A DNA stretch of 64,000 nt, taken from NCBI RefSeq assembly GCF_039536245.1, contig NZ_BAAAYN010000035.1:1-64000 (forward strand), written 5' to 3'. The notes below the pieces were generated by a model. The model did no database searches and was not told the DNA's origin. It saw only the letters and a list, made by a program, of their open reading frames with translations. Shown here in pieces: positions 1-64,000 of this stretch (position 1 is the first letter of the stretch; each line of letters starts with the position of its first letter). Origin of the DNA: Cryptosporangium minutisporangium (GTDB taxonomy: Bacteria; Actinomycetota; Actinomycetes; Mycobacteriales; Cryptosporangiaceae). A program made the position numbers and the translations under genes.

Positions 1-131
1 GGAATCCGGCGGGCAGCCTCCGGTGCCGAGCCGGACTCGCCGATGATCTCGATGTCGCCGCTGGACTCCAGAAGTGCGGCCAAGCCGCGCCGGACGACCT
101 CGTGGTCGTCGAGGAGATAGACCTTGATCAT
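1..131 (-). CDS. NarL/FixJ-type response regulator, N-terminal fragment
   Basis: This is the first 43 codons of a response regulator that continues beyond the left edge. The translation begins MIKVYLLDDHEVVRRGLAAL, the standard start of a receiver domain. It shows the paired acidic residues (DD) that bind Mg2+ and the helix-1 VVRRGLAALL typical of NarL/DevR proteins with a C-terminal LuxR helix-turn-helix. The phosphoacceptor Asp and the DNA-binding domain lie outside the window, so the target genes are unknown. The ATG start is clear because the conserved beta-1 strand follows immediately. Confidence 0.85.
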   Translation of the reverse strand, partial: MIKVYLLDDHEVVRRGLAALLESSGDIEIIGESGSAPEAARRI

Positions 132-355
132 GGCCCGCTTCCGCTCGATCCGTGGGCCGCGCGGCCCACACGGTCCACGGTAGGCCGCCCGTTGGTGTCG
201 AGGACACGGGCTAAGGTCCCGAACCCCGACTCTGTCTGAACGGTTGGCTCGGTTCGCGTCGTCTTGCTGACGGAAGCGTATGCACGCGCCTCGTATCGTT
301 GGCCCGCGCTCGATCGCGGGGCACGGTCCTCAGCAGACAGGCAGGAGAAGGATTC

Positions 356-964
356 ATGCGCCAGCCGACGTATTCGCGCGGCCGCCGTGCCGCCCGGCTG
401 CTCGGCCTCACCCGTAATCCGCTCTGCCGTCGCGTCGATCGGCTGGAGGGCGCGCTGCGGATCGCGTCCGTGCTGGCCGTCCTGGTCGTCACGGTGGTCA
501 CGCTCTTGGTCGGCGTCGGTCGCTACCACCGCGAACTGGACCGCAGCCTCGCCGCGCAGGCCGAGTTGCGGCACGTTCCGGTCGTGCTGTTGACCGACGC
601 GACCGCCGGACGGACGGCGCTGGGATCGGTGGCCCCGGCTCCGTCGCCGGGCGTCGAGGCGCGGTGGACGCTGCCGGACGGCTCGGTGCGTACCGGCACC
701 GTCTACTCGCCGGTGACCGCCCCGAAGGGCACGACGGTCCGGGTCTGGATGGACGCCGGCCACGTCCCGGTCCGCCCGCCGGTCCGGAGCGGCGACCTGC
801 GGTTCCGGGTCGGCGTCGACGTCCTCGGGTGCGTCAGCCTGTTCAGCGTGCTGAGCTGGGGCCTCTACCAATGGGGACGGAGCCGGCTCGACCGGCGCCG
901 GGACGCCGAGTGGACGCGGAGTTGGCTGGTGTTCGAACGTCAGGGGCGACACCGCAGCCACTGA
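356..964 (+). CDS. Rv1733c-family membrane protein
   Basis: The protein has 202 residues. I chose the ATG preceded by a good ribosome-binding site (GCAGGAGAAGG, about 5 bases upstream) over a longer form without one. An arginine-rich N-terminus (RGRRAARLLGLTRNPLCRRVDRLEGAL) leads into a hydrophobic helix at about residues 37-55. An extracellular loop of about 90 residues follows, then a second membrane helix near residues 160-178 and a basic cytosolic tail. This layout, with the motif NPLCRRVDRLEG, matches the actinobacterial Rv1733c family. In mycobacteria Rv1733c is a membrane antigen of the dormancy (DosR) regulon, but the biochemical role is unknown. The partial NarL/DevR-type regulator next to it, transcribed divergently, makes a regulatory link conceivable, but that is inference. 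Confidence 0.75.
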   Translation: MRQPTYSRGRRAARLLGLTRNPLCRRVDRLEGALRIASVLAVLVVTVVTLLVGVGRYHRELDRSLAAQAELRHVPVVLLTDATAGRTALGSVAPAPSPGVEARWTLPDGSVRTGTVYSPVTAPKGTTVRVWMDAGHVPVRPPVRSGDLRFRVGVDVLGCVSLFSVLSWGLYQWGRSRLDRRRDAEWTRSWLVFERQGRHRSH

Positions 965-1099
965 TCGTCAGGCGGTTGGCAGGTGTCACACGAGCAAACA
1001 GTGCCGTTCGACCCTGTTTATCGACGCGCGGCCGCGAAAACCTGTCAGTGACGGGCCGACCCGTACGGGGTCGGCCACGCGCAGAGAGGGAGCCTCCGG

Positions 1100-3538
1100 G
1101 TGAGTCTCGGCATCGACACTCCGACCGAACAGCAGCTGACCTCTAGCGAGCTCGCCGAACGCGTGCGGCAACTCGACGACGCCGACCTCGCGCGCGTCGA
1201 CGCCTGGTGGCGAGCGAACAACTATCTGACCGTCGGTCAGATCTACCTCCAGGCCAATCCCCTGCTCCGGGAGCCGCTGCGCGCGGAGCACATCAAACCG
1301 CGATTGCTCGGGCACTGGGGCACCAGCCCGGGCCTGTCGTTCCTCTACGCGCACCTGTCCCGGCTGATCCGGATCACCGGCCAGGAGGCGATCTACCTCG
1401 CCGGGCCGGGACACGGTGGCCCGGCACTCGTCGCAGCCGGCTGGCTGGAGGGCACCTACAGCGAGATCTACCCCCGCGTCGGGCAGGACGGGAACGGCCT
1501 GCACCGGCTGTTCCGCCAGTTCTCGGCCCCGGGCGGTATCCCCAGCCACGTCTCGGTCCCGACCCCTGGATCGATTCACGAGGGTGGCGAACTGGGTTAC
1601 GTCCTGGTGCACGCGTTCGGCGCCGTGATGGACAACCCGAACCTGCTCGCGCTCGCCGTGGTCGGGGACGGTGAGGCCGAGACCGGTCCGCTGGAGGGCT
1701 CCTGGAAGGGCATCTCGTTCCTGAACCCAGCACGGGACGGCGCGGTGCTGCCGGTGCTGCACCTCAACGGCGCGAAGATCGCCGGTCCCACGGTGCTGGC
1801 CCGCAAGGACCCGGCCGAGGTACGCGACCTCTTCTCCGGTCACGGCTACGACGTGATCGAGGTCGAGGGCTCCGACCTCCCCGGCATGCACCACCGGTTC
1901 GCCGAGGCGCTGGCCACCGCCTGGGCGTCGATCAAGCGGATCCAGGAGGCTGCCCGCGGCGGGGACTGGGACGGCAAGCGGCCGCGGTGGCCGATGATCG
2001 TGCTCCGCACCCCCAAGGGCTGGACCGGACCTGAGCAGGTCGACGGCACGCAGGTCGCCGGAACCTACCGCGCACACCAGGTCCCGCTGAGCGGCGTCCG
2101 GGACAACGCCGACCACCTCGCTCAGCTCGAGCGCTGGATGCGCACGTACCGGCCGGAGGAACTGTTCGACGAGGACGGTCAGCCCAACGCGGACGTCTTG
2201 GCCGCGAACCCGGCCGGTGACCTACGGATGTCGGCCAGCCCGCACGCGAACGGCGGGCTGGTCACCCGGGATCTGGACCTGCCGGACTTCCGCGACTACG
2301 CGATCGACGTGAAGGCTCCGGCCGGCACCCGGGCCGAGTCGACGCGCAAGCTCGGTGAGCTGATGCGCGACATCTACCGCCGCAACCCTGACCGATTCCG
2401 GCTGTTCTGCCCGGACGAGACGAACAGCAACCGCCTGGGCGCGGTGTTCGAGGTCTCCGACCGGGCCTTCGCTGAATCCGTGACGCCGGACGACGTGAAA
2501 CTGAGCCGGGACGGCCGGGTGATGGAGGTGCTGTCCGAGCACAACTGCCACGGCTGGCTGGAGGGGTACACGCTCACCGGTCGGCACGGGTTGTTCGCGA
2601 CCTACGAAGCGTTCGCGATGGTCAGTGCCTCTCAGACGATCCAGCACAGCAAGTGGCTGGAGGAGGCCAACCACCTGTCGTGGCGGGCCGAGGTGCCCAG
2701 CCTGAACATCCTGCTCACCTCGACCGCCTGGCGGAACGACCACAACGGGTTCTCCCACCAGGGGCCCGGCCTGATCCAGACCGTGCTGACCGCCCGCGGC
2801 GACGTGTCCCGGATCTACCTGCCGCCGGATGCGAACTGCCTGCTCTCGGTCGCCGATCACTGTTTCCGCTCGCGGAACTACACCAACCTGATCGTCATCG
2901 ACAAGCAGCCACAACTGCAGTACCTGACGATGGAGCAGGCGATCGAGCACTGTGCGCGCGGCGCCGGCATCTGGGGGTGGGCCGGGAACGACGACGGCAC
3001 CAGCGACCCGGACATCGTGCTGGCCTGCGCCGGCGACGTGGTCACGATGGAGACCGTCGCGGCCGCGCAGATCCTCACCGAGCGGCTGCCGCACTTCCGC
3101 ACGCGGGTGGTGAACGTCGTCGACCTCATGACGCTGCCCCGGCCCAAGGACCACCCGCACGGCATGGAGGCGACGCTCTTCCGCGAGCTGTTCACCGACC
3201 ACGTCGACGTCGTCTTCGCGTTCCACGGCTACCCCGGAGCGATCCACCAGGTCGTCCACGGGCGACCGGACGCCGACCGGTTCCACGTCCGCGGCTTCAT
3301 CGAGGAGGGCACCACGACGACGCCGTTCGACATGACGGTGAAGAACAAGGCGTCCCGCTACCACCTGGTGATCGACGCGCTGAACAACGCGCGGCGCACA
3401 CCGCCCGGGGCGTCCGAGCTGAAGGCGTGGTGCGAGGCGCAGCTGGCCAAGCACGAGGCGTACGTCGTCGAGCACCTGGAAGACATGCCCGAGGTAGCCG
3501 ACTGGGTGCTCCCGGCCCGCGACACCGCGCCCTACTAA
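1100..3538 (+). CDS. xfp: D-xylulose 5-phosphate/D-fructose 6-phosphate phosphoketolase
   Basis: This is a full-length phosphoketolase of 812 residues (family members are about 790-830). The thiamine-diphosphate enzyme splits xylulose 5-phosphate, and usually fructose 6-phosphate, with phosphate to give acetyl phosphate plus glyceraldehyde 3-phosphate or erythrose 4-phosphate. Family landmarks are HWGTSPGLSF near residue 74, GPGHGGPAL near 105, the cofactor motif GDGEAETGPLEG near 192, and the C-terminal block RDHNGFSHQGPGLIQ. The GTG start lies about 5 bases after GAGGGAGCC. A short GC hairpin (1054-1076) sits in the leader. No phosphotransacetylase or acetate kinase is adjacent, so acetyl phosphate handling must be encoded elsewhere. 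Its stop codon overlaps that of the convergent LuxR-type regulator. Confidence 0.95.
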   Translation: MSLGIDTPTEQQLTSSELAERVRQLDDADLARVDAWWRANNYLTVGQIYLQANPLLREPLRAEHIKPRLLGHWGTSPGLSFLYAHLSRLIRITGQEAIYLAGPGHGGPALVAAGWLEGTYSEIYPRVGQDGNGLHRLFRQFSAPGGIPSHVSVPTPGSIHEGGELGYVLVHAFGAVMDNPNLLALAVVGDGEAETGPLEGSWKGISFLNPARDGAVLPVLHLNGAKIAGPTVLARKDPAEVRDLFSGHGYDVIEVEGSDLPGMHHRFAEALATAWASIKRIQEAARGGDWDGKRPRWPMIVLRTPKGWTGPEQVDGTQVAGTYRAHQVPLSGVRDNADHLAQLERWMRTYRPEELFDEDGQPNADVLAANPAGDLRMSASPHANGGLVTRDLDLPDFRDYAIDVKAPAGTRAESTRKLGELMRDIYRRNPDRFRLFCPDETNSNRLGAVFEVSDRAFAESVTPDDVKLSRDGRVMEVLSEHNCHGWLEGYTLTGRHGLFATYEAFAMVSASQTIQHSKWLEEANHLSWRAEVPSLNILLTSTAWRNDHNGFSHQGPGLIQTVLTARGDVSRIYLPPDANCLLSVADHCFRSRNYTNLIVIDKQPQLQYLTMEQAIEHCARGAGIWGWAGNDDGTSDPDIVLACAGDVVTMETVAAAQILTERLPHFRTRVVNVVDLMTLPRPKDHPHGMEATLFRELFTDHVDVVFAFHGYPGAIHQVVHGRPDADRFHVRGFIEEGTTTTPFDMTVKNKASRYHLVIDALNNARRTPPGASELKAWCEAQLAKHEAYVVEHLEDMPEVADWVLPARDTAPY

Positions 3539-6345
3539 GCCATCAGTTTTACGAGCTCCACCCGGGAGCGGACGCCGAGGCGGACGAAGATGTTGCGCAT
3601 GTGGTGGTCGACGGTTCGGACACTGAGGTAGAGCTGTGCGGCGATCTCCCGGTTCGTCGCGCCCTGCGCGGCGAGCTGGGCGATCTGCAGCTGCTGTGGC
3701 GTGAGGTTGGCCGGCCCCGGGCGCGACTCGCTCGGAGCCGGCCGCACCACCTCACCGGCGGCGCGCAGCTCTCCCTGACAGGCTTCGGCCCACGGCTCGG
3801 CCTCCAGCCGCTGGAACGTCTCCAGCGCGCTGTGCAGTACGCCGCGCGCCGCCAGCGCGCCGCGGCGTCGGCGCAGTTCGTGGCCGTAGAGCAGCTCGGT
3901 GCGGGCCCGCTCGAACTCGTGGTCGCCGAGCTGGTGCAGCCGCATCGCCTCGCGGTAGTTCTCCTCGGCGGCGTGTGGGTCGGTGGCCAGCAGGGCCCGG
4001 CACCGGGCGGCCAACGCCATCGGGGCCGGGCTGCCGGTCGCGTTCGCCCAGATGTCGAAGTACCGGCCGATACCGACGGCGGCCTCCCGCTTGCCACAGC
4101 GCAGCGCGGCCTCGACGAAGTGCGGCGCCGCCATCATCTTCACCAGCGGATGGCTCCGGCCGGCACCGACGTCCGAGACGAGCACGAGCAGCCGCGCCAT
4201 CGCCTCGGCCGTTCGTCCGACCGTGAGGTCGAGGGCGGCGAGCGCCCAGTTGGCCATCGCCACCGACATGCTCAGCCCACGGTTGTCGGCCTCGCTGATC
4301 GCCGCCCGCGCCCGCACCAGGCACGTCTGCTCGTCGCCCCGGGGCACCGCCAGCAGGGCCAGCGAGGCGAGGTGGAAGCTCGCCGATCCGGCCTGACCCA
4401 AGTTCCGGGCCAGCAGCAGTCCTTCGTCCGCGCTCGCCACCGCAGCCGGGTGTCGTCCCAGCCAGAGCTGGGCGTACGTGCTCAGCTCCAGCGTCCGGGG
4501 CAGCGCCGCGACCTCGCCGCGGACCTGCGCCGACGCGCGCGCCCGCACGGAGAGCCCGAGCGCGGTCGACTCCTGCCCGAGGACGCACGCCGCCAGGCTG
4601 GCCCAGACCAGCAGCGTCGGATCGTCGTGCAGCGGGGCCAGCTCCAGCACCCGGCGCAGCGGGCCGACCGACTCGGTGTGCCGACGCTCGAACGCGGCGG
4701 CCATCCCGGTGCAGAACTCGAACATCAGCTCGGCCTCGGGTGACTCGTCGCTGCCCCGCAGCGCCTTCACCCGGTTGAGGACGTCGAGGTAGCGACGCTG
4801 GTCGCCGGCCAGGAAGTCCACCTCGCTGGCGTGGATCAGAGCGACCATCGCGGCGGTCCGGTGCGGCTCGCCGAGCCGGCCAGCGGCCCCCAACAGGAGT
4901 TCTTGAGCGGCCGCCGGGAGGCCGGTCCGCAGCTCGATCTCGCCGCGCAGGAGGTCCCGGTAGCCGTGCAGCGCGGTCTCCGGACGCGGCGGGCGCAACC
5001 GCGCGAGCAGGACGCCCGCCCGGTGCGGCTGGCCGGCGAGCCAGGCGTCCTGGGCCGCGGCGAGCAGGTGCTCGGCCTTCTCGTCCGGCTCCGGCGTCAG
5101 CTCGGCGATCCGCTCGGCCGCAAGCGACGCGGCGGCGTGATCGCCGTTGTCCCGGACCGCGGCCGCCGCTCGTTCGAGCTCGCCGGCGAGTGCGGGCTCC
5201 GCGTCGGGCGCCAACGCGGCGAGGTGCCAGGCGCGGCGCAGCCGCCACTCCGCCTCCGCGCGGGAACCGGCCTCCGCGCCGACGGCCTCCTGGGCGAGCA
5301 CGTCGGCGAGCAGTCGGTGAGCAGCGCGCCGGTCTTCGGGCGGCGCGGCCTGGTACACGGCGCCACGCAGCAGCGGGAAGCGGAACCGCACCGCGCCGTC
5401 GATCTCGTGCACGAGGCCCGCCGCCTCGGCCGGCTCCAACGCCGACAGGTGTCCCCCGCCGGTCTCCGCCGCGCGGGCCAGGGTGCCGGCGTCCAGATGC
5501 TCGTCGGTCGCGATCAGCAGCAGGAGCCGGCGGGTCGCGAGCGGGAGGCGGGCGATCCGCTCGTCGTACTCCCGGCGCACCCGGCTGTAGAGCGGCAGCG
5601 TCTCCGGCAGCGATGCCCGACCGGCACGCTGATCGGCCGAGAGCGTCCGGGTCAGCTCCTCGATCGCCCGCGGGTTACCCGCGCAGGAGCGACCGATCGC
5701 GCCCGCGACGTCAGCGGTGACGTCCCCCGCGAGCAGCCGACCGATCAGTGCGGCCGCGGCGGGCTGGGCCAGGCCCGGCAGCGCGAGCGTCGGAAGGCCG
5801 GGAAGCGGCGGCCGGTCGTCCGGCATCGTGAACACCATCGCGACCTTCTCGGCCGCCAGCCGACGGGCCACGAACGCCAGCGCGTCCCGGGACGCCGCGT
5901 CGATCAGGTGCACGTCGTCGACGCAGCACAGCACCGGCCGCCGCCGAGCCGTCCGCACCAGCAACTCCAGTACGGCGACGCAGAGGGGCAGCTGGCCCGG
6001 GAAGTCCTCGGGGTCGCCTGCCATCACCCGGGCGAGCGTCGTGGCCTGGAGCTTCGGCAGCGTGGCCACGCGAGCGGAGAGCGGCATCAGGAGGCGGTGC
6101 AGGGCCGCGAACGGGAGCTCGGTCTCCGCCTCCACGCCCTCCGCGGTCAGGACGACGAAGCCCTGTGCGGCGTCGGCGGCGTAGCGGAGCAGCGACGTCT
6201 TGCCGATCCCGGGCGGTCCCTGAACGACGAGGCCGCCGCCGTGGTGGCCGCGGACCTGGTCGAGCAGCGCGCGGACCTCCGGCCGGCCGGGGCCGGTGTC
6301 CGTGAGCTGGGCGTTCCCAGACTGTGAGGCCAGGACGGTGGGCAC
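3535..6345 (-). CDS. Large ATP-binding LuxR-family transcriptional regulator (LAL type)
   Basis: The product is about 936 residues. The N-terminus carries an AAA/STAND ATPase with Walker A GPPGIGKTS near residue 38 and a Walker B-like VLCCVDDVHLID near residue 140. A long alpha-helical, TPR-like middle follows. The last 60 residues are a LuxR helix-turn-helix (LTPQQLQIAQLAAQGATNRE, then IAAQLYLSVRTVDHHMRNIF). Such LAL/MalT-like proteins are ATP-dependent activators that sense an unidentified ligand. I chose the GTG that begins VPTVLASQSGN; a TTG at 6375 and a GTG at 6363 are longer alternatives, and none has a clear Shine-Dalgarno. The TAG stop overlaps the TAA stop of the convergent phosphoketolase gene, so no terminator separates them. 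Confidence 0.88.
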   Translation of the reverse strand: MPTVLASQSGNAQLTDTGPGRPEVRALLDQVRGHHGGGLVVQGPPGIGKTSLLRYAADAAQGFVVLTAEGVEAETELPFAALHRLLMPLSARVATLPKLQATTLARVMAGDPEDFPGQLPLCVAVLELLVRTARRRPVLCCVDDVHLIDAASRDALAFVARRLAAEKVAMVFTMPDDRPPLPGLPTLALPGLAQPAAAALIGRLLAGDVTADVAGAIGRSCAGNPRAIEELTRTLSADQRAGRASLPETLPLYSRVRREYDERIARLPLATRRLLLLIATDEHLDAGTLARAAETGGGHLSALEPAEAAGLVHEIDGAVRFRFPLLRGAVYQAAPPEDRRAAHRLLADVLAQEAVGAEAGSRAEAEWRLRRAWHLAALAPDAEPALAGELERAAAAVRDNGDHAAASLAAERIAELTPEPDEKAEHLLAAAQDAWLAGQPHRAGVLLARLRPPRPETALHGYRDLLRGEIELRTGLPAAAQELLLGAAGRLGEPHRTAAMVALIHASEVDFLAGDQRRYLDVLNRVKALRGSDESPEAELMFEFCTGMAAAFERRHTESVGPLRRVLELAPLHDDPTLLVWASLAACVLGQESTALGLSVRARASAQVRGEVAALPRTLELSTYAQLWLGRHPAAVASADEGLLLARNLGQAGSASFHLASLALLAVPRGDEQTCLVRARAAISEADNRGLSMSVAMANWALAALDLTVGRTAEAMARLLVLVSDVGAGRSHPLVKMMAAPHFVEAALRCGKREAAVGIGRYFDIWANATGSPAPMALAARCRALLATDPHAAEENYREAMRLHQLGDHEFERARTELLYGHELRRRRGALAARGVLHSALETFQRLEAEPWAEACQGELRAAGEVVRPAPSESRPGPANLTPQQLQIAQLAAQGATNREIAAQLYLSVRTVDHHMRNIFVRLGVRSRVELVKLMA

Positions 6346-6498
6346 GCGCCGATTGTTACCCACACCCGATGGCAAACACCGTTAGTTTTGAGAAAATCCG
6401 TTGGCCCGCATCGATTCGGCGTCGAGTCGTCGTGCACGCGCCTCACGGCGTCGCACGGCCCGTGCGTCAGGCGGCCCTGGCGTCGAGCGGGCCCGGCG

Positions 6499-7554
6499 TC
6501 AGACGCGGTTGCGGCCCCGGCGCCACTCGCTCGCCAGTAGCCAGGCCAGGTAGGCGCCGCCGAGCGCGCCGGTCATGATGCCGACCGGCAGCTGTTCCGG
6601 CGAGAACAGCCGCTGCGCGAGCAAATCGCTCCCGGACAGCAGCACCGCGCCCATCAACGCGGCCGGCACCAGGCCCGGTGCCGACGACCGGGTCAGCCGA
6701 CGAGCGAGCTGCGGCGCCGCGAGCGCGACGAACGTAACCGGCCCCGCTGCCGCGACCGCCACCCCGGTGAGCAGGACGCCGACCGCGATCAACAGGCCGC
6801 GCGTGCGCTCGACCGGTACGCCGAGCCCTTTGGCCGCTTCGTCGCCCAGCTGGAGGATCGACGCCCGCCGGTTCTGCGCCAGCGCGATCGGCAGCAGCAC
6901 GACCAGCACGCCCAACGTCGGCAGGGCCTGGTCCCAGCCCCGACCGTTGAGGCTGCCGACCAGCCAGACCTGCGCACCCAGCGCGTCCTGCAAGCTCGCC
7001 CGCGTGATCAGGTAGTTGTTGGCCGCGACGAGCATCGCGTTGATGCCGATCCCGATCAGGATCATCCGGAAGCCCTGGACGCCGCCGCGGAACGCCAGCA
7101 GGTAAACCGCGGCCGCGGTGACCAGGCAGCCGGTCACCGCACCCAGCTCCACCGGCCCGTCGTCCGTGACGAGCAGGACGAGCAATGCGCCGGTGGCCGC
7201 GCCGGTCTGGAACCCGATGACGTCCGGGCTGCCCAGCGGGTTACCGGAAAGGTTCTGGAAGATCGCGCCGCTCACGGCCATCGCCGCGCCTGCGACCACC
7301 GCGGTCGTGAAGCGCGGCAAGCGCAGCGTCCGGACGATGAAGTCGGTCGCCGGGTCGCCCGCGCCGAAGATCGCCTTCCCGACATCGAGCAGCGGGATCC
7401 GGAAGTCGCCGGTGGTCGTCGCGACCGCGCCGATCACCAGCACCGCGACGAGCAGACCGACGCAGACGGAGGTCGTCCGCAGATCGATGCGCAGCGATAC
7501 CCGGTCCCCCGGTGCGCGCAGGATCCGCGACCGCGGCGGGAGCAGCGCGCTCAC
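6499..7554 (-). CDS. FecCD-family iron-siderophore ABC transporter permease (second of pair)
   Basis: The protein has 351 residues and multiple hydrophobic helices. It carries FecCD signatures such as LRLPRFTTAVVAGAAMAVSG, QNLSGNPLGSPDVIGFQTGA and the C-terminal GPVTFVALAAPQLARRL. These permeases form a dimeric channel importing ferric siderophores or cobalamin. The GTG start overlaps the TGA of the upstream permease gene (GTGA), so the two are translationally coupled and likely make a heterodimer. No ATPase or binding protein is encoded within this segment; those must lie elsewhere. Expression probably starts at the iron-box promoter upstream of the first permease. Confidence 0.9.
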   Translation of the reverse strand: MSALLPPRSRILRAPGDRVSLRIDLRTTSVCVGLLVAVLVIGAVATTTGDFRIPLLDVGKAIFGAGDPATDFIVRTLRLPRFTTAVVAGAAMAVSGAIFQNLSGNPLGSPDVIGFQTGAATGALLVLLVTDDGPVELGAVTGCLVTAAAVYLLAFRGGVQGFRMILIGIGINAMLVAANNYLITRASLQDALGAQVWLVGSLNGRGWDQALPTLGVLVVLLPIALAQNRRASILQLGDEAAKGLGVPVERTRGLLIAVGVLLTGVAVAAAGPVTFVALAAPQLARRLTRSSAPGLVPAALMGAVLLSGSDLLAQRLFSPEQLPVGIMTGALGGAYLAWLLASEWRRGRNRV

Positions 7555-8603
7555 AGCGACGCCAGTCGACGGCGCCGGCAGAGCGCGATGAACATCGGCG
7601 CGCCCAGGAACGCGGTGACGACGCCGACCTGCATCTCGGCGGGCGCGATCACGAGACGTCCGACCAGATCCGACCCGAGCAGCAGGATCGGCGAGAGCAG
7701 CATCGAGTACGGCAGCACCCAGCGCTGATCGGCGCCGACCAGGAGACGCGCGGCGTAGGGCACGGCGAGCCCGAGGAACAGGATCGGACCGGCTGCCGCC
7801 GTCGCCCCACCGCAGAGCAGCATCACGGCGATCGCGACCAGCACACGGATCCGTCCGAGGTGCGCGCCGAGGGCCCGCCCGGTGTCGTCGCCGAGCGCGA
7901 GGACGTTGAGCGACCGGCCGAGGGAGAGCGCGAGCACGATGCCGATCAGGATGAACGGGGCGACCTGCCACACGACCGTGGTCGAGCGACCGCTGAGCGA
8001 GCCGACCTGCCAGAAGCGGAACTCGTCGAACGCCCCGGGGTTCAGGTACTGCACGGCCCAGGTGAACGCGCCGAGCACGGCGGTGACGGCGGCACCGGCG
8101 AGGACCATGCGGTCGGGCGAGGCGGTGCTCCGCCCGGACGAACCGAGGACGTACACGAACACCGACGCGACGGCGGCACCGGCGAACGCGAACCAGACGT
8201 AGCCGAGGACGCTCTCGATGCTCAGGAACGCGATCGCGACGACGACCGCGGCGGAGGCGCCGAGGTTGACGCCGAGGACGCCCGGCTCGGCGAGCGGGTT
8301 ACGGGTCAGCGACTGCATCAGCGCTCCGGCGAGACCGAGAGCGGCGCCGACCAGCACTCCGAGCATCGTCCGGGGGATGCGCAGGTCGTGGACGATGAGC
8401 GCGTCGCTGGAGCCGTCGTTGTGCCGGAGCAGATCCCAGACGGCGAGGAACCCGACCTGCTTGGTGCCGACCCAGACGGACAGCAGGCAGACGAGGGCGA
8501 GGGCGGCAGCGGCGATCAGTAGCCCGATCGCGCGCAGGACGTGAACGCGTGGGCGCGCCTCGGGCGGTCTCGCGGGTGCCGCGAACTCGGGCTCAACCCG
8601 CAC
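7551..8603 (-). CDS. FecCD-family iron-siderophore ABC transporter permease (first of pair)
   Basis: The protein has 350 residues, with a Pro/Arg-rich cytosolic N-terminus followed by about ten hydrophobic segments. Family motifs include LRIPRTMLGVLVGAALGLAG, QSLTRNPLAEPGVLGVNLGA and GPILFLGLAVPYAARLL. It is the promoter-proximal gene of a two-gene operon. The GTG start follows a GGGGAGGCGGGC leader, and an IdeR/DtxR-like operator lies about 30 bases upstream. It should act as one half of the inner-membrane channel for a ferric siderophore. Confidence 0.9.
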   Translation of the reverse strand: MRVEPEFAAPARPPEARPRVHVLRAIGLLIAAAALALVCLLSVWVGTKQVGFLAVWDLLRHNDGSSDALIVHDLRIPRTMLGVLVGAALGLAGALMQSLTRNPLAEPGVLGVNLGASAAVVVAIAFLSIESVLGYVWFAFAGAAVASVFVYVLGSSGRSTASPDRMVLAGAAVTAVLGAFTWAVQYLNPGAFDEFRFWQVGSLSGRSTTVVWQVAPFILIGIVLALSLGRSLNVLALGDDTGRALGAHLGRIRVLVAIAVMLLCGGATAAAGPILFLGLAVPYAARLLVGADQRWVLPYSMLLSPILLLGSDLVGRLVIAPAEMQVGVVTAFLGAPMFIALCRRRRLASL

Positions 8604-8630
8604 GCCCGCCTCCCCGTCTCGTCGTCCGAC

Positions 8631-8649
8631 TAAGGGCAGGCTAACTAAC
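8631..8649 (-). promoter_or_regulatory. Candidate IdeR/DtxR iron box
   Basis: Read on the minus strand this 19-mer is GTTAGTTAGCCTGCCCTTA. It agrees with the DtxR/IdeR consensus TTAGGTTAGCCTAACCTAA at 13 of 19 positions, including the central GTTAGCCT. It lies 28-46 bases upstream of the GTG of the first FecCD permease, where a repressor would block transcription. Iron-replete repression of the permease operon is the expected consequence, inferred from the known family behaviour. Confidence 0.65.
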
Positions 8650-8694
8650 CGGTTCCGCGCCGTCCGGGAGCGGGGTGCTCGCGCCGGACACGGC

Positions 8695-8722
8695 GATGGC
8701 CTCCCCTGCCGGGGAGGCCATC
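8695..8722 (-). terminator. Terminator hairpin after rpmE2
   Basis: GATGGCCTCCCC and GGGGAGGCCATC form a perfect 12-bp stem around the loop TGCC, 13 bases after the rpmE2 stop codon. There is no U-tract, which is common for actinobacterial terminators. Confidence 0.75.
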
Positions 8723-8735
8723 GCGGGTCGGGCGC

Positions 8736-8984
8736 TTACTTCTTCTTCGCGTAGCGGGCGCGGAACTTCTCGACGCGACCGGCGCTGTCGAGGATGCGCT
8801 GCTTACCGGTGTAGAACGGGTGGCTCGCCGACGAGATGTCCACCTCGACCAGCGGGTACGTCTTGCCGTCCGTCCACTCGATCGTGCGGTCCGTCGCCAC
8901 CGTCGAACGGGTCAGGAAGGCCTCGTCCGCAGATCGGTCACGGAACACCACCGGGCGGTACTCGGGGTGGATGCCAGGCTTCAT
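8736..8984 (-). CDS. rpmE2: 50S ribosomal protein L31 type B (zinc-independent)
   Basis: The 82-residue protein begins [16 protein letters not shown] and ends in a basic tail RARYAKKK, the pattern of type B bL31. It contains no cysteine, so it lacks the CxxC zinc site of the housekeeping form and can replace it when zinc is scarce. The ATG follows an AGAGAGGAAC Shine-Dalgarno. It is divergent from the equally cysteine-free L33 gene, with a Zur-like box in the shared upstream region. In the well-studied systems (Bacillus, Streptomyces, Mycobacterium) such paralogues are repressed by Zur. Confidence 0.95.
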
Positions 8985-9070
8985 GCCTACGTTCCTCTCT
9001 CTTCGCGACCGTCCCGGCCGCTCGGTTGGATAACCCAACCCGCCCTGGGGATGTTCCCACTCGGAATAGT

Positions 9071-9085
9071 TGAACATGGTTTTCG
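9071..9085. promoter_or_regulatory. Candidate Zur box between rpmE2 and rpmG
   Basis: TGAACATGGTTTTCG matches the actinobacterial Zur consensus TGAAAATGATTTTCA at 12 of 15 positions. It lies in the 144-bp space between the divergent zinc-free L31 and L33 genes, 44 bases before the L33 start and 87 bases before the L31 start. TATACT at 9087-9092 could serve as a -10 element for the L33 direction. One operator could silence both genes when zinc is plentiful. Confidence 0.65.
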
Positions 9086-9128
9086 TTATACTAACCGCAA
9101 GCGCCCGGCGAGGAGAGAGAAGATTCGG

Positions 9129-9296
9129 ATGGCCAAGGGCAACGAGCTCCGCCCGGTGATCAAGCTGCGGTCCACCGCGGAGACCGGCTACACGTACGTC
9201 ACCCGGAAGAACCGGCGGAACGACCCGAACCGGCTGACGCTGACGAAGTACGACCCTCGCGCGGGTCGCCACGTGGAGTTCCGCGAGGAGCGCTAA
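9129..9296 (+). CDS. rpmG: 50S ribosomal protein L33 (cysteine-free form)
   Basis: The 55-residue protein begins [20 protein letters not shown] and carries [20 protein letters not shown], diagnostic of bL33. The two CxxC zinc-binding pairs of the zinc form are absent. An AGGAGAGAGAAG ribosome-binding site lies about 7 bases upstream. Together with the divergent rpmE2 it forms the zinc-sparing ribosomal pair expected to be derepressed in zinc starvation. Confidence 0.95.
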
Positions 9297-9308
9297 TCGG
9301 AACCGGCT

Positions 9309-9345
9309 GACGCCCGGGCATCGCCATCCGCGGTGCCCGGGCGTC
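9309..9345 (+). terminator. Terminator hairpin after rpmG
   Basis: GACGCCCGGGCA pairs perfectly with TGCCCGGGCGTC (12 bp) around a 13-base loop. It begins 12 bases after the rpmG stop. Confidence 0.75.
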
Positions 9346-9383
9346 GCCGTGTGCGGTTCGCCGAACCGGGGTAGCGAACCTCC

Positions 9384-9758
9384 ATGACTGCGAACCCCTC
9401 CGAGGCCGATCGGAACGCCGAGACCGCCGCGCCGCACGTCGACGACCTCGACACCGATCCGCACCACGACGCGCTCTCCAGCGACAACGACCCGGTCGTC
9501 GACGACGCGGACACCCGTTCCCCCGCGGAGATCGCCGAGGAACGCGAGGAGCGCAGCGTCGACGCAGGCCCGCACGCCGACCCGCACGCCGATCAGCGCC
9601 CGACGATTCCTGCCGTGCCGAAGCCGGTGGTGCCTGCCGTCGCGGGCATCCTCGCGTTCGTCCTGCTCGCGTTCCCGTTCGGCTGGACGATCGCCGGTGC
9701 GGTGATCGGTGGGCTCGTCGCCGCCGCGGTCTCGTACGCGTTCGTCTTCCGCCTCTGA
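9384..9758 (+). CDS. Small membrane protein with acidic N-terminal region
   Basis: This 124-residue protein has no recognised family. Residues 1-72 are hydrophilic and rich in Asp, Glu, Ala and His ([19 protein letters not shown]). Residues 78-120 are strongly hydrophobic and probably form two closely spaced membrane helices ([15 protein letters not shown] and [19 protein letters not shown]). The topology suggests an acidic cytosolic or extracellular tail anchored by a helical hairpin. It lies after the rpmG terminator and 24 bases from the convergent transporter gene. Codon use is typical for the region, so it is probably real, but no function can be assigned. Confidence 0.65.
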
Positions 9759-9782
9759 CGACGGACGACGCGACCGATCGAC

Positions 9783-10787
9783 TCAGACCGTGGCCGGCGC
9801 CGGCGCGGTGGGCGGCGTCACCGGAGCGGAAGCACCCCATCGACGGGCCAGCACGGCGCAGACGATCAGCTGCAGTTGGTGGAAGAGCATCAGCGGCAGG
9901 ATCACCAGCCCCGCGCCGGTACCCGCGAACAGCACCGTAGCCATCGGCACGCCGGTCGCGAGGCTCTTCTTCGAGCCCGCGAAGATGATCGTGATCCGAT
10001 CCTCCCGCGGGAACCGCAGCTTGCGCGCCGCGAACGTCGTGACCGCCAGGACGACGACGAGCAGCACGACACACACCGCCACCAGCGCAGCGAGATCCCA
10101 ACCGGCGAGCTCGCTCCACACCCCCGCCACGACCGCTCCGCTGAACGCGGTGTAGACGACCAGCAGGATCGAGCCCCGATCGAGCAGGCCGAGCACCGTC
10201 TTGTGCCGCCCGACGAACCCACCGATCCACGGCCGCAACGCCTGCCCGAGCGCGAACGGCACCAGCAACTGGACGACGATCCTCAGCACGGTGCCACCGG
10301 AGAAGCTCATGCCCGTGTCGCTGAGCAGCACCGCGACCAGCACCGGCGTCAGCACGACGCCCAGCACGTTCGACAGCGAGGCGGTGCAGATCGCCGCCGC
10401 CACGTTGCCCTTCGCGATGGAGGTGAACGCGATCGACGACTGCACCGTCGACGGCAGCAGGCAGAGGAACAACACCCCGGCCGCGAGCTCGGCGGAGAGC
10501 ACGCTCTCCGGGAGTAGCCGCACCGCGAGACCCAGCAGCGGGAACAGCACGAACGTGGAGGCCAGAACCGCGAGGTGCAGCCGCCAATGGCGGATGCCTG
10601 CGATCACGGTTTCGGTGGACAGCCGGGCGCCGTACAGGAAGAACAAAAGCCCGATGGCGACGACGATCAGCTGGTCGAGTACGTCCTCGACGACGCCGCG
10701 GGCCGGCAACGCGGATGCCAGCGCAACCATCGTGAGCAGCGCGACGATGTACGGGTCGGGGCGGAGCCGACGAAGGAACGCGGACAT
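9783..10787 (-). CDS. Bile acid:sodium symporter-like (SBF-like) membrane transporter
   Basis: The 334-residue protein has about ten hydrophobic helices. I chose the ATG beginning MSAFLRRLRPDPYIVALL because a conserved SBF-like N-terminus follows directly. Motifs such as LFFLYGARLS, LLPSTVQSSIAFTSIAKGN and IIFAGSKKSLATGVPMA place it in the SBF-like branch (PF13593, YfeH-like) of the bile acid/sodium symporter superfamily, whose substrates are mostly unknown. It is divergent from a LysR regulator and shares with it a short intergenic region full of GATCA repeats. That makes it the most likely target of this regulator. Confidence 0.85.
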   Translation of the reverse strand: MSAFLRRLRPDPYIVALLTMVALASALPARGVVEDVLDQLIVVAIGLLFFLYGARLSTETVIAGIRHWRLHLAVLASTFVLFPLLGLAVRLLPESVLSAELAAGVLFLCLLPSTVQSSIAFTSIAKGNVAAAICTASLSNVLGVVLTPVLVAVLLSDTGMSFSGGTVLRIVVQLLVPFALGQALRPWIGGFVGRHKTVLGLLDRGSILLVVYTAFSGAVVAGVWSELAGWDLAALVAVCVVLLVVVLAVTTFAARKLRFPREDRITIIFAGSKKSLATGVPMATVLFAGTGAGLVILPLMLFHQLQLIVCAVLARRWGASAPVTPPTAPAPATV

Positions 10788-10851
10788 TGTGCCTCTTCCG
10801 GTGACGCAGGAGCTGTTCTCAGCCTGCGGCACCGCGCGGAGATCGTGAAGT

Positions 10852-10890
10852 GCGATCACCGCTCTGACTGTGATCATAAACTGTGATCAT
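10852..10890. promoter_or_regulatory. Repeated GATCA boxes between SBF-like transporter and LysR gene
   Basis: GCGATCAC (10852-10859), GTGATCAT (10870-10877) and GTGATCAT (10883-10890) recur within 39 bases. Each contains the palindrome GATC or TGATCA. The last box overlaps the LysR start codon. Clustered inverted boxes between a LysR gene and its divergent target are the usual layout for autoregulation plus target control. The assignment is by position. Confidence 0.5.
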
Positions 10891-11749
10891 GTTCGACCCG
10901 GTGCAGCTCCGCTCGTTCCTCGCGGTGGCGCGGGCGCGGAGCTTCACCCGAGCGGCCGCCGAACTGGGCGTGCAGCAGTCGACGGTCAGCCAACACATCC
11001 GAAAGCTGGAGCAGGCGACCGGCCGGCCCCTGTTCCTCCGCGACACCCACACCGTGCTGCTCACCGCCGACGGCGAGGCGATGCTCGGGTTCGCGCGAGC
11101 GCTGAGCGAGATCCACGAGCAGGCGGCCGGGTACTTCGCGGGCTCCGAACTCCGCGGCCGGCTGCGGTTCGGCGTCTCGCAGGACCTGGCCCTGACCCAG
11201 CTACCGCGCATCCTCCGCCACTTCCGCCGCACTCACCCGCTCGTCGACCTGGAGCTGACCGTCGAGCTGAGCGGGACGCTGCACGCCCGGCTCCAGGCCG
11301 GTGAACTCGACCTCGTCTTCGCGAAGCGGCTGGCCGGTCAGGTGGACGGCCAACTCGTGTACCGGGAGAAGCTCGCCTGGCTCGGCGTCCCGGACCTGCG
11401 GCTGGACCCGGCCGGGCCGGTGCCGCTGATCATCTACCCACCGCCGAGCATCACCCGGTCCCGGGCGCTCGAGGTGCTCGCCGAGCAGCGGCGCTCGTGG
11501 CGGGCGGTGTGCACGAGCGCGAGCCTCAACGGACTGGCCGCCGCCGCACTGGGTGGCCTCGGCGTGGTGCCGTTCGTCCAGCGGCTCGGCCCAGCGGGGC
11601 TGACCGAGGTACCACCGCAGTACCGCCTACCACCGCTCGGCGACGTCGAGTTCGTGCTGTTGCGCACCGACCGGACCGTCCCGGAGTCGGCCGAGGCGCT
11701 CGCGGCCGCGATCCGCACCGCCGGAGCCCGTCCCGACCTCGCGCCGTGA
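10889..11749 (+). CDS. LysR-family transcriptional regulator
   Basis: The 286-residue protein has an N-terminal winged helix-turn-helix (LRSFLAVARARSFTRAAAEL, QQSTVSQHIRKLEQATGRPL) and a C-terminal periplasmic-binding-like effector domain from about residue 90. The start is the ATG giving MFDPVQLRSF; a GTG six bases earlier is possible. LysR proteins usually activate a divergently transcribed gene on binding a small molecule. Here that gene is the SBF-like transporter, so the transporter substrate or a related metabolite may be the inducer. Confidence 0.9.
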   Translation: MFDPVQLRSFLAVARARSFTRAAAELGVQQSTVSQHIRKLEQATGRPLFLRDTHTVLLTADGEAMLGFARALSEIHEQAAGYFAGSELRGRLRFGVSQDLALTQLPRILRHFRRTHPLVDLELTVELSGTLHARLQAGELDLVFAKRLAGQVDGQLVYREKLAWLGVPDLRLDPAGPVPLIIYPPPSITRSRALEVLAEQRRSWRAVCTSASLNGLAAAALGGLGVVPFVQRLGPAGLTEVPPQYRLPPLGDVEFVLLRTDRTVPESAEALAAAIRTAGARPDLAP

Positions 11750-11812
11750 GCTGCCCGGCGCCGGTGAGCAAGCTGACGGTTTCCTGACCATCGGCGAGGA
11801 ACTCTGTCCCCG

Positions 11813-12547
11813 GTGCCCCGCACGGGCAACGCTGACCGGGTGACCGATCTTGCTGACCTCGACGCCGGAGCCGCCCGGGTACTGGTCGTCGACGACGACC
11901 CCCGGATCGCGGAGCTGCTGGTGACCACGCTGCGGTTCGCCGGTTTCACCCCGACCGCGGTGGGCTCCGGGACCGACGCCTTACAGCTGCTCGCCGCGCA
12001 CCCGCCCGAGCTCGTGATCCTCGACGTCATGCTGCCCGACGTCGACGGCTTCGACGTCGCCAGGCAGCTCCGGCGGAACGGCCACCGGTGCCCCGTCCTG
12101 TTCCTCACCGCTCGGGACACCACGAACGACAAGGTCACCGGCCTGGTCCTCGGCGGCGACGACTACGTCACCAAACCGTTCAGCGTCGCGGAGGTCATCG
12201 CCAGGGCGCACGCACTGCTCCGCCGGGTCCGGGGCGACACGTCCACCGTGCTGGTCTACGCCGACCTGCGGATGAACGACGAAACCCACGAGGTCCGCCG
12301 CGGCGACCGGCTGATCGAGCTGTCGCCCACGGAGTACCGGCTGCTGCGGTACCTGCTGCAGAACGCCGGGCGGGTGGTCTCGAAAGCGCAGATCCTCGAA
12401 CGGGTCTGGCAGTACGACTTCGGCGGGGACGCGGGCGTCGTCGAGAAGTTCATGTCGCACCTGCGGAAGCGGATCGACGTGGTCGATCCGCCGCTGCTGC
12501 AGACCGTGCGCGGCTTCGGGTACGTGCTGCGGACGCCGTCGCGATGA
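11813..12547 (+). CDS. OmpR-family two-component response regulator
   Basis: The 244-residue protein has a receiver domain (residues about 20-135: VLVVDDDPRI, phosphoacceptor in LVILDVMLPDVDG, conserved Lys in DDYVTKPF) and a C-terminal winged helix (LSPTEYRLLRYLLQNAGRVV ... VRGFGYVL). Its closest type is MprA/TrcR/PrrA. It is co-transcribed with the following histidine kinase, with the stop and the kinase ATG overlapping in ATGA. An alternative GTG start at 11840 would shorten the N-terminus by nine residues. Targets are unknown. Confidence 0.92.
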   Translation: MPRTGNADRVTDLADLDAGAARVLVVDDDPRIAELLVTTLRFAGFTPTAVGSGTDALQLLAAHPPELVILDVMLPDVDGFDVARQLRRNGHRCPVLFLTARDTTNDKVTGLVLGGDDYVTKPFSVAEVIARAHALLRRVRGDTSTVLVYADLRMNDETHEVRRGDRLIELSPTEYRLLRYLLQNAGRVVSKAQILERVWQYDFGGDAGVVEKFMSHLRKRIDVVDPPLLQTVRGFGYVLRTPSR

Positions 12548-13956
12548 AGCCCACCAGCCTCCGCGCACGCTTGCTCGCCGGCATCCTGCTGCTGGTGACG
12601 CTCGGCCTCGTCGGCACGGACGTCGCGCTCTACGTCACGCTCGACTCGCACCTCGAGGCCAGCCTCGACGACGACCTCGCCGCGACCGCCGAGGAGATGC
12701 GCCAGAAGATCGAGCCCACCCTCTTCAATGACCGACCCGTGGTCGGGTTCAGTTTTCCCGCCCGGCTAGTGCGGCCGGTGTCGGGGGCACTCGTGGTCAC
12801 TCCCGGCCGTGGCGGCGACATCGCGATCGCGCCCGGAGGAGGGATCCGGACGTACGAGCAGTCCGGCGACGGAGGTCTCGGTGCCCGCTTCACCCGCGGC
12901 GAGGTTCCCGTGGGCTACTCCGACCTCGACATCGAGGGGGTACCGAGTCGCGTGCTGTACCGGCAGTTCGACGATCGGGAGGACGCAAGCATCAAAGACG
13001 AATTCAGCGGGGTCGTGGTCGTCGCGCCGCGCGATACGCACCGCGCCACGCTGAACCAGCTGCTCGTCGCCGAGCTGGTGGCCACCGGCGTGGCGTTGAT
13101 CGCCGTGGCCGCGCTCTCGCTCGCGGTGATCCGGGTCGGTCTGCGGCCGGTCGGCGCGATCGCCGAGGCCGCCACCGCGGTGGCCGCAGGCGACCGCGAC
13201 CAGCGGATTCCGGTCCCACCGCGCAGCGACGAGATCGGGCGCCTGGCGGTCGTGCTGAACCAGGCATTCGACCAGCGGCGCATCGCCGAGGACCAGCTGC
13301 GCCGATTCGTCGCGGACGCCTCCCACGAGCTGCGCACCCCGATGACCACGATCGCGGGCTGGGCGGACCTGTACTTCCAGGGTGGGCTTCCGGAGCCGGA
13401 CGGCGTCGAGACCGCGATGACGCGGATCGCCGAGAAGTCGGCCGAGGTCGGTGTCCTGGTGGAGGACCTGCTGCTGCTCGCGCGGCTGGACGAGCGTCGT
13501 CCGCTGGAGCGAACGCCGGTGGACCTCGCCGCGCTCGCCGCCGAGGTCTGCGCGGACGCCCGAGTCCTCGACGCCGACCGCCCGCTGACGTTGGACGCCC
13601 CCGAGCCCGCGACCGTCCTCGGCGACCCGGACCGGCTCCGGCAGGTCGTCCGCAACCTGGTCGGCAACGCGTTCCGGCACACTCCGGACGGGACCGCGGT
13701 GCGGGTGGCCGCCGTACTGGCGTCCGACCGGGTGCTGCTCACCGTCGCCGACGACGGCCCCGGCATCTCGGAAGACGACCGCGCGCACGTGTTCGAGCGG
13801 TTCTACCGGGCCGGCACCACGACGCCGTCCCGCGTCGGCGCGGGGCTGGGCCTGGCGATCGTCGAAGCGATCGTGCGAGCCCACGACGGCACCGTGACAC
13901 TCGAACCGGGCACGGGCGCCACGTTCACGGTGTCGCTGCCTGCGGCGACGCCGTGA
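12544..13956 (+). CDS. Two-component sensor histidine kinase (HAMP type)
   Basis: The 470-residue kinase has an N-terminal membrane helix (residues about 8-30), an extracellular sensor of about 140 residues, and a second membrane helix near residue 180. A HAMP linker, the HisKA dimerisation helix with phospho-His in SHELRTPMT, and an HATPase domain (N box NLVGNAFRHTPDG, G1 DDGPGI, G2 GAGLGLAI) follow. It should phosphorylate the response regulator encoded immediately upstream in the same operon. The extracellular domain has no motif that reveals the signal. Confidence 0.92.
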   Translation: MKPTSLRARLLAGILLLVTLGLVGTDVALYVTLDSHLEASLDDDLAATAEEMRQKIEPTLFNDRPVVGFSFPARLVRPVSGALVVTPGRGGDIAIAPGGGIRTYEQSGDGGLGARFTRGEVPVGYSDLDIEGVPSRVLYRQFDDREDASIKDEFSGVVVVAPRDTHRATLNQLLVAELVATGVALIAVAALSLAVIRVGLRPVGAIAEAATAVAAGDRDQRIPVPPRSDEIGRLAVVLNQAFDQRRIAEDQLRRFVADASHELRTPMTTIAGWADLYFQGGLPEPDGVETAMTRIAEKSAEVGVLVEDLLLLARLDERRPLERTPVDLAALAAEVCADARVLDADRPLTLDAPEPATVLGDPDRLRQVVRNLVGNAFRHTPDGTAVRVAAVLASDRVLLTVADDGPGISEDDRAHVFERFYRAGTTTPSRVGAGLGLAIVEAIVRAHDGTVTLEPGTGATFTVSLPAATP

Positions 13957-13963
13957 CCCGAGT

Positions 13964-15172
13964 TCAGGCCGGGCCCGGGAACTGCAGGACGACGGTGGTG
14001 CCCGCGCCGAGCCTGCTGCGGAGGTCGACCTGCCCGCCGTGCGCGTTGACGATCGCGCGGACCAGCGTCAGCCCGAGCCCCGGGCCCTGGATGGCCGCCG
14101 CCTCAGCGGTCTCGCTCCGGTAGAACGGGTCGAACAGCCGAGGGATCTCGCCCTCGTCGATACCGGTTCCGGTGTCGGTGACGACGACGGTGGGCCTCGG
14201 CACATCGGTGACCTGGACGGTGATCGCACCGTCGGGGGTGAACTTGATCGCGTTGAGCAGGACGTGCTGCAGAGCCTGGGTCAGCTCGCGGTGCGACCCG
14301 GTGACGACGACCGGCCCCGGCTTGTCGAACGTGAGCGTGAGGCCCTTCGGGTCGGCCAGCGGGCGGCTACCGGCCACGACCGCACCGACCAGCTCGGTCA
14401 GGTCGATCGGCACCCGGGCGACGTCGATCCCCTCCGCGCCGATCTTGGTCGCCAGCAGCATGTCGTCGACCAGCCGCGTCAGGCGGTGCGCGTTGCGCTG
14501 CACCACGGTGAGGAAGTCCCGGCCGGTCTCCGGGTCGAGCGGGTCGCTGTCGTCGAGAAGGAGTTCGAGATAGCCCCGGATCGAGGACAGCGGCGTCCGC
14601 AGCTCGTGGCTGACCGTGGTGAGGATCCGGTTCTTGAGGTCCTCCAGTTCGACGACACGCCGGTTGACGTCCGCGGTCCGGCGCGCGTACGAGCGCAGCT
14701 CGATCTCTGCGGCCGCGTGCCTGGCCAGCGCCCGGAGCGCGCGCCGCTGCTGCTGGCTGAGCGTGCGTGGCTGGTGGTCGATGACGCACACGGTGCCGAG
14801 GCTGAGCCCGCCCTCCACCCGGAGCGGCGCCCCGGCGTAGAACTGGATGTAGGGCTCACCGACGACCAGCGGATTGCCGGCGAAGCGCGGGTCGGCGCGG
14901 GCATCCGGCACCTCGAGTACGTCGGGCTGGTCCAAGGCGTGGGCGCAGAACGAGTTGTCGCGGCAGCCCTCGGAGTAGTCGACGCCCACCCGGGCCTTGA
15001 ACCACTGCCGGTCGTCGTCGACCAGACTGACCATCGCGATCGGGGTACGGCAGATCTCGGCGGCCAGCAGCGCGATGTCGTCGAACTCGGGTTCGGCGTC
15101 GGTGTCCATGATCCGCAGGCCACGCAGAACCGCCAGCCGAGCCTCCTCCTGCACTGCGTTGGTTACGGTCAC
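13964..15172 (-). CDS. GAF-domain histidine kinase (orphan)
   Basis: The 402-residue cytosolic protein starts at the GTG that gives VTVTNAVQEEARLAVLRGL. Residues about 25-155 are a GAF domain of the kind found in light or redox sensors (RQWFKARVGVDYSEGCRDNS, then FCAHAL). Residues about 175-240 are a HisKA domain (SHELRTPLSSIRGYLELLL). The C-terminus is an HATPase domain (NAIKFTPDG, DTGTGIDEGEI, GPGLGLTL). No transmembrane segment is present and no response regulator is adjacent, so it is an orphan kinase. It is convergent with the OmpR-type kinase gene, seven bases apart. Confidence 0.88.
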   Translation of the reverse strand: MTVTNAVQEEARLAVLRGLRIMDTDAEPEFDDIALLAAEICRTPIAMVSLVDDDRQWFKARVGVDYSEGCRDNSFCAHALDQPDVLEVPDARADPRFAGNPLVVGEPYIQFYAGAPLRVEGGLSLGTVCVIDHQPRTLSQQQRRALRALARHAAAEIELRSYARRTADVNRRVVELEDLKNRILTTVSHELRTPLSSIRGYLELLLDDSDPLDPETGRDFLTVVQRNAHRLTRLVDDMLLATKIGAEGIDVARVPIDLTELVGAVVAGSRPLADPKGLTLTFDKPGPVVVTGSHRELTQALQHVLLNAIKFTPDGAITVQVTDVPRPTVVVTDTGTGIDEGEIPRLFDPFYRSETAEAAAIQGPGLGLTLVRAIVNAHGGQVDLRSRLGAGTTVVLQFPGPA

Positions 15173-15368
15173 CAGTCGGCCTCTCCGCAACGACAGCCTT
15201 CCACCAGCCAATACGGCGGTTCGGGAGGATTCCTGAGCAGGCCGCACCCATCAATCACCCACGCCCGCGCCCGGGGCACTCCCCCTCCGCTCCCCGTCGG
15301 AGATCAACTCCGCGGCGACCGGCCCGATGTCCGGACGAGTCATCACTCGCTCGACGAAGGGCAGACCT

Positions 15369-16427
15369 GTGCACCGGGTATTAGCACGGACCATCGCCGC
15401 AACCGCGGCGCTGGCCGCGACGGCGGTCGGGTTCCCGGCCTACGCGGCCGACGACGACCTGAAGGGTGCGGACGGTCGGCTCGAACTCCTGACGGCACCA
15501 CTCCCGGCCATGCTCAGTGGTCAGCAGGGCTGGATCGCCGGCACCTACCTCGCCGACAAGGACCTCTGCGACGTCCGGATCACCGGCAGCGGCCCCGGCG
15601 TGTCGATCAGCTACCCCACCAACACCGGCTCCTACTCGTCGTTCTACCGGGAGGGCTGGCTCGCCGACAGCGGCCTGGACTTCTCCGCGCTCAACGTCAC
15701 GGTCTCGCCCAGCGTCAGCGCACCGGTGACGGTCACGTTGACCGCGTCGTACATCAAGACGGCCACCGGCAAGGCCGGGGACGCCTGCCACGGCAGCCGG
15801 AAGACGCAGACGATCACCGCCACGCTGCCGGTCCGCGTCGGCTCAGCCCCCTACACGGTGAAGACCACCGAGGTCAGCGTCGATCGGACCGCAGCGAGCT
15901 GGGTGCAGATCGTCGTCCGCGGTGAGCTGCCGGACACGGGTGCGCTGCGGGCCACGCTGGCGCCGCCGCCCGGCATGGTCGTGGCCTACCCCGGTGAGGC
16001 CACGTCCGCGGGTCTGCACGGCGGGGACGCCCCGACGGTCGGTACCGACGACTACTTCGCGGTCCGGATCGACGCGACAGGGCTCGCGGCCGGTACCTAC
16101 CGGGTACCGCTGACCGTCACGTCCGGTTCGACGAAGACCACCACGACGCTGGCCGTGGTCGTCGGCGGCACGAAGACGAAGGCGGTTCAGGCAGCGCTCA
16201 AGGGCAAGGCGGCGACCACCGCGTACACCAAGATGGCAGCGGCCCGCCTGTGCGCGCTGCGCAACCGCGTCTACCCGACGCCGACCGCGCTGCAGGCCGC
16301 CTACCGGGCGGTCGAGAAGGCGTCCGGCCTGTCCACGGCCCAGATCACCGCGTTCGACCGGAAGGCCACCACGGACTCGGCGCTCCGCAAGGCGATCGTC
16401 CGGCAGTACAAGGCGACCTGCCGCTGA
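15369..16427 (+). CDS. Secreted protein of unknown function
   Basis: The 352-residue protein has a clear Sec signal peptide (VHRVLARTIAATAALAATAV, cleavage probably after AYA at residue 26) and no further membrane segment. The start is a GTG preceded by GAAGGGCAG. The mature part contains beta-rich, Thr/Val-rich stretches resembling immunoglobulin-like folds (VTVTLTASYIKTATGK, YRVPLTVTSGSTKTTTTLAV), with cysteines near residues 65 and 140. A C-terminal helical segment of about 80 residues follows (KAATTAYTKMAAARLCALRN). I do not recognise the family. A strong hairpin follows the stop. Confidence 0.75.
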   Translation: MHRVLARTIAATAALAATAVGFPAYAADDDLKGADGRLELLTAPLPAMLSGQQGWIAGTYLADKDLCDVRITGSGPGVSISYPTNTGSYSSFYREGWLADSGLDFSALNVTVSPSVSAPVTVTLTASYIKTATGKAGDACHGSRKTQTITATLPVRVGSAPYTVKTTEVSVDRTAASWVQIVVRGELPDTGALRATLAPPPGMVVAYPGEATSAGLHGGDAPTVGTDDYFAVRIDATGLAAGTYRVPLTVTSGSTKTTTTLAVVVGGTKTKAVQAALKGKAATTAYTKMAAARLCALRNRVYPTPTALQAAYRAVEKASGLSTAQITAFDRKATTDSALRKAIVRQYKATCR

Positions 16428-16447
16428 CGCGCGGCTCGCCGCTGACC

Positions 16448-16502
16448 GACGTCCCGGTCCGGCCGGAGCAGCCGGCCAGACAGCCGACCGGACCGGGACG
16501 TC
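16448..16502. terminator. Bidirectional terminator between secreted protein and ribokinase genes
   Basis: A 19-base arm (16448-16466) pairs with 16484-16502 at 18 of 19 positions around a 17-base loop. It sits between two convergent genes, 20 bases after one stop and six bases after the other. Confidence 0.8.
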
Positions 16503-16508
16503 GGAGTG

Positions 16509-17372
16509 TCAGGCGCCGAGCTCGGCGCGGGTGGGGAGCGACGCCATCGCGCCGTGCCGGGTGACGGTGACCGCCGCGACCCGCGTCGCCCACCGTGCGG
16601 CCTCGACGATGTCGGCGCCGTCGAGCACGGCGTCGGCGATCGCGGCGCAGAAGCTGTCACCCGCCGCGGTCGCGTCCACGGCCTTGACCTGCTCGGCCGG
16701 CACCCGGGTCGACCGCTCCGCCTCGACCACCAGGCAGCCCTGAGCCCCGAGCGTGACGACCACCGGGCCGCGGGTGCCCAGTTTCTGGGCGATCTGCACG
16801 AGGTCACCGCGGTCGACGCCGGCCAGGCCGAGCAACTCGCCCCGGTTCGGCACCAGCACGTCGACGTTGGCGAGCAGCGACGCGGCGACCGGCCGGGCGG
16901 GAGCCGGGTTCAACACCACCAGCCCGTTCGCCACCGACGCGGCCTCCTCGACCACCGCGGCGGGCACCTCCTGCTGGAGCAGCACGCAGCGGGCGCCGGC
17001 GACCAGGTCGCGATCGACCTCCACGTGGTTGTTGGCACCGGGGCTGACGACGATCGTGCTGTCGCCCTCGGGGTCGACGAACACGAACGCCTGTCCGGTC
17101 GGTCCATCGACCCGCCGGACGCCGCCGACGTCGATCTGCTCGTCGCGCAGGATGCTCAGCAGGTAGTCGCCGTCCTGAGCGCCCACCGCCCCGACCATCG
17201 CGGTGCGGCGTCCCAGGCGGGCCGCGGCCACGGCCTGGTTGCCGCCCTTGCCACCTCCGCTGCGCCGGGCGTCGCCACCGAGCAAGGTCTGGCCGGCGGC
17301 GGGCGCCTCCGGGACGTCGACCGTGACATCGACGTTGAGGCTGCCTACGACGACGATCTCGAACGAGTTCAT
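16509..17372 (-). CDS. PfkB-family sugar kinase (ribokinase-like)
   Basis: The 287-residue protein carries both PfkB signatures: the N-terminal GGGKGGNQAVAAARLG and the C-terminal DATAAGDSFCAAIADA with the catalytic Asp (normally DTTGAGD; here the second Thr is Ala). NPAPAR and VLVPNRGE are ribokinase hallmarks. It should phosphorylate ribose or a related sugar or nucleoside with ATP. The ATG beginning MNSFEIVVVGSLNVDV was chosen. It is the last gene of a run of minus-strand catabolic genes, but a 52-bp gap and an inverted repeat separate it from the cupin gene. It may therefore be read through from upstream or use its own promoter. Confidence 0.85.
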   Translation of the reverse strand: MNSFEIVVVGSLNVDVTVDVPEAPAAGQTLLGGDARRSGGGKGGNQAVAAARLGRRTAMVGAVGAQDGDYLLSILRDEQIDVGGVRRVDGPTGQAFVFVDPEGDSTIVVSPGANNHVEVDRDLVAGARCVLLQQEVPAAVVEEAASVANGLVVLNPAPARPVAASLLANVDVLVPNRGELLGLAGVDRGDLVQIAQKLGTRGPVVVTLGAQGCLVVEAERSTRVPAEQVKAVDATAAGDSFCAAIADAVLDGADIVEAARWATRVAAVTVTRHGAMASLPTRAELGA

Positions 17373-17392
17373 GGACCAACTTCTAGTTTGGT

Positions 17393-17460
17393 GAGAATAA
17401 TTCAGCCTCTCACGAGCGCTCAATTCAGGACGCTCCGCGAGGGCCGGCTGAATTATCCTC
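17393..17460. repeat. Inverted repeat upstream of the PfkB kinase
   Basis: GAGAATAATTCAGCC (17393-17407) and GGCTGAATTATCCTC (17446-17460) are inverted copies matching at 14 of 15 positions, 38 bases apart. The right arm overlaps the 3' end of the cupin gene and the left arm lies 21 bases before the kinase start. The arms are unusually AT-rich for this region. This could be an operator read by a dimeric repressor at two sites, or a structured mRNA element between the two cistrons. Confidence 0.55.
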
Positions 17461-17832
17461 ATCGGTCAGCTTGCGGGCGATGTCGGCGTAGTCCGCGCGC
17501 GGCGGCGCGAACACGTCGAGGTTGATGCAGGGCTCGGTGAGCGGCTGGATGTAGTGCTCGGCGCCGGCCGGCACCAGCAGCATCGAGCCGGCGGTCATCC
17601 GATGCGGAACGCCGTCGACGTAGTAGTCGGCCTCGCCGGCCAGGATCATCGCGAGCTGGTCGAAGTCGGCGTGCGAGTGCGGCCGGAGATCCATGCCGAC
17701 CGAGAGCGAGTGCCAGCAGAGCATGACCTCGTCGGTGCTATACACCCGGCGCCGCACGCCCGGCCGGATCACGTCCTCCGGGACATCGTCCCAGTTCACG
17801 ACCGTTCGGTAGAGCGCTTCGCTGAGCTTCAT
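17425..17832 (-). CDS. Cupin-domain protein
   Basis: The 135-residue protein is a single cupin barrel. The metal-binding motif is recognisable as RPHSHADFDQLAMILAGEAD (His, His and a glutamine/glutamate position). The second motif is GSMLLVPAGAEHYIQPL, with its His. Small cupins of this kind act as isomerases, dioxygenases or metabolite-binding regulators; the substrate cannot be told. Its ATG overlaps the TGA of the aldolase gene (ATGA), so it belongs to the catabolic operon. Confidence 0.8.
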   Translation of the reverse strand: MKLSEALYRTVVNWDDVPEDVIRPGVRRRVYSTDEVMLCWHSLSVGMDLRPHSHADFDQLAMILAGEADYYVDGVPHRMTAGSMLLVPAGAEHYIQPLTEPCINLDVFAPPRADYADIARKLTDEDNSAGPRGAS

Positions 17833-18653
17833 CGGGTTTCTCCCAGGGTCTTCCGCAGCGCGGCGGCGAGGAACTGCAGGTCGGAGCCGATCACCACGTA
17901 CCGGTCGCCGGCCGCCTCCGCGGCGGTGGCCGCGTCGGGGGTCGCACACCAGGAACCGGTGATGGTTCCGACCGCTCGGACTTCCCGGACGCGTTCGTCG
18001 AACGCCTCGGTGTTCCCGAGGCCCACGCTCACGGCGAGGTCGGTGACACCGAGGAACACGACGTCCAGGCCGCGGACGACGTCGGGCAGCGGGTCGTCGG
18101 TGGTGGCCGTTTCGATCTGGCCGACGAGGAGCGGCGGGTCGTTTCGCTCGGCGGCCAGGTAGTCGGCGAGCGGAACGCCGCTGTAGTTCGCGCCGGGGTG
18201 GGCGAGCGAGATGCTGCGGGCACCGTCCGGGGCGTAGCGTGTGGCGGCGATCAGCGCCGCGGTCTCGGCGGCGGAGCGGAGCGTGGAGAGCTGGACGCCG
18301 GCCGCGCCCGCTTCGAGCAGCCGGTTGATCAGCCCGGAGTCGACGGCCGGGATCCGCACCAGCGCGGGCAGTCCGAGCGCGGCGGCCCGGCTGACCGCGC
18401 GGCGGGCCTGCTCCTCGGAGAGCTGCGAGTGCTCCAGGTCCACCACCACGAAGTCCGCCCCTGCCGCTTTCGCGAGGTCGACGGGCTCCTCCCCGGCGAG
18501 CTTCAGAAAGGTCCCGCGCACGCGCTCGCCCGCGGCGAGGGCGGCACGCAAGCCCGAGCGCGCGGGCATCCGCGGAACGATGTCGCGGGAGGCTCGTGTG
18601 GGCGAGCTTTCCGCCACATCATTCGGCGGGTCGGCTGCGGTGGGGCCGAGCAT
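17829..18653 (-). CDS. HpcH/HpaI-family aldolase
   Basis: The protein belongs to the class II pyruvate aldolase family that cleaves 4-hydroxy-2-oxo acids to pyruvate plus an aldehyde, the final step of many aromatic meta-cleavage pathways. Family motifs are RVRGTFLKLAGEEPVDLAKA, DFVVVDLEHSQLS (metal-site Asp and Glu), the conserved ALVRIPAVD, and LLEAGAAGVQLSTL. I took the ATG that overlaps the reductase stop (TGATG), giving 274 residues. An internal ATG at 18569 gives the usual family N-terminus and is a serious alternative. In context it would release pyruvate from the ring-cleavage product. Confidence 0.85.
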   Translation of the reverse strand: MLGPTAADPPNDVAESSPTRASRDIVPRMPARSGLRAALAAGERVRGTFLKLAGEEPVDLAKAAGADFVVVDLEHSQLSEEQARRAVSRAAALGLPALVRIPAVDSGLINRLLEAGAAGVQLSTLRSAAETAALIAATRYAPDGARSISLAHPGANYSGVPLADYLAAERNDPPLLVGQIETATTDDPLPDVVRGLDVVFLGVTDLAVSVGLGNTEAFDERVREVRAVGTITGSWCATPDAATAAEAAGDRYVVIGSDLQFLAAALRKTLGETR

Positions 18654-19651
18654 CACGCCACCGCGTCGGAACTGTGGCCGGGGGTGGTCTTCCACGCCGC
18701 GTTCACCAGCGGTGCGATGTGGTTGATCGCTGTCGCGGCCTCACCGAAGCCGACCGAGATGAGCGCGACCTTGCCGTCGTACATCGCGATGTCCCCGGCC
18801 GCGAAGACCCGCGGAAGGTTCGTCCGCTGCGCGCGATCGACGAGGATCCGGCGCCGCTTGATCTCCATGCCCCAGTCGGCCATCGGGCCCAGGTCGGTGA
18901 GGAACCCGATCGCCGCGACGATCGTCTGCACGTCCCGGGAGACGGTCTCCTTGGTCTCGACGTGCTCCAGCGTGAGCGACTCGACCGCCGCGGAGCCGGA
19001 GACCTCGACCACCTCGTACGGGGTGACCAGCTCGACCGAGGACTCGCGCAGTCTCTCCACGCTCTTCTCGTGCGCCCGGAACGCGTCCCGGCGGTGCACC
19101 AGCGCGACGCTGTTCGCCAGCGGCTCCAGCGCCAGCGCCCAGTCGACCGCCGAGTCGCCACCGCCCACCACGACCACGTCGTGCCCGGCCAGGTCGTTCA
19201 GCCGCGGCACGAAGTACCGCAGGCCACGCCCCGCGAAGTGACCACCAGCGGGCAACTCCTTGGGCTCGAACGTGCCCATGCCGCCGGCGATCAGGACCGC
19301 ACGCGCGTGCACGGTGACGCCGGGATCGCCCGGCGTGCTCGCAACTGCGTCCACGGTGACGCCGTCGTCGCGGACCTCGATCGACGTCGCCCGTTGCTCC
19401 AGCAGGAACGTCGGCTTCGATTGCTGGGCCTGCGCGCACAGCGCGTCGACCAGGTCCTGGCCCCGCACGGCCGGGAACCCCGCGACGTCGTAGATGTTCT
19501 TCTCCGGGTACAGAGCGGCGAGCTGCCCGCCGACCTCGGGCAGCGAGTCCATCACCGCGACCGACATCCCGCGGAACCCGGCGTAGTACGCGCCGTAGAG
19601 CCCTACCGGACCGGCGCCGATGATCAGGACATCGACCTCTACTTGGTCCAC
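18653..19651 (-). CDS. Ferredoxin/flavodoxin-NADP+ reductase (thioredoxin-reductase-like)
   Basis: The 332-residue flavoprotein has an N-terminal FAD-binding GxGxxG (IIGAGPVGLYGAYYAGFRGM), the MDSLPEVGGQLAALYPEK segment and an internal NADPH-binding VVVVGGGDSAVDWALAL. It lacks the CxxC redox pair of thioredoxin reductase, which identifies the YumC-type ferredoxin-NADP+ reductase. Its GTG start overlaps the end of the ferredoxin gene by 13 bases. The pair most likely supplies electrons to the Rieske oxygenase encoded in the same run of genes. Confidence 0.9.
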   Translation of the reverse strand: MDQVEVDVLIIGAGPVGLYGAYYAGFRGMSVAVMDSLPEVGGQLAALYPEKNIYDVAGFPAVRGQDLVDALCAQAQQSKPTFLLEQRATSIEVRDDGVTVDAVASTPGDPGVTVHARAVLIAGGMGTFEPKELPAGGHFAGRGLRYFVPRLNDLAGHDVVVVGGGDSAVDWALALEPLANSVALVHRRDAFRAHEKSVERLRESSVELVTPYEVVEVSGSAAVESLTLEHVETKETVSRDVQTIVAAIGFLTDLGPMADWGMEIKRRRILVDRAQRTNLPRVFAAGDIAMYDGKVALISVGFGEAATAINHIAPLVNAAWKTTPGHSSDAVA

Positions 19652-19956
19652 GACGCCACCTCCTCGTGGTCGGCCGGGAGCGGCGGCACCTTCCGCGCGC
19701 CACCCGGCGAACCGAGCCCGAGCGTGACGAACACCGTCTCGTTGATCGTGGCGAACTGCTCCTTGTCCCCCGGCAGGTCGTCCTCGTGGTAGATCGAGAC
19801 GACCGGGCAGGCGGGCTCGCAGCGACCGCAGTCGACGCACTCCTCCGGGTTGATGTACATCATCCGCGGACCGGGGTAGATGCAGTCGACCGGGCACTCC
19901 TCGATGCAGGAGCGGTCTTGGACGTCGATGCAGGCATCGGTGACGACGTAGGCCAT
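19639..19956 (-). CDS. 7Fe ([3Fe-4S][4Fe-4S]) ferredoxin
   Basis: The 105-residue protein has the bacterial 7Fe ferredoxin pattern. C9, C17, C21 and C25 lie in ACIDVQDRSCIEECPVDC; C40, C43, C46 and C50 lie in CVDCGRCEPACP. The position normally occupied by Cys12 is Val, as usual when the first cluster is 3Fe-4S. It is encoded directly before its reductase. It is the probable electron carrier between that reductase and the Rieske oxygenase, although generic FdxA roles are possible. Confidence 0.92.
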   Translation of the reverse strand: MAYVVTDACIDVQDRSCIEECPVDCIYPGPRMMYINPEECVDCGRCEPACPVVSIYHEDDLPGDKEQFATINETVFVTLGLGSPGGARKVPPLPADHEEVASWTK

Positions 19957-19975
19957 GGGGTGCTGCCTAACTAGC

Positions 19976-21148
19976 TCAGGCCGAGGTGGCGTTGCCGCGC
20001 CACTCGGTCAGTTCCTGGGACACGCCGTGCACGAACACCGCGGCGGGCTCGAGCCGGGGCGCCTCGATCGTGTTGCCGGCCGCGTCCGGAAGGACCGCGG
20101 TACCGGCTTCCTTCAGCACGGTGACGTGCGCGGGTCCGCCGACGGTCAGCGAGCCGTACCCCTCGGCGTCCAGGCCGAGCAGCTTGGCCGGGGCGGTGGT
20201 GACCCTGGGCAGGATCTCCGACATCGGCACGCCCAGCGCGAGGAACTTCGACATCGACGTCACCAGGTCGAACACCGGGCCGCGCCAGTTGCGGGCGGAC
20301 GTGTCGGAGCTGAGCACGTCCGGCAGGAAGCCCTCCGCGATCGCGGGCTTCGCGACCTCGAACGAGAGGTTGCTGCGGCCGTGCGCCGAGTCGTAGAGGA
20401 CGCCGCGCTCGCGGGCCTTGTACACCTCACGGAGCACGGCGCCGTTCTCGTCGAGGATGCCGTTCTCCTTGCCGGTGTAGCAGTGGGCGATGATGTCGCC
20501 GGGGCGCAGCCGGTCGAGGATCTCCGGCAGCGTCAGCGCGGTCTCGCCGATGTGGACCATCACCGGCAGGCCGGCCTGCTCGCCGAGCGCGATGGCCTTC
20601 TCCAGCAGCGGCACGATCCGGTCGCCCAGCACGTCCTCGGAGAGCCGGATCTTGAAGCCGCGGACGACGTCCGGGTTCTCGGCGGCGGTGGCGAGCGCGT
20701 CCTCGACGTTGAACGTGTCGGGGTTGAGCAGCTCGCCGTAGCGGAAGTCGATCAGGCCGAGCACCGAGACGTTGAGGAAGTTGACGATCCGCATGACGGT
20801 CGGCTCGACCACCAGCGTGCGGAACGCGGGGAACGTGGAGGCACCGGCGGTACCGGCGTCCGCGGCGGCGACGACGCCCCGGCGCAGGTGGGCCTCGTCC
20901 TGCGGAGCGCCCACCTTCGAGACCTTGTGGAAGATGTGCGTGTGCCCCTCGACCAGGCCGGGCAGCACGGATGCGCCGGTCACGTCGACGATCTGGGCGG
21001 TCGCCGCGGCCTCGCTGTCGGCCAGGCCGGTGCCGATCGCGGCGATCTTGCCGTCGGCGATCGCGAGGTCGGCGACCTCGTTGCGCCCGGAGGCCGAGTC
21101 GAGCACGGTGCCGCCGCGCAGCACGGTGTCGTAGCGAGCTTCAGACAT
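19976..21148 (-). CDS. Amidohydrolase/deacetylase-family metallohydrolase
   Basis: The 390-residue enzyme starts at the ATG preceded by GGAGGTCTCC. It is a TIM-barrel amidohydrolase. Metal-binding HTH occurs in LPGLVEGHTHIF, with further ligands likely in VMVHIGET and IIAHCYTGKE and the catalytic Asp in LSSDTSARNW. The initial LRGGTVLDSASGRNEVADLA is the beta-sandwich of dihydroorotase-like proteins. Members hydrolyse cyclic amides, imides or N-acyl groups. In this operon it could open or deacylate a nitrogen-containing aromatic or its product, but the substrate is not predictable. Confidence 0.85.
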   Translation of the reverse strand: MSEARYDTVLRGGTVLDSASGRNEVADLAIADGKIAAIGTGLADSEAAATAQIVDVTGASVLPGLVEGHTHIFHKVSKVGAPQDEAHLRRGVVAAADAGTAGASTFPAFRTLVVEPTVMRIVNFLNVSVLGLIDFRYGELLNPDTFNVEDALATAAENPDVVRGFKIRLSEDVLGDRIVPLLEKAIALGEQAGLPVMVHIGETALTLPEILDRLRPGDIIAHCYTGKENGILDENGAVLREVYKARERGVLYDSAHGRSNLSFEVAKPAIAEGFLPDVLSSDTSARNWRGPVFDLVTSMSKFLALGVPMSEILPRVTTAPAKLLGLDAEGYGSLTVGGPAHVTVLKEAGTAVLPDAAGNTIEAPRLEPAAVFVHGVSQELTEWRGNATSA

Positions 21149-21211
21149 GGAGACCTCCACGGGGCGGGTCCCGCGGCGGGATCCCGGAACTGGGGATGGG
21201 GCTGAGGAATT

Positions 21212-22030
21212 TCAGGCGACGGTGTTCACGAGCGGCACCAGGCCGCCGACCGCGATCGTCACTTCCTGGCCGGGGCGCAGGTAGTCGTTCAAGTCCTGCC
21301 CGGTGCCGGGCGGCGTGCCGGTGAGGACGACGTCCCCGGGTTCCAGCCGCACGTAGCGGGAGAGCCAGGACAACAGGTCGGGCACCTCGAAGATCAGGTC
21401 GGCGGTCGTGCTGTTCTGCCGCTGCTCGCCGTCCACCCACGAGGCCACCGGGATCGCGTTCGGGTCGTTCAGATCGCTGATCGGGACCATCGTGGGGCCG
21501 AGGGGCGCGCAGCCCGGGAAGCCCTTCGCCAGCGTCGGGGTGCCGGTCGCCTTCATGACGTCTCGCGCGGTGGTGTCGTTCGCGGCGAGGACGCCGGCGA
21601 CCGCGTCCCAGACGTCCTCGGGCCGCGCGTCCGAGAGCGGGCGACCGAGCACGACGCCGACCTCCGCTTCGTAGTCGAACTGCGTGGTGAGGTCGGTCGG
21701 GATCCGCAGGGTCGCGCGGTGGGCGGCGAGGGCGGTGGCCGGCTTCAGGAACAGGATCGGCTCAGTGGGAACCGGCCGCCCGGTGAGTGCCGCTTTGCCG
21801 TGGTAGTTGAGCCCGACGCCCCAGACCGTGGTGTCCAGTCCTAACGGCGGGACGACGACCTCGTCCAGCTGGGTCTTGGGCAGTCGGCGCGTGACCGGCG
21901 CCTGCTCGACCTCGGCCAGCGTCCGGCCGGCTTTCAGCAGCCACCGCAGGTTGGGGAACGGCAGGTCGACGACGGCCAGCTCGTCGCCCTCGACCCGGGC
22001 GATGCCGTAGCGGGTGACGAGCGTTTCCAT
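21212..22030 (-). CDS. Fumarylacetoacetate hydrolase (FAH)-family protein
   Basis: The 272-residue protein has the FAH catalytic core. Conserved elements are TVWGVGLNYHGKA, EPILFLKPATAL, the metal-binding FDYEAEVGVVLG (E-x-E), NDTTARDVMKATG, LAKGFPGCAPLGP and the C-terminal LEPGDVVLTGTPPGTG. The family hydrolyses or decarboxylates beta-diketo acids and oxalocrotonate-type intermediates of ring cleavage. It fits after the extradiol dioxygenase and before the HpcH/HpaI aldolase. A candidate regulatory motif shared with other promoters of the island lies just upstream, so it may begin its own transcript. Confidence 0.88.
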   Translation of the reverse strand: METLVTRYGIARVEGDELAVVDLPFPNLRWLLKAGRTLAEVEQAPVTRRLPKTQLDEVVVPPLGLDTTVWGVGLNYHGKAALTGRPVPTEPILFLKPATALAAHRATLRIPTDLTTQFDYEAEVGVVLGRPLSDARPEDVWDAVAGVLAANDTTARDVMKATGTPTLAKGFPGCAPLGPTMVPISDLNDPNAIPVASWVDGEQRQNSTTADLIFEVPDLLSWLSRYVRLEPGDVVLTGTPPGTGQDLNDYLRPGQEVTIAVGGLVPLVNTVA

Positions 22031-22040
22031 GCCATCGATC

Positions 22041-22093
22041 TTCAGATGCGAGATCTCATCATGTCAAGTGAGACGGCGCATCTCATCGTGAGA
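22041..22093. promoter_or_regulatory. Candidate IclR-regulon operator upstream of the FAH gene
   Basis: The segment contains TGCGAGATCTCATCATG followed by GTGAGACGGCG (22068-22078) and CATCTCATCGTGAGAC. The 11-mer fits the core GYGAGAYGGCR that recurs upstream of three other promoters in this window. The site overlaps the stop codon of the M20-like gene and ends close to the FAH start. Confidence 0.5.
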
Positions 22094-23255
22094 CAAGAAT
22101 CCGCTCGTAGACCCGACACCAGCGGGCGAGCTCGGACACGGAGAACGTGTCGACGCGGGGATCGCCGGTGTTCGGGGCCGGACGGGGACCGAGGCGGGCG
22201 GTGGGCACGCCTGCGGCCCGGAACGCGACGCCGTCGGTGGAGCCCGTCCAGCCCGATATCGGTGGTGCTGAGTACCCAGGAGTGTGGGGGTGGAACTCGG
22301 ACGAATAGGCGTCGCACGCTACCCGGACGATCGGTGCGTCCGCGGGCGTCCCGGGGCCGTCACCGAGCAGGAGCTCATCCACGCTGACGCCGTCGAAGCC
22401 GCTCAGCGCCGCCCGCAGCGAGGCCGCGGCAGCCCCTGGCTCCACCGGCCCGGGCAGCACGAGGTAGCAGTGGAGCTCGAGCGCGGCCGGCGCGAGATCG
22501 GGCTTCTCCGGCGACCCCGCACGCAGCGCCCCGAGCCCGAACGACGCCCCGTCCTGCCGCGACGGGTCGACGCGAAGCGCCTGCTGCGTAGCGTCCGCCA
22601 CGTAGTTCGAACCCCAGGACTGAACGGCGGCGAGCAGTGCACCGGCCTGCGACAGCAGGCCGCCCGGAGGGCGCAGCAGGCCCGGCAGCATCAGCGGCCC
22701 CCAGCCCGCTTCGAGCCGGATCCGGAGGTAGAGCGCGGCCGGCTCCTGCCGCAGCACGCCCGGCGGGCCGCCCTTCGCGACGACGGCGGCGCGCGGGCGG
22801 GGAAACGCCGTCAGGTACTCGGTGACGCCGGTGTCGTGCACACCCCACCGATGGGTCCCTCGGGCGGCCAGCAGGAGGTGCGCCGTGCCGCTGGCCTGCT
22901 CGGCGGCGCGCGCGAACGCGACGCCGGCCGCCGCCGCGGGCGCCTTCGCGACGCCGAGCCCGAACCCGCTCACGGTGTCGCCCTCGTGCCGGTACGGCGG
23001 CACCGGATCGTCCCGGCCGGTGATCGCCGCGTCCATCGCTGGATCGCCGGTCAGCGACGTGTCCAGGTGGGAGTAGAGCACCACGTCGGCGGGGCCGTCG
23101 CCGGTCGTCGCCAGCACGCTCGCCGAGTCGCCGCCGAGCGGGCGTACCCGCCAGTCGATCGACGGCCAGCGCGACGACGCCCAGGCGGCGAACGCCTCGG
23201 CCAACGGGCGCTCACCACCGTGCGGGCTCGCGGTGCCGGCCAGTTCACCCAGCAC
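22083..23255 (-). CDS. M20-like (ArgE/DapE) peptidase homologue with altered metal site
   Basis: The 390-residue protein has an M20 layout: the first motif YSHLDTSLTG (H63, D65), a long dimerisation insert, and the C-terminal STDGVAFRAAGVPTARLGP. The second M20 motif, normally GxGxxDMK with the bridging metal Asp, reads GFGLGVAK (residues 97-104), so that Asp is Val102. The catalytic Glu-Glu pair after the following strand is replaced by Gly-Thr-His (ARGTHRWG, residues 131-138). A single-metal or non-catalytic role is therefore likely. The GTG start is 17 bases after the dioxygenase stop. It sits in the Rieske operon, where an intact M20 member would cleave an amide or acylated amino acid. 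Confidence 0.75.
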   Translation of the reverse strand: MLGELAGTASPHGGERPLAEAFAAWASSRWPSIDWRVRPLGGDSASVLATTGDGPADVVLYSHLDTSLTGDPAMDAAITGRDDPVPPYRHEGDTVSGFGLGVAKAPAAAAGVAFARAAEQASGTAHLLLAARGTHRWGVHDTGVTEYLTAFPRPRAAVVAKGGPPGVLRQEPAALYLRIRLEAGWGPLMLPGLLRPPGGLLSQAGALLAAVQSWGSNYVADATQQALRVDPSRQDGASFGLGALRAGSPEKPDLAPAALELHCYLVLPGPVEPGAAAASLRAALSGFDGVSVDELLLGDGPGTPADAPIVRVACDAYSSEFHPHTPGYSAPPISGWTGSTDGVAFRAAGVPTARLGPRPAPNTGDPRVDTFSVSELARWCRVYERILVSR

Positions 23256-23272
23256 CGCCAGAACGTCGTGCG

Positions 23273-24484
23273 TCAGAACCGCTCCCAGTCGTCCGCCGCC
23301 GCGCGCCAGACGTCGATGTTGCGCGGGTCGCCGCCCATCCGGCGGGCCTTGTGCGTCTCGTTCTGCTCCGGCGTGAAGACCCGGTGGCCGTCGCAGAGCT
23401 CGATCCGGGGACCGAAGCGGGCGTCATACAGGTAGAACGCGATCGAGTGCGACGCCGAGTGGTTCACGATGTCGGACGCGATCTCGGTGCCCTTGTAGAG
23501 CGCCCTCGCCCGGCCACGCATGACGTGGTCGAGGCTCTTCATCTTGAAGCAGAGGTGCGCCAGGTAGAACCGGTCGTCGCGGCGCAGCGCGAGCGAGTGG
23601 TGGTACCGGTTCTCCGACCGCAGGAACGACGAAGAGCCGCGGCCCGGCGTCATCACGTAGTCGGACGCCTGGAAGCCGAGCACGTTCAGGTAGAAGTGCT
23701 GCGACTCCTCGTAGTGGTCGGTCGAGAGGAACGGGTGCACGAGCTCCACCGGCCGGTACTCGAGCAGCGGCGGCTCGGCGTACTCGTAGAACTCCCAGCC
23801 GAACTCCAGCGTGAGGCCGTTCGGGTCCTTCGTCGCGAAGCCCCGGGTGCAGACCGACGCGGTGCGCTCGTGCAGCGGGAGGATCTCCGCGCCCTCAGCC
23901 CGGAGCCGCTTCTCCAGGTCGTCGAGGACCTCCTCGGACTCGACGCTCAAGCCGATCGCCAGCGTGTCGAATTCGGTGAGGCCCGGGTCGCTGACCAGCT
24001 CGATCGAGTACTGCTCGATGCCGGCCCTGAGTTGCGCGTACTCGGGTGTACGCGCCTCCACCTGGAGACCCACGTGGTACGTGTAGAACTCGATGGCTTC
24101 GTCCAGCGCGGGGGTGGCGAGGCGGGCGAACTGAATGCCGTACGGGCCGCGCGGGCGGTTGATCACTGGCTTCTCCGATCGGAACGGCGACGGCGCGGAG
24201 AGCGTGACGATGGTCTGCTTGTCGATCACCGGTCGCCACTTCTCGCGCACGAACGTCTCGTGCGATTCGCTGTTGAGATAGGACTTGAGATCGTCTTCGT
24301 CGTCGAACTCGATCGTGAACACGTGCGACATCGTGGTGTCGCGGCTGGAGATGTTCGGCCCGAGCACGAAGCTGCGCATCTGCGGGTACTGGCTCGGGAA
24401 CGTCTCCAGCTCGGCGAGGATCGCGTCGACGGTCTCGGCCGGCACCTCCGGCTTGAACCGGAACGCGAGGACATGCCTGATCAT
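23273..24484 (-). CDS. Dabb domain-extradiol ring-cleavage dioxygenase fusion
   Basis: The 403-residue protein has an unusual two-part structure. Residues 1-97 are a Dabb (stress-responsive A/B barrel) domain beginning MIRHVLAFRFKPEVPAETVD, with SHVFTIEFDDEDDL. Residues 115-400 are two VOC modules forming a type I extradiol dioxygenase. Aligned by motif to BphC, the iron ligands would be H250 (VHPFLST), H310 (YLAHLCF) and E362 (RIELCDG). The acid-base residues would be H296 (RYHHSLAL), H346 (HSASHSIAFY) and Y351. All six are present, so it should open a catechol-type ring next to the diol. It follows the oxygenase beta-subunit gene by 14 bases. The Dabb domain may bind a reactive intermediate; its role here is unknown. 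Confidence 0.88.
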   Translation of the reverse strand: MIRHVLAFRFKPEVPAETVDAILAELETFPSQYPQMRSFVLGPNISSRDTTMSHVFTIEFDDEDDLKSYLNSESHETFVREKWRPVIDKQTIVTLSAPSPFRSEKPVINRPRGPYGIQFARLATPALDEAIEFYTYHVGLQVEARTPEYAQLRAGIEQYSIELVSDPGLTEFDTLAIGLSVESEEVLDDLEKRLRAEGAEILPLHERTASVCTRGFATKDPNGLTLEFGWEFYEYAEPPLLEYRPVELVHPFLSTDHYEESQHFYLNVLGFQASDYVMTPGRGSSSFLRSENRYHHSLALRRDDRFYLAHLCFKMKSLDHVMRGRARALYKGTEIASDIVNHSASHSIAFYLYDARFGPRIELCDGHRVFTPEQNETHKARRMGGDPRNIDVWRAAADDWERF

Positions 24485-24498
24485 GAGACGGCCCCCTT

Positions 24499-24993
24499 CT
24501 ACAGGATGAAGCTGAGTCGGGCGCCCGGCTCGAGCAGCTCGTGCTCGAGGTACGCGCGGCGGTGGAGGAACTTCAGTTCGCCGTCCTCGTTCAGCGCCAC
24601 GTCGTGGTGGTAGCGCCCCACGTACGTGTGGTGGGTGTGGTCGCGGAACCGGTTGATCAGGAAGTTCGCCTTCAGCTCGATCCCGTCCTTGCCGCGGATC
24701 ACCCGGACGTTGGTCACCATCCGGTGCGTCCGCGAGTGCGGGTTCTCCGCGTGCGCCTTCCGGCTCTTCAGCCGCTTGACGCGTGCCTTGAGCAGGTCCC
24801 AGTCGTCGAGGACGAAGAAGCCACCGCCGGTGCGGTCCCAGCCCTGGTAGTCCGTGGTCGGCACCTCGAACGTGCCGCCCTCCTCGAACAGGGCGAGCCA
24901 GGCGTCGAGGTGCCACTCGTCGAGGAGCATGGCCTCCTGGTAGAGGAAGTCCTCGGCTTGTTCTCGCGTGACGGTCACCGTGGGGGCGCTCAT
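24499..24993 (-). CDS. Aromatic-ring-hydroxylating dioxygenase, beta (small) subunit
   Basis: The 164-residue protein has the cystatin/NTF2-like fold of ring-hydroxylating dioxygenase beta subunits. Family features include the N-terminal QAEDFLYQEAMLLDEWHLDA, WLALFEEGG and the mid-region SRTHRMVTNVRVI. It has a structural role, packing against the alpha trimer. Its ATG overlaps the TGA of the alpha-subunit gene (ATGA), so the two are translated in step, as expected for an alpha3beta3 enzyme. Confidence 0.92.
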   Translation of the reverse strand: MSAPTVTVTREQAEDFLYQEAMLLDEWHLDAWLALFEEGGTFEVPTTDYQGWDRTGGGFFVLDDWDLLKARVKRLKSRKAHAENPHSRTHRMVTNVRVIRGKDGIELKANFLINRFRDHTHHTYVGRYHHDVALNEDGELKFLHRRAYLEHELLEPGARLSFIL

Positions 24994-26339
24994 TCGTTGC
25001 CGCCTTCGTAGCTCGTCGCGGTGACGCCGGGAACCTTGCCCAGCGACTGGTCCCAGTGACGCCAGAAGCTGCGCATGGCGCCCTCGTCGATCGAGCGACC
25101 CTTCTCGCCCTTGGCCTCCCGCTCCATGCCGCGGGACATGTCGCTCCAGTCGTTGAAGCCGCGACTGTCGCCCTTGCTCGCCTCGATGCCGCGCTGCACG
25201 GCCTCGTAGGCCTCGATGTCGTCCGGCGTCGCCAGGCCACCCGGGCCCACGAAGCTGGTCATCGTCTTCAGCCGCATCGCGCGCGCCTCGTCGTCCTCGT
25301 CCGTCGGCACGTACTGCCAGGCGCGCACGTCGGTGCGGCCGGGCGCCACCGGCTCGAGCTGGCGGATCGTCAACGCTTCGAGGTCGAAGAAGAGCAGGTT
25401 CGGCCAGACGAACAGGATCCGGCTGGCGTCGCCGATCGTGTCCGCGCGCTCTTGGCCGAGGCGCTGCGCCATCGCCTTCCGGTTCGCTTCCGTGCGGGCC
25501 TTCTCGGCCTCGCCGAAACGCGGCTCCCAAAGCATGCCCAGCCGGCCGTTGTGCCCGGTGAGCACCAGCATCGAGTGCCCGTTACCGAGGTCGTAGGCGT
25601 ACTGGTCGTCGTCGGTGACTGCGAAGCCGGTCTCCCGGAGGTAGCCGACGAACGTGTTGTGGGTCGGCGAGAAGTGGTAACCGTCCATCGCGTTCTCGAC
25701 CGCGAGCTTCCAGTTGCCCTTGACGCCGTAGCGCTGGATACCGGGGAGCGTCGTCATGCCGGTCGCGGACTGCTCGGCGGCCATCGAGAGGACGTCGGCG
25801 GCCTCGCCGAGGTGCTCGAGCAGCGGCGGTACGTCCGGATCGAACGAGACGAAGACGAAGCCCTCGTGGATGTCGAGCTTCGCGACCGGACGCAGGTCCA
25901 TCGAGCCCTTGAACCGGTCGAGCTCGGCGTAGGCGTCGTCGCCGGGGAGCGCGGAGAGCTTGCCGGACGAGTTGAACGTCCAGGCGTGGTAGAAGCACTG
26001 GAAGTTCCGGGCGTTGCCGGACTCGTCGCGGCAGACCACGGTGCCGCGGTGCGGGCAGGAGTTGAGGAAGGCCCGGACCACCCCGTCGCCGCCCCGGACG
26101 AAGATCAGCGGCTTCCCGCCGAGCGTCCGCACCTTGTAGTCGTTCTTCTTCGGGATCTCGGTCTCGTGGCCCAGGTAGAGCCACGAGTGGCCCCAGATCC
26201 GCTCGCGCTCGGCCTGGAAGACCTCCGCCGAGCGGTACGCCTCACGGTTGACCCGGAAGGTCAACGCGTTCCAGTCCTGCGCGATCAGGCCACCGTGGCC
26301 GGTCTCGACCAGACCTTCAGCAATTGTCTGTGTCATCAT
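24990..26339 (-). CDS. Aromatic-ring-hydroxylating dioxygenase, alpha subunit (Rieske)
   Basis: The 449-residue catalytic subunit has a Rieske [2Fe-2S] site CPHRG (C95, H97) plus CFYHAW (C115, H118). Its mononuclear iron site is NAMDGYHFSPTH, with bridging D219 and ligands H222 and H227. This is the architecture of benzoate/cumate/salicylate-type oxygenases, which add O2 across an aromatic ring using electrons from a ferredoxin and reductase. Both redox partners are encoded downstream on the same strand. The start is the first of two adjacent ATGs, after CGAGGACCG. The promoter region is shared with the divergent IclR gene. The exact aromatic substrate cannot be told from sequence alone. Confidence 0.93.
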   Translation of the reverse strand: MMTQTIAEGLVETGHGGLIAQDWNALTFRVNREAYRSAEVFQAERERIWGHSWLYLGHETEIPKKNDYKVRTLGGKPLIFVRGGDGVVRAFLNSCPHRGTVVCRDESGNARNFQCFYHAWTFNSSGKLSALPGDDAYAELDRFKGSMDLRPVAKLDIHEGFVFVSFDPDVPPLLEHLGEAADVLSMAAEQSATGMTTLPGIQRYGVKGNWKLAVENAMDGYHFSPTHNTFVGYLRETGFAVTDDDQYAYDLGNGHSMLVLTGHNGRLGMLWEPRFGEAEKARTEANRKAMAQRLGQERADTIGDASRILFVWPNLLFFDLEALTIRQLEPVAPGRTDVRAWQYVPTDEDDEARAMRLKTMTSFVGPGGLATPDDIEAYEAVQRGIEASKGDSRGFNDWSDMSRGMEREAKGEKGRSIDEGAMRSFWRHWDQSLGKVPGVTATSYEGGNE

Positions 26340-26354
26340 CGGTCCTCGTTGTGA

Positions 26355-26403
26355 GAGATGCCATCTCGCATTACGACATGGTGTATTGCACAGTGCGTAC
26401 TGT
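26355..26403. promoter_or_regulatory. Operator region between Rieske operon and IclR gene
   Basis: GAGATGCCATCTC (26355-26367) is a perfect inverted repeat around one central base. On the minus strand it belongs to TCGTAATGCGAGATGGCATC, which contains the shared core GCGAGATGGCA. A second imperfect palindrome, ACAGTGCGTACTGT (26390-26403), lies closer to the IclR gene. The first site starts 16 bases upstream of the Rieske alpha start codon. The two elements would suit control of the oxygenase operon and autoregulation by IclR. Confidence 0.6.
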
Positions 26404-26494
26404 CAACGGACCCAGCGCGGCCGATCCGGTTGATAGCATCACGCCTGCTGAGATAAGCCCCCGTGGTCGCAGTCGGCCACAAAAAGGACAATCT

Positions 26495-27346
26495 ATGCTT
26501 GAGCCAGTGCCCGAAATCGCCCCTGTGTCCCCTGCGCCCGACGAGGAGGCTCGAGCTGGCCTGTTCGTCTCCGACGAAGAACTTCCTCGCGCGGAGCGGG
26601 GCACACCCGCGATCCAGGCGGTCGAGCGGGCCGCGACCATCCTCGGCGCGTTCAGCGTCGGCCGACCGCGGCTGAGCCTCAACGAGCTGACCGCCCGGCT
26701 GGGCACCAGCAAGGCCACCGCGCACCGCTACACGAAGGCGCTGCGGTCGGTGAACCTGCTCCGCTACGACGAGCGCGAGGCCCTCTACTCGCTCGGCCCC
26801 CAGGTGCTGACGCTCTCCGCGGCCGCGCGCGCCGGGCTGCCGATCATCACGATCGCCGGCCCGTACATGGAGGAGCTGGTGCGCGAGGCCGGCGAGACCG
26901 TCGTGCTCTCGGTGTGGGACGGCGACACCGCGGTCGTCGTCCGCGTCGACGACAACACCGACCGCACCGTGCGGATCAGCGTCCGCACGGGGGCGCGGCT
27001 GTCGATGTCCCGGTCGGCGCAGGGCCGGGTGTTCTGCGCGTTCCTGGCCGAGGACGAGGTGCCCGGGCTGGCCAGCCTGCTGCGCCGCAACCCGGGACTC
27101 CGGCAGGAGCTGACCGCGATCCAGGAGAACGGCATCTGCGTGAACACCCCGGCCGACAACGGCGTCCGGACGATCGCCGCGCCGGTGTTCCAGGACGCGC
27201 AGATCGTCGCCACGATGGGGATCGTCGGCACCACCGCGGCGGTGGCCGACGAGACGGGCTCCCCCGCCGCGCGGTCGCTGCTGCGGGTCTCCCGCTCGCT
27301 CACCCAGGAACTCGGATCCGTGGGCCCGGTGACCCGCGGCATCTAG
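26495..27346 (+). CDS. IclR-family transcriptional regulator
   Basis: The 283-residue protein starts at an ATG preceded by AAAAAGGACA. An unstructured N-terminus of about 45 residues leads to the winged helix (AIQAVERAATILGAFSVGRP, LSLNELTARLGTSKATAHRY) and the IclR effector-binding GAF-like domain (GETVVLSVWDGDTAVVVRVD ... SAQGRVFCAFL ... GVRTIAAPVF). IclR proteins commonly govern aromatic-acid catabolism. It is divergent from the Rieske operon and is the only IclR in the window. It is thus the best candidate to read the GYGAGAYGGCR motif found at four promoters. Confidence 0.9.
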   Translation: MLEPVPEIAPVSPAPDEEARAGLFVSDEELPRAERGTPAIQAVERAATILGAFSVGRPRLSLNELTARLGTSKATAHRYTKALRSVNLLRYDEREALYSLGPQVLTLSAAARAGLPIITIAGPYMEELVREAGETVVLSVWDGDTAVVVRVDDNTDRTVRISVRTGARLSMSRSAQGRVFCAFLAEDEVPGLASLLRRNPGLRQELTAIQENGICVNTPADNGVRTIAAPVFQDAQIVATMGIVGTTAAVADETGSPAARSLLRVSRSLTQELGSVGPVTRGI

Positions 27347-27355
27347 GCCCGGGGC

Positions 27356-27427
27356 GTGGTTGTCGGATCGTCCACGCTCGTGGTTGTCGACTCCTCGACC
27401 CCCTGGCGGCGAGGATCCGACAACCAC
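27356..27427. repeat. Inverted repeat between IclR and P450 genes, probable bidirectional terminator
   Basis: GTGGTTGTCGGATC (27356-27369) is perfectly inverted as GATCCGACAACCAC (27414-27427), giving a 14-bp stem. An extra GTGGTTGTCG copy lies in the loop (27380-27389). It occupies nearly all of the gap between two convergent genes, so a transcription stop is plausible. The same GACAACCAC 9-mer recurs in the 41-bp tandem repeat on the other side of the P450 gene. Confidence 0.6.
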
Positions 27428-27450
27428 CCGCGAGGCGCCGAGGACGGCGT

Positions 27451-29643
27451 TCACAGGTCGAGCGTCAGCCGGTCGGATGCACACCGGCTCACGCAGATCA
27501 TCATCGTGCTGCCGTCGGCCCGCTCGGCGGCGGACAGGATGCTGTCCCGGTGCTCGGCCTGCCCGGCCAACACCCGGGTCTCGCACGAACCGCAGTAGCC
27601 CTCTTCGCAGTCGTACGGCACCCCGGGGACGACGTCCCGGATCGCTTCGAGCAGCGTGCGGTCGTCCGGAACGGTGAGCGTGCGCCCCGCCCGGGCCAGC
27701 GTCACCTCGAACGAACGCGCATCCGCGGGGATCGCCGGGATGCGCTCGGCGCCGCCGCCGGTGAACCGCTCGACGTGCAGTTCCAGGCCGCCGACGGTCT
27801 GCTCCACCGCGGTGAGCAGCCCCTCCGGCCCGCAGCAGTAGACCTTCGTCCCGGGCTTCGCCGCCGTGAACGCCGCGGCCAGATCCGGGTGCCCGAACTC
27901 GTCCTGGGGCACCAGCTGCACCCGGTCGCCGTACTGTTCCTTCAGCCTGCCCGCGAACGCCATCGACGCGCGGGTGCGTCCGCCGTAGAGCAGCGTCCAG
28001 TCGGCGCCGCGTGCGTCGGCGGCCCGCACCATCGCGCTGATCGGGGTGATGCCGATCCCGCCGGCGACGAACAGATACCGCTCGGCGTCGACGAGCGGGA
28101 AGTGGTTCTTCGGCCCACGCACCCGCACGGTGACGCCGGGCGCCAGCGTCTCGTGCACCTCGGCGGATCCGCCCCGGCCGGCCGGCTCGTGCAGCACCGC
28201 GACGCGGTAGGACGACGTGTCGGCAGGGTCGCCGCAGAGCGAGTACTGCCGCACCTTGCCCGACGGAAGGATCAGGTCGAGGTGCGCGCCCGGCTCCCAG
28301 CCCGGGAGCTGGCCGTCGCCGACCAACCGCAGCGACACGACACCGTCGGCGATCGGCTCCACCGCGGCGATCGTGAGGAGCTGGACGTCGAGACCGGTCG
28401 TGGTCTTCGTGGCCGGGATCCCACGCTTGCGACCCGGCGTGAACGTCACCGGGATCGCGTCCCAACCGGACTGGTTGCCCCACGACTCGGTGGGTGTCGC
28501 CCCGACCGGGTCGAGCGTGTAGTCCGGCAGCCGCTCCAGGACCTGGGTGATCATCTCCCGGAACATCGCCCGCGCCAGGTGGGCACCGGCGCAGCGGTGG
28601 GTGCCGATGCCGAAACTGAGGTGCCCGCGCGGATCGCGGTCGAGGACGACCTTCTCGGGCTCGGGGAAGACCTCCGGATCGTGGTTCGCCGCGATCCACG
28701 GGATCAGCACCCGCTCGCCGCGCATCACCGGGCACGCGCCGATCGTCGTGTCCTTCATGATCGTCCGAGCCATCGACTGCGACGGCGCGAACTTCCGCAG
28801 GAACTCCTCGGTGGCGACGTCGAGCAGCGCGGGCTCGCGGATCAGCCGCTCCCGGTCCTCCGGGTGCTGCGCCAGATGAACCAGCGTCGAGCCGGTCAGC
28901 GACGTCGTGGTGTCGACGCCGCCGGCGATCAGCAGGAAGATCACCGAGCCCAGCTCGTCGTCGGTGAACGGTTCGCCGCTCGGCTTGACCTGCCGGACCA
29001 GCCAGGAGATCGCGTCGCTCGTCGGCTCGGCGCGACGGTCGTTCATCAGCTGGAAGATGCGGTCGCCCATGAAGCCGAGGGCTTCCCCGCCGCGGCGTTC
29101 CCGCTCGCTGCCGGGGATCGCCGCGAACAGGTCGTGGATCGGGCCGGCGAGCCGCTTCCAGTCCTCGCGCGGGAACCCGAGCCAGTCGAGCGTCACCGCG
29201 GTCGGGACCGGGTTGGTCAGCTGGTGCACCAGGTCGGCGCTGCCGTCCTCGATGAACCCGTCGATGACCTCGGTGACGTGCTTGGCGATCATCGGGACCA
29301 GCGCGTCGACCGCGGACCGGCTCAGGAGCGGGTTGATCAGCTCGCGGTACGGCGTCGACTCCGGCGGGTCGAGCTCGATCGGGTACTGCGGGAGCGCCTT
29401 GCTCTCCGGAATGACGAACGCGATCCCGTCGACGTCGCCCCGGGCGGACGAGAACGTCGCGTCGTCACGGGCGATCCGCGCGATGTCTTCGTACCGGGTG
29501 GTCACCCAGTGACCGCCGTAGGACTCCGTCCACGCGACCGGGCACTCGGCTCGGAGTTCGGCGTACGGACGCACCGGGTCGATCGTGAACTCCGGGGCGT
29601 GATGGTCGAATTCGACCGTCGGTCGTGCTGCTTCCACTGCCAT
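27451..29643 (-). CDS. Self-sufficient cytochrome P450 fused to phthalate-dioxygenase-type reductase (CYP116B-like)
   Basis: The 730-residue protein carries a whole electron-transfer chain. Residues 1-400 are a P450, with I-helix AGGVDTT (240-246), EFLR (280-283) and heme loop FGIGTHRCAGAHLAR with Cys351. Residues about 415-510 bind flavin (RQYSLCGD), about 520-620 bind NAD(P)H (LFVAGGIGITPI and CCGPEGL), and the C-terminus is a plant-type [2Fe-2S] ferredoxin (C679, C684, C687, C717). This order matches class VII P450-PFOR enzymes such as P450RhF. It should hydroxylate or dealkylate a small aromatic without separate partners. The ATG beginning MAVEAARPTV was chosen; its spacing to GTGGAG is short, and a longer N-terminus cannot be excluded. 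Confidence 0.92.
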   Translation of the reverse strand: MAVEAARPTVEFDHHAPEFTIDPVRPYAELRAECPVAWTESYGGHWVTTRYEDIARIARDDATFSSARGDVDGIAFVIPESKALPQYPIELDPPESTPYRELINPLLSRSAVDALVPMIAKHVTEVIDGFIEDGSADLVHQLTNPVPTAVTLDWLGFPREDWKRLAGPIHDLFAAIPGSERERRGGEALGFMGDRIFQLMNDRRAEPTSDAISWLVRQVKPSGEPFTDDELGSVIFLLIAGGVDTTTSLTGSTLVHLAQHPEDRERLIREPALLDVATEEFLRKFAPSQSMARTIMKDTTIGACPVMRGERVLIPWIAANHDPEVFPEPEKVVLDRDPRGHLSFGIGTHRCAGAHLARAMFREMITQVLERLPDYTLDPVGATPTESWGNQSGWDAIPVTFTPGRKRGIPATKTTTGLDVQLLTIAAVEPIADGVVSLRLVGDGQLPGWEPGAHLDLILPSGKVRQYSLCGDPADTSSYRVAVLHEPAGRGGSAEVHETLAPGVTVRVRGPKNHFPLVDAERYLFVAGGIGITPISAMVRAADARGADWTLLYGGRTRASMAFAGRLKEQYGDRVQLVPQDEFGHPDLAAAFTAAKPGTKVYCCGPEGLLTAVEQTVGGLELHVERFTGGGAERIPAIPADARSFEVTLARAGRTLTVPDDRTLLEAIRDVVPGVPYDCEEGYCGSCETRVLAGQAEHRDSILSAAERADGSTMMICVSRCASDRLTLDL

Positions 29644-30262
29644 CTCCACGGCATCTGAAGCTTGGTGCGCGGTGTTTGCCCCGGCCGCGCCACCGGAGTT
29701 GCCCTTCAAGGTAAGCGGGAGTGCGGTCACCGTCAATCGTTCCGAGACAACGTCCCGCAATGTGTTTCGGTCCTGCGTCTCTGCAGGTCAGAGCCTTCTT
29801 CTGGACGCTACGCGGCGCAGCGCCGCAGGTCGTCGCGGCAACAAACTCTTCACATCCCCGCCGCCAGGAGCACAATCCCGGACCCCTAGCACTGTGCCCC
29901 ACAGCCGACACCGGTCCCACCGACGGGCGGGCGGGCGCCGGGCGGCGGGCACCGATTTTCGGGAAGACCACCTCACCGCGCGCTCCGAGACGTTGGCTTT
30001 CGGGAAAACCACCTCACGGCGGGCGGCAGCACGTTGACGTTCGGGACAACCACCGCACGGCGGGCGGCAGCACGTTGACTTTCGGGAAAACCACCTCACG
30101 GCGGGCGGCAGCACGTTGACGTTCGGGACAACCACCCGCGCCGTGCCCGTGGAGGGCGGGGTTTCGGGAAATCCACCCCGCCGCACTGCCGCGCCGCCAG
30201 CTCGCCGCGCCGCCACCTCGTCGCGCGCCGCATCCGCGCCGCCGCGGGGGGCGGGCCGCCCA
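29644..30262. other. Non-coding interval between P450 and aryl-alcohol dehydrogenase genes
   Basis: I see no convincing gene here. The left half should hold the P450 promoter; a GCGGCGC/GCGCCGC mini-hairpin lies near 29812-29826. The right half is dominated by the 41-bp tandem repeat described separately. The last 75 bases are very GC-rich (GCCGC runs) and directly follow the alcohol dehydrogenase stop, so they may serve as its terminator. Confidence 0.6.
29957..30185. repeat. 41-bp direct tandem repeat (about 5.5 units)
   Basis: TTTCGGG or GTTCGGG begins at 29957, 29998, 30039, 30080, 30121 and 30162, an exact 41-base period. Units read TTCGGGAAAACCACCTCACG or TTCGGGACAACCACCGCACG followed by GCGGGCGGCAGCACGTTGAC. 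The three central units are nearly identical, alternating between GGGAAAACCACC and GGGACAACCACC; the outer ones are degenerate. Units abut without spacers. The array lies between the P450 gene and the alcohol dehydrogenase gene. Confidence 0.9.
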
Positions 30263-31345
30263 CTAGAGCGTCAGGACGGCCTTGACGACGTCTCCGCGCC
30301 TCGTGGCGGCGGCGGCCTCGTTGATGTCGGCGAACGCGTACTGCGCCATCAGCTTCTCCACCGGGAAGCGGCCGGCCTCCTGCCAAGCCAGCAACTGCGG
30401 CACCAGCACCTGCGGCACCGCGCTCCCGGAGATCACCCCGGTGACCGTCCGCCCATTCAGTAGCGTCCGCCACTCCACTTCGACGTTCTCGCTCGGCCCG
30501 ACGCCGACGACCGCGCATGTCCCCCGGGTGTGCAGCGACGCGACGGCCGCCTTCACGACGTCGGCGCGCCCGGTGGTGTCCACCGACCCGTCGAGGCCGT
30601 CCGGGACGATCGCCCGGATCCGCTCGACGACGTCGCCTTCGCGGGAGTCCAGCACGTGAGTGGCTCCGACCTCGGCCGCGGTCTGCAGCCGTCCGGGGCT
30701 GACGTCCACCGCGATCACGGTCTGCGCCCCGGACGCCGCGGCGGCCATCACCGACGAGAGCCCGACCGCACCCGCGCCGAACACCGCCACCGCACTCTCC
30801 GGCCCGGGCCGCAGGATGTTGACGATCGTCCCGGCCCCGGTCATGAACCCGCAGGTGAACGGACCGGCGCTCCGCAGGTCGGCGGATGCCGGCAGCTTGA
30901 CCACGCTGCGGACGTTCGCCACCGCGTGCGTGGCGAACGACGACTGGCCGAGGAAGTGCCCGTACACCGGCTGCCCGTCGATGCGCAGCGCCGACGACCC
31001 GTCCGCGCGTGCGCCGGCGAAGTTCAGTGCGTCGAACTGCGCGCAGTACGACGGCGACGCCGTCCGGCACTGCTTGCAGACGCCGCAGGACGCGAACGCG
31101 AGCGCCACCGGATCGCCGGGCTGTAGTTCGGTGACTCCGGCCCCGACCGCTTCGACCACCCCGGCGCCTTCGTGGCCGAGCACCGCGTTGGTGGGCAGGA
31201 AGGTGGCGAAGTGCAGGTCGGTGGCGCAGATACCGACGCTGCTCAGGCGCACCAGCACCTCGTCGGCACGGGGCTCGTCGAGCTGCGCGGGCAGCAACGA
31301 GAACACCCCGGATGGGTCGGTGACGGCGGCGACGGTGATGTCCAC
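30263..31345 (-). CDS. Zinc-dependent aryl-alcohol (benzyl-alcohol-type) dehydrogenase
   Basis: The 360-residue medium-chain dehydrogenase has a catalytic zinc site (SSVGICATDLH and LGHEGAGVVEAVG), a structural zinc lobe CGVCKQCRTASPSYC, and the NAD-binding VAVFGAGAVGLSSVMAA. The segment HFLGQSSFATHAV is typical of aryl-alcohol dehydrogenases such as XylB/AreB. It would oxidise a benzylic or allylic alcohol to the aldehyde. The GTG start follows CGGAGACCCCTC. It is divergent from the aldehyde dehydrogenase gene, the natural next step, and both share an upstream copy of the island motif. Confidence 0.9.
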   Translation of the reverse strand: MDITVAAVTDPSGVFSLLPAQLDEPRADEVLVRLSSVGICATDLHFATFLPTNAVLGHEGAGVVEAVGAGVTELQPGDPVALAFASCGVCKQCRTASPSYCAQFDALNFAGARADGSSALRIDGQPVYGHFLGQSSFATHAVANVRSVVKLPASADLRSAGPFTCGFMTGAGTIVNILRPGPESAVAVFGAGAVGLSSVMAAAASGAQTVIAVDVSPGRLQTAAEVGATHVLDSREGDVVERIRAIVPDGLDGSVDTTGRADVVKAAVASLHTRGTCAVVGVGPSENVEVEWRTLLNGRTVTGVISGSAVPQVLVPQLLAWQEAGRFPVEKLMAQYAFADINEAAAATRRGDVVKAVLTL

Positions 31346-31361
31346 GAGGGGTCTCCGATAT

Positions 31362-31384
31362 CTCACTATGGCGAGACGGCATCT
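31362..31384. promoter_or_regulatory. Candidate IclR-regulon operator between alcohol and aldehyde dehydrogenase genes
   Basis: CACTATGGCGAGACGGCATC (31364-31383) contains the core GCGAGACGGCA. Without gaps it matches the Rieske-promoter site TCGTAATGCGAGATGGCATC at 14 of 20 positions. It lies 19 bases before the alcohol dehydrogenase start and 37 bases before the aldehyde dehydrogenase start, so one bound protein could govern both directions. Confidence 0.55.
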
Positions 31385-31419
31385 TGACTTCCGAGATAGT
31401 AGACGTCAAGACTCGCTTC

Positions 31420-32871
31420 ATGAGCGTGCTCGACGTCCCGGACAACCGACTTCTCATCGCCGGGAACTGGCAGTCTCCCGCGTCCGGCGAAGCCCTGCCG
31501 GTACTCGACCCGGCGACCCAGCAGCCGTTCCACCACACCGGCCGCGCCACCGCCGCCGATGTGGATGCCGCCGTCGCGGCCGCCCGGAACGCCTACGACG
31601 GCTGGTCGCGGATGAACCCGTCCGACCGCGGCGCGATCCTCGGCCGATGGTCGCAGCTCGTCTTCGAGCACGTCGAGGAACTCGCCAGGTACGAGGCGCA
31701 GGACGTCGGCAAACCGCTGTCCGATGCCCGGACCAACATCTTCATCGCCGGCAGCATTCTCGGCTACTTCGCCGGTGCCGCCGACAAGCTGCACGGTGCG
31801 ACGCTACCGTCCCGTTCGCCGGACAACACGGGCTTCACGCTGCGTGAGCCGCTCGGCGTCTGCGCGCTGGTCATCGCGTGGAACGTTCCGGCGATCCTGA
31901 TGATGGCCGACGCCGCTCCGGCACTCGCCGCCGGCAACACGGTCGTGCTCAAGCCGTCGGAGTACGCCCCGATGAGCCCGCTCGCGCTGGCTGCTCTGGC
32001 CGCCGAAGCAGGGCTCCCACCAGGCGTTCTGAACGTCGTCACCGGACTGGGACCGGAGGCGGGCCAGCCGCTCACCTCCCACCCCGGCATCAACCACATC
32101 AGCTTCGTCGGCTCCTCGGCCACCGGCCGGGCGATCATGGCTTCGGCGGCGAAGAACCTCGTCCCGGTGAAGCTGGAGCTCGGCGGGAAGTCACCGAACG
32201 TAGTCTTTGCGGATGCCGACCTCGACGCAGCGGTGCCCGCGATCCTGGAGTCGATCGTCGAGAACGCCGGGCAGAACTGCTACGCCGGCTCCCGCCTGCT
32301 GATCGAGGAACCGATCTACGACGAGGTCGTGGCGCGGCTCGCGGCGGCGATGGAGGCGGTGAAGGCCGGTCCGTGGCACGAGGACCTCGACATGGGGCCG
32401 CTGGTGAACGGTATCCAGCACGAGCGGGTCTCCGGCTATCTGCAGGGCGGCGTGGCGAGCGGCGCTCGGGTGGTCACCGGCGGGCCGGGGGCCTCGGACG
32501 GTTGGTACGTCAAGCCGACGCTGTTCGATCGGGTGACGCCGGACATGCCGATCGTCCGCGAAGAGATCTTCGGGCCGGTGCTCGCCGCCGAATCGTTCCG
32601 CACCGCCCGCGAGGCGGTCGACCGGGTGAACGCGACACCGTACGGGCTGCTCGTCAGCGTCTGGACGAACGACCTGTCCCGTGCCCTGCGAGTGACCCAC
32701 GAGGTGCGGTCCGGCCAGGTTTCGGTGAACGAGTTCGCCAACTCCGCGATCATCGGCTTCCCGTTCAACCTGGCCAAGGAGAGCGGCTTCAGCCAGGGCG
32801 GTGGCTACGAGGCCATGAAGGAGTACACGTCCGAGAAGGGCGTGACCATCAAGATGCGTCCGCTGGACTGA
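31420..32871 (+). CDS. Aldehyde dehydrogenase (NAD(P)+-dependent)
   Basis: The 483-residue protein is a complete ALDH. It has the N-terminal RLLIAGNWQSPASGEALPVL, cofactor-binding IAWNVPAILMMADAAPALAA and TVVLKPSEYAP, the catalytic Glu in KLELGGKSPNVV, and the nucleophilic Cys in VENAGQNCYAGSRLL. C-terminal motifs are EIFGPVLA and GFPFNLAKESGFSQGG. The ATG beginning MSVLDVPDNRLL was chosen because the reading upstream has only a TTG. It should oxidise the aldehyde made by the divergent alcohol dehydrogenase to an aromatic acid, a possible substrate for the Rieske oxygenase. Confidence 0.93.
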   Translation: MSVLDVPDNRLLIAGNWQSPASGEALPVLDPATQQPFHHTGRATAADVDAAVAAARNAYDGWSRMNPSDRGAILGRWSQLVFEHVEELARYEAQDVGKPLSDARTNIFIAGSILGYFAGAADKLHGATLPSRSPDNTGFTLREPLGVCALVIAWNVPAILMMADAAPALAAGNTVVLKPSEYAPMSPLALAALAAEAGLPPGVLNVVTGLGPEAGQPLTSHPGINHISFVGSSATGRAIMASAAKNLVPVKLELGGKSPNVVFADADLDAAVPAILESIVENAGQNCYAGSRLLIEEPIYDEVVARLAAAMEAVKAGPWHEDLDMGPLVNGIQHERVSGYLQGGVASGARVVTGGPGASDGWYVKPTLFDRVTPDMPIVREEIFGPVLAAESFRTAREAVDRVNATPYGLLVSVWTNDLSRALRVTHEVRSGQVSVNEFANSAIIGFPFNLAKESGFSQGGGYEAMKEYTSEKGVTIKMRPLD

Positions 32872-32904
32872 GCCACCCGAACGGCCGGACCTTGACACCG
32901 GCCC

Positions 32905-32936
32905 GGCGCCGGGTCGCAATGGCGCGACCCGGCGCC
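32905..32936. terminator. Bidirectional terminator between aldehyde dehydrogenase and glycosyltransferase genes
   Basis: GGCGCCGGGTCGC and GCGACCCGGCGCC form a perfect 13-bp stem with a 6-base loop (AATGGC) in the 68-bp gap between convergent genes. Confidence 0.8.
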
Positions 32937-32939
32937 TCC

Positions 32940-34223
32940 TCACCGCAGCGTGGCCGGAGCCAGCGACAGCAGCTCCGCGGCGGCGCGCTCGGCGGCGTGG
33001 CGGCCGTCGGACTCGTCACGCAGACGGCGCGACGCCGCCGCGAACGTCGGCTCGGTCAGTACCCGGCGGACGCCGTTCCGCACGGAAGCAGCCGTCGGCG
33101 TCTGGGTGCGGAGGTCGACGCCGGCGCCGGACCACGCGACCCGCGCCGAGACCTCCACCTTGTCCTCGGTCTTGCCGGCCACCACCAGCGGCAACCCGTG
33201 CGCGATCGCCAGCTGCACGGTGCCGAAGCCACCGTTGGTCACGACCAGGGACGCGTGTCGGAAGAGTTCTCCGAACGGGACGTAGCGATCGACTCGCGCG
33301 TTCGCCGGTACCCGTCCCAGGGTGGCCGGATCTCCCCCGCCGGTCACCGCCACCACCAGGACGTCCTCGCCGGCGAGGCCGGTCAGGGCCGGGCGCAGCA
33401 GCTGCTCCGGGTCGGTCGCGACCGTGCCCTGGCTCACGACGACGACCGGGCGGTCGGCGTGCGCTACCTCGTCCCACCAGGACGGTGGGGTCCAGGACTC
33501 CGGCGGAAGCGGGTCCGGATGGCCGACGAACCGCACCCACGGCGGCAGATCCCGCCGCGGGTACTCGAAACCGGCCGGGGAGAGCTGCAGGTACCGGCCG
33601 GGCGGTGACTGCAGCTCCAGCGCCGTGCGGTGCCGCGGGGCCAGCCCCACCGCTGCGCGTTGGGCGTCCAGGAAGCCCGCCGAGGGCGCGAACAGCGTCT
33701 TGCGGACGAAGGTGTTGAGCGCCCGGTTGCGGAGCCGCCCGAGCGCTCCGGACGCCGGCGGCAGACCCAGCCCGAACGGTGCCGCGTCCACGCTGGGGAA
33801 CGTCAACGCGGTGATCCCGTACGTCGCGAACGCGGGCCCGCCCAGCTCGTGCACGAGCGGAGCGGCCAGCAGGCCGGTATCCGCCACCAGGACGTCGGCG
33901 GGTTCGGCGGCGAGCTCCGCCTGCAGGTGTCGGACCTGTTCGGCTGCGGGTGCGATGAACAGGTGCTCGAGGTCGAAGAGGAACTTCTTGACGCCGGTGC
34001 GCCGCAGCCGTTCGGGAAACATCTCGTCCGTCGGCCGGAGGCTGTAGTCGTGCGCCTCGGGCAGCGGCACGAACTCCGCGCCCGCGCGCCGGACGCCGTC
34101 CTCGAACGCTCGGCCGGTGGTGAACCGGACCCGGTGCCCACCGTCCACAAGCGTGCGGATCAGGGGGTACGCGGGATGGACGTGTCCGGCGGCCGGGGTA
34201 GCGGCGAACAGAAAGCGTGCCAC
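32940..34223 (-). CDS. UDP-glycosyltransferase, MGT/GT1 family
   Basis: The 427-residue protein has the GT-B fold of actinobacterial macrolide and antibiotic glycosyltransferases. The N-terminal acceptor domain shows FAATPAAGHVHPAYPLIRTL with a catalytic His. The C-terminal donor domain has VVVSQGTVATDPEQLLRPAL and a PSPG-like GGFGTVQLAIAHGLPLVVAG. It would transfer a sugar to a small hydrophobic acceptor, either making or inactivating a natural product. The GTG before ARFLFAATPAAGHVHP was chosen, with GAAGGG upstream. It is divergent from a TetR gene, which suggests induction by a compound it modifies. Confidence 0.88.
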   Translation of the reverse strand: MARFLFAATPAAGHVHPAYPLIRTLVDGGHRVRFTTGRAFEDGVRRAGAEFVPLPEAHDYSLRPTDEMFPERLRRTGVKKFLFDLEHLFIAPAAEQVRHLQAELAAEPADVLVADTGLLAAPLVHELGGPAFATYGITALTFPSVDAAPFGLGLPPASGALGRLRNRALNTFVRKTLFAPSAGFLDAQRAAVGLAPRHRTALELQSPPGRYLQLSPAGFEYPRRDLPPWVRFVGHPDPLPPESWTPPSWWDEVAHADRPVVVVSQGTVATDPEQLLRPALTGLAGEDVLVVAVTGGGDPATLGRVPANARVDRYVPFGELFRHASLVVTNGGFGTVQLAIAHGLPLVVAGKTEDKVEVSARVAWSGAGVDLRTQTPTAASVRNGVRRVLTEPTFAAASRRLRDESDGRHAAERAAAELLSLAPATLR

Positions 34224-34361
34224 TGCGATAGATCCCTTCAGGAGGAGTACGGCCCGTGTCACATCGCTGACTGCCCGTAAGGCGGTCGGGGCCTAGGTTC
34301 GACGATGGGTGACCGCGGGGGCGGTGGCCAGCTCTGCCGGGGATCGCTGGAGGAACTCGCC

Positions 34362-34973
34362 ATGTCGTTCGGAAAACCGGGGCGTCCGCCCGAGGACCGC
34401 ACTCTGCGTCGGCGCCAGATCTACCTCGCGGTCGCCCCGCTCATCGAGCAGGTGGGTTACCGCGGGCTGAGCATGAAGGCCGCCGCCCGCGCCGCGCACC
34501 TCTCGATCGGCGGGCTGTACCACTACTTCCCCACCAAGCGCGACCTCGTCCTGTACCCGCTGACCACCGACTTCGGCAGCCGCTACTGCGCAGACCTGAG
34601 CGCCCGGTACGCCCCGCTCTTGCACACCGACCCGGAGCAGTACGCCCGGATGAAGATCCGCGGCACCGCCCGAGTGGTCGTGGCCGCGCGTCCGGCGTTC
34701 CAGGCGGCCGTCGAGATGGGGCTGGACGAGTACCGCTCGTCGGTCGAGACCGGTCTGGCGCACGGCCTGCGCGCGTTCGAGGACGCGGTCGGGCACCTGC
34801 GACCGACCTTCGACGCGGCGACGATCCGGGCGATGAGCCGCTCGATGCGGCGAGTGCTGATGGCCGCCGTCCTCGACCGGACGACGGCCGAGGCGGAGAT
34901 CGCCGCGGACTTGGAGATGGTGTTCGACTCACACCTGGAGCGCGTGTCCGCGGCGCCGGCGATCAGCCGTTGA
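34362..34973 (+). CDS. TetR-family transcriptional regulator
   Basis: The 203-residue protein has a TetR helix-turn-helix near residues 25-65 (AVAPLIEQVGYRGLSMKAAA, AHLSIGGLYHYFPTKRDLV) and a helical ligand-binding C-terminus. The ATG preceded by CTGGAGGAACTC was chosen over one 57 bases earlier. It is divergent from the glycosyltransferase gene, its probable target. Its stop overlaps the convergent DesR-like regulator gene by 11 bases. Confidence 0.9.
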   Translation: MSFGKPGRPPEDRTLRRRQIYLAVAPLIEQVGYRGLSMKAAARAAHLSIGGLYHYFPTKRDLVLYPLTTDFGSRYCADLSARYAPLLHTDPEQYARMKIRGTARVVVAARPAFQAAVEMGLDEYRSSVETGLAHGLRAFEDAVGHLRPTFDAATIRAMSRSMRRVLMAAVLDRTTAEAEIAADLEMVFDSHLERVSAAPAISR

Positions 34974-35607
34974 GGTAGGTCAACACCGCGAGAACGCGTC
35001 GGTTGTCGTCCTCGGACGGCGGTAAGCCGAGCTTGCCGAAGATGTTGTTGATGTGTTTGCCGACGGCCTTCTCCGTGACGAACAGCCGACCGGCGATCGC
35101 CGCGTTCGAGCGTCCCTCGGCCATCAGGCTCAGCACTTCGCGCTCGCGCGGCGTGAGTCGGCCCAGCGGTTCGTTGGTGGTGTGTCGCGCCAGCAAGCGG
35201 GAGACCACCTCGGGGTCCATCGCGGTGCCGCCGGTCGCAACCCGGCGCACCGAGTCGACGAACTGGCCGACGTGGGACACCCGGTCCTTGAGCAGGTAGC
35301 CCACTCCCCCGGCGCGATCGGAGAGCAACTCCCGGGCGTACAACTGCTCGACGTGCTGGGAGAGCACCAGCACCGGCAGCCCGGGTACTTCGGTGCGCGC
35401 CTGGATCGCGGCCCGGAGGCCTTCGTCGGTGAAGGTCGGCGGCAACCGGACGTCGATCACCGCGACGTCCGGCCGGTGCGTGGTCAGGGCCCGCAGCAGC
35501 GCCGGCGCGTTGTCGACGGCCTCCACCACGTCGAAGTCGTACGCGGTGAGCAGCCGGATCAGACCGTCCCGGAGGAGCGCGAGGTCTTCGGCGAGGACAA
35601 CACGCAC
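34963..35607 (-). CDS. NarL/DesR-type response regulator
   Basis: The 214-residue protein has a receiver domain (VRVVLAEDLALLRDGL, phospho-Asp in VAVIDVRLPPTFTDEG, Lys in GYLLKDRV) and a LuxR helix-turn-helix (LTPREREVLSLMAEGRSNAA, IAGRLFVTEKAVGKHINNIF). The GTG start follows TGGAGATTCC and lies inside the 3' end of the kinase gene (49-base overlap), which ties its translation to the kinase. Together they form a DesK/DesR-like pair next to a fatty-acid desaturase gene. Confidence 0.92.
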   Translation of the reverse strand: MRVVLAEDLALLRDGLIRLLTAYDFDVVEAVDNAPALLRALTTHRPDVAVIDVRLPPTFTDEGLRAAIQARTEVPGLPVLVLSQHVEQLYARELLSDRAGGVGYLLKDRVSHVGQFVDSVRRVATGGTAMDPEVVSRLLARHTTNEPLGRLTPREREVLSLMAEGRSNAAIAGRLFVTEKAVGKHINNIFGKLGLPPSEDDNRRVLAVLTYLNG

Positions 35608-36878
35608 GGAATCTCCAGAAGCACGACGGTCGGCCCACCGGGTGGGCTGTTCAACGCTAGCGTCCCATCCAACGCCGACAGCCTGCGCTCGACGCCCCGG
35701 AGTCCGGTTCCCGCAGCGATCGATCCCCCGCCCCGACCGTTGTCCTCCACGGTCAGGCGCAGGTGCGTTCCGGTGTACTCCAGCTGCGCGCACGCCGCGG
35801 ACGCTCCGCTGTGTTTCGCGACGTTCGTCAGCACCTCCGCGGCGGCGAAGTAGAGCGCCGACTCCACCGGAGCCTGCGGCCGCCCTGGCAAGTCGACGGT
35901 GACCTCGACCGGTATCGGTAGGGCGAGCGCCAGCGCGCGCACCGCTCCGTCGAGGCCGCGCTCGGCCAGGATCGGCGGGTGAATGCCGGCCACCAGGTCG
36001 CGCAGCTCCTCCAGCGCCTGCCCGCTGGACCGGCGTGCCTCGACGAGTAGCGCCCTGGCACCTTCGGGATCACGCGTGATCAGGTCCTCGGCCATGCCGA
36101 TGCTCATGCTCAGCGCGACCAGTCGGGCCTGGGCGCCGTCGTGCAGATCACGTTCGATGCGACGTAGCTCGGCCGCCTGCGCGTCGACGGTCTCGGTGCG
36201 GGTCCTGGTGAGGTGCGTCACTCGCAGGGCCAGCTCGGTCTGCCGGGTGGGCGCGAGCAGCAGCCGCGCGAACCGGGCGTGCACCCGCAGCGTCCCCGGC
36301 GCGATCGCCAAGCCGACCAGGACGAGCAACGCGCCTTCGCTCACCGCGAGCCACACCTCGTCGTGGCTCCGGATCGGCCACACGGTTCCGAAGCCGTATC
36401 CGTTCGGCAGCACGTCCAGCGTCCAGAGCAACTGGGGGACGACGATGCCCTGGATCCCTGCGACGACCGCCGCGGCCGGAAGAAGTCCCAGCACCAGGCC
36501 GATCGGGATCTCGGCCACCACCCACGCGAGGTCCCGCCAGGTCGACGGATCGGTGATCAGCCATCGGAACCGTTGCCAGGCCCGGCGGGGGCCGAACCGG
36601 GAGAACTTCGGGGCCGGAAGGTACGGCGACGGGATCGCCACGCCGGCCCACTCGGCGGCCAGCCTGCGGTGCATCGTCGCTACCTTCCTGGTCGCGACGA
36701 CCGCGAGCGGCAGCAGCAGCACTCCCACCCCGAGTAGCACGAACACCGACGACAGCAGCGACGCGAGGAACAGCGGCAGACCGAGGATCAGCGCCAGCAC
36801 CGCCAAACCGAGCCCACGGACGACGGCCTGGCCACCGCGCCGGAACAGGGCGCGGAGGTCCTCGCCGCGATCGCCCAT
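35559..36878 (-). CDS. NarL-family sensor histidine kinase with multi-helix membrane sensor
   Basis: The 439-residue kinase has four or more hydrophobic helices in residues 20-235 (LGLAVLALILGLPLFLASLL, VFVLLGVGVLLLPLAVVATR), corresponding to the membrane Sensor domain. HisKA_3 follows with phospho-His in RRIERDLHDGAQARLVAL, then an HATPase domain ending in VEDNGRGGG and GTGLRGVERRL. The start is the ATG beginning MGDRGEDLRALFRR. Kinases of this class include Bacillus DesK, which senses membrane thickness. The divergent desaturase gene makes a similar role plausible. Confidence 0.9.
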   Translation of the reverse strand: MGDRGEDLRALFRRGGQAVVRGLGLAVLALILGLPLFLASLLSSVFVLLGVGVLLLPLAVVATRKVATMHRRLAAEWAGVAIPSPYLPAPKFSRFGPRRAWQRFRWLITDPSTWRDLAWVVAEIPIGLVLGLLPAAAVVAGIQGIVVPQLLWTLDVLPNGYGFGTVWPIRSHDEVWLAVSEGALLVLVGLAIAPGTLRVHARFARLLLAPTRQTELALRVTHLTRTRTETVDAQAAELRRIERDLHDGAQARLVALSMSIGMAEDLITRDPEGARALLVEARRSSGQALEELRDLVAGIHPPILAERGLDGAVRALALALPIPVEVTVDLPGRPQAPVESALYFAAAEVLTNVAKHSGASAACAQLEYTGTHLRLTVEDNGRGGGSIAAGTGLRGVERRLSALDGTLALNSPPGGPTVVLLEIPCVLSSPKTSRSSGTV

Positions 36879-37044
36879 GCGTCCTCCGCCCGCCAACCCC
36901 CCGCGTCGACTCCGATTGTGATCGACCCAAGGACGTAGGCCGAGGGTGTTAGGCCTACCCCCCGCGGGGGTGCTGGGACCAGTGTGCCGCGGCCCTCCCG
37001 CTACGACGATGGGGAGTATCGGACGACGGAGGGATCTCTCTGCT

Positions 37045-38079
37045 GTGAACACCACCTCGGCACCACCCCGGCCGGACACCACGGGCAGTGATTACGCCCG
37101 GCTCTCCCGCCGAGTGGCCGCCGCCGGTCTCCTCGACCGCCGCCCCGGGTACTACGCCGCCCGGATCGGCGTGCTCCTCGCCGTGGCGATCGCGGCCGGG
37201 GTGGCGTTCTGGTCGCTCGGCGACTCCTGGGCGCAGCTGTGGGTGGCCGCACTCCTCGCCGTCGTGTGGGCGCAGATGGGGTTGGTGGCCCACGACATTG
37301 CGCATCGCCAGGTGTTCCGATCGGCGCGGACCAGCGCGATCGCCGGGATGCTCGCCGGCAACCTGGGCATCGGGATGAGCTACGGGTGGTGGAGTGACAA
37401 GCACACCCGTCACCACACGAACCCGAACCACTCCGAGCTCGACCCGGACGTCGCTCCGGACCTGCTCGTCTGGTCCACCGACCAGGCACGGTCGGCGCGC
37501 GGTCCGGCTCGGCTGGTCGGCCGCTGGCAGGCCTTCCTGTTCTTCCCGCTGCTCACGCTGGAGGGCATGAACCTGCACGTGGCGAGCGTCCGGGCGCTGT
37601 TCCGGCCGAACCTGCGGCATCGGTGGGTGGAGGCTGCGCTCCTGCTGGTGAACTTCGCCGCCTACGTCACCGCGCTCCTGATCGTGCTCTCCCCCGTCCG
37701 CGCGCTGGTGTTCGCCGCGGTGCACCAGGGGTTGCTCGGGCTCTACCTCGGCTGCACGTTCGCGCCGAACCACAAGGGCATGCCGGAGCCGACCGAGGAG
37801 CACCGGCGCGACTTCCTCCGCCGCCAGGTCCTCACGTCGCGCAACGTCCGGGGTGGGCGCGTGTTGGACGCCGCGCTGGGCGGCCTCAACCACCAGATCG
37901 AGCACCACCTCTTCCCGAACATGCCCGCGCCGAACCTGCGACGTGCCCGGCCGATCGTCCGGGCCTACTGCGCCGAGGCCGGCGTCGCCTACTACGAGAC
38001 CGGTCTGATCCGCTCGTACGCGCAGGCGCTGCGTCACCTGCACGAGGCCGGCGCACCGCTGCGGAGGGGAAGCAAGTAA
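37045..38079 (+). CDS. Membrane fatty-acid desaturase
   Basis: The 344-residue integral membrane di-iron enzyme has the three histidine boxes: HDIAH (first), HTRHH (second) and QIEHH (third, in LGGLNHQIEHHLFPNMP). The Q-x-x-HH third box is the type seen in front-end and linoleoyl-CoA-like desaturases. There is no fused cytochrome b5. Four hydrophobic stretches surround the boxes. A GTG start with GGAGGG upstream was chosen; the ATG at 37009 is an alternative. It is divergent from the DesK-like kinase gene and followed by a terminator hairpin. Confidence 0.9.
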   Translation: MNTTSAPPRPDTTGSDYARLSRRVAAAGLLDRRPGYYAARIGVLLAVAIAAGVAFWSLGDSWAQLWVAALLAVVWAQMGLVAHDIAHRQVFRSARTSAIAGMLAGNLGIGMSYGWWSDKHTRHHTNPNHSELDPDVAPDLLVWSTDQARSARGPARLVGRWQAFLFFPLLTLEGMNLHVASVRALFRPNLRHRWVEAALLLVNFAAYVTALLIVLSPVRALVFAAVHQGLLGLYLGCTFAPNHKGMPEPTEEHRRDFLRRQVLTSRNVRGGRVLDAALGGLNHQIEHHLFPNMPAPNLRRARPIVRAYCAEAGVAYYETGLIRSYAQALRHLHEAGAPLRRGSK

Positions 38080-38104
38080 GGCAGGATTCGGCTTCAGGAT
38101 CCGA

Positions 38105-38133
38105 GAATGCGGGCCCCTTAGGGGCCTGCATTC
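38105..38133 (+). terminator. Terminator hairpin after the desaturase gene
   Basis: GAATGCGGGCCCC pairs with GGGGCCTGCATTC at 12 of 13 positions around the loop TTA, 25 bases after the stop. Confidence 0.75.
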
Positions 38134-38158
38134 GCATGTGCGGTGTTAACGTGGCTCG

Positions 38159-38574
38159 GTGCCGACCTACCGCATCAGCGAAGCCGCCGCGCTGCTCGGC
38201 GTCAGCGACGACACGGTCCGACGCTGGGCCGACGCCGGCAAGCTTCCCACGGTGCGGGACCCGGCTCGCGGCTCGCAATCGACGGCCGCGACCTGGCGGC
38301 GTTCGCAACGGACATCGCCGCGAGCGACCGTCCCGCCGGCCTCGGCGCTCCGATCGTCGCCGAATCGGCACGCAACCGGTTCACCGGCATCGTCACCCGG
38401 GTGGTCCGCGACGGCGTGATGGCCCAGGTGGAGATCCAGGCCGGTCCGCACCGCGTCGTCTCGCTGATGAGCCGGGAGTCCGCGGACGAACTAGGTCTGG
38501 AGCCTGGCGTCCTGGCGGTCGCCGCCGTGAAGTCCACCAACGTCGTCGTCGAAGTCCCCCGCCACCCCGACTAA
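38159..38574 (+). pseudogene. HTH-TOBE molybdate-responsive regulator, frameshifted
   Basis: The first 40 codons encode an excisionase/MerR-like helix-turn-helix (PTYRISEAAALLGVSDDTVR, RWADAGKLPTVRDP). The matching C-terminal part (RLAIDGRDLAAFA, then the TOBE domain NRFTGIVTRVVRDGVMAQVE) is in another frame. The shift falls around 38262-38281, near GACCCGGCTCGCGGCTCGCA, and is consistent with loss of one (or four) bases. The expected product is about 138 residues, a common small molybdopterin-binding regulator encoded before modABC, as here. It may be a true disruption, a sequencing error or, less likely, recoding; I see no strong slippery site. Confidence 0.75.
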
Positions 38575-38629
38575 CGCGCCGCAGGTCGCGAACCGCCCCA
38601 CCCACCGGCGAGACCTTTCGGAGGACACC

Positions 38630-39409
38630 GTGCGCCGACCAGCTCTCCTCGTCGCGACGGTCGCCACCGTCGCGTCGTTGCTGCTCGCCGGATGCGGCTC
38701 GGACGACGGTAACGCCTCGGCCGCCACCGACGGGATCAGCGGATCGGTGACCGTGTTCGCCGCCGCCTCGCTCACCGAGTCGTTCACGACCCTCGGCGAG
38801 CAGTTCGAGGACGCGCACCCCGCCGTCACCGTGAAGTTCAACTTCAGCGCCAGCTCGGCCCTCGCCGAGAGCATCGGTCAGGGCGCGCCCGCCGACGTGT
38901 TCGCGTCGGCCAGCACGAAGAACATGGACGCCGTGGTGGAGGACGGCGACGCCGCGGATCCGAAGACGTTCGCGCGGAACACGATGGAGATCGCGGTACC
39001 GCCGGACAATCCGGGTCAGGTCACCACGCTCGCCGATCTCGCGAAGCCGGGTCTGAAGATCGCGCTCTGCCAGGAGCAGGTGCCGTGCGGCGCCACCGCG
39101 CGGACCGTCTTCGACAAGGCGAAGATCACGGTCAAGGCGGCGACGCTCGGCACGGACGTCAAGTCGGTCCTGACCACGGTGTCCCTCGGCGAGGTGGACG
39201 CCGGCGTCGTCTACAAGACCGACGTCCGAGCGGCCGGCGCCAAGGTGAAGGGCATCGAGATCCCGGCCGCGCAGAACGCGTCGACCGCATACCCGATCGC
39301 CACGATCTCCGACGGGCCGAACGCCGAGGGCGCGAAGGCGTTCGTGGAGTACGTGCTCTCCGCGGACGGCGCGAGGGTGCTCACCGACGCGGGGTTCAGC
39401 GCTCCGTGA
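38630..39409 (+). CDS. modA: Molybdate ABC transporter, substrate-binding lipoprotein
   Basis: The 259-residue protein has a lipoprotein signal peptide with lipobox LAGC (Cys22). The ModA fold follows: VTVFAAASLTESFTTLG, FNFSASSALAESIGQGAPAD, VFASAS, and the hinge region VDAGVVYKTDV. The conserved serines that bind molybdate or tungstate are in AAASL and SASSAL. A GTG start follows TTCGGAGGACACC. It delivers the oxyanion to ModB. The stop overlaps the modB start (GTGA). Confidence 0.93.
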   Translation: MRRPALLVATVATVASLLLAGCGSDDGNASAATDGISGSVTVFAAASLTESFTTLGEQFEDAHPAVTVKFNFSASSALAESIGQGAPADVFASASTKNMDAVVEDGDAADPKTFARNTMEIAVPPDNPGQVTTLADLAKPGLKIALCQEQVPCGATARTVFDKAKITVKAATLGTDVKSVLTTVSLGEVDAGVVYKTDVRAAGAKVKGIEIPAAQNASTAYPIATISDGPNAEGAKAFVEYVLSADGARVLTDAGFSAP

Positions 39410-40260
39410 CCCGCGTATCCCCGCCCGAGGTCGCAGCCGCCCAGAAGGTCCGGACGAGTCCTTCCCGGCCGCGCAGCGGCGCTCCGGCGGCGCTGGCGGT
39501 GCCTGCGGTCGTCGCGGTGGTGTTCCTCGTGCTCCCGCTGCTCGGCCTGCTCGTGCGGGCGCCCTGGTCGGGGCTCCCGCAGCTGCTGACCGACCCGTTG
39601 GTACGCGAGGCGCTGCGCCTCTCGCTGGTCACCGCGGTGCTCGCCACCGCCCTGTCGCTGGTCTTCGGCGTGCCGCTGGCCTGGGTGCTGGCGCGGGCGG
39701 AGTTTCCCGGCAAGGCCCTCGTCCGCGCGCTGGTGACCGTGCCGCTGGTGCTGCCACCGGTCGTCGGCGGTGTGGCGCTCCTGCTCGCGTTCGGCCGGCG
39801 CGGCATCGTGGGGCGCTACCTGGACAGCTGGTTCGACTACACGATCCCGTTCACGACCACCGCGGTCGTGCTGGCCGAGACGTTCGTGGCGATGCCGTTC
39901 CTGGTGCTGACCGTGGAGGGCGCGCTCCGGGCAGCCGACCGCCGTTTCGAAGAGGCGTCGGCCACGCTCGGCGCCGACCGCTGGACGACGTTCCGCCGGG
40001 TCACGTTGCCGCTGATCGCCCCGTCGGTGGTCGCGGGCGCGGTGCTGTGCTGGGCTCGGGCCCTCGGCGAGTTCGGCGCGACGATCACGTTCGCGGGCAA
40101 CTATCCCGGCACGACGCAGACGATGCCGCTCGCGGTGTACCTGGCGCTGGAGAGCGACCCGGAGGCCGCGATCGCCCTTTCGCTCGTGCTGCTCGCGGTG
40201 TCGGTGCTGATCCTGGTGGCGCTGCGGGATCGCGTCGTCCGGACGGGGACCGGTACGTGA
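39406..40260 (+). CDS. modB: Molybdate ABC transporter, permease
   Basis: The 284-residue permease has about six membrane helices and the EAA loop that contacts the ATPase (EEASATLGADRWTTFRRVTL). The signature LGEFGATITFAGNYPGTTQT is characteristic of ModB. It is translationally coupled to modA and modC through GTGA overlaps at both ends. Confidence 0.93.
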   Translation: MTRVSPPEVAAAQKVRTSPSRPRSGAPAALAVPAVVAVVFLVLPLLGLLVRAPWSGLPQLLTDPLVREALRLSLVTAVLATALSLVFGVPLAWVLARAEFPGKALVRALVTVPLVLPPVVGGVALLLAFGRRGIVGRYLDSWFDYTIPFTTTAVVLAETFVAMPFLVLTVEGALRAADRRFEEASATLGADRWTTFRRVTLPLIAPSVVAGAVLCWARALGEFGATITFAGNYPGTTQTMPLAVYLALESDPEAAIALSLVLLAVSVLILVALRDRVVRTGTGT

Positions 40261-41336
40261 GCCGCGACCACGCGTCCGCCGGAGCGGCTTCCGACAAGAC
40301 GCTGACCGCGCAGGTACGCGTCGACCGCGGGGCGTTCACCCTGGACGCCGCCGTGACCGCCCGGCCGGGGGAGGTGCTCGGCGTGATTGGCCCCAACGGG
40401 GCCGGTAAGACGACGCTGCTGCGCGCGCTGGCCGGGCTCACCCCGCTCTCCGGAGGACGGATCGAGCTCGACGGACGGCGGCTGGACCAGGTACCGGTGG
40501 AGAAGCGCCGGGTCGGCGTGGTGTTCCAGGACTACCTGCTGTTCCCCCACCTCTCCGCGATGGAGAACGTCGCCTACGGGCTGCGCGTCCAGGGGCACCG
40601 CAAGGCCGCCGCCCGAGAGGTCGCCCGCGAGTGGCTCGACCGTGTCGGGCTGGCCGAACATGCCGGAAAGCGCCCTGGTCAGCTCTCCGGCGGGCAGGCG
40701 CAGCGGGTGGCGCTGGCGCGGGCCCTCGCCACCGAGCCGGACCTGCTCCTGCTGGACGAGCCGCTCGCCGCGCTGGACGCCGGCACCCGGCTGCGGCTAC
40801 GAACCGACCTCCGGACGCATCTGACGTCCTACGGCGGCCCGTCGCTGGTGATCACCCACGACCCGGTCGAGGCGATGATCCTCGCGGACCGGCTCGTCGT
40901 GCTGGAGGGCGGACGGGTCGTCCAGGAGGGCACCGCCGGGGAGGTGACACGACGGCCGGCGACCGACTACGTCGCCCGGCTCGTCGGCCTCAACCTCTAC
41001 CGGGGCGACGCCTCGGACGGGCGGGTAACGCTGGACGGCGGCGGCACGTTCCTCGTCGGCGATCGGACGCTGGCCGGGCCGGTGCACGTCGCGGTCCGGC
41101 CGTCGGAGATCGCGGTGTACATGGTGGAGCCCACCGCCGGCAGCCCGCGCAACACCTGGCGAGGTCGCATCGTCGGCGTCGAGGCGCTGGGCGACCGGAT
41201 CCGGGTCGCGGTCGACGGTGCGCCGCCGGCCCTCGTCGACCTGACCGCGGACGCGGTCGCGGACCTCGACCTCCGCGCCGGGGGTGACGCCTGGCTGACC
41301 GCGAAGGCGTCCGCGCTCACCGCGTACCCCGCCTGA
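40257..41336 (+). CDS. modC: Molybdate ABC transporter, ATP-binding protein
   Basis: The 359-residue ATPase has Walker A GPNGAGKTT, Q-loop VVFQDYLLFPHLSA, signature LSGGQAQRVALARAL and Walker B LLLLDEPLAALD, then the H-loop (ITHDPVEA). The C-terminal 100 residues form a TOBE-like regulatory domain (VAVRPSEIAVYMVEPTAGSP). It energises molybdate uptake with ModB. A terminator hairpin follows its stop. Confidence 0.93.
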   Translation: MSRDHASAGAASDKTLTAQVRVDRGAFTLDAAVTARPGEVLGVIGPNGAGKTTLLRALAGLTPLSGGRIELDGRRLDQVPVEKRRVGVVFQDYLLFPHLSAMENVAYGLRVQGHRKAAAREVAREWLDRVGLAEHAGKRPGQLSGGQAQRVALARALATEPDLLLLDEPLAALDAGTRLRLRTDLRTHLTSYGGPSLVITHDPVEAMILADRLVVLEGGRVVQEGTAGEVTRRPATDYVARLVGLNLYRGDASDGRVTLDGGGTFLVGDRTLAGPVHVAVRPSEIAVYMVEPTAGSPRNTWRGRIVGVEALGDRIRVAVDGAPPALVDLTADAVADLDLRAGGDAWLTAKASALTAYPA

Positions 41337-41345
41337 CGATCAAAT

Positions 41346-41381
41346 CGGCCCCGGCCAGGAGTGCTCTCCTGACCGGGGCCG
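41346..41381. terminator. Bidirectional terminator after modC
   Basis: CGGCCCCGGCCAGGAG and CTCCTGACCGGGGCCG pair at 15 of 16 positions around the loop TGCT. It lies between modC and the convergent dioxygenase gene. Confidence 0.8.
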
Positions 41382-41395
41382 AGTCGGTGCGGGGG

Positions 41396-42481
41396 TTACA
41401 GACCCCAGTCCATGCGCGGAACGACCGCGGTCTTGACCGAGAACTGACCGACGTCCTCGACGCCGGAGGTGTCCTCGCGGTCCTCCTCACGGCTCTTCAC
41501 CACGTGCTTGCCGAACTTGTCGACGAGCGGACGGTCGCTGTCCCGCTTGAGCCAGAGGCGCAGCAGGTGCCGCTTGCGGCCGTACTGCGGCCAGTCGACG
41601 AACGCGGTCCGCGAGTGCAGGGCGGCGTAGTTCGAGACCCACTGGATGTCGCCGGGCTGGAAGTCCATGTCCAGCGCCATGCCGGGCTCGTAGGTGATCT
41701 CGTCGAAGAGCTTCACGACCTCGATCTGCTCCGGCGTCAGCCGCGGCGTCTCGGGGTAGTCCTGCGCGGTGAAGATGTACGTCGAGCCGGCGTACATGCT
41801 GAACACGCCGTCCTTCAGGCTCACGATCGGCGACGTGTAGGTCTTCGCCGGGGCGTCGTGGTCCTGCTTGTACCAGTCGAAGTAGAACGGCTCGTGCAGC
41901 AGCGGGGCGAGGTCGGGACGGCGCGCCACGATCTCGTTGTAGATCTGCGCACCGGAGACCAGGCTGCTCGCGCCGCCCTCCTTGGCCGGGCGCAGGCAGA
42001 ACAGCGCCACCGCGTCCGAGCTGTCGGAGTGGAACACGAGCTTGTCGGCGACCCGGGAGGACAACGCGCTCGGGTCGTCCATCGTCTTGTCCGAGGTGGC
42101 GATGACGTGGTCGATCAGGTCGGCCATCTCGTTCTGCTTCATCGGGACGCCGAGGTGCAGCCCGGTGAGGTAGAAGATCGCGCCGGACAGCGCGTCCGAG
42201 TAGAGCTCGGTCTTGAGGCCACGGATCAGCACGAAGCCGCGACCGCGGTCCATGTCGTGCGCCCACTGCTCGACCGCGGGCGCGCACACCGGGAGCGGGT
42301 AGTCGTCCTTGGTCACCGTGCGCAGATCGGGGTCGTCCTCGACGAACTTGCGGCCGACCGCCTCGAGCTCGGCGATCTCCGCTTCGTTCAGCTGGTAGAT
42401 CCAGGTCTTCTCGTTCTGGAGCTGATCGCCCCGCCAGGCCGCCGGCCCGGTGACCGGGGACAGGTCCGTGGTGACGGTCAT
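41396..42481 (-). CDS. TauD/TfdA-like Fe(II)/2-oxoglutarate-dependent oxygenase
   Basis: The 361-residue protein has the 2-His-1-carboxylate triad typical of the TauD/CAS-like family: H-x-D in KLVFHSDSSDAV and the distal His in NYAALHSRTAF, followed by the 2-oxoglutarate-binding Arg in RHLLRLWLK. Such enzymes hydroxylate amino acids, sulfonates or small aliphatic acids. The ATG beginning MTVTTDLSPVTG follows TTGGAGAAACCC. It lies after SnoaL-like and VOC genes on the same strand and may act with them. The substrate is unknown. Confidence 0.85.
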   Translation of the reverse strand: MTVTTDLSPVTGPAAWRGDQLQNEKTWIYQLNEAEIAELEAVGRKFVEDDPDLRTVTKDDYPLPVCAPAVEQWAHDMDRGRGFVLIRGLKTELYSDALSGAIFYLTGLHLGVPMKQNEMADLIDHVIATSDKTMDDPSALSSRVADKLVFHSDSSDAVALFCLRPAKEGGASSLVSGAQIYNEIVARRPDLAPLLHEPFYFDWYKQDHDAPAKTYTSPIVSLKDGVFSMYAGSTYIFTAQDYPETPRLTPEQIEVVKLFDEITYEPGMALDMDFQPGDIQWVSNYAALHSRTAFVDWPQYGRKRHLLRLWLKRDSDRPLVDKFGKHVVKSREEDREDTSGVEDVGQFSVKTAVVPRMDWGL

Positions 42482-42559
42482 CGTGGGTTTCTCCAATCTG
42501 GCCACTGCACGTGGCGAGTGGGTACTGCGGCCCAGCCGGATCTCACCGGCGACTCGGGC

Positions 42560-42949
42560 TTACTGCTGCTCGGCGGCGAGCTGCTGCTGCACGGTCGTCC
42601 CGTCCCAGTAGTCGCGCCGATGGGCGATCAGACCGTCCGCGACGCGGAACCAGAACATTCCGCGGACCGCGACCGGCTTCCCGGACAGCCGGAACGACAT
42701 CCGGTAACCGACCGCGGCCCGGTCGTCGTCGACCAGGAGTTCTTCGACGTCGTAGCGCAGGTCTTGGAACTCCGCCAGGAAGCCACCGAGCCGTTCCCGG
42801 TAGGCGGCGCGGCCGGTCAGGCTGCGTCCGGCCGCAGACGTGTGCTCGTTGACGAAGTCATCGGTCACACACGCCGCGACCGCGTCGGCGTCCCCGGCGT
42901 TCAACGCCGCCAGGTAACGCTCGACGACCGCCCGGGTCAGTTGCCCCAC
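42560..42949 (-). CDS. SnoaL-like/NTF2-fold protein
   Basis: The 129-residue protein is a single cone-shaped SnoaL/NTF2-like domain: VVERYLAALNAGDADAVAAC, VTDDFVNEHTSAAGRS and the terminal FRVADGLIAHRRDYWDG. Such proteins are polyketide cyclases, hydrolases or ligand-binding chaperones. The GTG start lies within the end of the VOC gene (13-base overlap), so the two are cotranslated. The function cannot be narrowed further. Confidence 0.82.
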   Translation of the reverse strand: MGQLTRAVVERYLAALNAGDADAVAACVTDDFVNEHTSAAGRSLTGRAAYRERLGGFLAEFQDLRYDVEELLVDDDRAAVGYRMSFRLSGKPVAVRGMFWFRVADGLIAHRRDYWDGTTVQQQLAAEQQ

Positions 42950-43389
42950 TTCTCGCGAATCGTCGAGAAGACCTTCTGGTTGTGCGAGATCTCGATGACG
43001 TTGCCGTCCGGGTCCTTCAGCGCGCAGACGTAACCGACCTGGCCGCCGATGTCCTGCGGCTCCCAGTGCAGGTTGCCCATCTCCCGGGCCTTGGCCGCGA
43101 TCGCGTCGACGTCCTCGCGGTTCGGCACCTCGATGCCGATGTGCGCGAACGGGGTGAGCTGGCCGTGCTGTCCGCCGTGGTCCTTGTTGAAGTCGACCAG
43201 GACGAGCACGAACGGGCTGTCGACCTGCTTGTCGTGGGACAGCCACGCGCTCTGTCCGTCGGCGTCCTTGAACCGCTCCAGAACAACCAGCGGGGTCAAC
43301 GACGTGTAGAACTCGATCGACTTGTCGAGGTCACCGGACGGCAGCGCGACATGCGTCCACCGCGCCTGCGTCAGCTTCGTGTCCGCCAC
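42937..43389 (-). CDS. VOC-family (glyoxalase/dioxygenase-like) protein
   Basis: The 150-residue protein has two beta-alpha-beta-beta-beta modules. Candidate metal ligands are His13 in WTHVALPS, His in PFAHIGIEV and Glu in NVIEISHN. It begins with a GTG after AGAGGAGTTCC. VOC proteins include glyoxalase I, extradiol dioxygenases, epimerases and resistance proteins. The linked oxygenase and SnoaL genes suggest a small catabolic or tailoring cassette. Confidence 0.85.
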   Translation of the reverse strand: MADTKLTQARWTHVALPSGDLDKSIEFYTSLTPLVVLERFKDADGQSAWLSHDKQVDSPFVLVLVDFNKDHGGQHGQLTPFAHIGIEVPNREDVDAIAAKAREMGNLHWEPQDIGGQVGYVCALKDPDGNVIEISHNQKVFSTIREKWGN

Positions 43390-43626
43390 GTGGAACTCCT
43401 CTTCGCTTCAGCCCTGGCCCTGCGCTCTGGCCTCGGTCCCCACCGTACTGAGGCGACCGGTGCGGGCTGAATGTGCCGGGGGGACAAAGATGTGTCGGAC
43501 ACTCTGCTCCCGCGCAACATGAGCCTGTGGCGCGCGCTGTGCGAGAGTTTGCGCCGTAACGGTTCGCGCGTGGTTCCCAGCGCCCAATGGGGCCGGCCCC
43601 CGACTCCCCGGAGGAGAGGAATTACG

Positions 43627-44652
43627 TTGCGAACGCAGCTGCTCGGCCGTACCGGAATGCAGGTCACACCGCTCGCCCTCGGCACGATGATGTTCGGCGC
43701 CTGGGGCAACCGGGACCACGACGAGTGCGTCCGGATCATCCACGCGGCGCTCGACGCCGGCATCAACGTCCTGGACGCCGCCGACGTCTACGCGCACGGC
43801 GAGACCGAGGAGATCGTCGGCCGGGCGATCAAGGGCCGGCGGGACGAGATCGTGCTCGCGACGAAGTTCTGTGAGGCGATGAAGCCGGGTCCGAACCACT
43901 CCGGTGGGAGCCGGCGCTGGATCGTTCGCGCCGTGGAAGACTCCCTGCGCCGCCTCGACACCGACTACATCGACCTCTACCAGATGCACCGCCCCGACCC
44001 GGACACCGACATCGACGAGACGCTCGGAGCGCTCTCGGACCTGGTTCAGCAGGGCAAGGTGCGGGCGATCGGCACGTCGAACTTCCCCGCCGGTGACCTG
44101 GTCGAGGCGCAGTGGGTCGCCGAGCGGCGCGGCCGGGAGCGGTTCCGCACCGAGCAGCTCTCGTACTCGATCTTCGACCGGCACGCCGAGGCGGACGCGT
44201 TACCGGTGGCCGAGCGGTACGGGCTCGGGGTGCTGGTCTGGAGCCCGCTCAACGGCGGCTGGCTCACCGGCAAGTACCGGCCGGGCGCCGAGCCGCCCGT
44301 CGATTCGCGGGCGAAGACCAACGGCGACCACTTCGACTTCCGAGCCGACGAAGCGCGCGCGGCGAAGCTCGCCCGGATCGAGACGCTGGAGTCGATCGCC
44401 CGGGACGCGGGAGTGACGCTGATCGAGCTCGCGCTCGGTTTTGTGCTGGCGCACCGGGCGGTGAGCGCGGCGATCATCGGGCCGCGCACGATGGAGCAGC
44501 TGCAGAGCCAGCTGGGGGCCGCTGAGGTGGTGCTGTCCGACGAGATCCTGGACCGGATCGACGCGGTGGTCGAGCCGGGCGTCAATCTCCACCAGACCGG
44601 CGCCGGGGACCGCGGCCGCGTGCTCACCGACGCCCGCCTCCGCCGCCGCTGA
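43627..44652 (+). CDS. Aldo/keto reductase
   Basis: The 341-residue TIM-barrel oxidoreductase has the catalytic tetrad Asp in NVLDAADVYAHGE (with Tyr four residues later), Lys in VLATKFCEAM and His in LYQMHRPDP. An NADP-binding C-terminus reads AIIGPRTMEQLQSQL. The start is a TTG placed about 8 bases after GGAGGAGAGGA; no ATG or GTG in this frame is better positioned. It would reduce a small aldehyde or ketone with NADPH. It is divergent from the VOC gene, about 240 bp away. Confidence 0.88.
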   Translation: MRTQLLGRTGMQVTPLALGTMMFGAWGNRDHDECVRIIHAALDAGINVLDAADVYAHGETEEIVGRAIKGRRDEIVLATKFCEAMKPGPNHSGGSRRWIVRAVEDSLRRLDTDYIDLYQMHRPDPDTDIDETLGALSDLVQQGKVRAIGTSNFPAGDLVEAQWVAERRGRERFRTEQLSYSIFDRHAEADALPVAERYGLGVLVWSPLNGGWLTGKYRPGAEPPVDSRAKTNGDHFDFRADEARAAKLARIETLESIARDAGVTLIELALGFVLAHRAVSAAIIGPRTMEQLQSQLGAAEVVLSDEILDRIDAVVEPGVNLHQTGAGDRGRVLTDARLRRR

Positions 44653-44681
44653 CGCGACCTCAGGACGCGGGCGCGCTGATC

Positions 44682-44728
44682 TACGTCATATCCGCCTCCA
44701 CGGATCCCGTGGAGGCGGATATGACGTA
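44682..44728. terminator. Long perfect palindrome, bidirectional terminator
   Basis: Bases 44682-44703 are a perfect 22-base inverted copy of 44707-44728, with the three-base loop ATC. Arms begin TACGTCATATCCGCC. It fills the gap between the convergent aldo/keto reductase and FGGY kinase genes. The stem is unusually long and includes an AT-rich part. Confidence 0.8.
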
Positions 44729-44736
44729 ACTGCGCG

Positions 44737-46032
44737 CTACTTGCGGGACTCGCTGGACGCGCCTAGTTCTAGGAAGCGCTGGTAGCCCTCGCGGTACGCG
44801 GGCTGCGGCTCGGGGTCGACGATCGTCACCGCCGGGCGGGGCCAGTCGTGGGTAGCGCTCACCCCGGGGCCGGGCCACCAGCCCGCACCCGCCCCCGCCG
44901 ACAGCGCCGCCCCGTACGCCGCGAGATCGGTCTCGTCCGGCACCTCGACCGGCACTTCCAGCACCGAGGCCTTGATCAGGTTCCAGAGCGGGCTCCGCGC
45001 CGGCGACCCCGCCGCGACCAGCGTCGTCAGCGCCACCCCACCGGCCGCGAGCCCTTCGGCGACGTGCGCCAGGCCGTACGCGGTCGCCTCCAGCACCGCC
45101 CGGGCCAGCTGCGGACGCCCGGCGTCCGAGCCCAGCCCCACGATCTCGGCCCGCAGCTGCCGGTTCCACCGCGGCGCCCGCGCGCCCTCCAAGTACGGCA
45201 GCACCAGGACGCCGTCCGCACCGGGCGGCACGGTCGACGCGAGCTCGATCAGCTCCGGGATACCGCACCCGGTGATCGTCCGGAGCCACTCCAGCATCAG
45301 CCCGTGGCCGCTCACCGGCCCGCCGAGGATGTCCAGGCCGCTCACCGCGCTGGTCAACGCGTACATGCCCGGCAACCGCAGCCCGTCGGCGACCACCACG
45401 GCGAGACCACCGGTCCGGCCACCCGGATCCATCCCGCGCCCCGGCCTGTCCATGGCCCCGGCCCAGAACGCCAGGTAAGCGTCTTGCGCACCGGCCACCA
45501 GCGGAATTCCGGCGGGGAGCCCGTGGCTGCCGTCGGTGTGGCCGATCAGCGATCCGGTGGCAACGACCGGCCCGTACCCGGGCAGCTCGGGATCGCCCGG
45601 CCAGCGGGACTGCACCGCGTCGGCGCCCAGCCGCACGCTCAGCCAGTCGTAGACCTGAAGCGGGTCGACGTCTCCCCCGGATTCCTCCCTCAGCACCGAC
45701 AGCTGGGCCTCGTGCTGCTCGGCCGGCGTCCCGGTCGCGCCGGCCGGATGCCGGTAGGTCACCGCCAGGCCGCCGTTCGCCGGCACGGTCGTCGGGCTCT
45801 GCCCACCCAGGCTGATCGCCGCACACGGACGCTCGGCAGGCAGGTCGGCAAGGATCGCCTCCAGTGCGGCGGTGACGCCGGACAGCCAACCGGCCGGATC
45901 CGCGTACCCCGCCGGCCAGCCGACCGCCCCGGGGTAGGGCGCGTACGCGTGCGCGGCGATCGCCCCGTCGGGGCCGAGCGCGAGCGCCCGCGCCGAGTCA
46001 CTGCCCAGGTGCAGGCCCACTACGACGGTCAT
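44737..46032 (-). CDS. FGGY-family carbohydrate kinase
   Basis: The 431-residue protein has the two-domain FGGY/actin-like ATPase fold. The C-terminal domain shows YLEGARAPRWN and LEATAYGLAHVAEGL, and the nucleotide-binding loop VAAGSPARSPLW. The usual catalytic-base Asp is seen in AGAQDAYLAFWAGA. The N-terminal phosphate-loop motif, normally D-x-G-T, reads HLGSDS, so the Mg2+-binding Asp is His8. It would phosphorylate a polyol or sugar released by the operon, if active. Its ATG overlaps the amidase stop (ATGA). It is the last gene of the BMP-transporter operon. Confidence 0.82.
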   Translation of the reverse strand: MTVVVGLHLGSDSARALALGPDGAIAAHAYAPYPGAVGWPAGYADPAGWLSGVTAALEAILADLPAERPCAAISLGGQSPTTVPANGGLAVTYRHPAGATGTPAEQHEAQLSVLREESGGDVDPLQVYDWLSVRLGADAVQSRWPGDPELPGYGPVVATGSLIGHTDGSHGLPAGIPLVAGAQDAYLAFWAGAMDRPGRGMDPGGRTGGLAVVVADGLRLPGMYALTSAVSGLDILGGPVSGHGLMLEWLRTITGCGIPELIELASTVPPGADGVLVLPYLEGARAPRWNRQLRAEIVGLGSDAGRPQLARAVLEATAYGLAHVAEGLAAGGVALTTLVAAGSPARSPLWNLIKASVLEVPVEVPDETDLAAYGAALSAGAGAGWWPGPGVSATHDWPRPAVTIVDPEPQPAYREGYQRFLELGASSESRK

Positions 46033-47693
46033 GTGGCCCCCCACGGGTTGAGATGGTCCGGCCGGAGAACGTGCCACCTGGTACGGCGCTCAAACGCGTC
46101 CCCCGCGCGCAGTACCAGGGCTTCGTCGAACGGCGCACCGACGACCTGCAGGCCGAGCGGCAAGCCGGCCCCGGTGAACCCCATCGGCACCGACAACGCC
46201 GGGTTGCCGACCACGTTCCAGTACGGCGCGTAGACGGCGAAGAACTCTCCACTCGAGAACATCTGGTCGAGCCGGTCGTACGGCGTGGCAGCGATCGCCG
46301 CGGTCGGCGTCACCACCAGGTCGACGTCGGAGAAGAGGGCCGACACCGCGTCCTGACCGGCCCGCCGGACGCGCTGGGCCTGCACGTAGTCGGCCGCGCT
46401 GAACGCTTCCGCGATCCCGATCGTGGCCAGCGTGTTCGCGAAGAAGTCCGCGGCCCGGGCGGCGAAGTCGGCCCGGTGGTACGCGAGCGCCTCGCTCAGC
46501 GTGATCACGATCGAGGCCGCGGCGATCTCCGGATAGAGCGGCACCTCGACCTCGACCAGGTCGGCTCCGGCGGCCCCGAGCGAGTCGAGCGCGGCCCCGA
46601 ACACCGACCCGAGGGCCGGATCGGCCACCCCACCGGCGATCCGATCCAGCCGGTCGACGCCGATGCGGACGCCGGAGAGGTCACCGGTCAGCGCGTCGGT
46701 GTACCGGGGGACGGACGCGTCCGACGTGCTCGGGTCGGCGGGGTCGAGGCCCGCGACGACCTCCAGCAGGAGCGCGCAGTCCCGGACGGTGGTGGCCATC
46801 GGCCCGACGTGGTCGGTGGACCAGCCCATCGGCAACCCACCGGCGCGGGAGACCCGCCCGTACGTCGGTTTGAGGCCGGTGACGCCGCAGAACGCCGACG
46901 GCATCCGGATGCTGCCGCCGGAGTCGGTGCCGAGGGCGCCGAGGAACGCACCGGCGACCAGCCCGGCGGCGTTCCCCGCGCTCGAACCGCCGGTCCAGCG
47001 CGCAGGGTCCCAGGGGTTGCGCGGGACGGGTAGCGGCTTGGCGAAGTCCGGAGAGCCGACACCGTACTCCGACGTGAGGGTCTTCCCGACCACGATGCCG
47101 CCGGCGGCACGCACCCGGGCCACCGCGGTGGCGTCCTGCCGGTCGTCGGGCGGCGCGACCAGGCTGCCCGCCGTCGTGGGGCCGTCCTGCGTCGTCAGCA
47201 GATCCTTGATCCCCAGTGGGATACCGGCGAGCGGCCCCACCGGCTCCCCCGCCGCCAGCGCACGATCGGTCTCCGTCGCGGCGGCTCGGGCGGCGTCGGC
47301 GAAGCGGGACAGGAAGATGCCGAGCTCGGCGTCGGCCTTGTCGGCGGCCGCCAGCGCCGCCTCCACCAGCTCGGCGCTGCACACCTCGCCCCGCCGCAGC
47401 GCTTCCGCCGCGCCCGAGAGCGTCTGCAGGTTCTCTTCGCGGACGCCGGGCAACGCGCCGATCGGAGCAACGGCCGACCCGGGCGCCACCGCCCGTTCCC
47501 GGACCACCGCAGGGGCGGGCAGCGTGGGATCGAGCCGATTCGCGAGGTCACGGACCGCCATCGGACGGCCGGGGGACGCCGGAGCGGCGGAGAACACCGC
47601 CGCGGGCTCCGTGCCACGCGGGATCGGGGCGGCGTGCAGTCGCTCCGCGAACTCCCGCGCCGCCGCCCGCGTCCCTGCGTCGAGCCCGGTCAT
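46029..47693 (-). CDS. Amidase-signature hydrolase
   Basis: The 554-residue protein is an amidase-signature enzyme with an extra N-terminal region of about 75 residues. The Ser-cisSer-Lys triad is visible: K163 in GIPLGIKDLL, S237 in WTGGSSAGNAAGLVAG and S261 in GTDSGGSIRMPSAFCG. The spacing between the two serines (24 residues) equals that in fatty-acid amide hydrolase. It should hydrolyse an amide or related C-N bond. It lies between the ABC permeases and the FGGY kinase, in line with processing of an imported amide. Confidence 0.9.
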   Translation of the reverse strand: MTGLDAGTRAAAREFAERLHAAPIPRGTEPAAVFSAAPASPGRPMAVRDLANRLDPTLPAPAVVRERAVAPGSAVAPIGALPGVREENLQTLSGAAEALRRGEVCSAELVEAALAAADKADAELGIFLSRFADAARAAATETDRALAAGEPVGPLAGIPLGIKDLLTTQDGPTTAGSLVAPPDDRQDATAVARVRAAGGIVVGKTLTSEYGVGSPDFAKPLPVPRNPWDPARWTGGSSAGNAAGLVAGAFLGALGTDSGGSIRMPSAFCGVTGLKPTYGRVSRAGGLPMGWSTDHVGPMATTVRDCALLLEVVAGLDPADPSTSDASVPRYTDALTGDLSGVRIGVDRLDRIAGGVADPALGSVFGAALDSLGAAGADLVEVEVPLYPEIAAASIVITLSEALAYHRADFAARAADFFANTLATIGIAEAFSAADYVQAQRVRRAGQDAVSALFSDVDLVVTPTAAIAATPYDRLDQMFSSGEFFAVYAPYWNVVGNPALSVPMGFTGAGLPLGLQVVGAPFDEALVLRAGDAFERRTRWHVLRPDHLNPWGAT

Positions 47694-47774
47694 CAGAACA
47701 GCGCCAATCCGAGCCGCGGTGCGGCCCCCCGCGGCCCCCAACCCCTCGTCGCGCGGCCCCCCGTGGCGCGCATC

Positions 47775-48686
47775 TCAGGTGATCCCGCGGACGAACGGCT
47801 TGCCGAGCGCGCGCGGCTCCCGGTTCTTGCTCGCGAACAGCATCATCGCGAGCAGCGCCATCAGGTACGGCGCCGCGACCAGCAGCTGCGAGTTCAGCTC
47901 GAATCCGAGTGCCGGCAGCGCCAGCCGCAGCGCGTCGGCGAACCCGAACACGAGGCACCCGATGAGCGTCCCCTTGAGGCGCCAGGCCCCGAAGATGACC
48001 GCCGCGATCACGATGAAGCCACGCCCGGCCGTCATGTTCATGTTGAACGACCCGACCTCCGCGGTGGCCAGGTAGGCCCCGCCGAGCCCGGACAGGACGC
48101 CGCAGTACAGCAGCGCCTGCCGCCGCAGCTTTTTCACCTTGAGCCCGGTGACGTCCGCGGCCTGCGGGTTGTCGGCGATCGCCCGCAGGTTCAGGCCCCA
48201 GCGGCTCCGCTCCACCAACCACCAGGTCAGCGGAACCAGCAGCAGGAGCAGGTACATCGGCCAGCGTTGCTCGAACAGCGGGCCGAGGATCGGGATCTCC
48301 CGCAACCCCGGAATGCTCAGCTGCGCGACCTGGTTGCTGTTGAACTCCGAGATCGCGATCAGGAAGCTGGTCAGGCCGAGGACGAGCGCGTTCAGCACCA
48401 GGCCCACGACGAACGTGTTGATCTGGATCCGGTGCGAGAGGTTGCCGTGGACCCAGCCGACGACCAGGCCGACGATCGCGCCGGCGATGAGCCCGGTGGT
48501 CGCGCTCCCGGTCGTGCTGGCCACCGCCACCGACCCGAACGCGCCGCCGAGCATCATGCCCTCGACCGAGATGTTCTGCGTGCCTGCGCGCTCGGCCAGG
48601 TACTCACCGCAGGCGGCGAACGCCAGCGGCGCGGTCAGCCGGAGCGAGCTGGCGACGATCGTGGTGATTTCGTCGGTCCCGATCAC
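47775..48686 (-). CDS. BMP-type ABC transporter permease (second)
   Basis: The 303-residue membrane protein resembles the nucleoside-type permeases YufQ/NupQ. Typical motifs are LAFAACGEYLAERAGTQNIS, VEGMMLGGAFG, INTFVVGLVLNALVLGLTSF, and the ATPase-contact loop LRAIADNPQAADVTGLKV. It pairs with the preceding permease to form the channel. Its GTG start overlaps the stop of that gene (GTGA). Confidence 0.9.
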   Translation of the reverse strand: MIGTDEITTIVASSLRLTAPLAFAACGEYLAERAGTQNISVEGMMLGGAFGSVAVASTTGSATTGLIAGAIVGLVVGWVHGNLSHRIQINTFVVGLVLNALVLGLTSFLIAISEFNSNQVAQLSIPGLREIPILGPLFEQRWPMYLLLLLVPLTWWLVERSRWGLNLRAIADNPQAADVTGLKVKKLRRQALLYCGVLSGLGGAYLATAEVGSFNMNMTAGRGFIVIAAVIFGAWRLKGTLIGCLVFGFADALRLALPALGFELNSQLLVAAPYLMALLAMMLFASKNREPRALGKPFVRGIT

Positions 48687-49846
48687 GCGGTCACCTTCTC
48701 CGGCTCGGTGGTGGCGGCCGGCACCGGCTCGGACGGCGGTGCCGCGGCCTCAGCCCGCCCGCGGGACCGCACCCGAGCCAGCACCGGCGGCACGACGAAC
48801 GCGAGCACCAGAAGCGCCTGGACGATGTCCACCAGGTAGTTCGGCACACCGGTCGACGCCAGGAAGCTGGACCCGGAGCGCAGCGCACCGAACAGCAGGG
48901 CGACCGGGACCGCCGCGATCGGGCGGCTCCGCGCGATCAGCGCGACCAGCAGGCCGTCCCACCCGAAGTTGTTGGAGAGCGCGGGCTGGAGCCGGAACAC
49001 CTGACCGGAGAGGATGACCGCGCCGGCCAGGCCGGCGAACGCCCCGGAGAGCGCCAGCGCGGACCCGCCCAGCCAAGACGCCCGGACGCCTGCGTGCCGT
49101 GCCGCCAGCGGGTTGAGGCCGAGCATGTTGAGCCGGAAGCCCCAGCGGCTACGGGCGAGCAGCACGCCGAGGACGATCGTCAATACGATCGAGACGATCA
49201 GCCCGCCGCCGATCTCCAGGGCCGGGTACTCGCCGAAGCCCGGGATCCGCACCTCCGGCGGCAGCTGCGCCGACTCCGAGGAGGCGATGCTGTCCGCGCT
49301 CGCCCGCGGCGCCTGCAGGAGCCACGGCACGGTGACCGCGAAGCTGACCAGCTGGATCGCGAGGAACGACATCAGCAGCGTGCTGACCACGATGTTGACG
49401 TTGCGGGTGTAGTTCATCACCGCGCTCGCGCCGGACCAGAGACCGCCGGCCAGGGCACCCGCCAGCAGGCTCAGGATCATGACCAGAAAGCCCGGCAGCG
49501 CGAGGTGCAGCGCTACGTACGCGGCGACACCGGCGCCGAGCAGCAGTTGGCCTTCCTGCCCGATGTTGAAGACGCCCGCCCGGTTGCTGATGCACGCGCC
49601 GAGCGCCACCAGCAGCAGCGGCGTGGCCGCCTTCAGCGTCTCGCTCCAGGCCGCGGTGTCGGCGATGCTGCCGGTGTAGAGCGCCTCGGCGGCGTCACCC
49701 GGAGAACCGCCGGTCGCGGCGACGAGGAACATCGACGCGAGCACGGCGACCGCGACGGCGGCGACCGTGATCAAGCTGACCTGCACGGCCCGATCGCTCG
49801 GCCGCATCAGCTCGGCGATGTTGGGGAGAGATCGTTTACCGGTCAT
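48683..49846 (-). CDS. BMP-type ABC transporter permease (first)
   Basis: The 387-residue permease resembles YufP/NupP. An N-terminal membrane helix near residue 30 is followed by AATPLLLVALGACISNRAGV, FNIGQEGQLLLGA and the coupling loop NMLGLNPLAARHAGVRASWL. The C-terminal tail is Pro/Ala/Glu-rich and cytosolic. The ATG overlaps the ATPase stop. The family imports nucleosides in Bacillus and Streptococcus, so a nucleoside or base-like substrate is a reasonable guess. Confidence 0.9.
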   Translation of the reverse strand: MTGKRSLPNIAELMRPSDRAVQVSLITVAAVAVAVLASMFLVAATGGSPGDAAEALYTGSIADTAAWSETLKAATPLLLVALGACISNRAGVFNIGQEGQLLLGAGVAAYVALHLALPGFLVMILSLLAGALAGGLWSGASAVMNYTRNVNIVVSTLLMSFLAIQLVSFAVTVPWLLQAPRASADSIASSESAQLPPEVRIPGFGEYPALEIGGGLIVSIVLTIVLGVLLARSRWGFRLNMLGLNPLAARHAGVRASWLGGSALALSGAFAGLAGAVILSGQVFRLQPALSNNFGWDGLLVALIARSRPIAAVPVALLFGALRSGSSFLASTGVPNYLVDIVQALLVLAFVVPPVLARVRSRGRAEAAAPPSEPVPAATTEPEKVTA

Positions 49847-51552
49847 GCCGCCTCGCCTCCGACCAGCATGCCGAGTCGCTCGGCGGTCGCCTCGTGGATG
49901 TCGAGCACGCCGTTCACCCGGCCGGACGAGATCACGGCGACCCGGGACGCGAGCGCCATCACCTCCTCCAGCTCGGTGGTGATCAGCAGCACGGCGACTC
50001 CGCGGGCGGCGGCGGCGCGCAGCCGCTCGTACATGTCTTCGATCGCGCCGACGTCGAGCCCGTGGGTGGGCTGCGCCGCGACGAGCACGCTGGGATCCGT
50101 GGACAGCTCGCGGGCCAGGACGACCCGCTGCTGGTTGCCGCCGGACAGGTTGCGCAGGGGCGTGTCCATGGACGGCGTCGAGATGTTGAACTGCTCGATC
50201 AGCCGGGCCGCCAGCTTCCGGGCCTCCCGGCGCCTGAGCAGGAAGCGGCCGCTCACGCGGCCGAGGTCGGTCATCACCAGGTTGTCGAGCACCGACATGT
50301 CCAGGACGACGCCCGAGCGGTGCCGGTCCTCCGGAACGACGCCGACGCCCGCCTTGTGCAGCGCGCCGACCTTGTTCAGCGGAACCGGGGCGCCGTTGAC
50401 GCTGATCGTGCCGGACGCCGGTTCGAGCAGGCCGGACATCAGGTCGCCGAGCGTCGCCTGGCCGTTGCCCTCGACCCCGTACAGAGCCAGGATCTCGCCG
50501 GGAGCGACGGTGAGCGCGAACTTGTCGAGCAGCGTGCGACCGTCCGGGCCCTTGACCACGACGTCGTCGAGCGTCAGGGCGGGGTTGTCCGCCGGCTTCG
50601 CGGCAGCGCCGGGCTGGGCGTTCGCGCCGGGCTGGGCGTCCGAGTCGGGCTGGGCGTCCGAGTCGGACCCGCCCGCCTCTGCGGCGTCGTCGCTCGCAGC
50701 GGCACCGGCCGGCGAAGCGGCGTCGGCCTGCGTGTCGGCGGGCGTCGTGTCCTCGGCGATGAGGCCGAGCGCCGCACCCTCGGAGTGCAGGGACACCTCG
50801 CGGCCGACCATCTGCTTCGCGAGTTCCCGGGGGTTCGTGGTCGCGGTCCGGCAGCGGAACGCCACCGAACCCTTGCGCAGAACCGTCACCTGGTCGGTAG
50901 CCGCCATGATCTCGGCCAGCTTGTGGCTGATCAGGATGACCGCGCGGTTCTCCTTCGCGACGACGTCGCGGAGCACCTCGAACAGTTCCTGCGACTCGGC
51001 CATCGTGAGCACCGAGGTGGGCTCGTCGAGGATCAGGACCTCCGGGTCACGCCGGAGGCACTTGATGATCTCGACCCGTTGACGCTCACCCGCGGACAGG
51101 TCCTCGACCCGCGCGACCGGTGAGATCGGGAGGCCGTAGCGGGCCCCCACGTCCTTGATCTGGTCGCAGGCCTCGTCCCGCTTGATCCGCCCTGGCTCGC
51201 CCAGGATGACGTTCTCCCAGACCGTCAGCGGTTCGATCAGGCTGAAGTGTTGGTGCACCATGCCGAGGCCGAGGGTGACCGCGGCCTGCGGCGTCGGGAT
51301 CTCCACTCGCTTGCCGTGGCGCAGGACGACACCCTCGTCCCGCTGTACCAGGCCGAGCAGCACCTTCATGAGCGTCGACTTGCCGGCGCCGTTCTCTCCC
51401 AGGAGGCCGTGGATCTCGCCGTCTCGGACGACGAGATCCACGGCGTCACAGGCGACGACCGGACCGAAGCACTTCGTCACGCCACGTAGCTCGAGCGCGG
51501 GCGCCTCGAGCGTGAACTCGGGCGGGACGCTCTTCGTCTGGTCGTCGGTCAT
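49843..51552 (-). CDS. BMP-type ABC transporter ATP-binding protein (two nucleotide-binding domains)
   Basis: The 569-residue protein holds two ABC domains like YufO/NupO and RbsA. Domain 1 has Walker A LLGENGAGKST, signature LSAGERQRVEI and Walker B VLILDEPTSVLT. Domain 2 has the family-typical degenerate Walker A GVEGNGQATL and signature LSGGNQQRVVLAREL, with AAQPTHGLD at the Walker B site. The linker (about residues 260-330) is rich in Ala, Asp, Ser and Gln, and is encoded in part by three 18-bp direct repeats (50611-50664). It starts two bases after the stop of the binding-protein gene. Confidence 0.92.
   Translation of the reverse strand: MTDDQTKSVPPEFTLEAPALELRGVTKCFGPVVACDAVDLVVRDGEIHGLLGENGAGKSTLMKVLLGLVQRDEGVVLRHGKRVEIPTPQAAVTLGLGMVHQHFSLIEPLTVWENVILGEPGRIKRDEACDQIKDVGARYGLPISPVARVEDLSAGERQRVEIIKCLRRDPEVLILDEPTSVLTMAESQELFEVLRDVVAKENRAVILISHKLAEIMAATDQVTVLRKGSVAFRCRTATTNPRELAKQMVGREVSLHSEGAALGLIAEDTTPADTQADAASPAGAAASDDAAEAGGSDSDAQPDSDAQPGANAQPGAAAKPADNPALTLDDVVVKGPDGRTLLDKFALTVAPGEILALYGVEGNGQATLGDLMSGLLEPASGTISVNGAPVPLNKVGALHKAGVGVVPEDRHRSGVVLDMSVLDNLVMTDLGRVSGRFLLRRREARKLAARLIEQFNISTPSMDTPLRNLSGGNQQRVVLARELSTDPSVLVAAQPTHGLDVGAIEDMYERLRAAAARGVAVLLITTELEEVMALASRVAVISSGRVNGVLDIHEATAERLGMLVGGEAA
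50611..50664. repeat. In-frame 18-bp tandem repeat in the ATPase linker
   Basis: GGGCTGGGCG recurs at 50611, 50629 and 50647, giving three units of exactly 18 bases; the last two are identical (GGGCTGGGCGTCCGAGTC). On the coding strand they specify DSDAQP/GANAQP-type hexapeptides. The length is a multiple of three, so copy-number change would keep the frame. Confidence 0.85.
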
Positions 51553-51554
51553 GC

Positions 51555-52628
51555 TCAGGCCCCGAGCTTCGCGACCTGCGCGTCGACGTTGATCTTGCCG
51601 CTGCCGACGTCCTTGATGAACGTCTCCAGGGCCTTGTTCTGCTCGGCGGTGCCTCCGCAGATCTTCACGGTCGGAACCGTGTCCTTGCCGAGGTGCCACT
51701 CACGAGCGACGCCCATCTTCAGCTCGCCGTCGGCGAACTTCTGCAGGGCCGCGGCGAAGTACTCACCCGGGTCGAAGATCGAGGAGACCTGGAACTTCGG
51801 GCTCGTCGAGTCGCACCGGTCGGTGCCCGGCGTCGAGAGGATGAGGTTCTTGGTGTTGCCGAACTTCGCGACCTCGTCGGTCGCGCCACCCAGGTACGGG
51901 TACAGCGCCCCGACGCCCTGGCTGACCTGGGCCTGCGCGGCCTCCTTGGCCTTGCCGGAGTCGTTGAAGTCGCCGGTGTAGGTGGTGACCAGCGTCGCGT
52001 CCGGGACGACCTCGCGGATCCCGGCCTTGAACGCCTTCGCCGCCTGCACGGAGAAGTCGGCCTCCGGTCCGGTGACGTACCCTGCCTTCTTGATCTTCTT
52101 GTCCTTCATCAGCAGACCGTTGGCGTACCCGGTCGCGTAGATGACCTCGTTGATGAAGTCACGCGAGATCGTGATCTTCGGCGTCTGCTTGATGTCCGCC
52201 GACGACGGCACGTACCACGAGGACTTGGCGCAGACCGACTCCTCGGAAGCCGGGATGGCGTCCTTGAGCTCGGCCGCACCCAGGGCCACCAGGTCGACCT
52301 TCTGGCGGCACAGGTTCCTGGCCTGGTTGAGGGCGTCGGCCGGGTTGACCGAGCCGACCTTGATGACCTGCCAGTCCTTCGACTTGGCGAACTCCTCGGC
52401 CTTGGCCACGAAGCTCTCGTAGTAGCCGTTGTCGTTCAGGTCACCAGGGCTGAGCACACCGACGATGACCTTGCCGTCGCCGTTGACGTCGGGCCCGGCC
52501 GCGGAGCCCGCGGACGACGAGCTGGTGGTCTCGGCAGTGTCGTCGCTCGGGCTGGTACAGGCCGCGAGCGAGACTGCGACGCATGCCGCGGCGGCCGCGA
52601 CACGTACCGCTCGAGTGTTCAGTCTCAT
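51555..52628 (-). CDS. BMP-family ABC transporter substrate-binding lipoprotein (1)
   Basis: The 357-residue protein has a lipoprotein signal with lipobox LAAC (Cys24) and a Ser/Thr linker. The BMP/PnrA-like fold begins at VIVGVLSPGDLNDNGYYESF. Later motifs include GAAELKDAIP, GLLMKDKKIKKAGYVTGPEA, YPYLGGATDEVAKFG and FDPGEYFAAAL. The family binds nucleosides or related compounds. The mature N-terminus carries DVNGDGKV, which looks like a calcium loop. It heads the transporter part of the operon, next to its ATPase. A paralogue lies about 3.5 kb upstream. Confidence 0.92.
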   Translation of the reverse strand: MRLNTRAVRVAAAAACVAVSLAACTSPSDDTAETTSSSSAGSAAGPDVNGDGKVIVGVLSPGDLNDNGYYESFVAKAEEFAKSKDWQVIKVGSVNPADALNQARNLCRQKVDLVALGAAELKDAIPASEESVCAKSSWYVPSSADIKQTPKITISRDFINEVIYATGYANGLLMKDKKIKKAGYVTGPEADFSVQAAKAFKAGIREVVPDATLVTTYTGDFNDSGKAKEAAQAQVSQGVGALYPYLGGATDEVAKFGNTKNLILSTPGTDRCDSTSPKFQVSSIFDPGEYFAAALQKFADGELKMGVAREWHLGKDTVPTVKICGGTAEQNKALETFIKDVGSGKINVDAQVAKLGA

Positions 52629-52697
52629 TGAAGTCCTTCCGAGGAGCGTGGAGCCTTGCTGGTCGGTTCGGGGGATTGGACCGGCAGCGATGACGGA

Positions 52698-53339
52698 TCA
52701 GACCGAATAAGCGATGCGTTCCTGTTCGAAGAGAGCCTCACCGGCGGCTGCGACGAACCAGGGGAAGCCCATCCGGCCGACCGGAGCGACCTTAGTGGGG
52801 TCGATCCGATCTGGACCGGCCAGGATGGCATCGTCCACCACGATGCAGACGACCTCGGCGAGAACGATATGGACGCCGGAGAAGCAGGATGTGGGGTCGC
52901 CGCGGTCGATAACGTCGACCACGCGGCATTCCATGTGGGCAGGGCTCACCACGAGCGACGGTGGGGCGACCACTTGCGACGGGACGGTCTCCCACCCGAT
53001 CAGCTCGGCTTCGTTCACGCCGGCCGGAAACTCTTTGGCGGCGGTCTCGATGTGGTCGGCGAGCGCCGTGCTGGTGATATTGATGACGAACTCGCCGGTG
53101 CGCTGGACGTTGACCCAGGTGTCCTTGGGCTCCGACGTCGCCTCGCGGACCGTCCCGATCGTGACGGCGACCGTCGGGGGCTCGCCGCACACCGGCATGA
53201 AGTAACTGAACGGCGCGACGTTGAGGTTCCCGTCGACGTCGGTGGTCGTGATCATCGCGATCGGTCGCGGCACGACGAGCTGGGACAGCAGACCCTGCTT
53301 CTGTGCGGGCGTCCGGCCGGCCAGGTCGATCACGGGCAT
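52698..53339 (-). CDS. Flavin reductase-like (FMN-binding split-barrel) protein
   Basis: The 213-residue protein has the DIM6/NTAB flavin-reductase domain: LVVPRPIAMITTTDVDGNLN, VAPFSYFMPVCGEPPTVAVT, TWVNVQRTGEFVINI. Such proteins bind FMN and either feed reduced flavin to a monooxygenase or act on their own. No flavin-dependent monooxygenase is adjacent. Its ATG lies ten bases inside the aminohydrolase gene end, so it is cotranslated with it. Confidence 0.85.
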   Translation of the reverse strand: MPVIDLAGRTPAQKQGLLSQLVVPRPIAMITTTDVDGNLNVAPFSYFMPVCGEPPTVAVTIGTVREATSEPKDTWVNVQRTGEFVINITSTALADHIETAAKEFPAGVNEAELIGWETVPSQVVAPPSLVVSPAHMECRVVDVIDRGDPTSCFSGVHIVLAEVVCIVVDDAILAGPDRIDPTKVAPVGRMGFPWFVAAAGEALFEQERIAYSV

Positions 53340-54796
53340 GCGCTACCTCCGGTCTGCCCGGCGGCACGGTGCTCGACAGTTACTCCGGGCGCGGCCGGCC
53401 CTCCCGGAGCGAGCTCGAGCTCGGCCGCGGCGATCCGCGGCCAGCGGCGGAACGGGGTGATCCCGGTCCGCCGGAGCAAGTGGTGCGAGTTCTCGGCGGC
53501 GCACTGGCGCAGGTCGTCGTAGTCGACGAGCTGCAACTGCTGGTCCCGGACGACGATCTCCCCGTCCACCAGAACGTCCCGCACGGTGTGGCTCGGCATG
53601 CCCCAGACGAGCTGGAGCGCCTCGTCGCCGCGGGGTGTCCAGACCGGATCGGTCGTGTCGAACACGACCAGGTCGGCGGCCTTGCCGATCTCGATCGAGC
53701 CGATCTCGTCGCCGAGGCCGATCGCGCGGGCGCCGTCGATCGTGGCGAGCGCGAGCGCCTCGTGCGCGTGCACCGGCTCGGCGTCACCGCGGTCGAGGGA
53801 GAGGCCGGTGAACAGCATCGCGGCCCGGAGGATGTCGGGGACGTCGCCCGCGTTGTGCGAGTCGCAGCCGAGCGCGACCCGGCCACCGCGGCGAATCAGC
53901 TCGACGTGCCGGGCGGCCCGGGTGAAGCCCTGCCCCAGCCGCAGGTAGGCACCCGGGCTGGACGCGACCGCGGTGTCGGTCTCCAGGATCGCGTCGACCT
54001 CGTCGTCGTCCAGCCAGACGGCGTGGCCGAGCAGCAGGCGGGGGCCGAGAACACCGAGCTTCTGCAGGTGGACGACGGGCCGGTTGCCGGAGCGCTGCGC
54101 ATAGCCAGGGATGTCGTTCTGCCCAGGCGAGATGTGCCAGGTCATCCGGGTGTCGAGCCGCTCGGCGAGCGCGGCGGCGCCCTGGAACAGCGCGTCCGAG
54201 ACGAGGTCGTGGCCGAGCAGCGTGATCCAGGCGCTGACCCGGTCGGTGGTGCCCAGCGCACGAACCAGCTCTTCCTGGCGGGCCAGCACCTCGTCGGCGG
54301 GGGCGGAGAACGGCAGCCCCTCGGCGTCCCAACCCCAGCCGTTCAGCCGAGCCCGGATGCCGGTCCTCTTCAGGCCCGCGGCCACCCGGAGCGGGTGCGC
54401 GACCGTACCCGGCTCGATCAGCGTCGTGACGCCCCGGCGCAGCGACTCGGCGGCGGTGAGCATCGCGGAGATCTCGTCGTCGCCGCCGGTGTGGGCGCTG
54501 TGCAGCGGCACGGCCCACTCGAAGATCGCCTGCTGGCTGTCGATGTCGTCCGGGATGCCGCTGCGGGTGAGCGGGTCGGCGGTGGTGTGCTGGTGGGCGT
54601 TGATCATGCCGGGCGTGACGACGCAGCCGGTGGCGTCCAGCTCGTCCGCACCCGGGTAGCGCAGGCGCATCTCCTCGGCGGTGCCGAGCGCCGCGATCCG
54701 GCCGCCGACGACCGCGATCGTGGCTCCGGTCAACACCTCGCGCCCAGGCGCCATCGTGACGACGTCGCCGCCCACCACCAACAGGCTGTCGCTCAT
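53330..54796 (-). CDS. TRZ/ATZ-type amidohydrolase (aminohydrolase/chlorohydrolase family)
   Basis: The 488-residue TIM-barrel metalloenzyme has the metal ligands HxH in TPGMINAHQHTT, His in MTWHISPGQ, His in LLGHAVWLDDDE and Asp in GCDSHNAGDV. This set is typical of ATZ/TRZ, guanine-deaminase and SAH-deaminase relatives, which remove amino or halogen groups from purine- or triazine-like rings. The ATG overlaps the stop of the dehydrogenase gene (ATGA). With the nucleoside-type importer and amidase it suggests breakdown of a nitrogen heterocycle. Confidence 0.88.
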   Translation of the reverse strand: MSDSLLVVGGDVVTMAPGREVLTGATIAVVGGRIAALGTAEEMRLRYPGADELDATGCVVTPGMINAHQHTTADPLTRSGIPDDIDSQQAIFEWAVPLHSAHTGGDDEISAMLTAAESLRRGVTTLIEPGTVAHPLRVAAGLKRTGIRARLNGWGWDAEGLPFSAPADEVLARQEELVRALGTTDRVSAWITLLGHDLVSDALFQGAAALAERLDTRMTWHISPGQNDIPGYAQRSGNRPVVHLQKLGVLGPRLLLGHAVWLDDDEVDAILETDTAVASSPGAYLRLGQGFTRAARHVELIRRGGRVALGCDSHNAGDVPDILRAAMLFTGLSLDRGDAEPVHAHEALALATIDGARAIGLGDEIGSIEIGKAADLVVFDTTDPVWTPRGDEALQLVWGMPSHTVRDVLVDGEIVVRDQQLQLVDYDDLRQCAAENSHHLLRRTGITPFRRWPRIAAAELELAPGGPAAPGVTVEHRAAGQTGGSACP

Positions 54797-55821
54797 GGCG
54801 CGACCAAGACCTTGCCGACCGTCGTCCGGTCGGTGAGCACGTCGAACGCCTGCGGCAGGGCCTCGAGCGGCAGCTCCGCGGCGATCGGAGCAGAGAGGTC
54901 GCCCGACCAGAACGTCTTCAGCGCCCGGTGGAAGTCGTCCGGGGTGTAGGCGCCGGACCCGAGCAGCGCGATCTCCCGGTGGTAGGCACCGGCGAGACCG
55001 AAGCTCACCTGATCGCCGCTGGTCTGCCCCATGAACACCAGCCGGCCGCGGACGCCGAGCGCGCCCAGCGACACCGGCCAGGTGGCGGGACCGACGTGGT
55101 CCAGGGCGATCTCTGCGCCCCGGCCGTCGGTGAGGTCACGGACGTAGGCGACCGGGTCGGCGTCGAGCGGCACGCAGTGCTCGACGCCGAGCGCGCGCAC
55201 CGCGTCCAGCTTGGCCTCACTGCCGGCCACCGCAACGACCCGCGCGCCGGTCTCGAGAGCCAGTTGCACAGCCGCGACGCTGACCGCGGACGCGGCGGCC
55301 TGGATCAGGATCGTCTCGCCCGCGGTGAGCCGGCCGACCGGGAACAGCGCGTGGTAGGCGGTGGCCCAGGACGACGGCAACGCCGCGGCGGTGGTCAGCG
55401 CGGCCTCGTCGGGCACGGCGTGGACCTGGACGGCCTTCACCGCCACGTACTCGGCGAATCCGCCGGGGCGGTTCCCACCGGTCACCGTCACTCCGCCGCA
55501 GTAGCCGGAGTCGCCCACCTGGCAGTACGTGCAGTCGCCGCAGCCCAGCGTGGGATCGATGACCACCCGGGCTCCCACGGCCAGGTCAGGGACGTCCGCT
55601 CCGACCTCGACGACGGTGCCGGCGACGTCCATGCCGCCGATGTGCGGCAGCGTGAAGCCGGGTAGCAGCGCCGGTCCGCTGCGCTGCAGGAGGTCCATCC
55701 GGTTGACGGCGCACGCGGCGACCTGGATGAGTGCTTCGTCCGCCGCGATCGTGGGCCTCGGCACGTCCTGTGCCGCCACGACCTCGGGGCCGCCGAAGGC
55801 GGTCTGCACCATCGCCCGCAT
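54793..55821 (-). CDS. Zinc-binding alcohol dehydrogenase/quinone oxidoreductase-like protein
   Basis: The 342-residue MDR protein begins MRAMVQTAFGGPEVV after GGGAGGGACGCG. It keeps the structural zinc lobe CGDCTYCQVGDSGYC and the fold motifs HIGGMDVAGTVVEVG and ETILIQAAASAVSVAAVQLA. The catalytic-zinc Cys of true alcohol dehydrogenases is replaced (NRMDLLQRSG). It may therefore act as an enoyl or quinone reductase rather than an alcohol dehydrogenase. It is the first gene of the transporter operon, with a copy of the shared regulatory motif 28-46 bases upstream. Confidence 0.85.
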   Translation of the reverse strand: MRAMVQTAFGGPEVVAAQDVPRPTIAADEALIQVAACAVNRMDLLQRSGPALLPGFTLPHIGGMDVAGTVVEVGADVPDLAVGARVVIDPTLGCGDCTYCQVGDSGYCGGVTVTGGNRPGGFAEYVAVKAVQVHAVPDEAALTTAAALPSSWATAYHALFPVGRLTAGETILIQAAASAVSVAAVQLALETGARVVAVAGSEAKLDAVRALGVEHCVPLDADPVAYVRDLTDGRGAEIALDHVGPATWPVSLGALGVRGRLVFMGQTSGDQVSFGLAGAYHREIALLGSGAYTPDDFHRALKTFWSGDLSAPIAAELPLEALPQAFDVLTDRTTVGKVLVAP

Positions 55822-55848
55822 CGCGTCCCTCCCTGTCGTGTCCGTCCT

Positions 55849-55886
55849 GTGCCATCTCACATTGCGAGGCGGCGATTCACATTGCA
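55849..55886 (-). promoter_or_regulatory. Candidate IclR-regulon operator upstream of the BMP-transporter operon
   Basis: Read on the minus strand, TCGCAATGTGAGATGGCAC contains the core GTGAGATGGCA and closely matches the Rieske-promoter site TCGTAATGCGAGATGGCATC. On the plus strand TCACATTGC occurs twice, at 55857 and 55877, exactly 20 bases (about two helical turns) apart. Confidence 0.55.
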
Positions 55887-56103
55887 TAACAGCGATGTCC
55901 GGAACGATGCCTCCCGAACGAAGGCCGTGTCAACGAGTCAACGCCATCTCGCGGGCCGGTAACCCAGACTTTTCGAGCGGCGGGCTCTGAGCACGAACAC
56001 CGCGCCGCAACGATGTGCTCAGGGCGCATTGCGCGAGCCGACGGCGCGAGTGACCATCCGTCGGCCCGCACACGGTTCTGTGCCGATACCCCGACACGCC
56101 GAG

Positions 56104-56148
56104 GACGCGGCGGGTCCGGCCGCTGAACTCCACCGGACCCACCGCGTC
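56104..56148 (-). terminator. Terminator hairpin after the second BMP lipoprotein gene
   Basis: GACGCGGCGGGTCCGG and CCGGACCCACCGCGTC pair at 15 of 16 positions around a 13-base loop, 11 bases after the stop. The remaining gap to the dehydrogenase start (about 55890-56100) shows no gene. Confidence 0.75.
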
Positions 56149-56158
56149 CCCCGCCCGA

Positions 56159-57250
56159 TCAGCTCTCGAGGTCGATCGTGCCCAACCGTTCCACCTCACG
56201 GTCCGGGTTGATCGCGCCGCTACCGACGTCCGCGATGAACTGCGCGACCAGGGCGTTCTGGGCGTCGGTGGCGTTGCACAGACGCACGGTCGGGACCGTG
56301 TCCTTACCCAGGTGCCACTGGCGCTCCTGGCCCATCTTCAGCTCGCCCTGGGAGAAGTCCTCGAGCGCCGCCGCGAAGTACTCCCCCGGGTCGAAGATCA
56401 CCGACACGTCGAACGTCGGAGCGACGGAGTCGCAGCGGTTGGTGCCCGGCGTCGAGAGCAGCACGTCGTGCTTGTTGCCGAGCTCGGCCACCGCGTCGGT
56501 CGCACCACCCAGGTACGGGTAGATGACCTTGAGGCCCTCGTTGATCTGCTTTTGCGCGGCCGCCGCGGCCGTCTTGCTGTCGTCGAAGGTCGCGAGGAAG
56601 GCAACGTCGAGGTCGGCGTTCGGGAGCACGCGCCGGATGCCCGCGATGTACGCCTTGGCCGCACCGACCGTGAACCCGTACTCCTTGGGGCCGGTGATGA
56701 AACCGGCCTTGTCGTAGCCCCTCGACTCCATCAGCAGGCCGTTCGCGTACCCGGCCGCGAGCAGACCCTCGTTGATGAAGTCCTTGGAGATCGCGATCTG
56801 CGGCTGCTGGGTGATGCCGTCGCCGGCCGGCACGTACCAGTACGCCTTGCCGCACGCCGGGTCCTTGGACGCCGGAATCGCGGCGGCGAGCTCGGCCGCG
56901 CCCATCGCGACCAGGTCGGGCTTGTCCTCGGCGCACGCCTTCTTCGCGGCCGCGAGCGCGTTGTCCGCCTTGATGTCGCCGTGCCGCTCGATCGTCCAGC
57001 CCTGCCGCGCCGCGAACGCCGCCGCCTTCGCGATGAAGCTCTCGTAGTACCCGTTGTCGTCGAGGTCGCCGGGGCTCAACACCGAGATGACGACCTTGCC
57101 GTCACCGTTGATGTCCGCGTTGCCGGAGCTGCCGGTCGCGGCGACCGACACGTCCGCGTACTCGATGCTGTCTTCCGAGCACGACGTGACGATGAGCGCG
57201 AGGCAGACCGCGGCCACCGCGATACGCACTGTTCGGGTGGACAGTCTCAT
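56159..57250 (-). CDS. BMP-family ABC transporter substrate-binding lipoprotein (2, solitary paralogue)
   Basis: The 363-residue protein has lipobox VTSC (Cys24) and the same fold as the binding protein of the downstream operon. Many blocks are shared: NGDGKV, VLSPGDLDDNGYYESF, GAAELAAAIPASK, YPYLGGATDAV, FDPGEYFAAAL, WHLGKDTVPTV. The ribosome-binding region (GGAAGGACTCCAATG against GGAAGGACTTCAATG) is also conserved, indicating duplication. It has no adjacent ATPase or permease and is followed by its own terminator. It may serve the same transporter with a different ligand, or act as a sensor. Confidence 0.9.
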   Translation of the reverse strand: MRLSTRTVRIAVAAVCLALIVTSCSEDSIEYADVSVAATGSSGNADINGDGKVVISVLSPGDLDDNGYYESFIAKAAAFAARQGWTIERHGDIKADNALAAAKKACAEDKPDLVAMGAAELAAAIPASKDPACGKAYWYVPAGDGITQQPQIAISKDFINEGLLAAGYANGLLMESRGYDKAGFITGPKEYGFTVGAAKAYIAGIRRVLPNADLDVAFLATFDDSKTAAAAAQKQINEGLKVIYPYLGGATDAVAELGNKHDVLLSTPGTNRCDSVAPTFDVSVIFDPGEYFAAALEDFSQGELKMGQERQWHLGKDTVPTVRLCNATDAQNALVAQFIADVGSGAINPDREVERLGTIDLES

Positions 57251-57397
57251 TGGAGTCCTTCCGGGGGTTATTGCACGCCTTTGCTGATCGCTGCGAACGA
57301 GATCGAACTCGACGACGAGTCAGCCACCTCAGAGAGCACATTAATCACACGCGGAAATTGGCGGTTGGGGTCGCGGTAGACGATCACCTCGATGCGG

Positions 57398-58705
57398 TCA
57401 CGGCGTCTTGCGCGCGCCGGGACGGTCGGACGCCCAGCCGCCCACCACCGGGTCGTGCTCGTCCAGCGCCAGCAACAATTCTTGGGCGGTCAGCGCGGCC
57501 TGGAGCAGCACGATCGCCTCCGGATCGAGCGGATCGACGCCGAGCAGCGCCTTGATCTGGCCGACCCGGTAGCCGACCGAATTCCGGTGCAGGTGCAGCG
57601 CGTCCGCGACCGCGGTCCGGCTACCGCTCGACGCCAGCCAGGCCCGCAGCGTCCGAACCAGGTCCTCGCGGGGCAGCAGTGGTCCGAGATGGCGTTCGAC
57701 GAACTCGCGCAGGCGCTCCGGCGGCACGGTGACGAGGAGCTGGGCCAGCCCGAGCGACGCGTAGGGCAGCACCACCGCCTCACCCCGGCGCAGCAGCAGC
57801 GCGAGCAGTACCTCGGCCTCCCGGAACGAGTGCGCGGTGCGATCGGCTCCGGTGACCACCGGGCCGGACGCGGCCCGCACCACCCCCTCGCCGACGATGG
57901 CCTGCGCCCGCTCCCGCAGCCGGTCGAGCTCGTGGCCGTCCCCGCCCGGCACGACGGCCCAGGCTCGGCGTCCCTGGTGCAGAGCGGTGGCGCCGGCACG
58001 CGGCAGTGCGGTGGCCCAGGCGCGCAGATGCGGCCCGTCGTACTCGAAGACCGCGCCGGCGTGCGGGGCGTCCAGACGCATCCCGAACCGGGCCGCTGCC
58101 CGGGTCAGATCGTCCGGCGGGCGCAGGCTGCCGCAGCGCAGCTCGTCGACGAGGTCGGCGCCCGCGGCGGTACCGGCGTCCGCCGCCGCGTCCCGGCGGA
58201 CCGCCTCGATCGCGAGCGCGGTGGTGGCCGCCAGGAGGTATGGGACGACAGCCGGCGGCACCGGCTCGGCGAGCAGCACGATGCCGAAGCGGCGGCGATC
58301 GGCGCGGACCGACGCGGCGCGGACCGGACGGCCGTCGGACATCGTCAGCGGTACCGGACGCTCGGCACCGAATACCTGGGCGACATCGGAGGCACGGACA
58401 CTCGGCGGGTCACCGGCGGGCGCGGCAGAGCTCGCGAGCAGCTCGCCGTGGACGTCGAACAGCCAGGCGGTGTGGCCGGTGTGCGCGGCCAGCCGGCGCA
58501 GGATCGCGGCCCAGCCCTCGCCACCGAGCGTCAGCCGGTTCAGCTCGCGCTCGAACTCCTCCGGCGTGGCGGCCGGCGATACCGGGCCCGGCGGAGCCGA
58601 GCGGGGCGCGATCGGACGTGCCGTCATCGGAGCAGGGATTCCGTGCGCCCTGGCCTCGCCGTGCGGGTCCCGTCGGACCCGGCCGCCCTCCATGGCGGGA
58701 ACCAT
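57398..58705 (-). CDS. PucR-family transcriptional regulator
   Basis: The protein is about 435 residues. A central GGDEF-like region and a C-terminal PucR helix-turn-helix (RAWLASSGSRTAVADALHLH, then RNSVGYRVGQIKALLGVDP) identify the family of purine- and amide-catabolism activators (PucR/CdaR-like). The start is uncertain: ATG at 58705 directly follows GGGAGGT (very short spacing), ATG at 58693 has a longer gap, and ATG at 58627 is possible. It lies between the second BMP lipoprotein and an acetamidase, all on one strand. It is a likely controller of the nitrogen-compound genes. Confidence 0.85.
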   Translation of the reverse strand: MVPAMEGGRVRRDPHGEARAHGIPAPMTARPIAPRSAPPGPVSPAATPEEFERELNRLTLGGEGWAAILRRLAAHTGHTAWLFDVHGELLASSAAPAGDPPSVRASDVAQVFGAERPVPLTMSDGRPVRAASVRADRRRFGIVLLAEPVPPAVVPYLLAATTALAIEAVRRDAAADAGTAAGADLVDELRCGSLRPPDDLTRAAARFGMRLDAPHAGAVFEYDGPHLRAWATALPRAGATALHQGRRAWAVVPGGDGHELDRLRERAQAIVGEGVVRAASGPVVTGADRTAHSFREAEVLLALLLRRGEAVVLPYASLGLAQLLVTVPPERLREFVERHLGPLLPREDLVRTLRAWLASSGSRTAVADALHLHRNSVGYRVGQIKALLGVDPLDPEAIVLLQAALTAQELLLALDEHDPVVGGWASDRPGARKTP

Positions 58706-58799
58706 ACCTCCCGGTCACCGGGCCACTCCGGCACTGTAGTTACCGGCCCGTACCGTTGCTCACCGTGTCCACTCGCACACCCAAATCGGCTCTGGGCGC

Positions 58800-59921
58800 T
58801 CAGGCGCCGAAGTCCGCCTTCCGGATCAGGCAGTGCACACCCTTGACCGCGTCGACGACCTGACTGACCTCGAAGTCGCCCGCCGCGCTCAGGTAGGCCA
58901 GCGCGGTCGCCCGCGGCATGCCCTGGGTGAGCTCGAGGAACGAGACCGCCCGGCGGACGGCCTTCCGCATGGCCTCGTTCAGGTCGGGGTCCATGCCGAC
59001 CGGGATCCAGTGCGTGTCGGTCTCGACGAACGGGGCGTTCACCAAGCCGACGGCGGCCCGCGCCTCGGCGTCTTTGAGGACGCTCAGCCGGAGCGTCGCG
59101 CGCAGCGGGGCCTCCAGCGCCGTCAGCGCCACCTCGCCGTCGCCCTGCGCGTAGTGCGGGTCGCCGGCGTAGAACAGCGCGCCGACCGTCTGCACCGGGA
59201 GGTAGAGCGACGAGCCGGCCTGCAGCTCGTTGACGTCCATGTTGCCGCCGTGGTCACCGGGCGGAACCGAGGGCACCGGCTCGTCGGTGTCGACCGCGAC
59301 CCCCATCAGGCCGAGGAACGGCCGCAGCGGGAAGCGGACACGGCGCCCTTCCCCGAAGCGCAGGTTGCCGTAGAGCGCACCACCGGACTCGGTGACGTCG
59401 GTGAAGTGGATGTTGCTGCCGTAGCTCGCCGGGTCCAGGAGGTTGGCGTCCTCGCGGCGCAGCGATCCCTCCGGGAACTCGCCGGGCAGCGCGCCGTAGC
59501 CGTGCCGGTTGCTGATGAATCCGTAGGGGACGCGGATCGCGAGTTCGAGGACGTCGACCCGGAGTAAGTCGCCGGGCTCGGCGCCGGCGACCGCGATCGG
59601 TCCGGTGACCACGTGCGGACCGTCGTCGAAGTCGTGCGCGAGGTCGGACGCGGCGAACAGGCGGGAGTCCTCGAGGACGTCGTCGGCCTTCACCCCGAAC
59701 CCGGCGAGGTAGGTGACCGGATCACGGCCCTGGTCCTCCAGGATGCCCTCGTGGCTGAGGGTGTCGATGGTGACGACCGCGCCGCTCTCGACGCTCAGCG
59801 CGGGCCTGCTGCTGCGGTTGGGCAGGAAGCCCCAGAGGGCGGTCTCCGGCGTCGTCTCGAGGTAGTGGTCGCCGGGGATGCGACCTTCGCGCGCCTGCAG
59901 CGTCACGCTCGGCTCCTTCAT
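58800..59921 (-). CDS. Acetamidase/formamidase family protein
   Basis: The 373-residue protein matches the FmdA/AmdA family: SGAVVTIDTLSHEGI, GPHVVTGPIAVAGAEPGDLL, VPPGDHGGNMDVNEL (a metal-site His/Asp region), and GALFYAGDPHYAQGDGEVAL. It should release ammonia from short amides such as formamide or acetamide. The ATG beginning MKEPSVTLQAREG was chosen; no strong ribosome-binding site is visible. It is likely regulated by the adjacent PucR gene and supplies nitrogen alongside the amidase and aminohydrolase. Confidence 0.88.
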   Translation of the reverse strand: MKEPSVTLQAREGRIPGDHYLETTPETALWGFLPNRSSRPALSVESGAVVTIDTLSHEGILEDQGRDPVTYLAGFGVKADDVLEDSRLFAASDLAHDFDDGPHVVTGPIAVAGAEPGDLLRVDVLELAIRVPYGFISNRHGYGALPGEFPEGSLRREDANLLDPASYGSNIHFTDVTESGGALYGNLRFGEGRRVRFPLRPFLGLMGVAVDTDEPVPSVPPGDHGGNMDVNELQAGSSLYLPVQTVGALFYAGDPHYAQGDGEVALTALEAPLRATLRLSVLKDAEARAAVGLVNAPFVETDTHWIPVGMDPDLNEAMRKAVRRAVSFLELTQGMPRATALAYLSAAGDFEVSQVVDAVKGVHCLIRKADFGA

Positions 59922-60634
59922 GCGGTGGGACAAGCGAAGTCGCCTACGACACTGCGGGAACCGTGTTTCCGCCAGAAGTCCGAGCTACGAAGCTCAGGTA
60001 ACTCCGTATCGCCATGCGATATCACGTCTCACCAGCGCGCGTGCCGACCGCCGTCCAGATGCGACCGCGGAATTGTTACTACCGGCGGGTATGGCGAATC
60101 TCGCACCAAACCCACTCCCCGCCATTCCGCGCTGGTCAGAGCCGCAGCGTGACAACGGGCGGCGGATTACTCCGATCTGCAACGGCCCGCCCACTGGAGC
60201 AGGGTGCTTTCCCTCCACTACGATCCGTGCGCTGCATGTGGACGCAGAACGATGCCGAGGACGACGGAGCGGGAGGCGACGAGTGGACGCGACGTCCCGC
60301 GCGTCGGCCGATCCGTCGAGTGCCTCGCCCGGCCCTGACGGTTCGTGGCGGCTCGTCCGGGAAGCCCCCGACTTGCGCAGCGAAAACCTCGCCAACGTCC
60401 ACGGCAAGGTGCGTCCATTGCACGCGCGCACGCCTCGGACGTGCCATCCTTCGTTCAGTCACCGCGCGGTCACCGTGGTCGAGCGGCGGAGTGCGGTGTG
60501 CCCGGGCACGTACGGACCGCTCCTCCGGTCGCTCGTCGGCTGTCCGTCATTAGTGACCAAGAATGAACAGGAGCAACAACGCCGGGGTAGTCACGCCCCG
60601 CACAGGCACGCTAGGCGGAGTAGGGGCGGATACG
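59922..60634. other. Long interval between acetamidase and HTH regulator genes
   Basis: Base composition is less GC-biased here than in the neighbouring genes. The left end should hold the acetamidase promoter. A possible 121-residue reading frame starts at GTG 60283 after GGGAGGCGAC and runs to 60648. Its first 45 codons look normal, but the rest uses rare codons (TTA, AAT, CAA) and no family is recognised, so I do not call it. I see nothing else with confidence. Confidence 0.5.
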
Positions 60635-61519
60635 GTGATCACGGCTGAGCCCGGCGCTGGCCCCACCGTCCTGCGCATTCTGCTCGGTTCTCAGCTGCGG
60701 AGATTGCGCGAGGACCGCAACGTCACGCGCGAGGACGCCGGCTACGCGATCCGCGCCTCCGAGTCGAAGATCAGCCGGATGGAGCTCGGCCGCGTCGGCT
60801 TCAAGGAGCGCGACGTCTCCGACCTCCTGACCCTCTACGGCGTCACCGACGGCACCGAGCGCGACGCGCTGCTCTCGCTGGCGCGGGAGGCGAACCAGCC
60901 GGGCTGGTGGCACAAGTACAGCGACATCCTGCCCAACTGGTTCCAGGCCTACGTCGGCCTCGAGGCGGCGGCGTCGCTGATCCGAACCTACGAGGTCCAG
61001 TTCATCCCGGGCCTGCTCCAGACGGAGGACTACGCCCGCGCGGTCGTGTTGCTGGGCAACGGCAGCGCGCCCAAGGCCGAGGTCGACCGGCGCGTCCAGT
61101 TGCGGATGGAGCGGCAGAAGCTGCTCAACCGCGCCAACCCCCCGCGCTTCTGGGCCATCATCGACGAAGCCGTGCTCCGTCGGCCGATCGGCGGCCGCGA
61201 GATCATGCGGGAGCAGCTGGAGCACCTCGCGAAGCTGGCCGAGCGGCCGAACATCACGCTGCAGGTCATTCCGTTCGGGTACGGCGGTCACGCTGCGGCC
61301 GGTGGGGCGTTCTCACTGCTCCGCTTCCCCGACCAGACGCTGCCCGACATCGTCTACATCGAACAGCTGACCAGCGCGCTCTATCTGGAGAAGCGTGAGG
61401 ACGTCGACACCTATCTGGAGTCGATGGAACGCCTCGCGGTCGAGGCGGATTCACCGGACCGCAGCCGCGAGCGTTTCCTGGAAGTTCGGCGGGATTTCGC
61501 GCCGCCGCCGCTTCGCTGA
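60635..61519 (+). CDS. XRE-type helix-turn-helix regulator with DUF5753 domain
   Basis: The 294-residue protein has an N-terminal HTH (LGSQLRRLREDRNVTREDAG, YAIRASESKISRMELGRVGF) and a C-terminal DUF5753 domain (VQFIPGLLQTEDYARAV, QVIPFGYGGHAAAGGAF). This is the commonest actinobacterial orphan regulator type, usually paired with a DUF397 protein. I chose the GTG after GTAGGGGCGGATAC because the family N-terminus follows; an ATG at 60563 is longer. A DUF397 gene lies convergently downstream. By analogy with Streptomyces pairs, it may sequester or be sequestered by that partner. Confidence 0.88.
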   Translation: MITAEPGAGPTVLRILLGSQLRRLREDRNVTREDAGYAIRASESKISRMELGRVGFKERDVSDLLTLYGVTDGTERDALLSLAREANQPGWWHKYSDILPNWFQAYVGLEAAASLIRTYEVQFIPGLLQTEDYARAVVLLGNGSAPKAEVDRRVQLRMERQKLLNRANPPRFWAIIDEAVLRRPIGGREIMREQLEHLAKLAERPNITLQVIPFGYGGHAAAGGAFSLLRFPDQTLPDIVYIEQLTSALYLEKREDVDTYLESMERLAVEADSPDRSRERFLEVRRDFAPPPLR

Positions 61520-61545
61520 AGTTCGTCGGGCGGGCGGTCCCGGTT

Positions 61546-61571
61546 GCGGAGCGCGCCCGACCGCGCTCCGC
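61546..61571. terminator. Terminator between HTH regulator and DUF397 genes
   Basis: GCGGAGCGCG and CGCGCTCCGC form a perfect 10-bp stem with loop CCCGAC, 27 bases after the regulator stop. Confidence 0.7.
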
Positions 61572-61697
61572 ACAGAGCTACTGCACTACTGAACTACTGA
61601 CGACTTCCCGGCCCGGTCCGGGTCGCCATGACGTCGCCCCACTCGACGGTGCCATGGCGATGACGAGACTCGGAATCCTCTCTTGGCCAGGCGCCGG

Positions 61698-61934
61698 TCA
61701 ACCGACGAAATGGTCGAAGTCCCCGCTACGTGCACCGGCGATGAGAGCTGCGATCTCGTCGCGGGTATAGATGAGGGCCGGTCCCTCGGGATGACGGGAG
61801 TTCCGAACAGCGAACTGCCCGTCGGGCAACCAGGCGATCTCCACGCAGTTGCCGTTCGGATTGCTGTGGCTACTCTTCAGCCACGCCACCTGGCCTAGCT
61901 GACCAGCCGGAATGCCGTTGTACGGGTGGTGCAT
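61698..61934 (-). CDS. DUF397 protein
   Basis: The 78-residue protein carries the DUF397 core: AWLKSSHSNPNGNCVEIAWL, FAVRNSRHPEGPALIYTRDE and terminal IAALIAGARSGDFDHFV. The ATG follows AGAAGAGGCGC. DUF397 proteins are small partners of HTH-DUF5753 regulators in actinobacteria, and this one is convergent with such a gene. An antagonist role towards that regulator is inferred from characterised pairs. Confidence 0.92.
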   Translation of the reverse strand: MHHPYNGIPAGQLGQVAWLKSSHSNPNGNCVEIAWLPDGQFAVRNSRHPEGPALIYTRDEIAALIAGARSGDFDHFVG

Positions 61935-62154
61935 GTTGCGCCTCTTCTCGGATCGCCGGCGGAACGTTCTCGGCCGCCGGTGCACGATCGGCGGTACGAC
62001 GCCCCGTTCCGTCGGTCGGTGCCGCCCATCAAAATAGGCCATCTGCACGTGCAGACGCTCTTGCACATGCACGGCCTGATGCAGGAGGATAACGCACGTG
62101 CGCGACTGTGCTCGGTAGTCGAATCGTGACAGCTCGGGTGATGGGAGGTAGATC

Positions 62155-62370
62155 GTGTCCCCTGCTCCACAGCCGGTCCGGACCGAGTCCGCTCGCGGCT
62201 GCGCACACAGAGAGGCAGCGTGGAAGGTCGAGCTCTCGGCCCGGCTCTGCACTGATCGCGCGCACGCCGCTCGCTTACGCGGGTTGGCTGCCTGGCATCA
62301 GCGGCAGGCCGATTATTTCGACCAGCTTTTCGGCGGCGATGATTCCGGCGCTTCGCCGGCCACCGCTTAG
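62155..62370 (+). CDS. Small hypothetical protein
   Basis: The 71-residue protein has an excellent ribosome-binding site (GGGAGGT, five bases before GTG). It shows no recognised domain. The middle is Arg/Ala-rich with two Cys (RGCAHREAAWKVELSARLCT) and the end reads AWHQRQADYFDQLFGG. No signal peptide or membrane segment is evident. It is divergent from the DUF397 gene, and small proteins often accompany HTH-DUF397 loci, so it may belong to that regulatory group. Function unknown. Confidence 0.6.
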   Translation: MSPAPQPVRTESARGCAHREAAWKVELSARLCTDRAHAARLRGLAAWHQRQADYFDQLFGGDDSGASPATA

Positions 62371-62550
62371 TCCACTCGCCCCACAGCTCCGACGGCGTCC
62401 ACTGTGCACGCCGTCGGTCGTGGCTGGTGCGGGTTGGAGGCGCCCGGACCCTCCAGCCCGTGCCGCCCCGCGGACCGTCCGCGCGTCGTCTCCCCGGCAT
62501 GGCGACGCGCGGACTTCGGCGTTGACGGCCCCGGTCGTTGAGAGACACAG

Positions 62551-62579
62551 CAAAGGCCCCGCCATCGGCGGGGCCTTTG
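62551..62579. terminator. Terminator hairpin 1 of a stack
   Basis: CAAAGGCCCCGCC and GGCGGGGCCTTTG make a perfect 13-bp stem around ATC, with A and T runs at the base that give a classical intrinsic terminator in both directions. Confidence 0.85.
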
Positions 62580-62591
62580 TCACATGCGTAT

Positions 62592-62616
62592 TCAGGCGAC
62601 CGCGAGGGTCGCCTGA
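62592..62616. terminator. Terminator hairpin 2 of a stack
   Basis: TCAGGCGACC and GGTCGCCTGA form a perfect 10-bp stem around a five-base loop, 12 bases after hairpin 1. Confidence 0.65.
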
Positions 62617-62639
62617 TACGCGCCGGACGTAGACGGACG

Positions 62640-62666
62640 GCGGCCCGAGCTTCACGCCCGGGCCGC
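62640..62666 (-). terminator. Terminator hairpin 3, adjacent to the GTPase gene
   Basis: GCGGCCCG and CGGGCCGC form an 8-bp stem around an 11-base loop, seven bases after the GTPase stop on the minus strand. Confidence 0.6.
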
Positions 62667-62673
62667 TCCCCCG

Positions 62674-63288
62674 TCAGGTCGCGGCGACCTGCTCGCCGAT
62701 CGCCTTGTGCAGCGCCCGATTGAGCAGGACGAGCAGGGTGTCCCGCACCGACCGGCGGTCGCGCGCGTCGAACGCGACGACCGGCACTTGGTCGTCGATC
62801 GCGAGCGCCCACCGGACCGCGGCGAGGTCCTGGGCGAGCAGACCGTCGAAGGCATTGACGCCGACGATGAACGGAATGCCGGTGTGCTCGAAGTAGTCGA
62901 CCGCCGGGTAGCAGTCGTCCAGCCGCGAGCTGTCCACGACGACGAGCGCGCCGAGTGCTCCACGCGCGAGGTCGTCCCACATGAAGCCGAACCGAGCCTG
63001 ACCGGGGGTACCGAACAGGTACAGCTTGACTCCGGCGTCGATCGCGACCGAACCGAAGTCCATCGCCACCGTCGTCGTGGTCTTGGTCGAATGCTGGCCA
63101 GGGATGTCGATCCCGACCGCCACCTCGGTCATTTCGGCCTCGGTGGTGAGCGGGGCGATGTCGGAGATCGCTCCGACCGTCGTCGTCTTCCCGACCCCGA
63201 AGCCACCGGCGATGACGATCTTTACCGGGAGTGGTGGCTTGGAGCCGGGTGCCGATGCGGTGCGGTCAGACGATGGCGCTGAGTCCAC
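62674..63288 (-). CDS. Conservon small GTPase-like protein (CvnD type)
   Basis: The 204-residue P-loop protein has Walker A GGFGVGKTT, switch/Walker B KLYLFGTPGQARFGF (normally DTPG; here GTPG) and VVDSSRL. Its base-recognition site is VGVNAFD in place of NKxD. These are features of the actinobacterial conservon GTPases, which work with Roadblock and DUF742 partners downstream of a sensor kinase-like protein. The GTG start overlaps the DUF742 gene end by 23 bases. Confidence 0.92.
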   Translation of the reverse strand: MDSAPSSDRTASAPGSKPPLPVKIVIAGGFGVGKTTTVGAISDIAPLTTEAEMTEVAVGIDIPGQHSTKTTTTVAMDFGSVAIDAGVKLYLFGTPGQARFGFMWDDLARGALGALVVVDSSRLDDCYPAVDYFEHTGIPFIVGVNAFDGLLAQDLAAVRWALAIDDQVPVVAFDARDRRSVRDTLLVLLNRALHKAIGEQVAAT

Positions 63289-63727
63289 GGATCACTCGCA
63301 GGATGAGTTCGGGGGAGTTGGGAGAGCTCACGTCGTGGTTGTGGACGTCGAGGTAACCGGTGGCTCGCAAGTCACCGACCAGAATCTTGACCACGCCGAG
63401 GTGAAGCTTGAGTCGTGCCGAAATCTCGGCGACGGAGATGGGCTGGGCACAGAGGGTCACGATGGCTCGGAGTTCCGGCGAAAGCCGGGACGTCGGCACT
63501 CGTCCACCACGGGTTGCGGCCGTCACCTGAGTCTCCAGCCCGATCTCGGGATCGGCGGTGACTCGACCGGAGGTGAGGACGAACGGGCGCAGTTGTCCGG
63601 ACGCCTCGGACCCGACGGTGCTGGCCTTGTTGCCGCTGTCCCCGGGGGTGGAGAACGACGGCGAGGCCTTCAGATACGGCCGGATGGAGGCCGGTTCCTC
63701 TGAGTCGGATCCGCCCAGGATCCTCAT
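63266..63727 (-). CDS. DUF742 protein (CvnC type)
   Basis: The 153-residue protein has the DUF742 winged-helix-like core: SGQLRPFVLTSGRV, LSPELRAIVTLCAQPISVAE, ISARLKLHLGVVKILVGDLR. It is the third conservon component. Its ATG overlaps the Roadblock stop (ATGA), so the set is translated as a unit. Confidence 0.93.
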   Translation of the reverse strand: MRILGGSDSEEPASIRPYLKASPSFSTPGDSGNKASTVGSEASGQLRPFVLTSGRVTADPEIGLETQVTAATRGGRVPTSRLSPELRAIVTLCAQPISVAEISARLKLHLGVVKILVGDLRATGYLDVHNHDVSSPNSPELILRVIRGLSAIV

Positions 63728-64000
63728 GACTGTACGGAATTCTTCAACTCGACGATGAGCTGCGGCGTCAGCACCGCTCCGGCGCGGCTCGCGAAGAGCG
63801 TCATCTCGTAGGCGACGGTGCCCAGGTTCGCCGAGCGGTCCGCGATGACGCCGAGCACCGAGCCTCGGCTGATCGCAGTCGCCAGCAGGTAACCGCCGGT
63901 CAGGTCCACGATGACCTTGTTCAGACCGCCCAGCGTGTAGGTGTCCGCCACCCCCGCCGCGAGACTCGTCATGCCCGAGATGACCGCAGCGAGCCGGTCG
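63724..64000 (-). CDS. Roadblock/LC7-domain protein (CvnB type), 5' end outside the window
   Basis: At least 91 codons are visible, reading DRLAAVISGMTSLAAGVADT at the window edge and on through ILVDLTGG-like VIVDLTGGYLLATAISRGSV, the Roadblock/LC7 fold. An internal ATG at 63972 exists, but the conserved sequence continues upstream of it, so the true start lies beyond 64000. It probably regulates the conservon GTPase, and the sensor gene (CvnA) should lie just outside. Confidence 0.92.
   Translation of the reverse strand, partial: DRLAAVISGMTSLAAGVADTYTLGGLNKVIVDLTGGYLLATAISRGSVLGVIADRSANLGTVAYEMTLFASRAGAVLTPQLIVELKNSVQS

Follow-up and report, generated by a model that had tools for sequence, protein, structure and literature searches.

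Lumichrome catabolism has been reconstituted from Nocardioides (Pimelobacter) simplex ATCC 6946 by Sinha and colleagues (PMC12746152). In that pathway a Rieske dioxygenase, LumA-D, opens a quinoxaline dione, LumE, a 46 kDa extradiol catechol dioxygenase, converts the flavin-derived catechol to 4-methyl-6-carboxypyrone, and LumW, LumY and LumX take the pyrone to pyruvate and acetoacetate (PMC12746152). According to a commentary, the LumE step opens the ring, decarboxylates and recyclises the product and releases oxamic acid (PMC12752717); since it includes decarboxylation and recyclisation, this step exceeds plain extradiol cleavage. The words "Dabb", "barrel", "cyclase" and "fusion" do not occur in the main text of the report on the reconstitution (PMC12746152), and no description of a Dabb-extradiol fusion as such was found among the matches listed from the open-licence literature.

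We analysed a stretch of 64,000 nucleotides from Cryptosporangium minutisporangium (contig NZ_BAAAYN010000035.1; hereafter the window). Positions 24484..23273 of the minus strand are open in one frame over 403 codons and encode a predicted protein of 403 residues. The gene starts with an ATG that has (G)AAGGGGG directly 5' of it, and it begins 14 nt past the stop codon of a Rieske beta subunit gene. As the first-pass annotation had proposed, an N-terminal Dabb domain and a C-terminal extradiol dioxygenase are joined in one protein. Pfam places Dabb (PF07876) at residues 2-93 (24206..24481), with 68.8 bits against a gathering cut-off of 25 (E 6.9e-19), and after it finds VOC/Glyoxalase in two stretches (E 1.4e-14), which make up the two VOC modules of the type I extradiol dioxygenase part (23276..24160). 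An AlphaFold model based on 46 sequences had a mean pLDDT of 89.9, its weak parts being the linker (residues 103-107) and the tail (391-403). Residues of about 110-395 of the model superposed on BphC, HsaC and XylE with Z of 30-32 over about 270 residues; the structure prediction of the full protein that had been called for thus confirms the two-module VOC fold of the type I extradiol dioxygenases. The match lists of Foldseek and VIA were filled by the dioxygenase part, so the assignment of the Dabb fold comes from Pfam and from the profile search described below.

In an alignment of 46 chosen rows (A2), with near-copies and one frameshifted relative (L073) excluded, the iron ligands H250, H310 and E362 and the acid-base residues H296 and Y351 were invariant (46/46), as first annotated. 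The remaining residue of the earlier assignment, H346, did not hold: position 346 is His in 3 and Thr in 41 of the 46 rows, whereas H342, nine residues N-terminal of Y351, is His in all of them and, unlike H346, aligns with a His of 3b59. By this alignment, the other acid-base histidine is H342, not H346, and the 2-His-1-carboxylate iron site together with the acid-base residues of type I extradiol dioxygenases is present in every row. We take the roles of these residues to be those generally known for BphC and XylE. The protein shares with BphC, HsaC and XylE the two-module VOC fold, the 2-His-1-Glu site and the acid-base His/His/Tyr, but is only about 20% identical to them and, unlike them, carries an N-terminal Dabb domain. 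We rejected an ordinary catechol, biphenyl or homoprotocatechuate dioxygenase as candidates, as the scores against the NCBIfam equivalogs were far under the cut-offs and none was passed (catechol 2,3-dioxygenase, 66.6 bits against 320; BphC, 64.1 against 366; HpaD, 49.3 against 321).

The identity of the protein came from its relative in P. simplex ATCC 6946 (L023), which is also fused and is 62-63% identical over 403 residues, end to end. Among four matches in the P. simplex genome, this fused protein was the sole full-length one. Its gene lies directly 3' of Rieske genes and 5' of a lumF-type gene, and gene order and sizes beyond it agree with the published locus (PMC12746152). Position and size identify the P. 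simplex fused protein as LumE; we assigned the Lum letters of the P. simplex genes ourselves. The window gene likewise lies between a Rieske beta gene and a lumF-type gene, in the company of lumW, lumX and lumY relatives, and it has the same Dabb-dioxygenase architecture, operon position and catalytic residues as P. simplex LumE. On these grounds of homology and position, the window protein is a member of the LumE kind, a known kind, and its substrate is probably a flavin-derived catechol bearing an oxamate group rather than a simple catechol or protocatechuate. The first-pass annotation knew of no characterised fusion of Dabb with a ring-cleavage enzyme; a characterised one does exist, because the P. 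simplex relative, LumE by position and size, is the enzyme reconstituted in vitro (PMC12746152).

We then examined the relatives of the Dabb domain with a profile built from 26 chosen Dabb domains. In a search of the PDB, the best relative was SP1, and the named enzymes among the relatives were olivetolic acid cyclase (OAC; 5b0e, E 1.6e-7) and a hydroxynitrile lyase (5xzt, E 4.8e-7). All 26 domains keep Tyr69 and His75, and 25 keep each of His4 and His54. These residues (H4, H54, Y69 and H75) align with His5, His57, Tyr72 and His78 of OAC, which we take to be its functional residues, and the window Dabb has the full OAC-type set. OAC and the lyase, to both of which it is related by profile, differ from it in being, presumably, stand-alone plant proteins with other substrates. 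SP1 has Leu at the place of His75 and keeps the other three residues. His or Tyr at these positions is in part general to Dabb proteins, as the conservation of three of the four in SP1, a non-enzyme, indicates. Nevertheless, because His75 and Tyr69 are invariant in the LumE-type domains and SP1 has Leu at position 75, a catalytic pocket is likely to have been kept.

The domain-architecture search suggested at the outset found many further fused genes. A scan with one genome per species yielded 57 loci, of which 52 were close relatives (L022-L073) and five held distant dioxygenases only (L074-L078). The gene was fused in 35 of the 52 close loci, so the fusion is not unique but common in actinobacteria. 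In ten others (Microtetraspora and Micromonospora) the Dabb domain is a separate cistron preceding the dioxygenase gene, one locus (L057) is cut by a contig end, and six (L066, L067, L068, L069, L070 and L072) have no Dabb beside the dioxygenase. A fused or adjacent arrangement is accordingly found in 45 of the 52. For three of the six, the Dabb gene is elsewhere: in the same cluster in L066 and L068, and next to an aldolase gene on a different contig in L072. The genomes of L067, L069 and L070 gave no LumE-type Dabb at E<=0.001, and these three dioxygenase-bearing genomes imply that the domain is not indispensable. Dabb lies beside an aldolase gene in L066 and L093, and within the cluster in L092. 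Among 61 genomes (the window's own and 60 relatives), the gene was fused in the window's, three congeners (G001-G003) and G049, and split into Dabb and dioxygenase genes with a four-base overlap in G018. A separate Dabb cistron, which would have undone the original proposal, thus exists in G018 and the ten loci of the scan but not in the window, where there is one frame. In a tree built from 58 dioxygenase parts, the fused state required two changes, and a single change sufficed in none of 200 bootstrap trees; a single origin of the fusion was not rejected by an AU test on the same parts (p 0.279). The Dabb domain of the LumE type and its history of fused, split and absent states are new here. 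On plasmids, one of 50 records with a match has a full-length relative (Streptomyces sp. NBC_00841, 57% identical). The congener G001 bears, besides the fused gene, a Dabb-less paralogue (L020, on C13; 40% identical), preceded by its own Rieske alpha and beta genes and followed by a BMP-type gene.

What the Dabb domain contributes may be considered in the light of the published reaction. In the pathway that we propose, the Rieske dioxygenase (the LumA-D relatives) would make an oxamate-bearing catechol from a flavin-derived quinoxaline, and the extradiol part would cleave it. The ring-opened product would then lose CO2 and oxamate and close to the 6-carboxypyrone, to be hydrolysed, hydrated and split by the LumW, LumY and LumX relatives; the window protein would, by homology, carry out the same catechol-to-pyrone step as LumE. 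The Dabb domain could offer an OAC-like acid-base pocket, formed by His75 and Tyr69 with His4 and His54, that assists decarboxylation and ring closure after cleavage. By analogy with OAC we advance this role tentatively, at a little under even odds. The earlier suggestion that the Dabb part cyclises a ring-opened product is in keeping with the pyrone formed by the relative LumE (PMC12746152), but the Dabb-less genomes, together with the two loci in which Dabb adjoins an aldolase gene, argue that its part in decarboxylation and ring closure is neither strict nor exclusive.

A Dabb domain that is structural only, dimerising or stabilising the dioxygenase in the manner of the stress protein SP1, with closure being spontaneous or effected by the dioxygenase part, seems to us unlikely, although it has points in its favor. 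The profile has SP1 as its best relative in the PDB, versions without Dabb exist in three genomes, and the text of the report on LumE names no second domain (PMC12746152). However, in L066, L092 and L093 a stand-alone Dabb neighbours other genes of the pathway, where a tether would be needless, and it is at His75, invariant along with Tyr69 in the LumE-type domains, that SP1 has Leu.

The surroundings of the gene bear on what the enzyme acts upon. Between 16.5 and 60 kb, the window has genes related to LumC-F, N, OPQR, T, U, V and W (30-68% identical), as well as to LumA, B, X and Y. On the minus strand, upstream of the fused gene, are the Rieske beta subunit gene, LumD-like (24499..25011; Pfam Ring_hydroxyl_B, 61% identical to the P. 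simplex copy), and that of the alpha subunit, LumC-like (24990..26339; 68% to the P. simplex copy), the product of which scores far under the cut-off of each NCBIfam family listed. Downstream, on the same strand, follow genes for a LumF-like putative metallohydrolase (22083..23255; 41% to LumF, no Pfam family), a LumV-like FAA hydrolase (21212..22030; 53%), a LumW-like amidohydrolase or pyrone hydrolase (19976..21160; 68%), a LumB-like ferredoxin of the Fer4 type (19639..19956; assigned by position), a LumA-like ferredoxin reductase (18653..19897; 56%, the listed frame starting too far upstream), a LumX-like HpcH/HpaI aldolase (17829..18695), a LumY-like cupin or dienedioate hydratase (17425..17949) and a PfkB-family kinase (16509..17462), whose best NCBIfam match, ribokinase, was at 253 bits, under the cut-off of 300. 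The LumF-like gene, directly 3' of the dioxygenase gene, is kept in at least 40 of the 52 loci. The published work found no role for LumF (PMC12746152); as a guess, the LumF-like protein may act on the oxamate part.

Beyond the Rieske genes lie an IclR-family regulator (26324..27346, plus strand), a LumU-like P450 fused to reductase and ferredoxin domains (27451..29760, minus; 53%), a LumT-like alcohol dehydrogenase (30263..31366, minus; 30%), a LumN-like aldehyde dehydrogenase (31384..32871, plus; Pfam Aldedh, 58%) and a molybdate importer (38630..41336, plus), with ModA and ModB over the NCBIfam cut-offs and the ATPase under that for ModC. The importer is an odd presence in the middle of the locus, as the window has no LumJ-like molybdenum enzyme; an ABC-ATPase frame stands at the same place in G001-G003. 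Further on, all on the minus strand, are genes for a TauD-type dioxygenase (41396..42505), an amidase (46029..47741), an ABC importer with a BMP-type binding protein, two permeases and an ATPase (47775..52628; LumOPQR-like by position), an amidohydrolase that is a remote LumM relative (53330..54796; 27-32%) and an acetamidase/formamidase-family protein (58800..59933). The window gene order recurs in 80 kb of each of G001-G003, with synteny over 41396-59933 (TauD type, SnoaL, aldo/keto reductase, FGGY kinase, amidase, BMP-type importer, LumM-like, PucR and acetamidase family); this second half of the locus would make up a variant upper pathway.

The locus departs from that of P. simplex in its upper pathway. 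The published upper genes lumH-M do not accompany it as a set, LumM being represented by the relative of 27-32% only. No relatives of LumH, I, J or L were found in the window, in the 80 kb of each of G001-G003, or in 60 kb of G018 and of G049. The locus carries instead genes of the TauD and SnoaL types and genes for an aldo/keto reductase, an FGGY kinase, an amidase, an acetamidase-family protein and a ribokinase-like protein; it differs from the P. simplex locus in having other hydrolases and a TauD-type gene and no lumH/I/J/L relative nearby. Among the 52 loci, LumH occurs in at least 6, the TauD type in at least 20 and the ribokinase in at least 13, these being lower bounds from related rows, with flanks of at most 7 kb and score thresholds of our choosing; within such flanks, LumH or LumJ never occurs together with the TauD type or the ribokinase. 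In the genome of the window, the best relatives of LumH (32%, with the Nocardioides soli copy as query) and LumM (29-32%) span 29-32%. A LumJ query, over a shorter stretch, matched six xanthine-dehydrogenase-like genes, the best at 39%, on another contig, and the genome may therefore hold a distant LumJ. For LumI the search covered the window and the loci, and LumL gave nothing at E<=1e-10 in four genomes including the window's, in a search that had no positive control. With LumH, I, J and L absent, the upper pathway, and hence the exact substrate, may differ. We conclude that the locus is a variant lum cluster in which the lower-pathway genes are kept, and that the membership of the enzyme in the LumE kind is independent of the upper genes.

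Possibly, the substrate of the locus is not a flavin but a different ortho-diamino heterocycle, be it a quinoxaline or some other natural product. The missing LumH, I, J and L relatives, the TauD-type, amidase, FmdA-type and SnoaL genes in their stead and a Rieske alpha subunit far below each listed NCBIfam cut-off would all suit such a substrate. Against it, the LumU-like P450, the LumOPQR-like importer, the LumN-like dehydrogenase and the lower-pathway genes are retained, the ribokinase-like gene is compatible with the release of ribose, and the molybdate importer is compatible with a LumJ-type molybdenum step encoded elsewhere. We regard this substrate as rather improbable.

It is more doubtful still that Dabb catalyses another step of the lower pathway, such as converting the open forms 40/41 into one another or an isomerisation on the aldolase side, and is fused for co-expression only. 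In L066 and L093 Dabb does adjoin the aldolase gene and not the dioxygenase gene, but an arrangement with the dioxygenase, fused or adjacent, is far commoner (45/52). Moreover, the pathway closed in vitro without a separate isomerase, although the LumE used included its Dabb domain (PMC12746152). Finally, although the copy in Dactylosporangium roseum (L073) does carry a frameshift, at 7504-7948 within the dioxygenase part, there is practically no chance that the fusion is a sequencing or gene-calling artefact: the same single-frame architecture in the three congeners (83-95% identical) and G049 (60%) means that it is no assembly error, and with the 34 further genomes in which the frame is open the fused genes beyond the window number 38.

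The linker between the Dabb and dioxygenase parts appears to hold a second start. Within it, a Shine-Dalgarno-like GGAG (24173..24176, minus strand; p 0.015 against synonymous codons) precedes an in-frame GTG at codon 107 (24164..24166, minus strand), the predicted internal start of a Dabb-less dioxygenase. Across a set of 39 fused genes (that of the window, L003-L006 and 34 of the 35 fused scan loci, L073 being excluded), an in-frame ATG, GTG or TTG was present in the linker of 31, in each of them with a Shine-Dalgarno-like motif upstream (31/31); at other in-frame start codons the motif was found in 70 of 668 cases. No linker start was present in the other eight of the 39, namely seven Actinomadura and Rhizohabitans. 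We redrew synonymous codons from each gene's own usage and took anti-Shine-Dalgarno pairing as the statistic. Pairing reached p<0.05 in 23 of the 31 genes and at one of 186 control codons, for which six were sampled per gene with fewer redraws each. The rows are related to each other, Streptomyces making up 12 of the 31. Those under 0.05 included the window genus, both Nanopelagicales, Streptomyces, four of the five Nocardioides/Pimelobacter rows and L049; G049 (0.083), the five Geodermatophilaceae (0.08-0.19), Pseudonocardia (0.26) and L041 (0.86) missed it. Because the protein sequence of the linker varies while the motif and the start are kept, the pattern appears to reflect selection for a ribosome-binding site and suggests two products. 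A working site in the linker would allow both the full-length enzyme and a Dabb-free dioxygenase to be made.

Taken as a whole, we consider it probable that the window gene is the LumE of this strain and that the linker start also yields a Dabb-free dioxygenase, with the aid of the Dabb domain in closure as a more tentative part of this reading. A bolder version, which we think unlikely, would have the nested pair form a mixed oligomer in which the Dabb subunits close the pyrone, in a locus for an alternative riboflavin pathway; there, the TauD-type oxygenase, the amidases and the ribokinase-like kinase would replace some or all of lumH-L, perhaps akin to the lost "Pseudomonas RF" route (urea and oxamide).

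An odd domain fusion is hereby tied to a concrete pathway, the breakdown of vitamin B2, whose enzymes were described in 2025. New here are the unremarked domain, its modular history, the conserved OAC-type His and Tyr residues, the probable nested start and the variant locus. An enzyme credited with a one-enzyme conversion bears a second domain, which could account for decarboxylation and closure, and its fused, split and absent forms are natural controls. The internal start retained in most of the fused genes would be a case of one gene with two products, and the variant locus suggests that many actinobacterial clusters of the lum type have an upper pathway other than the reconstituted one.
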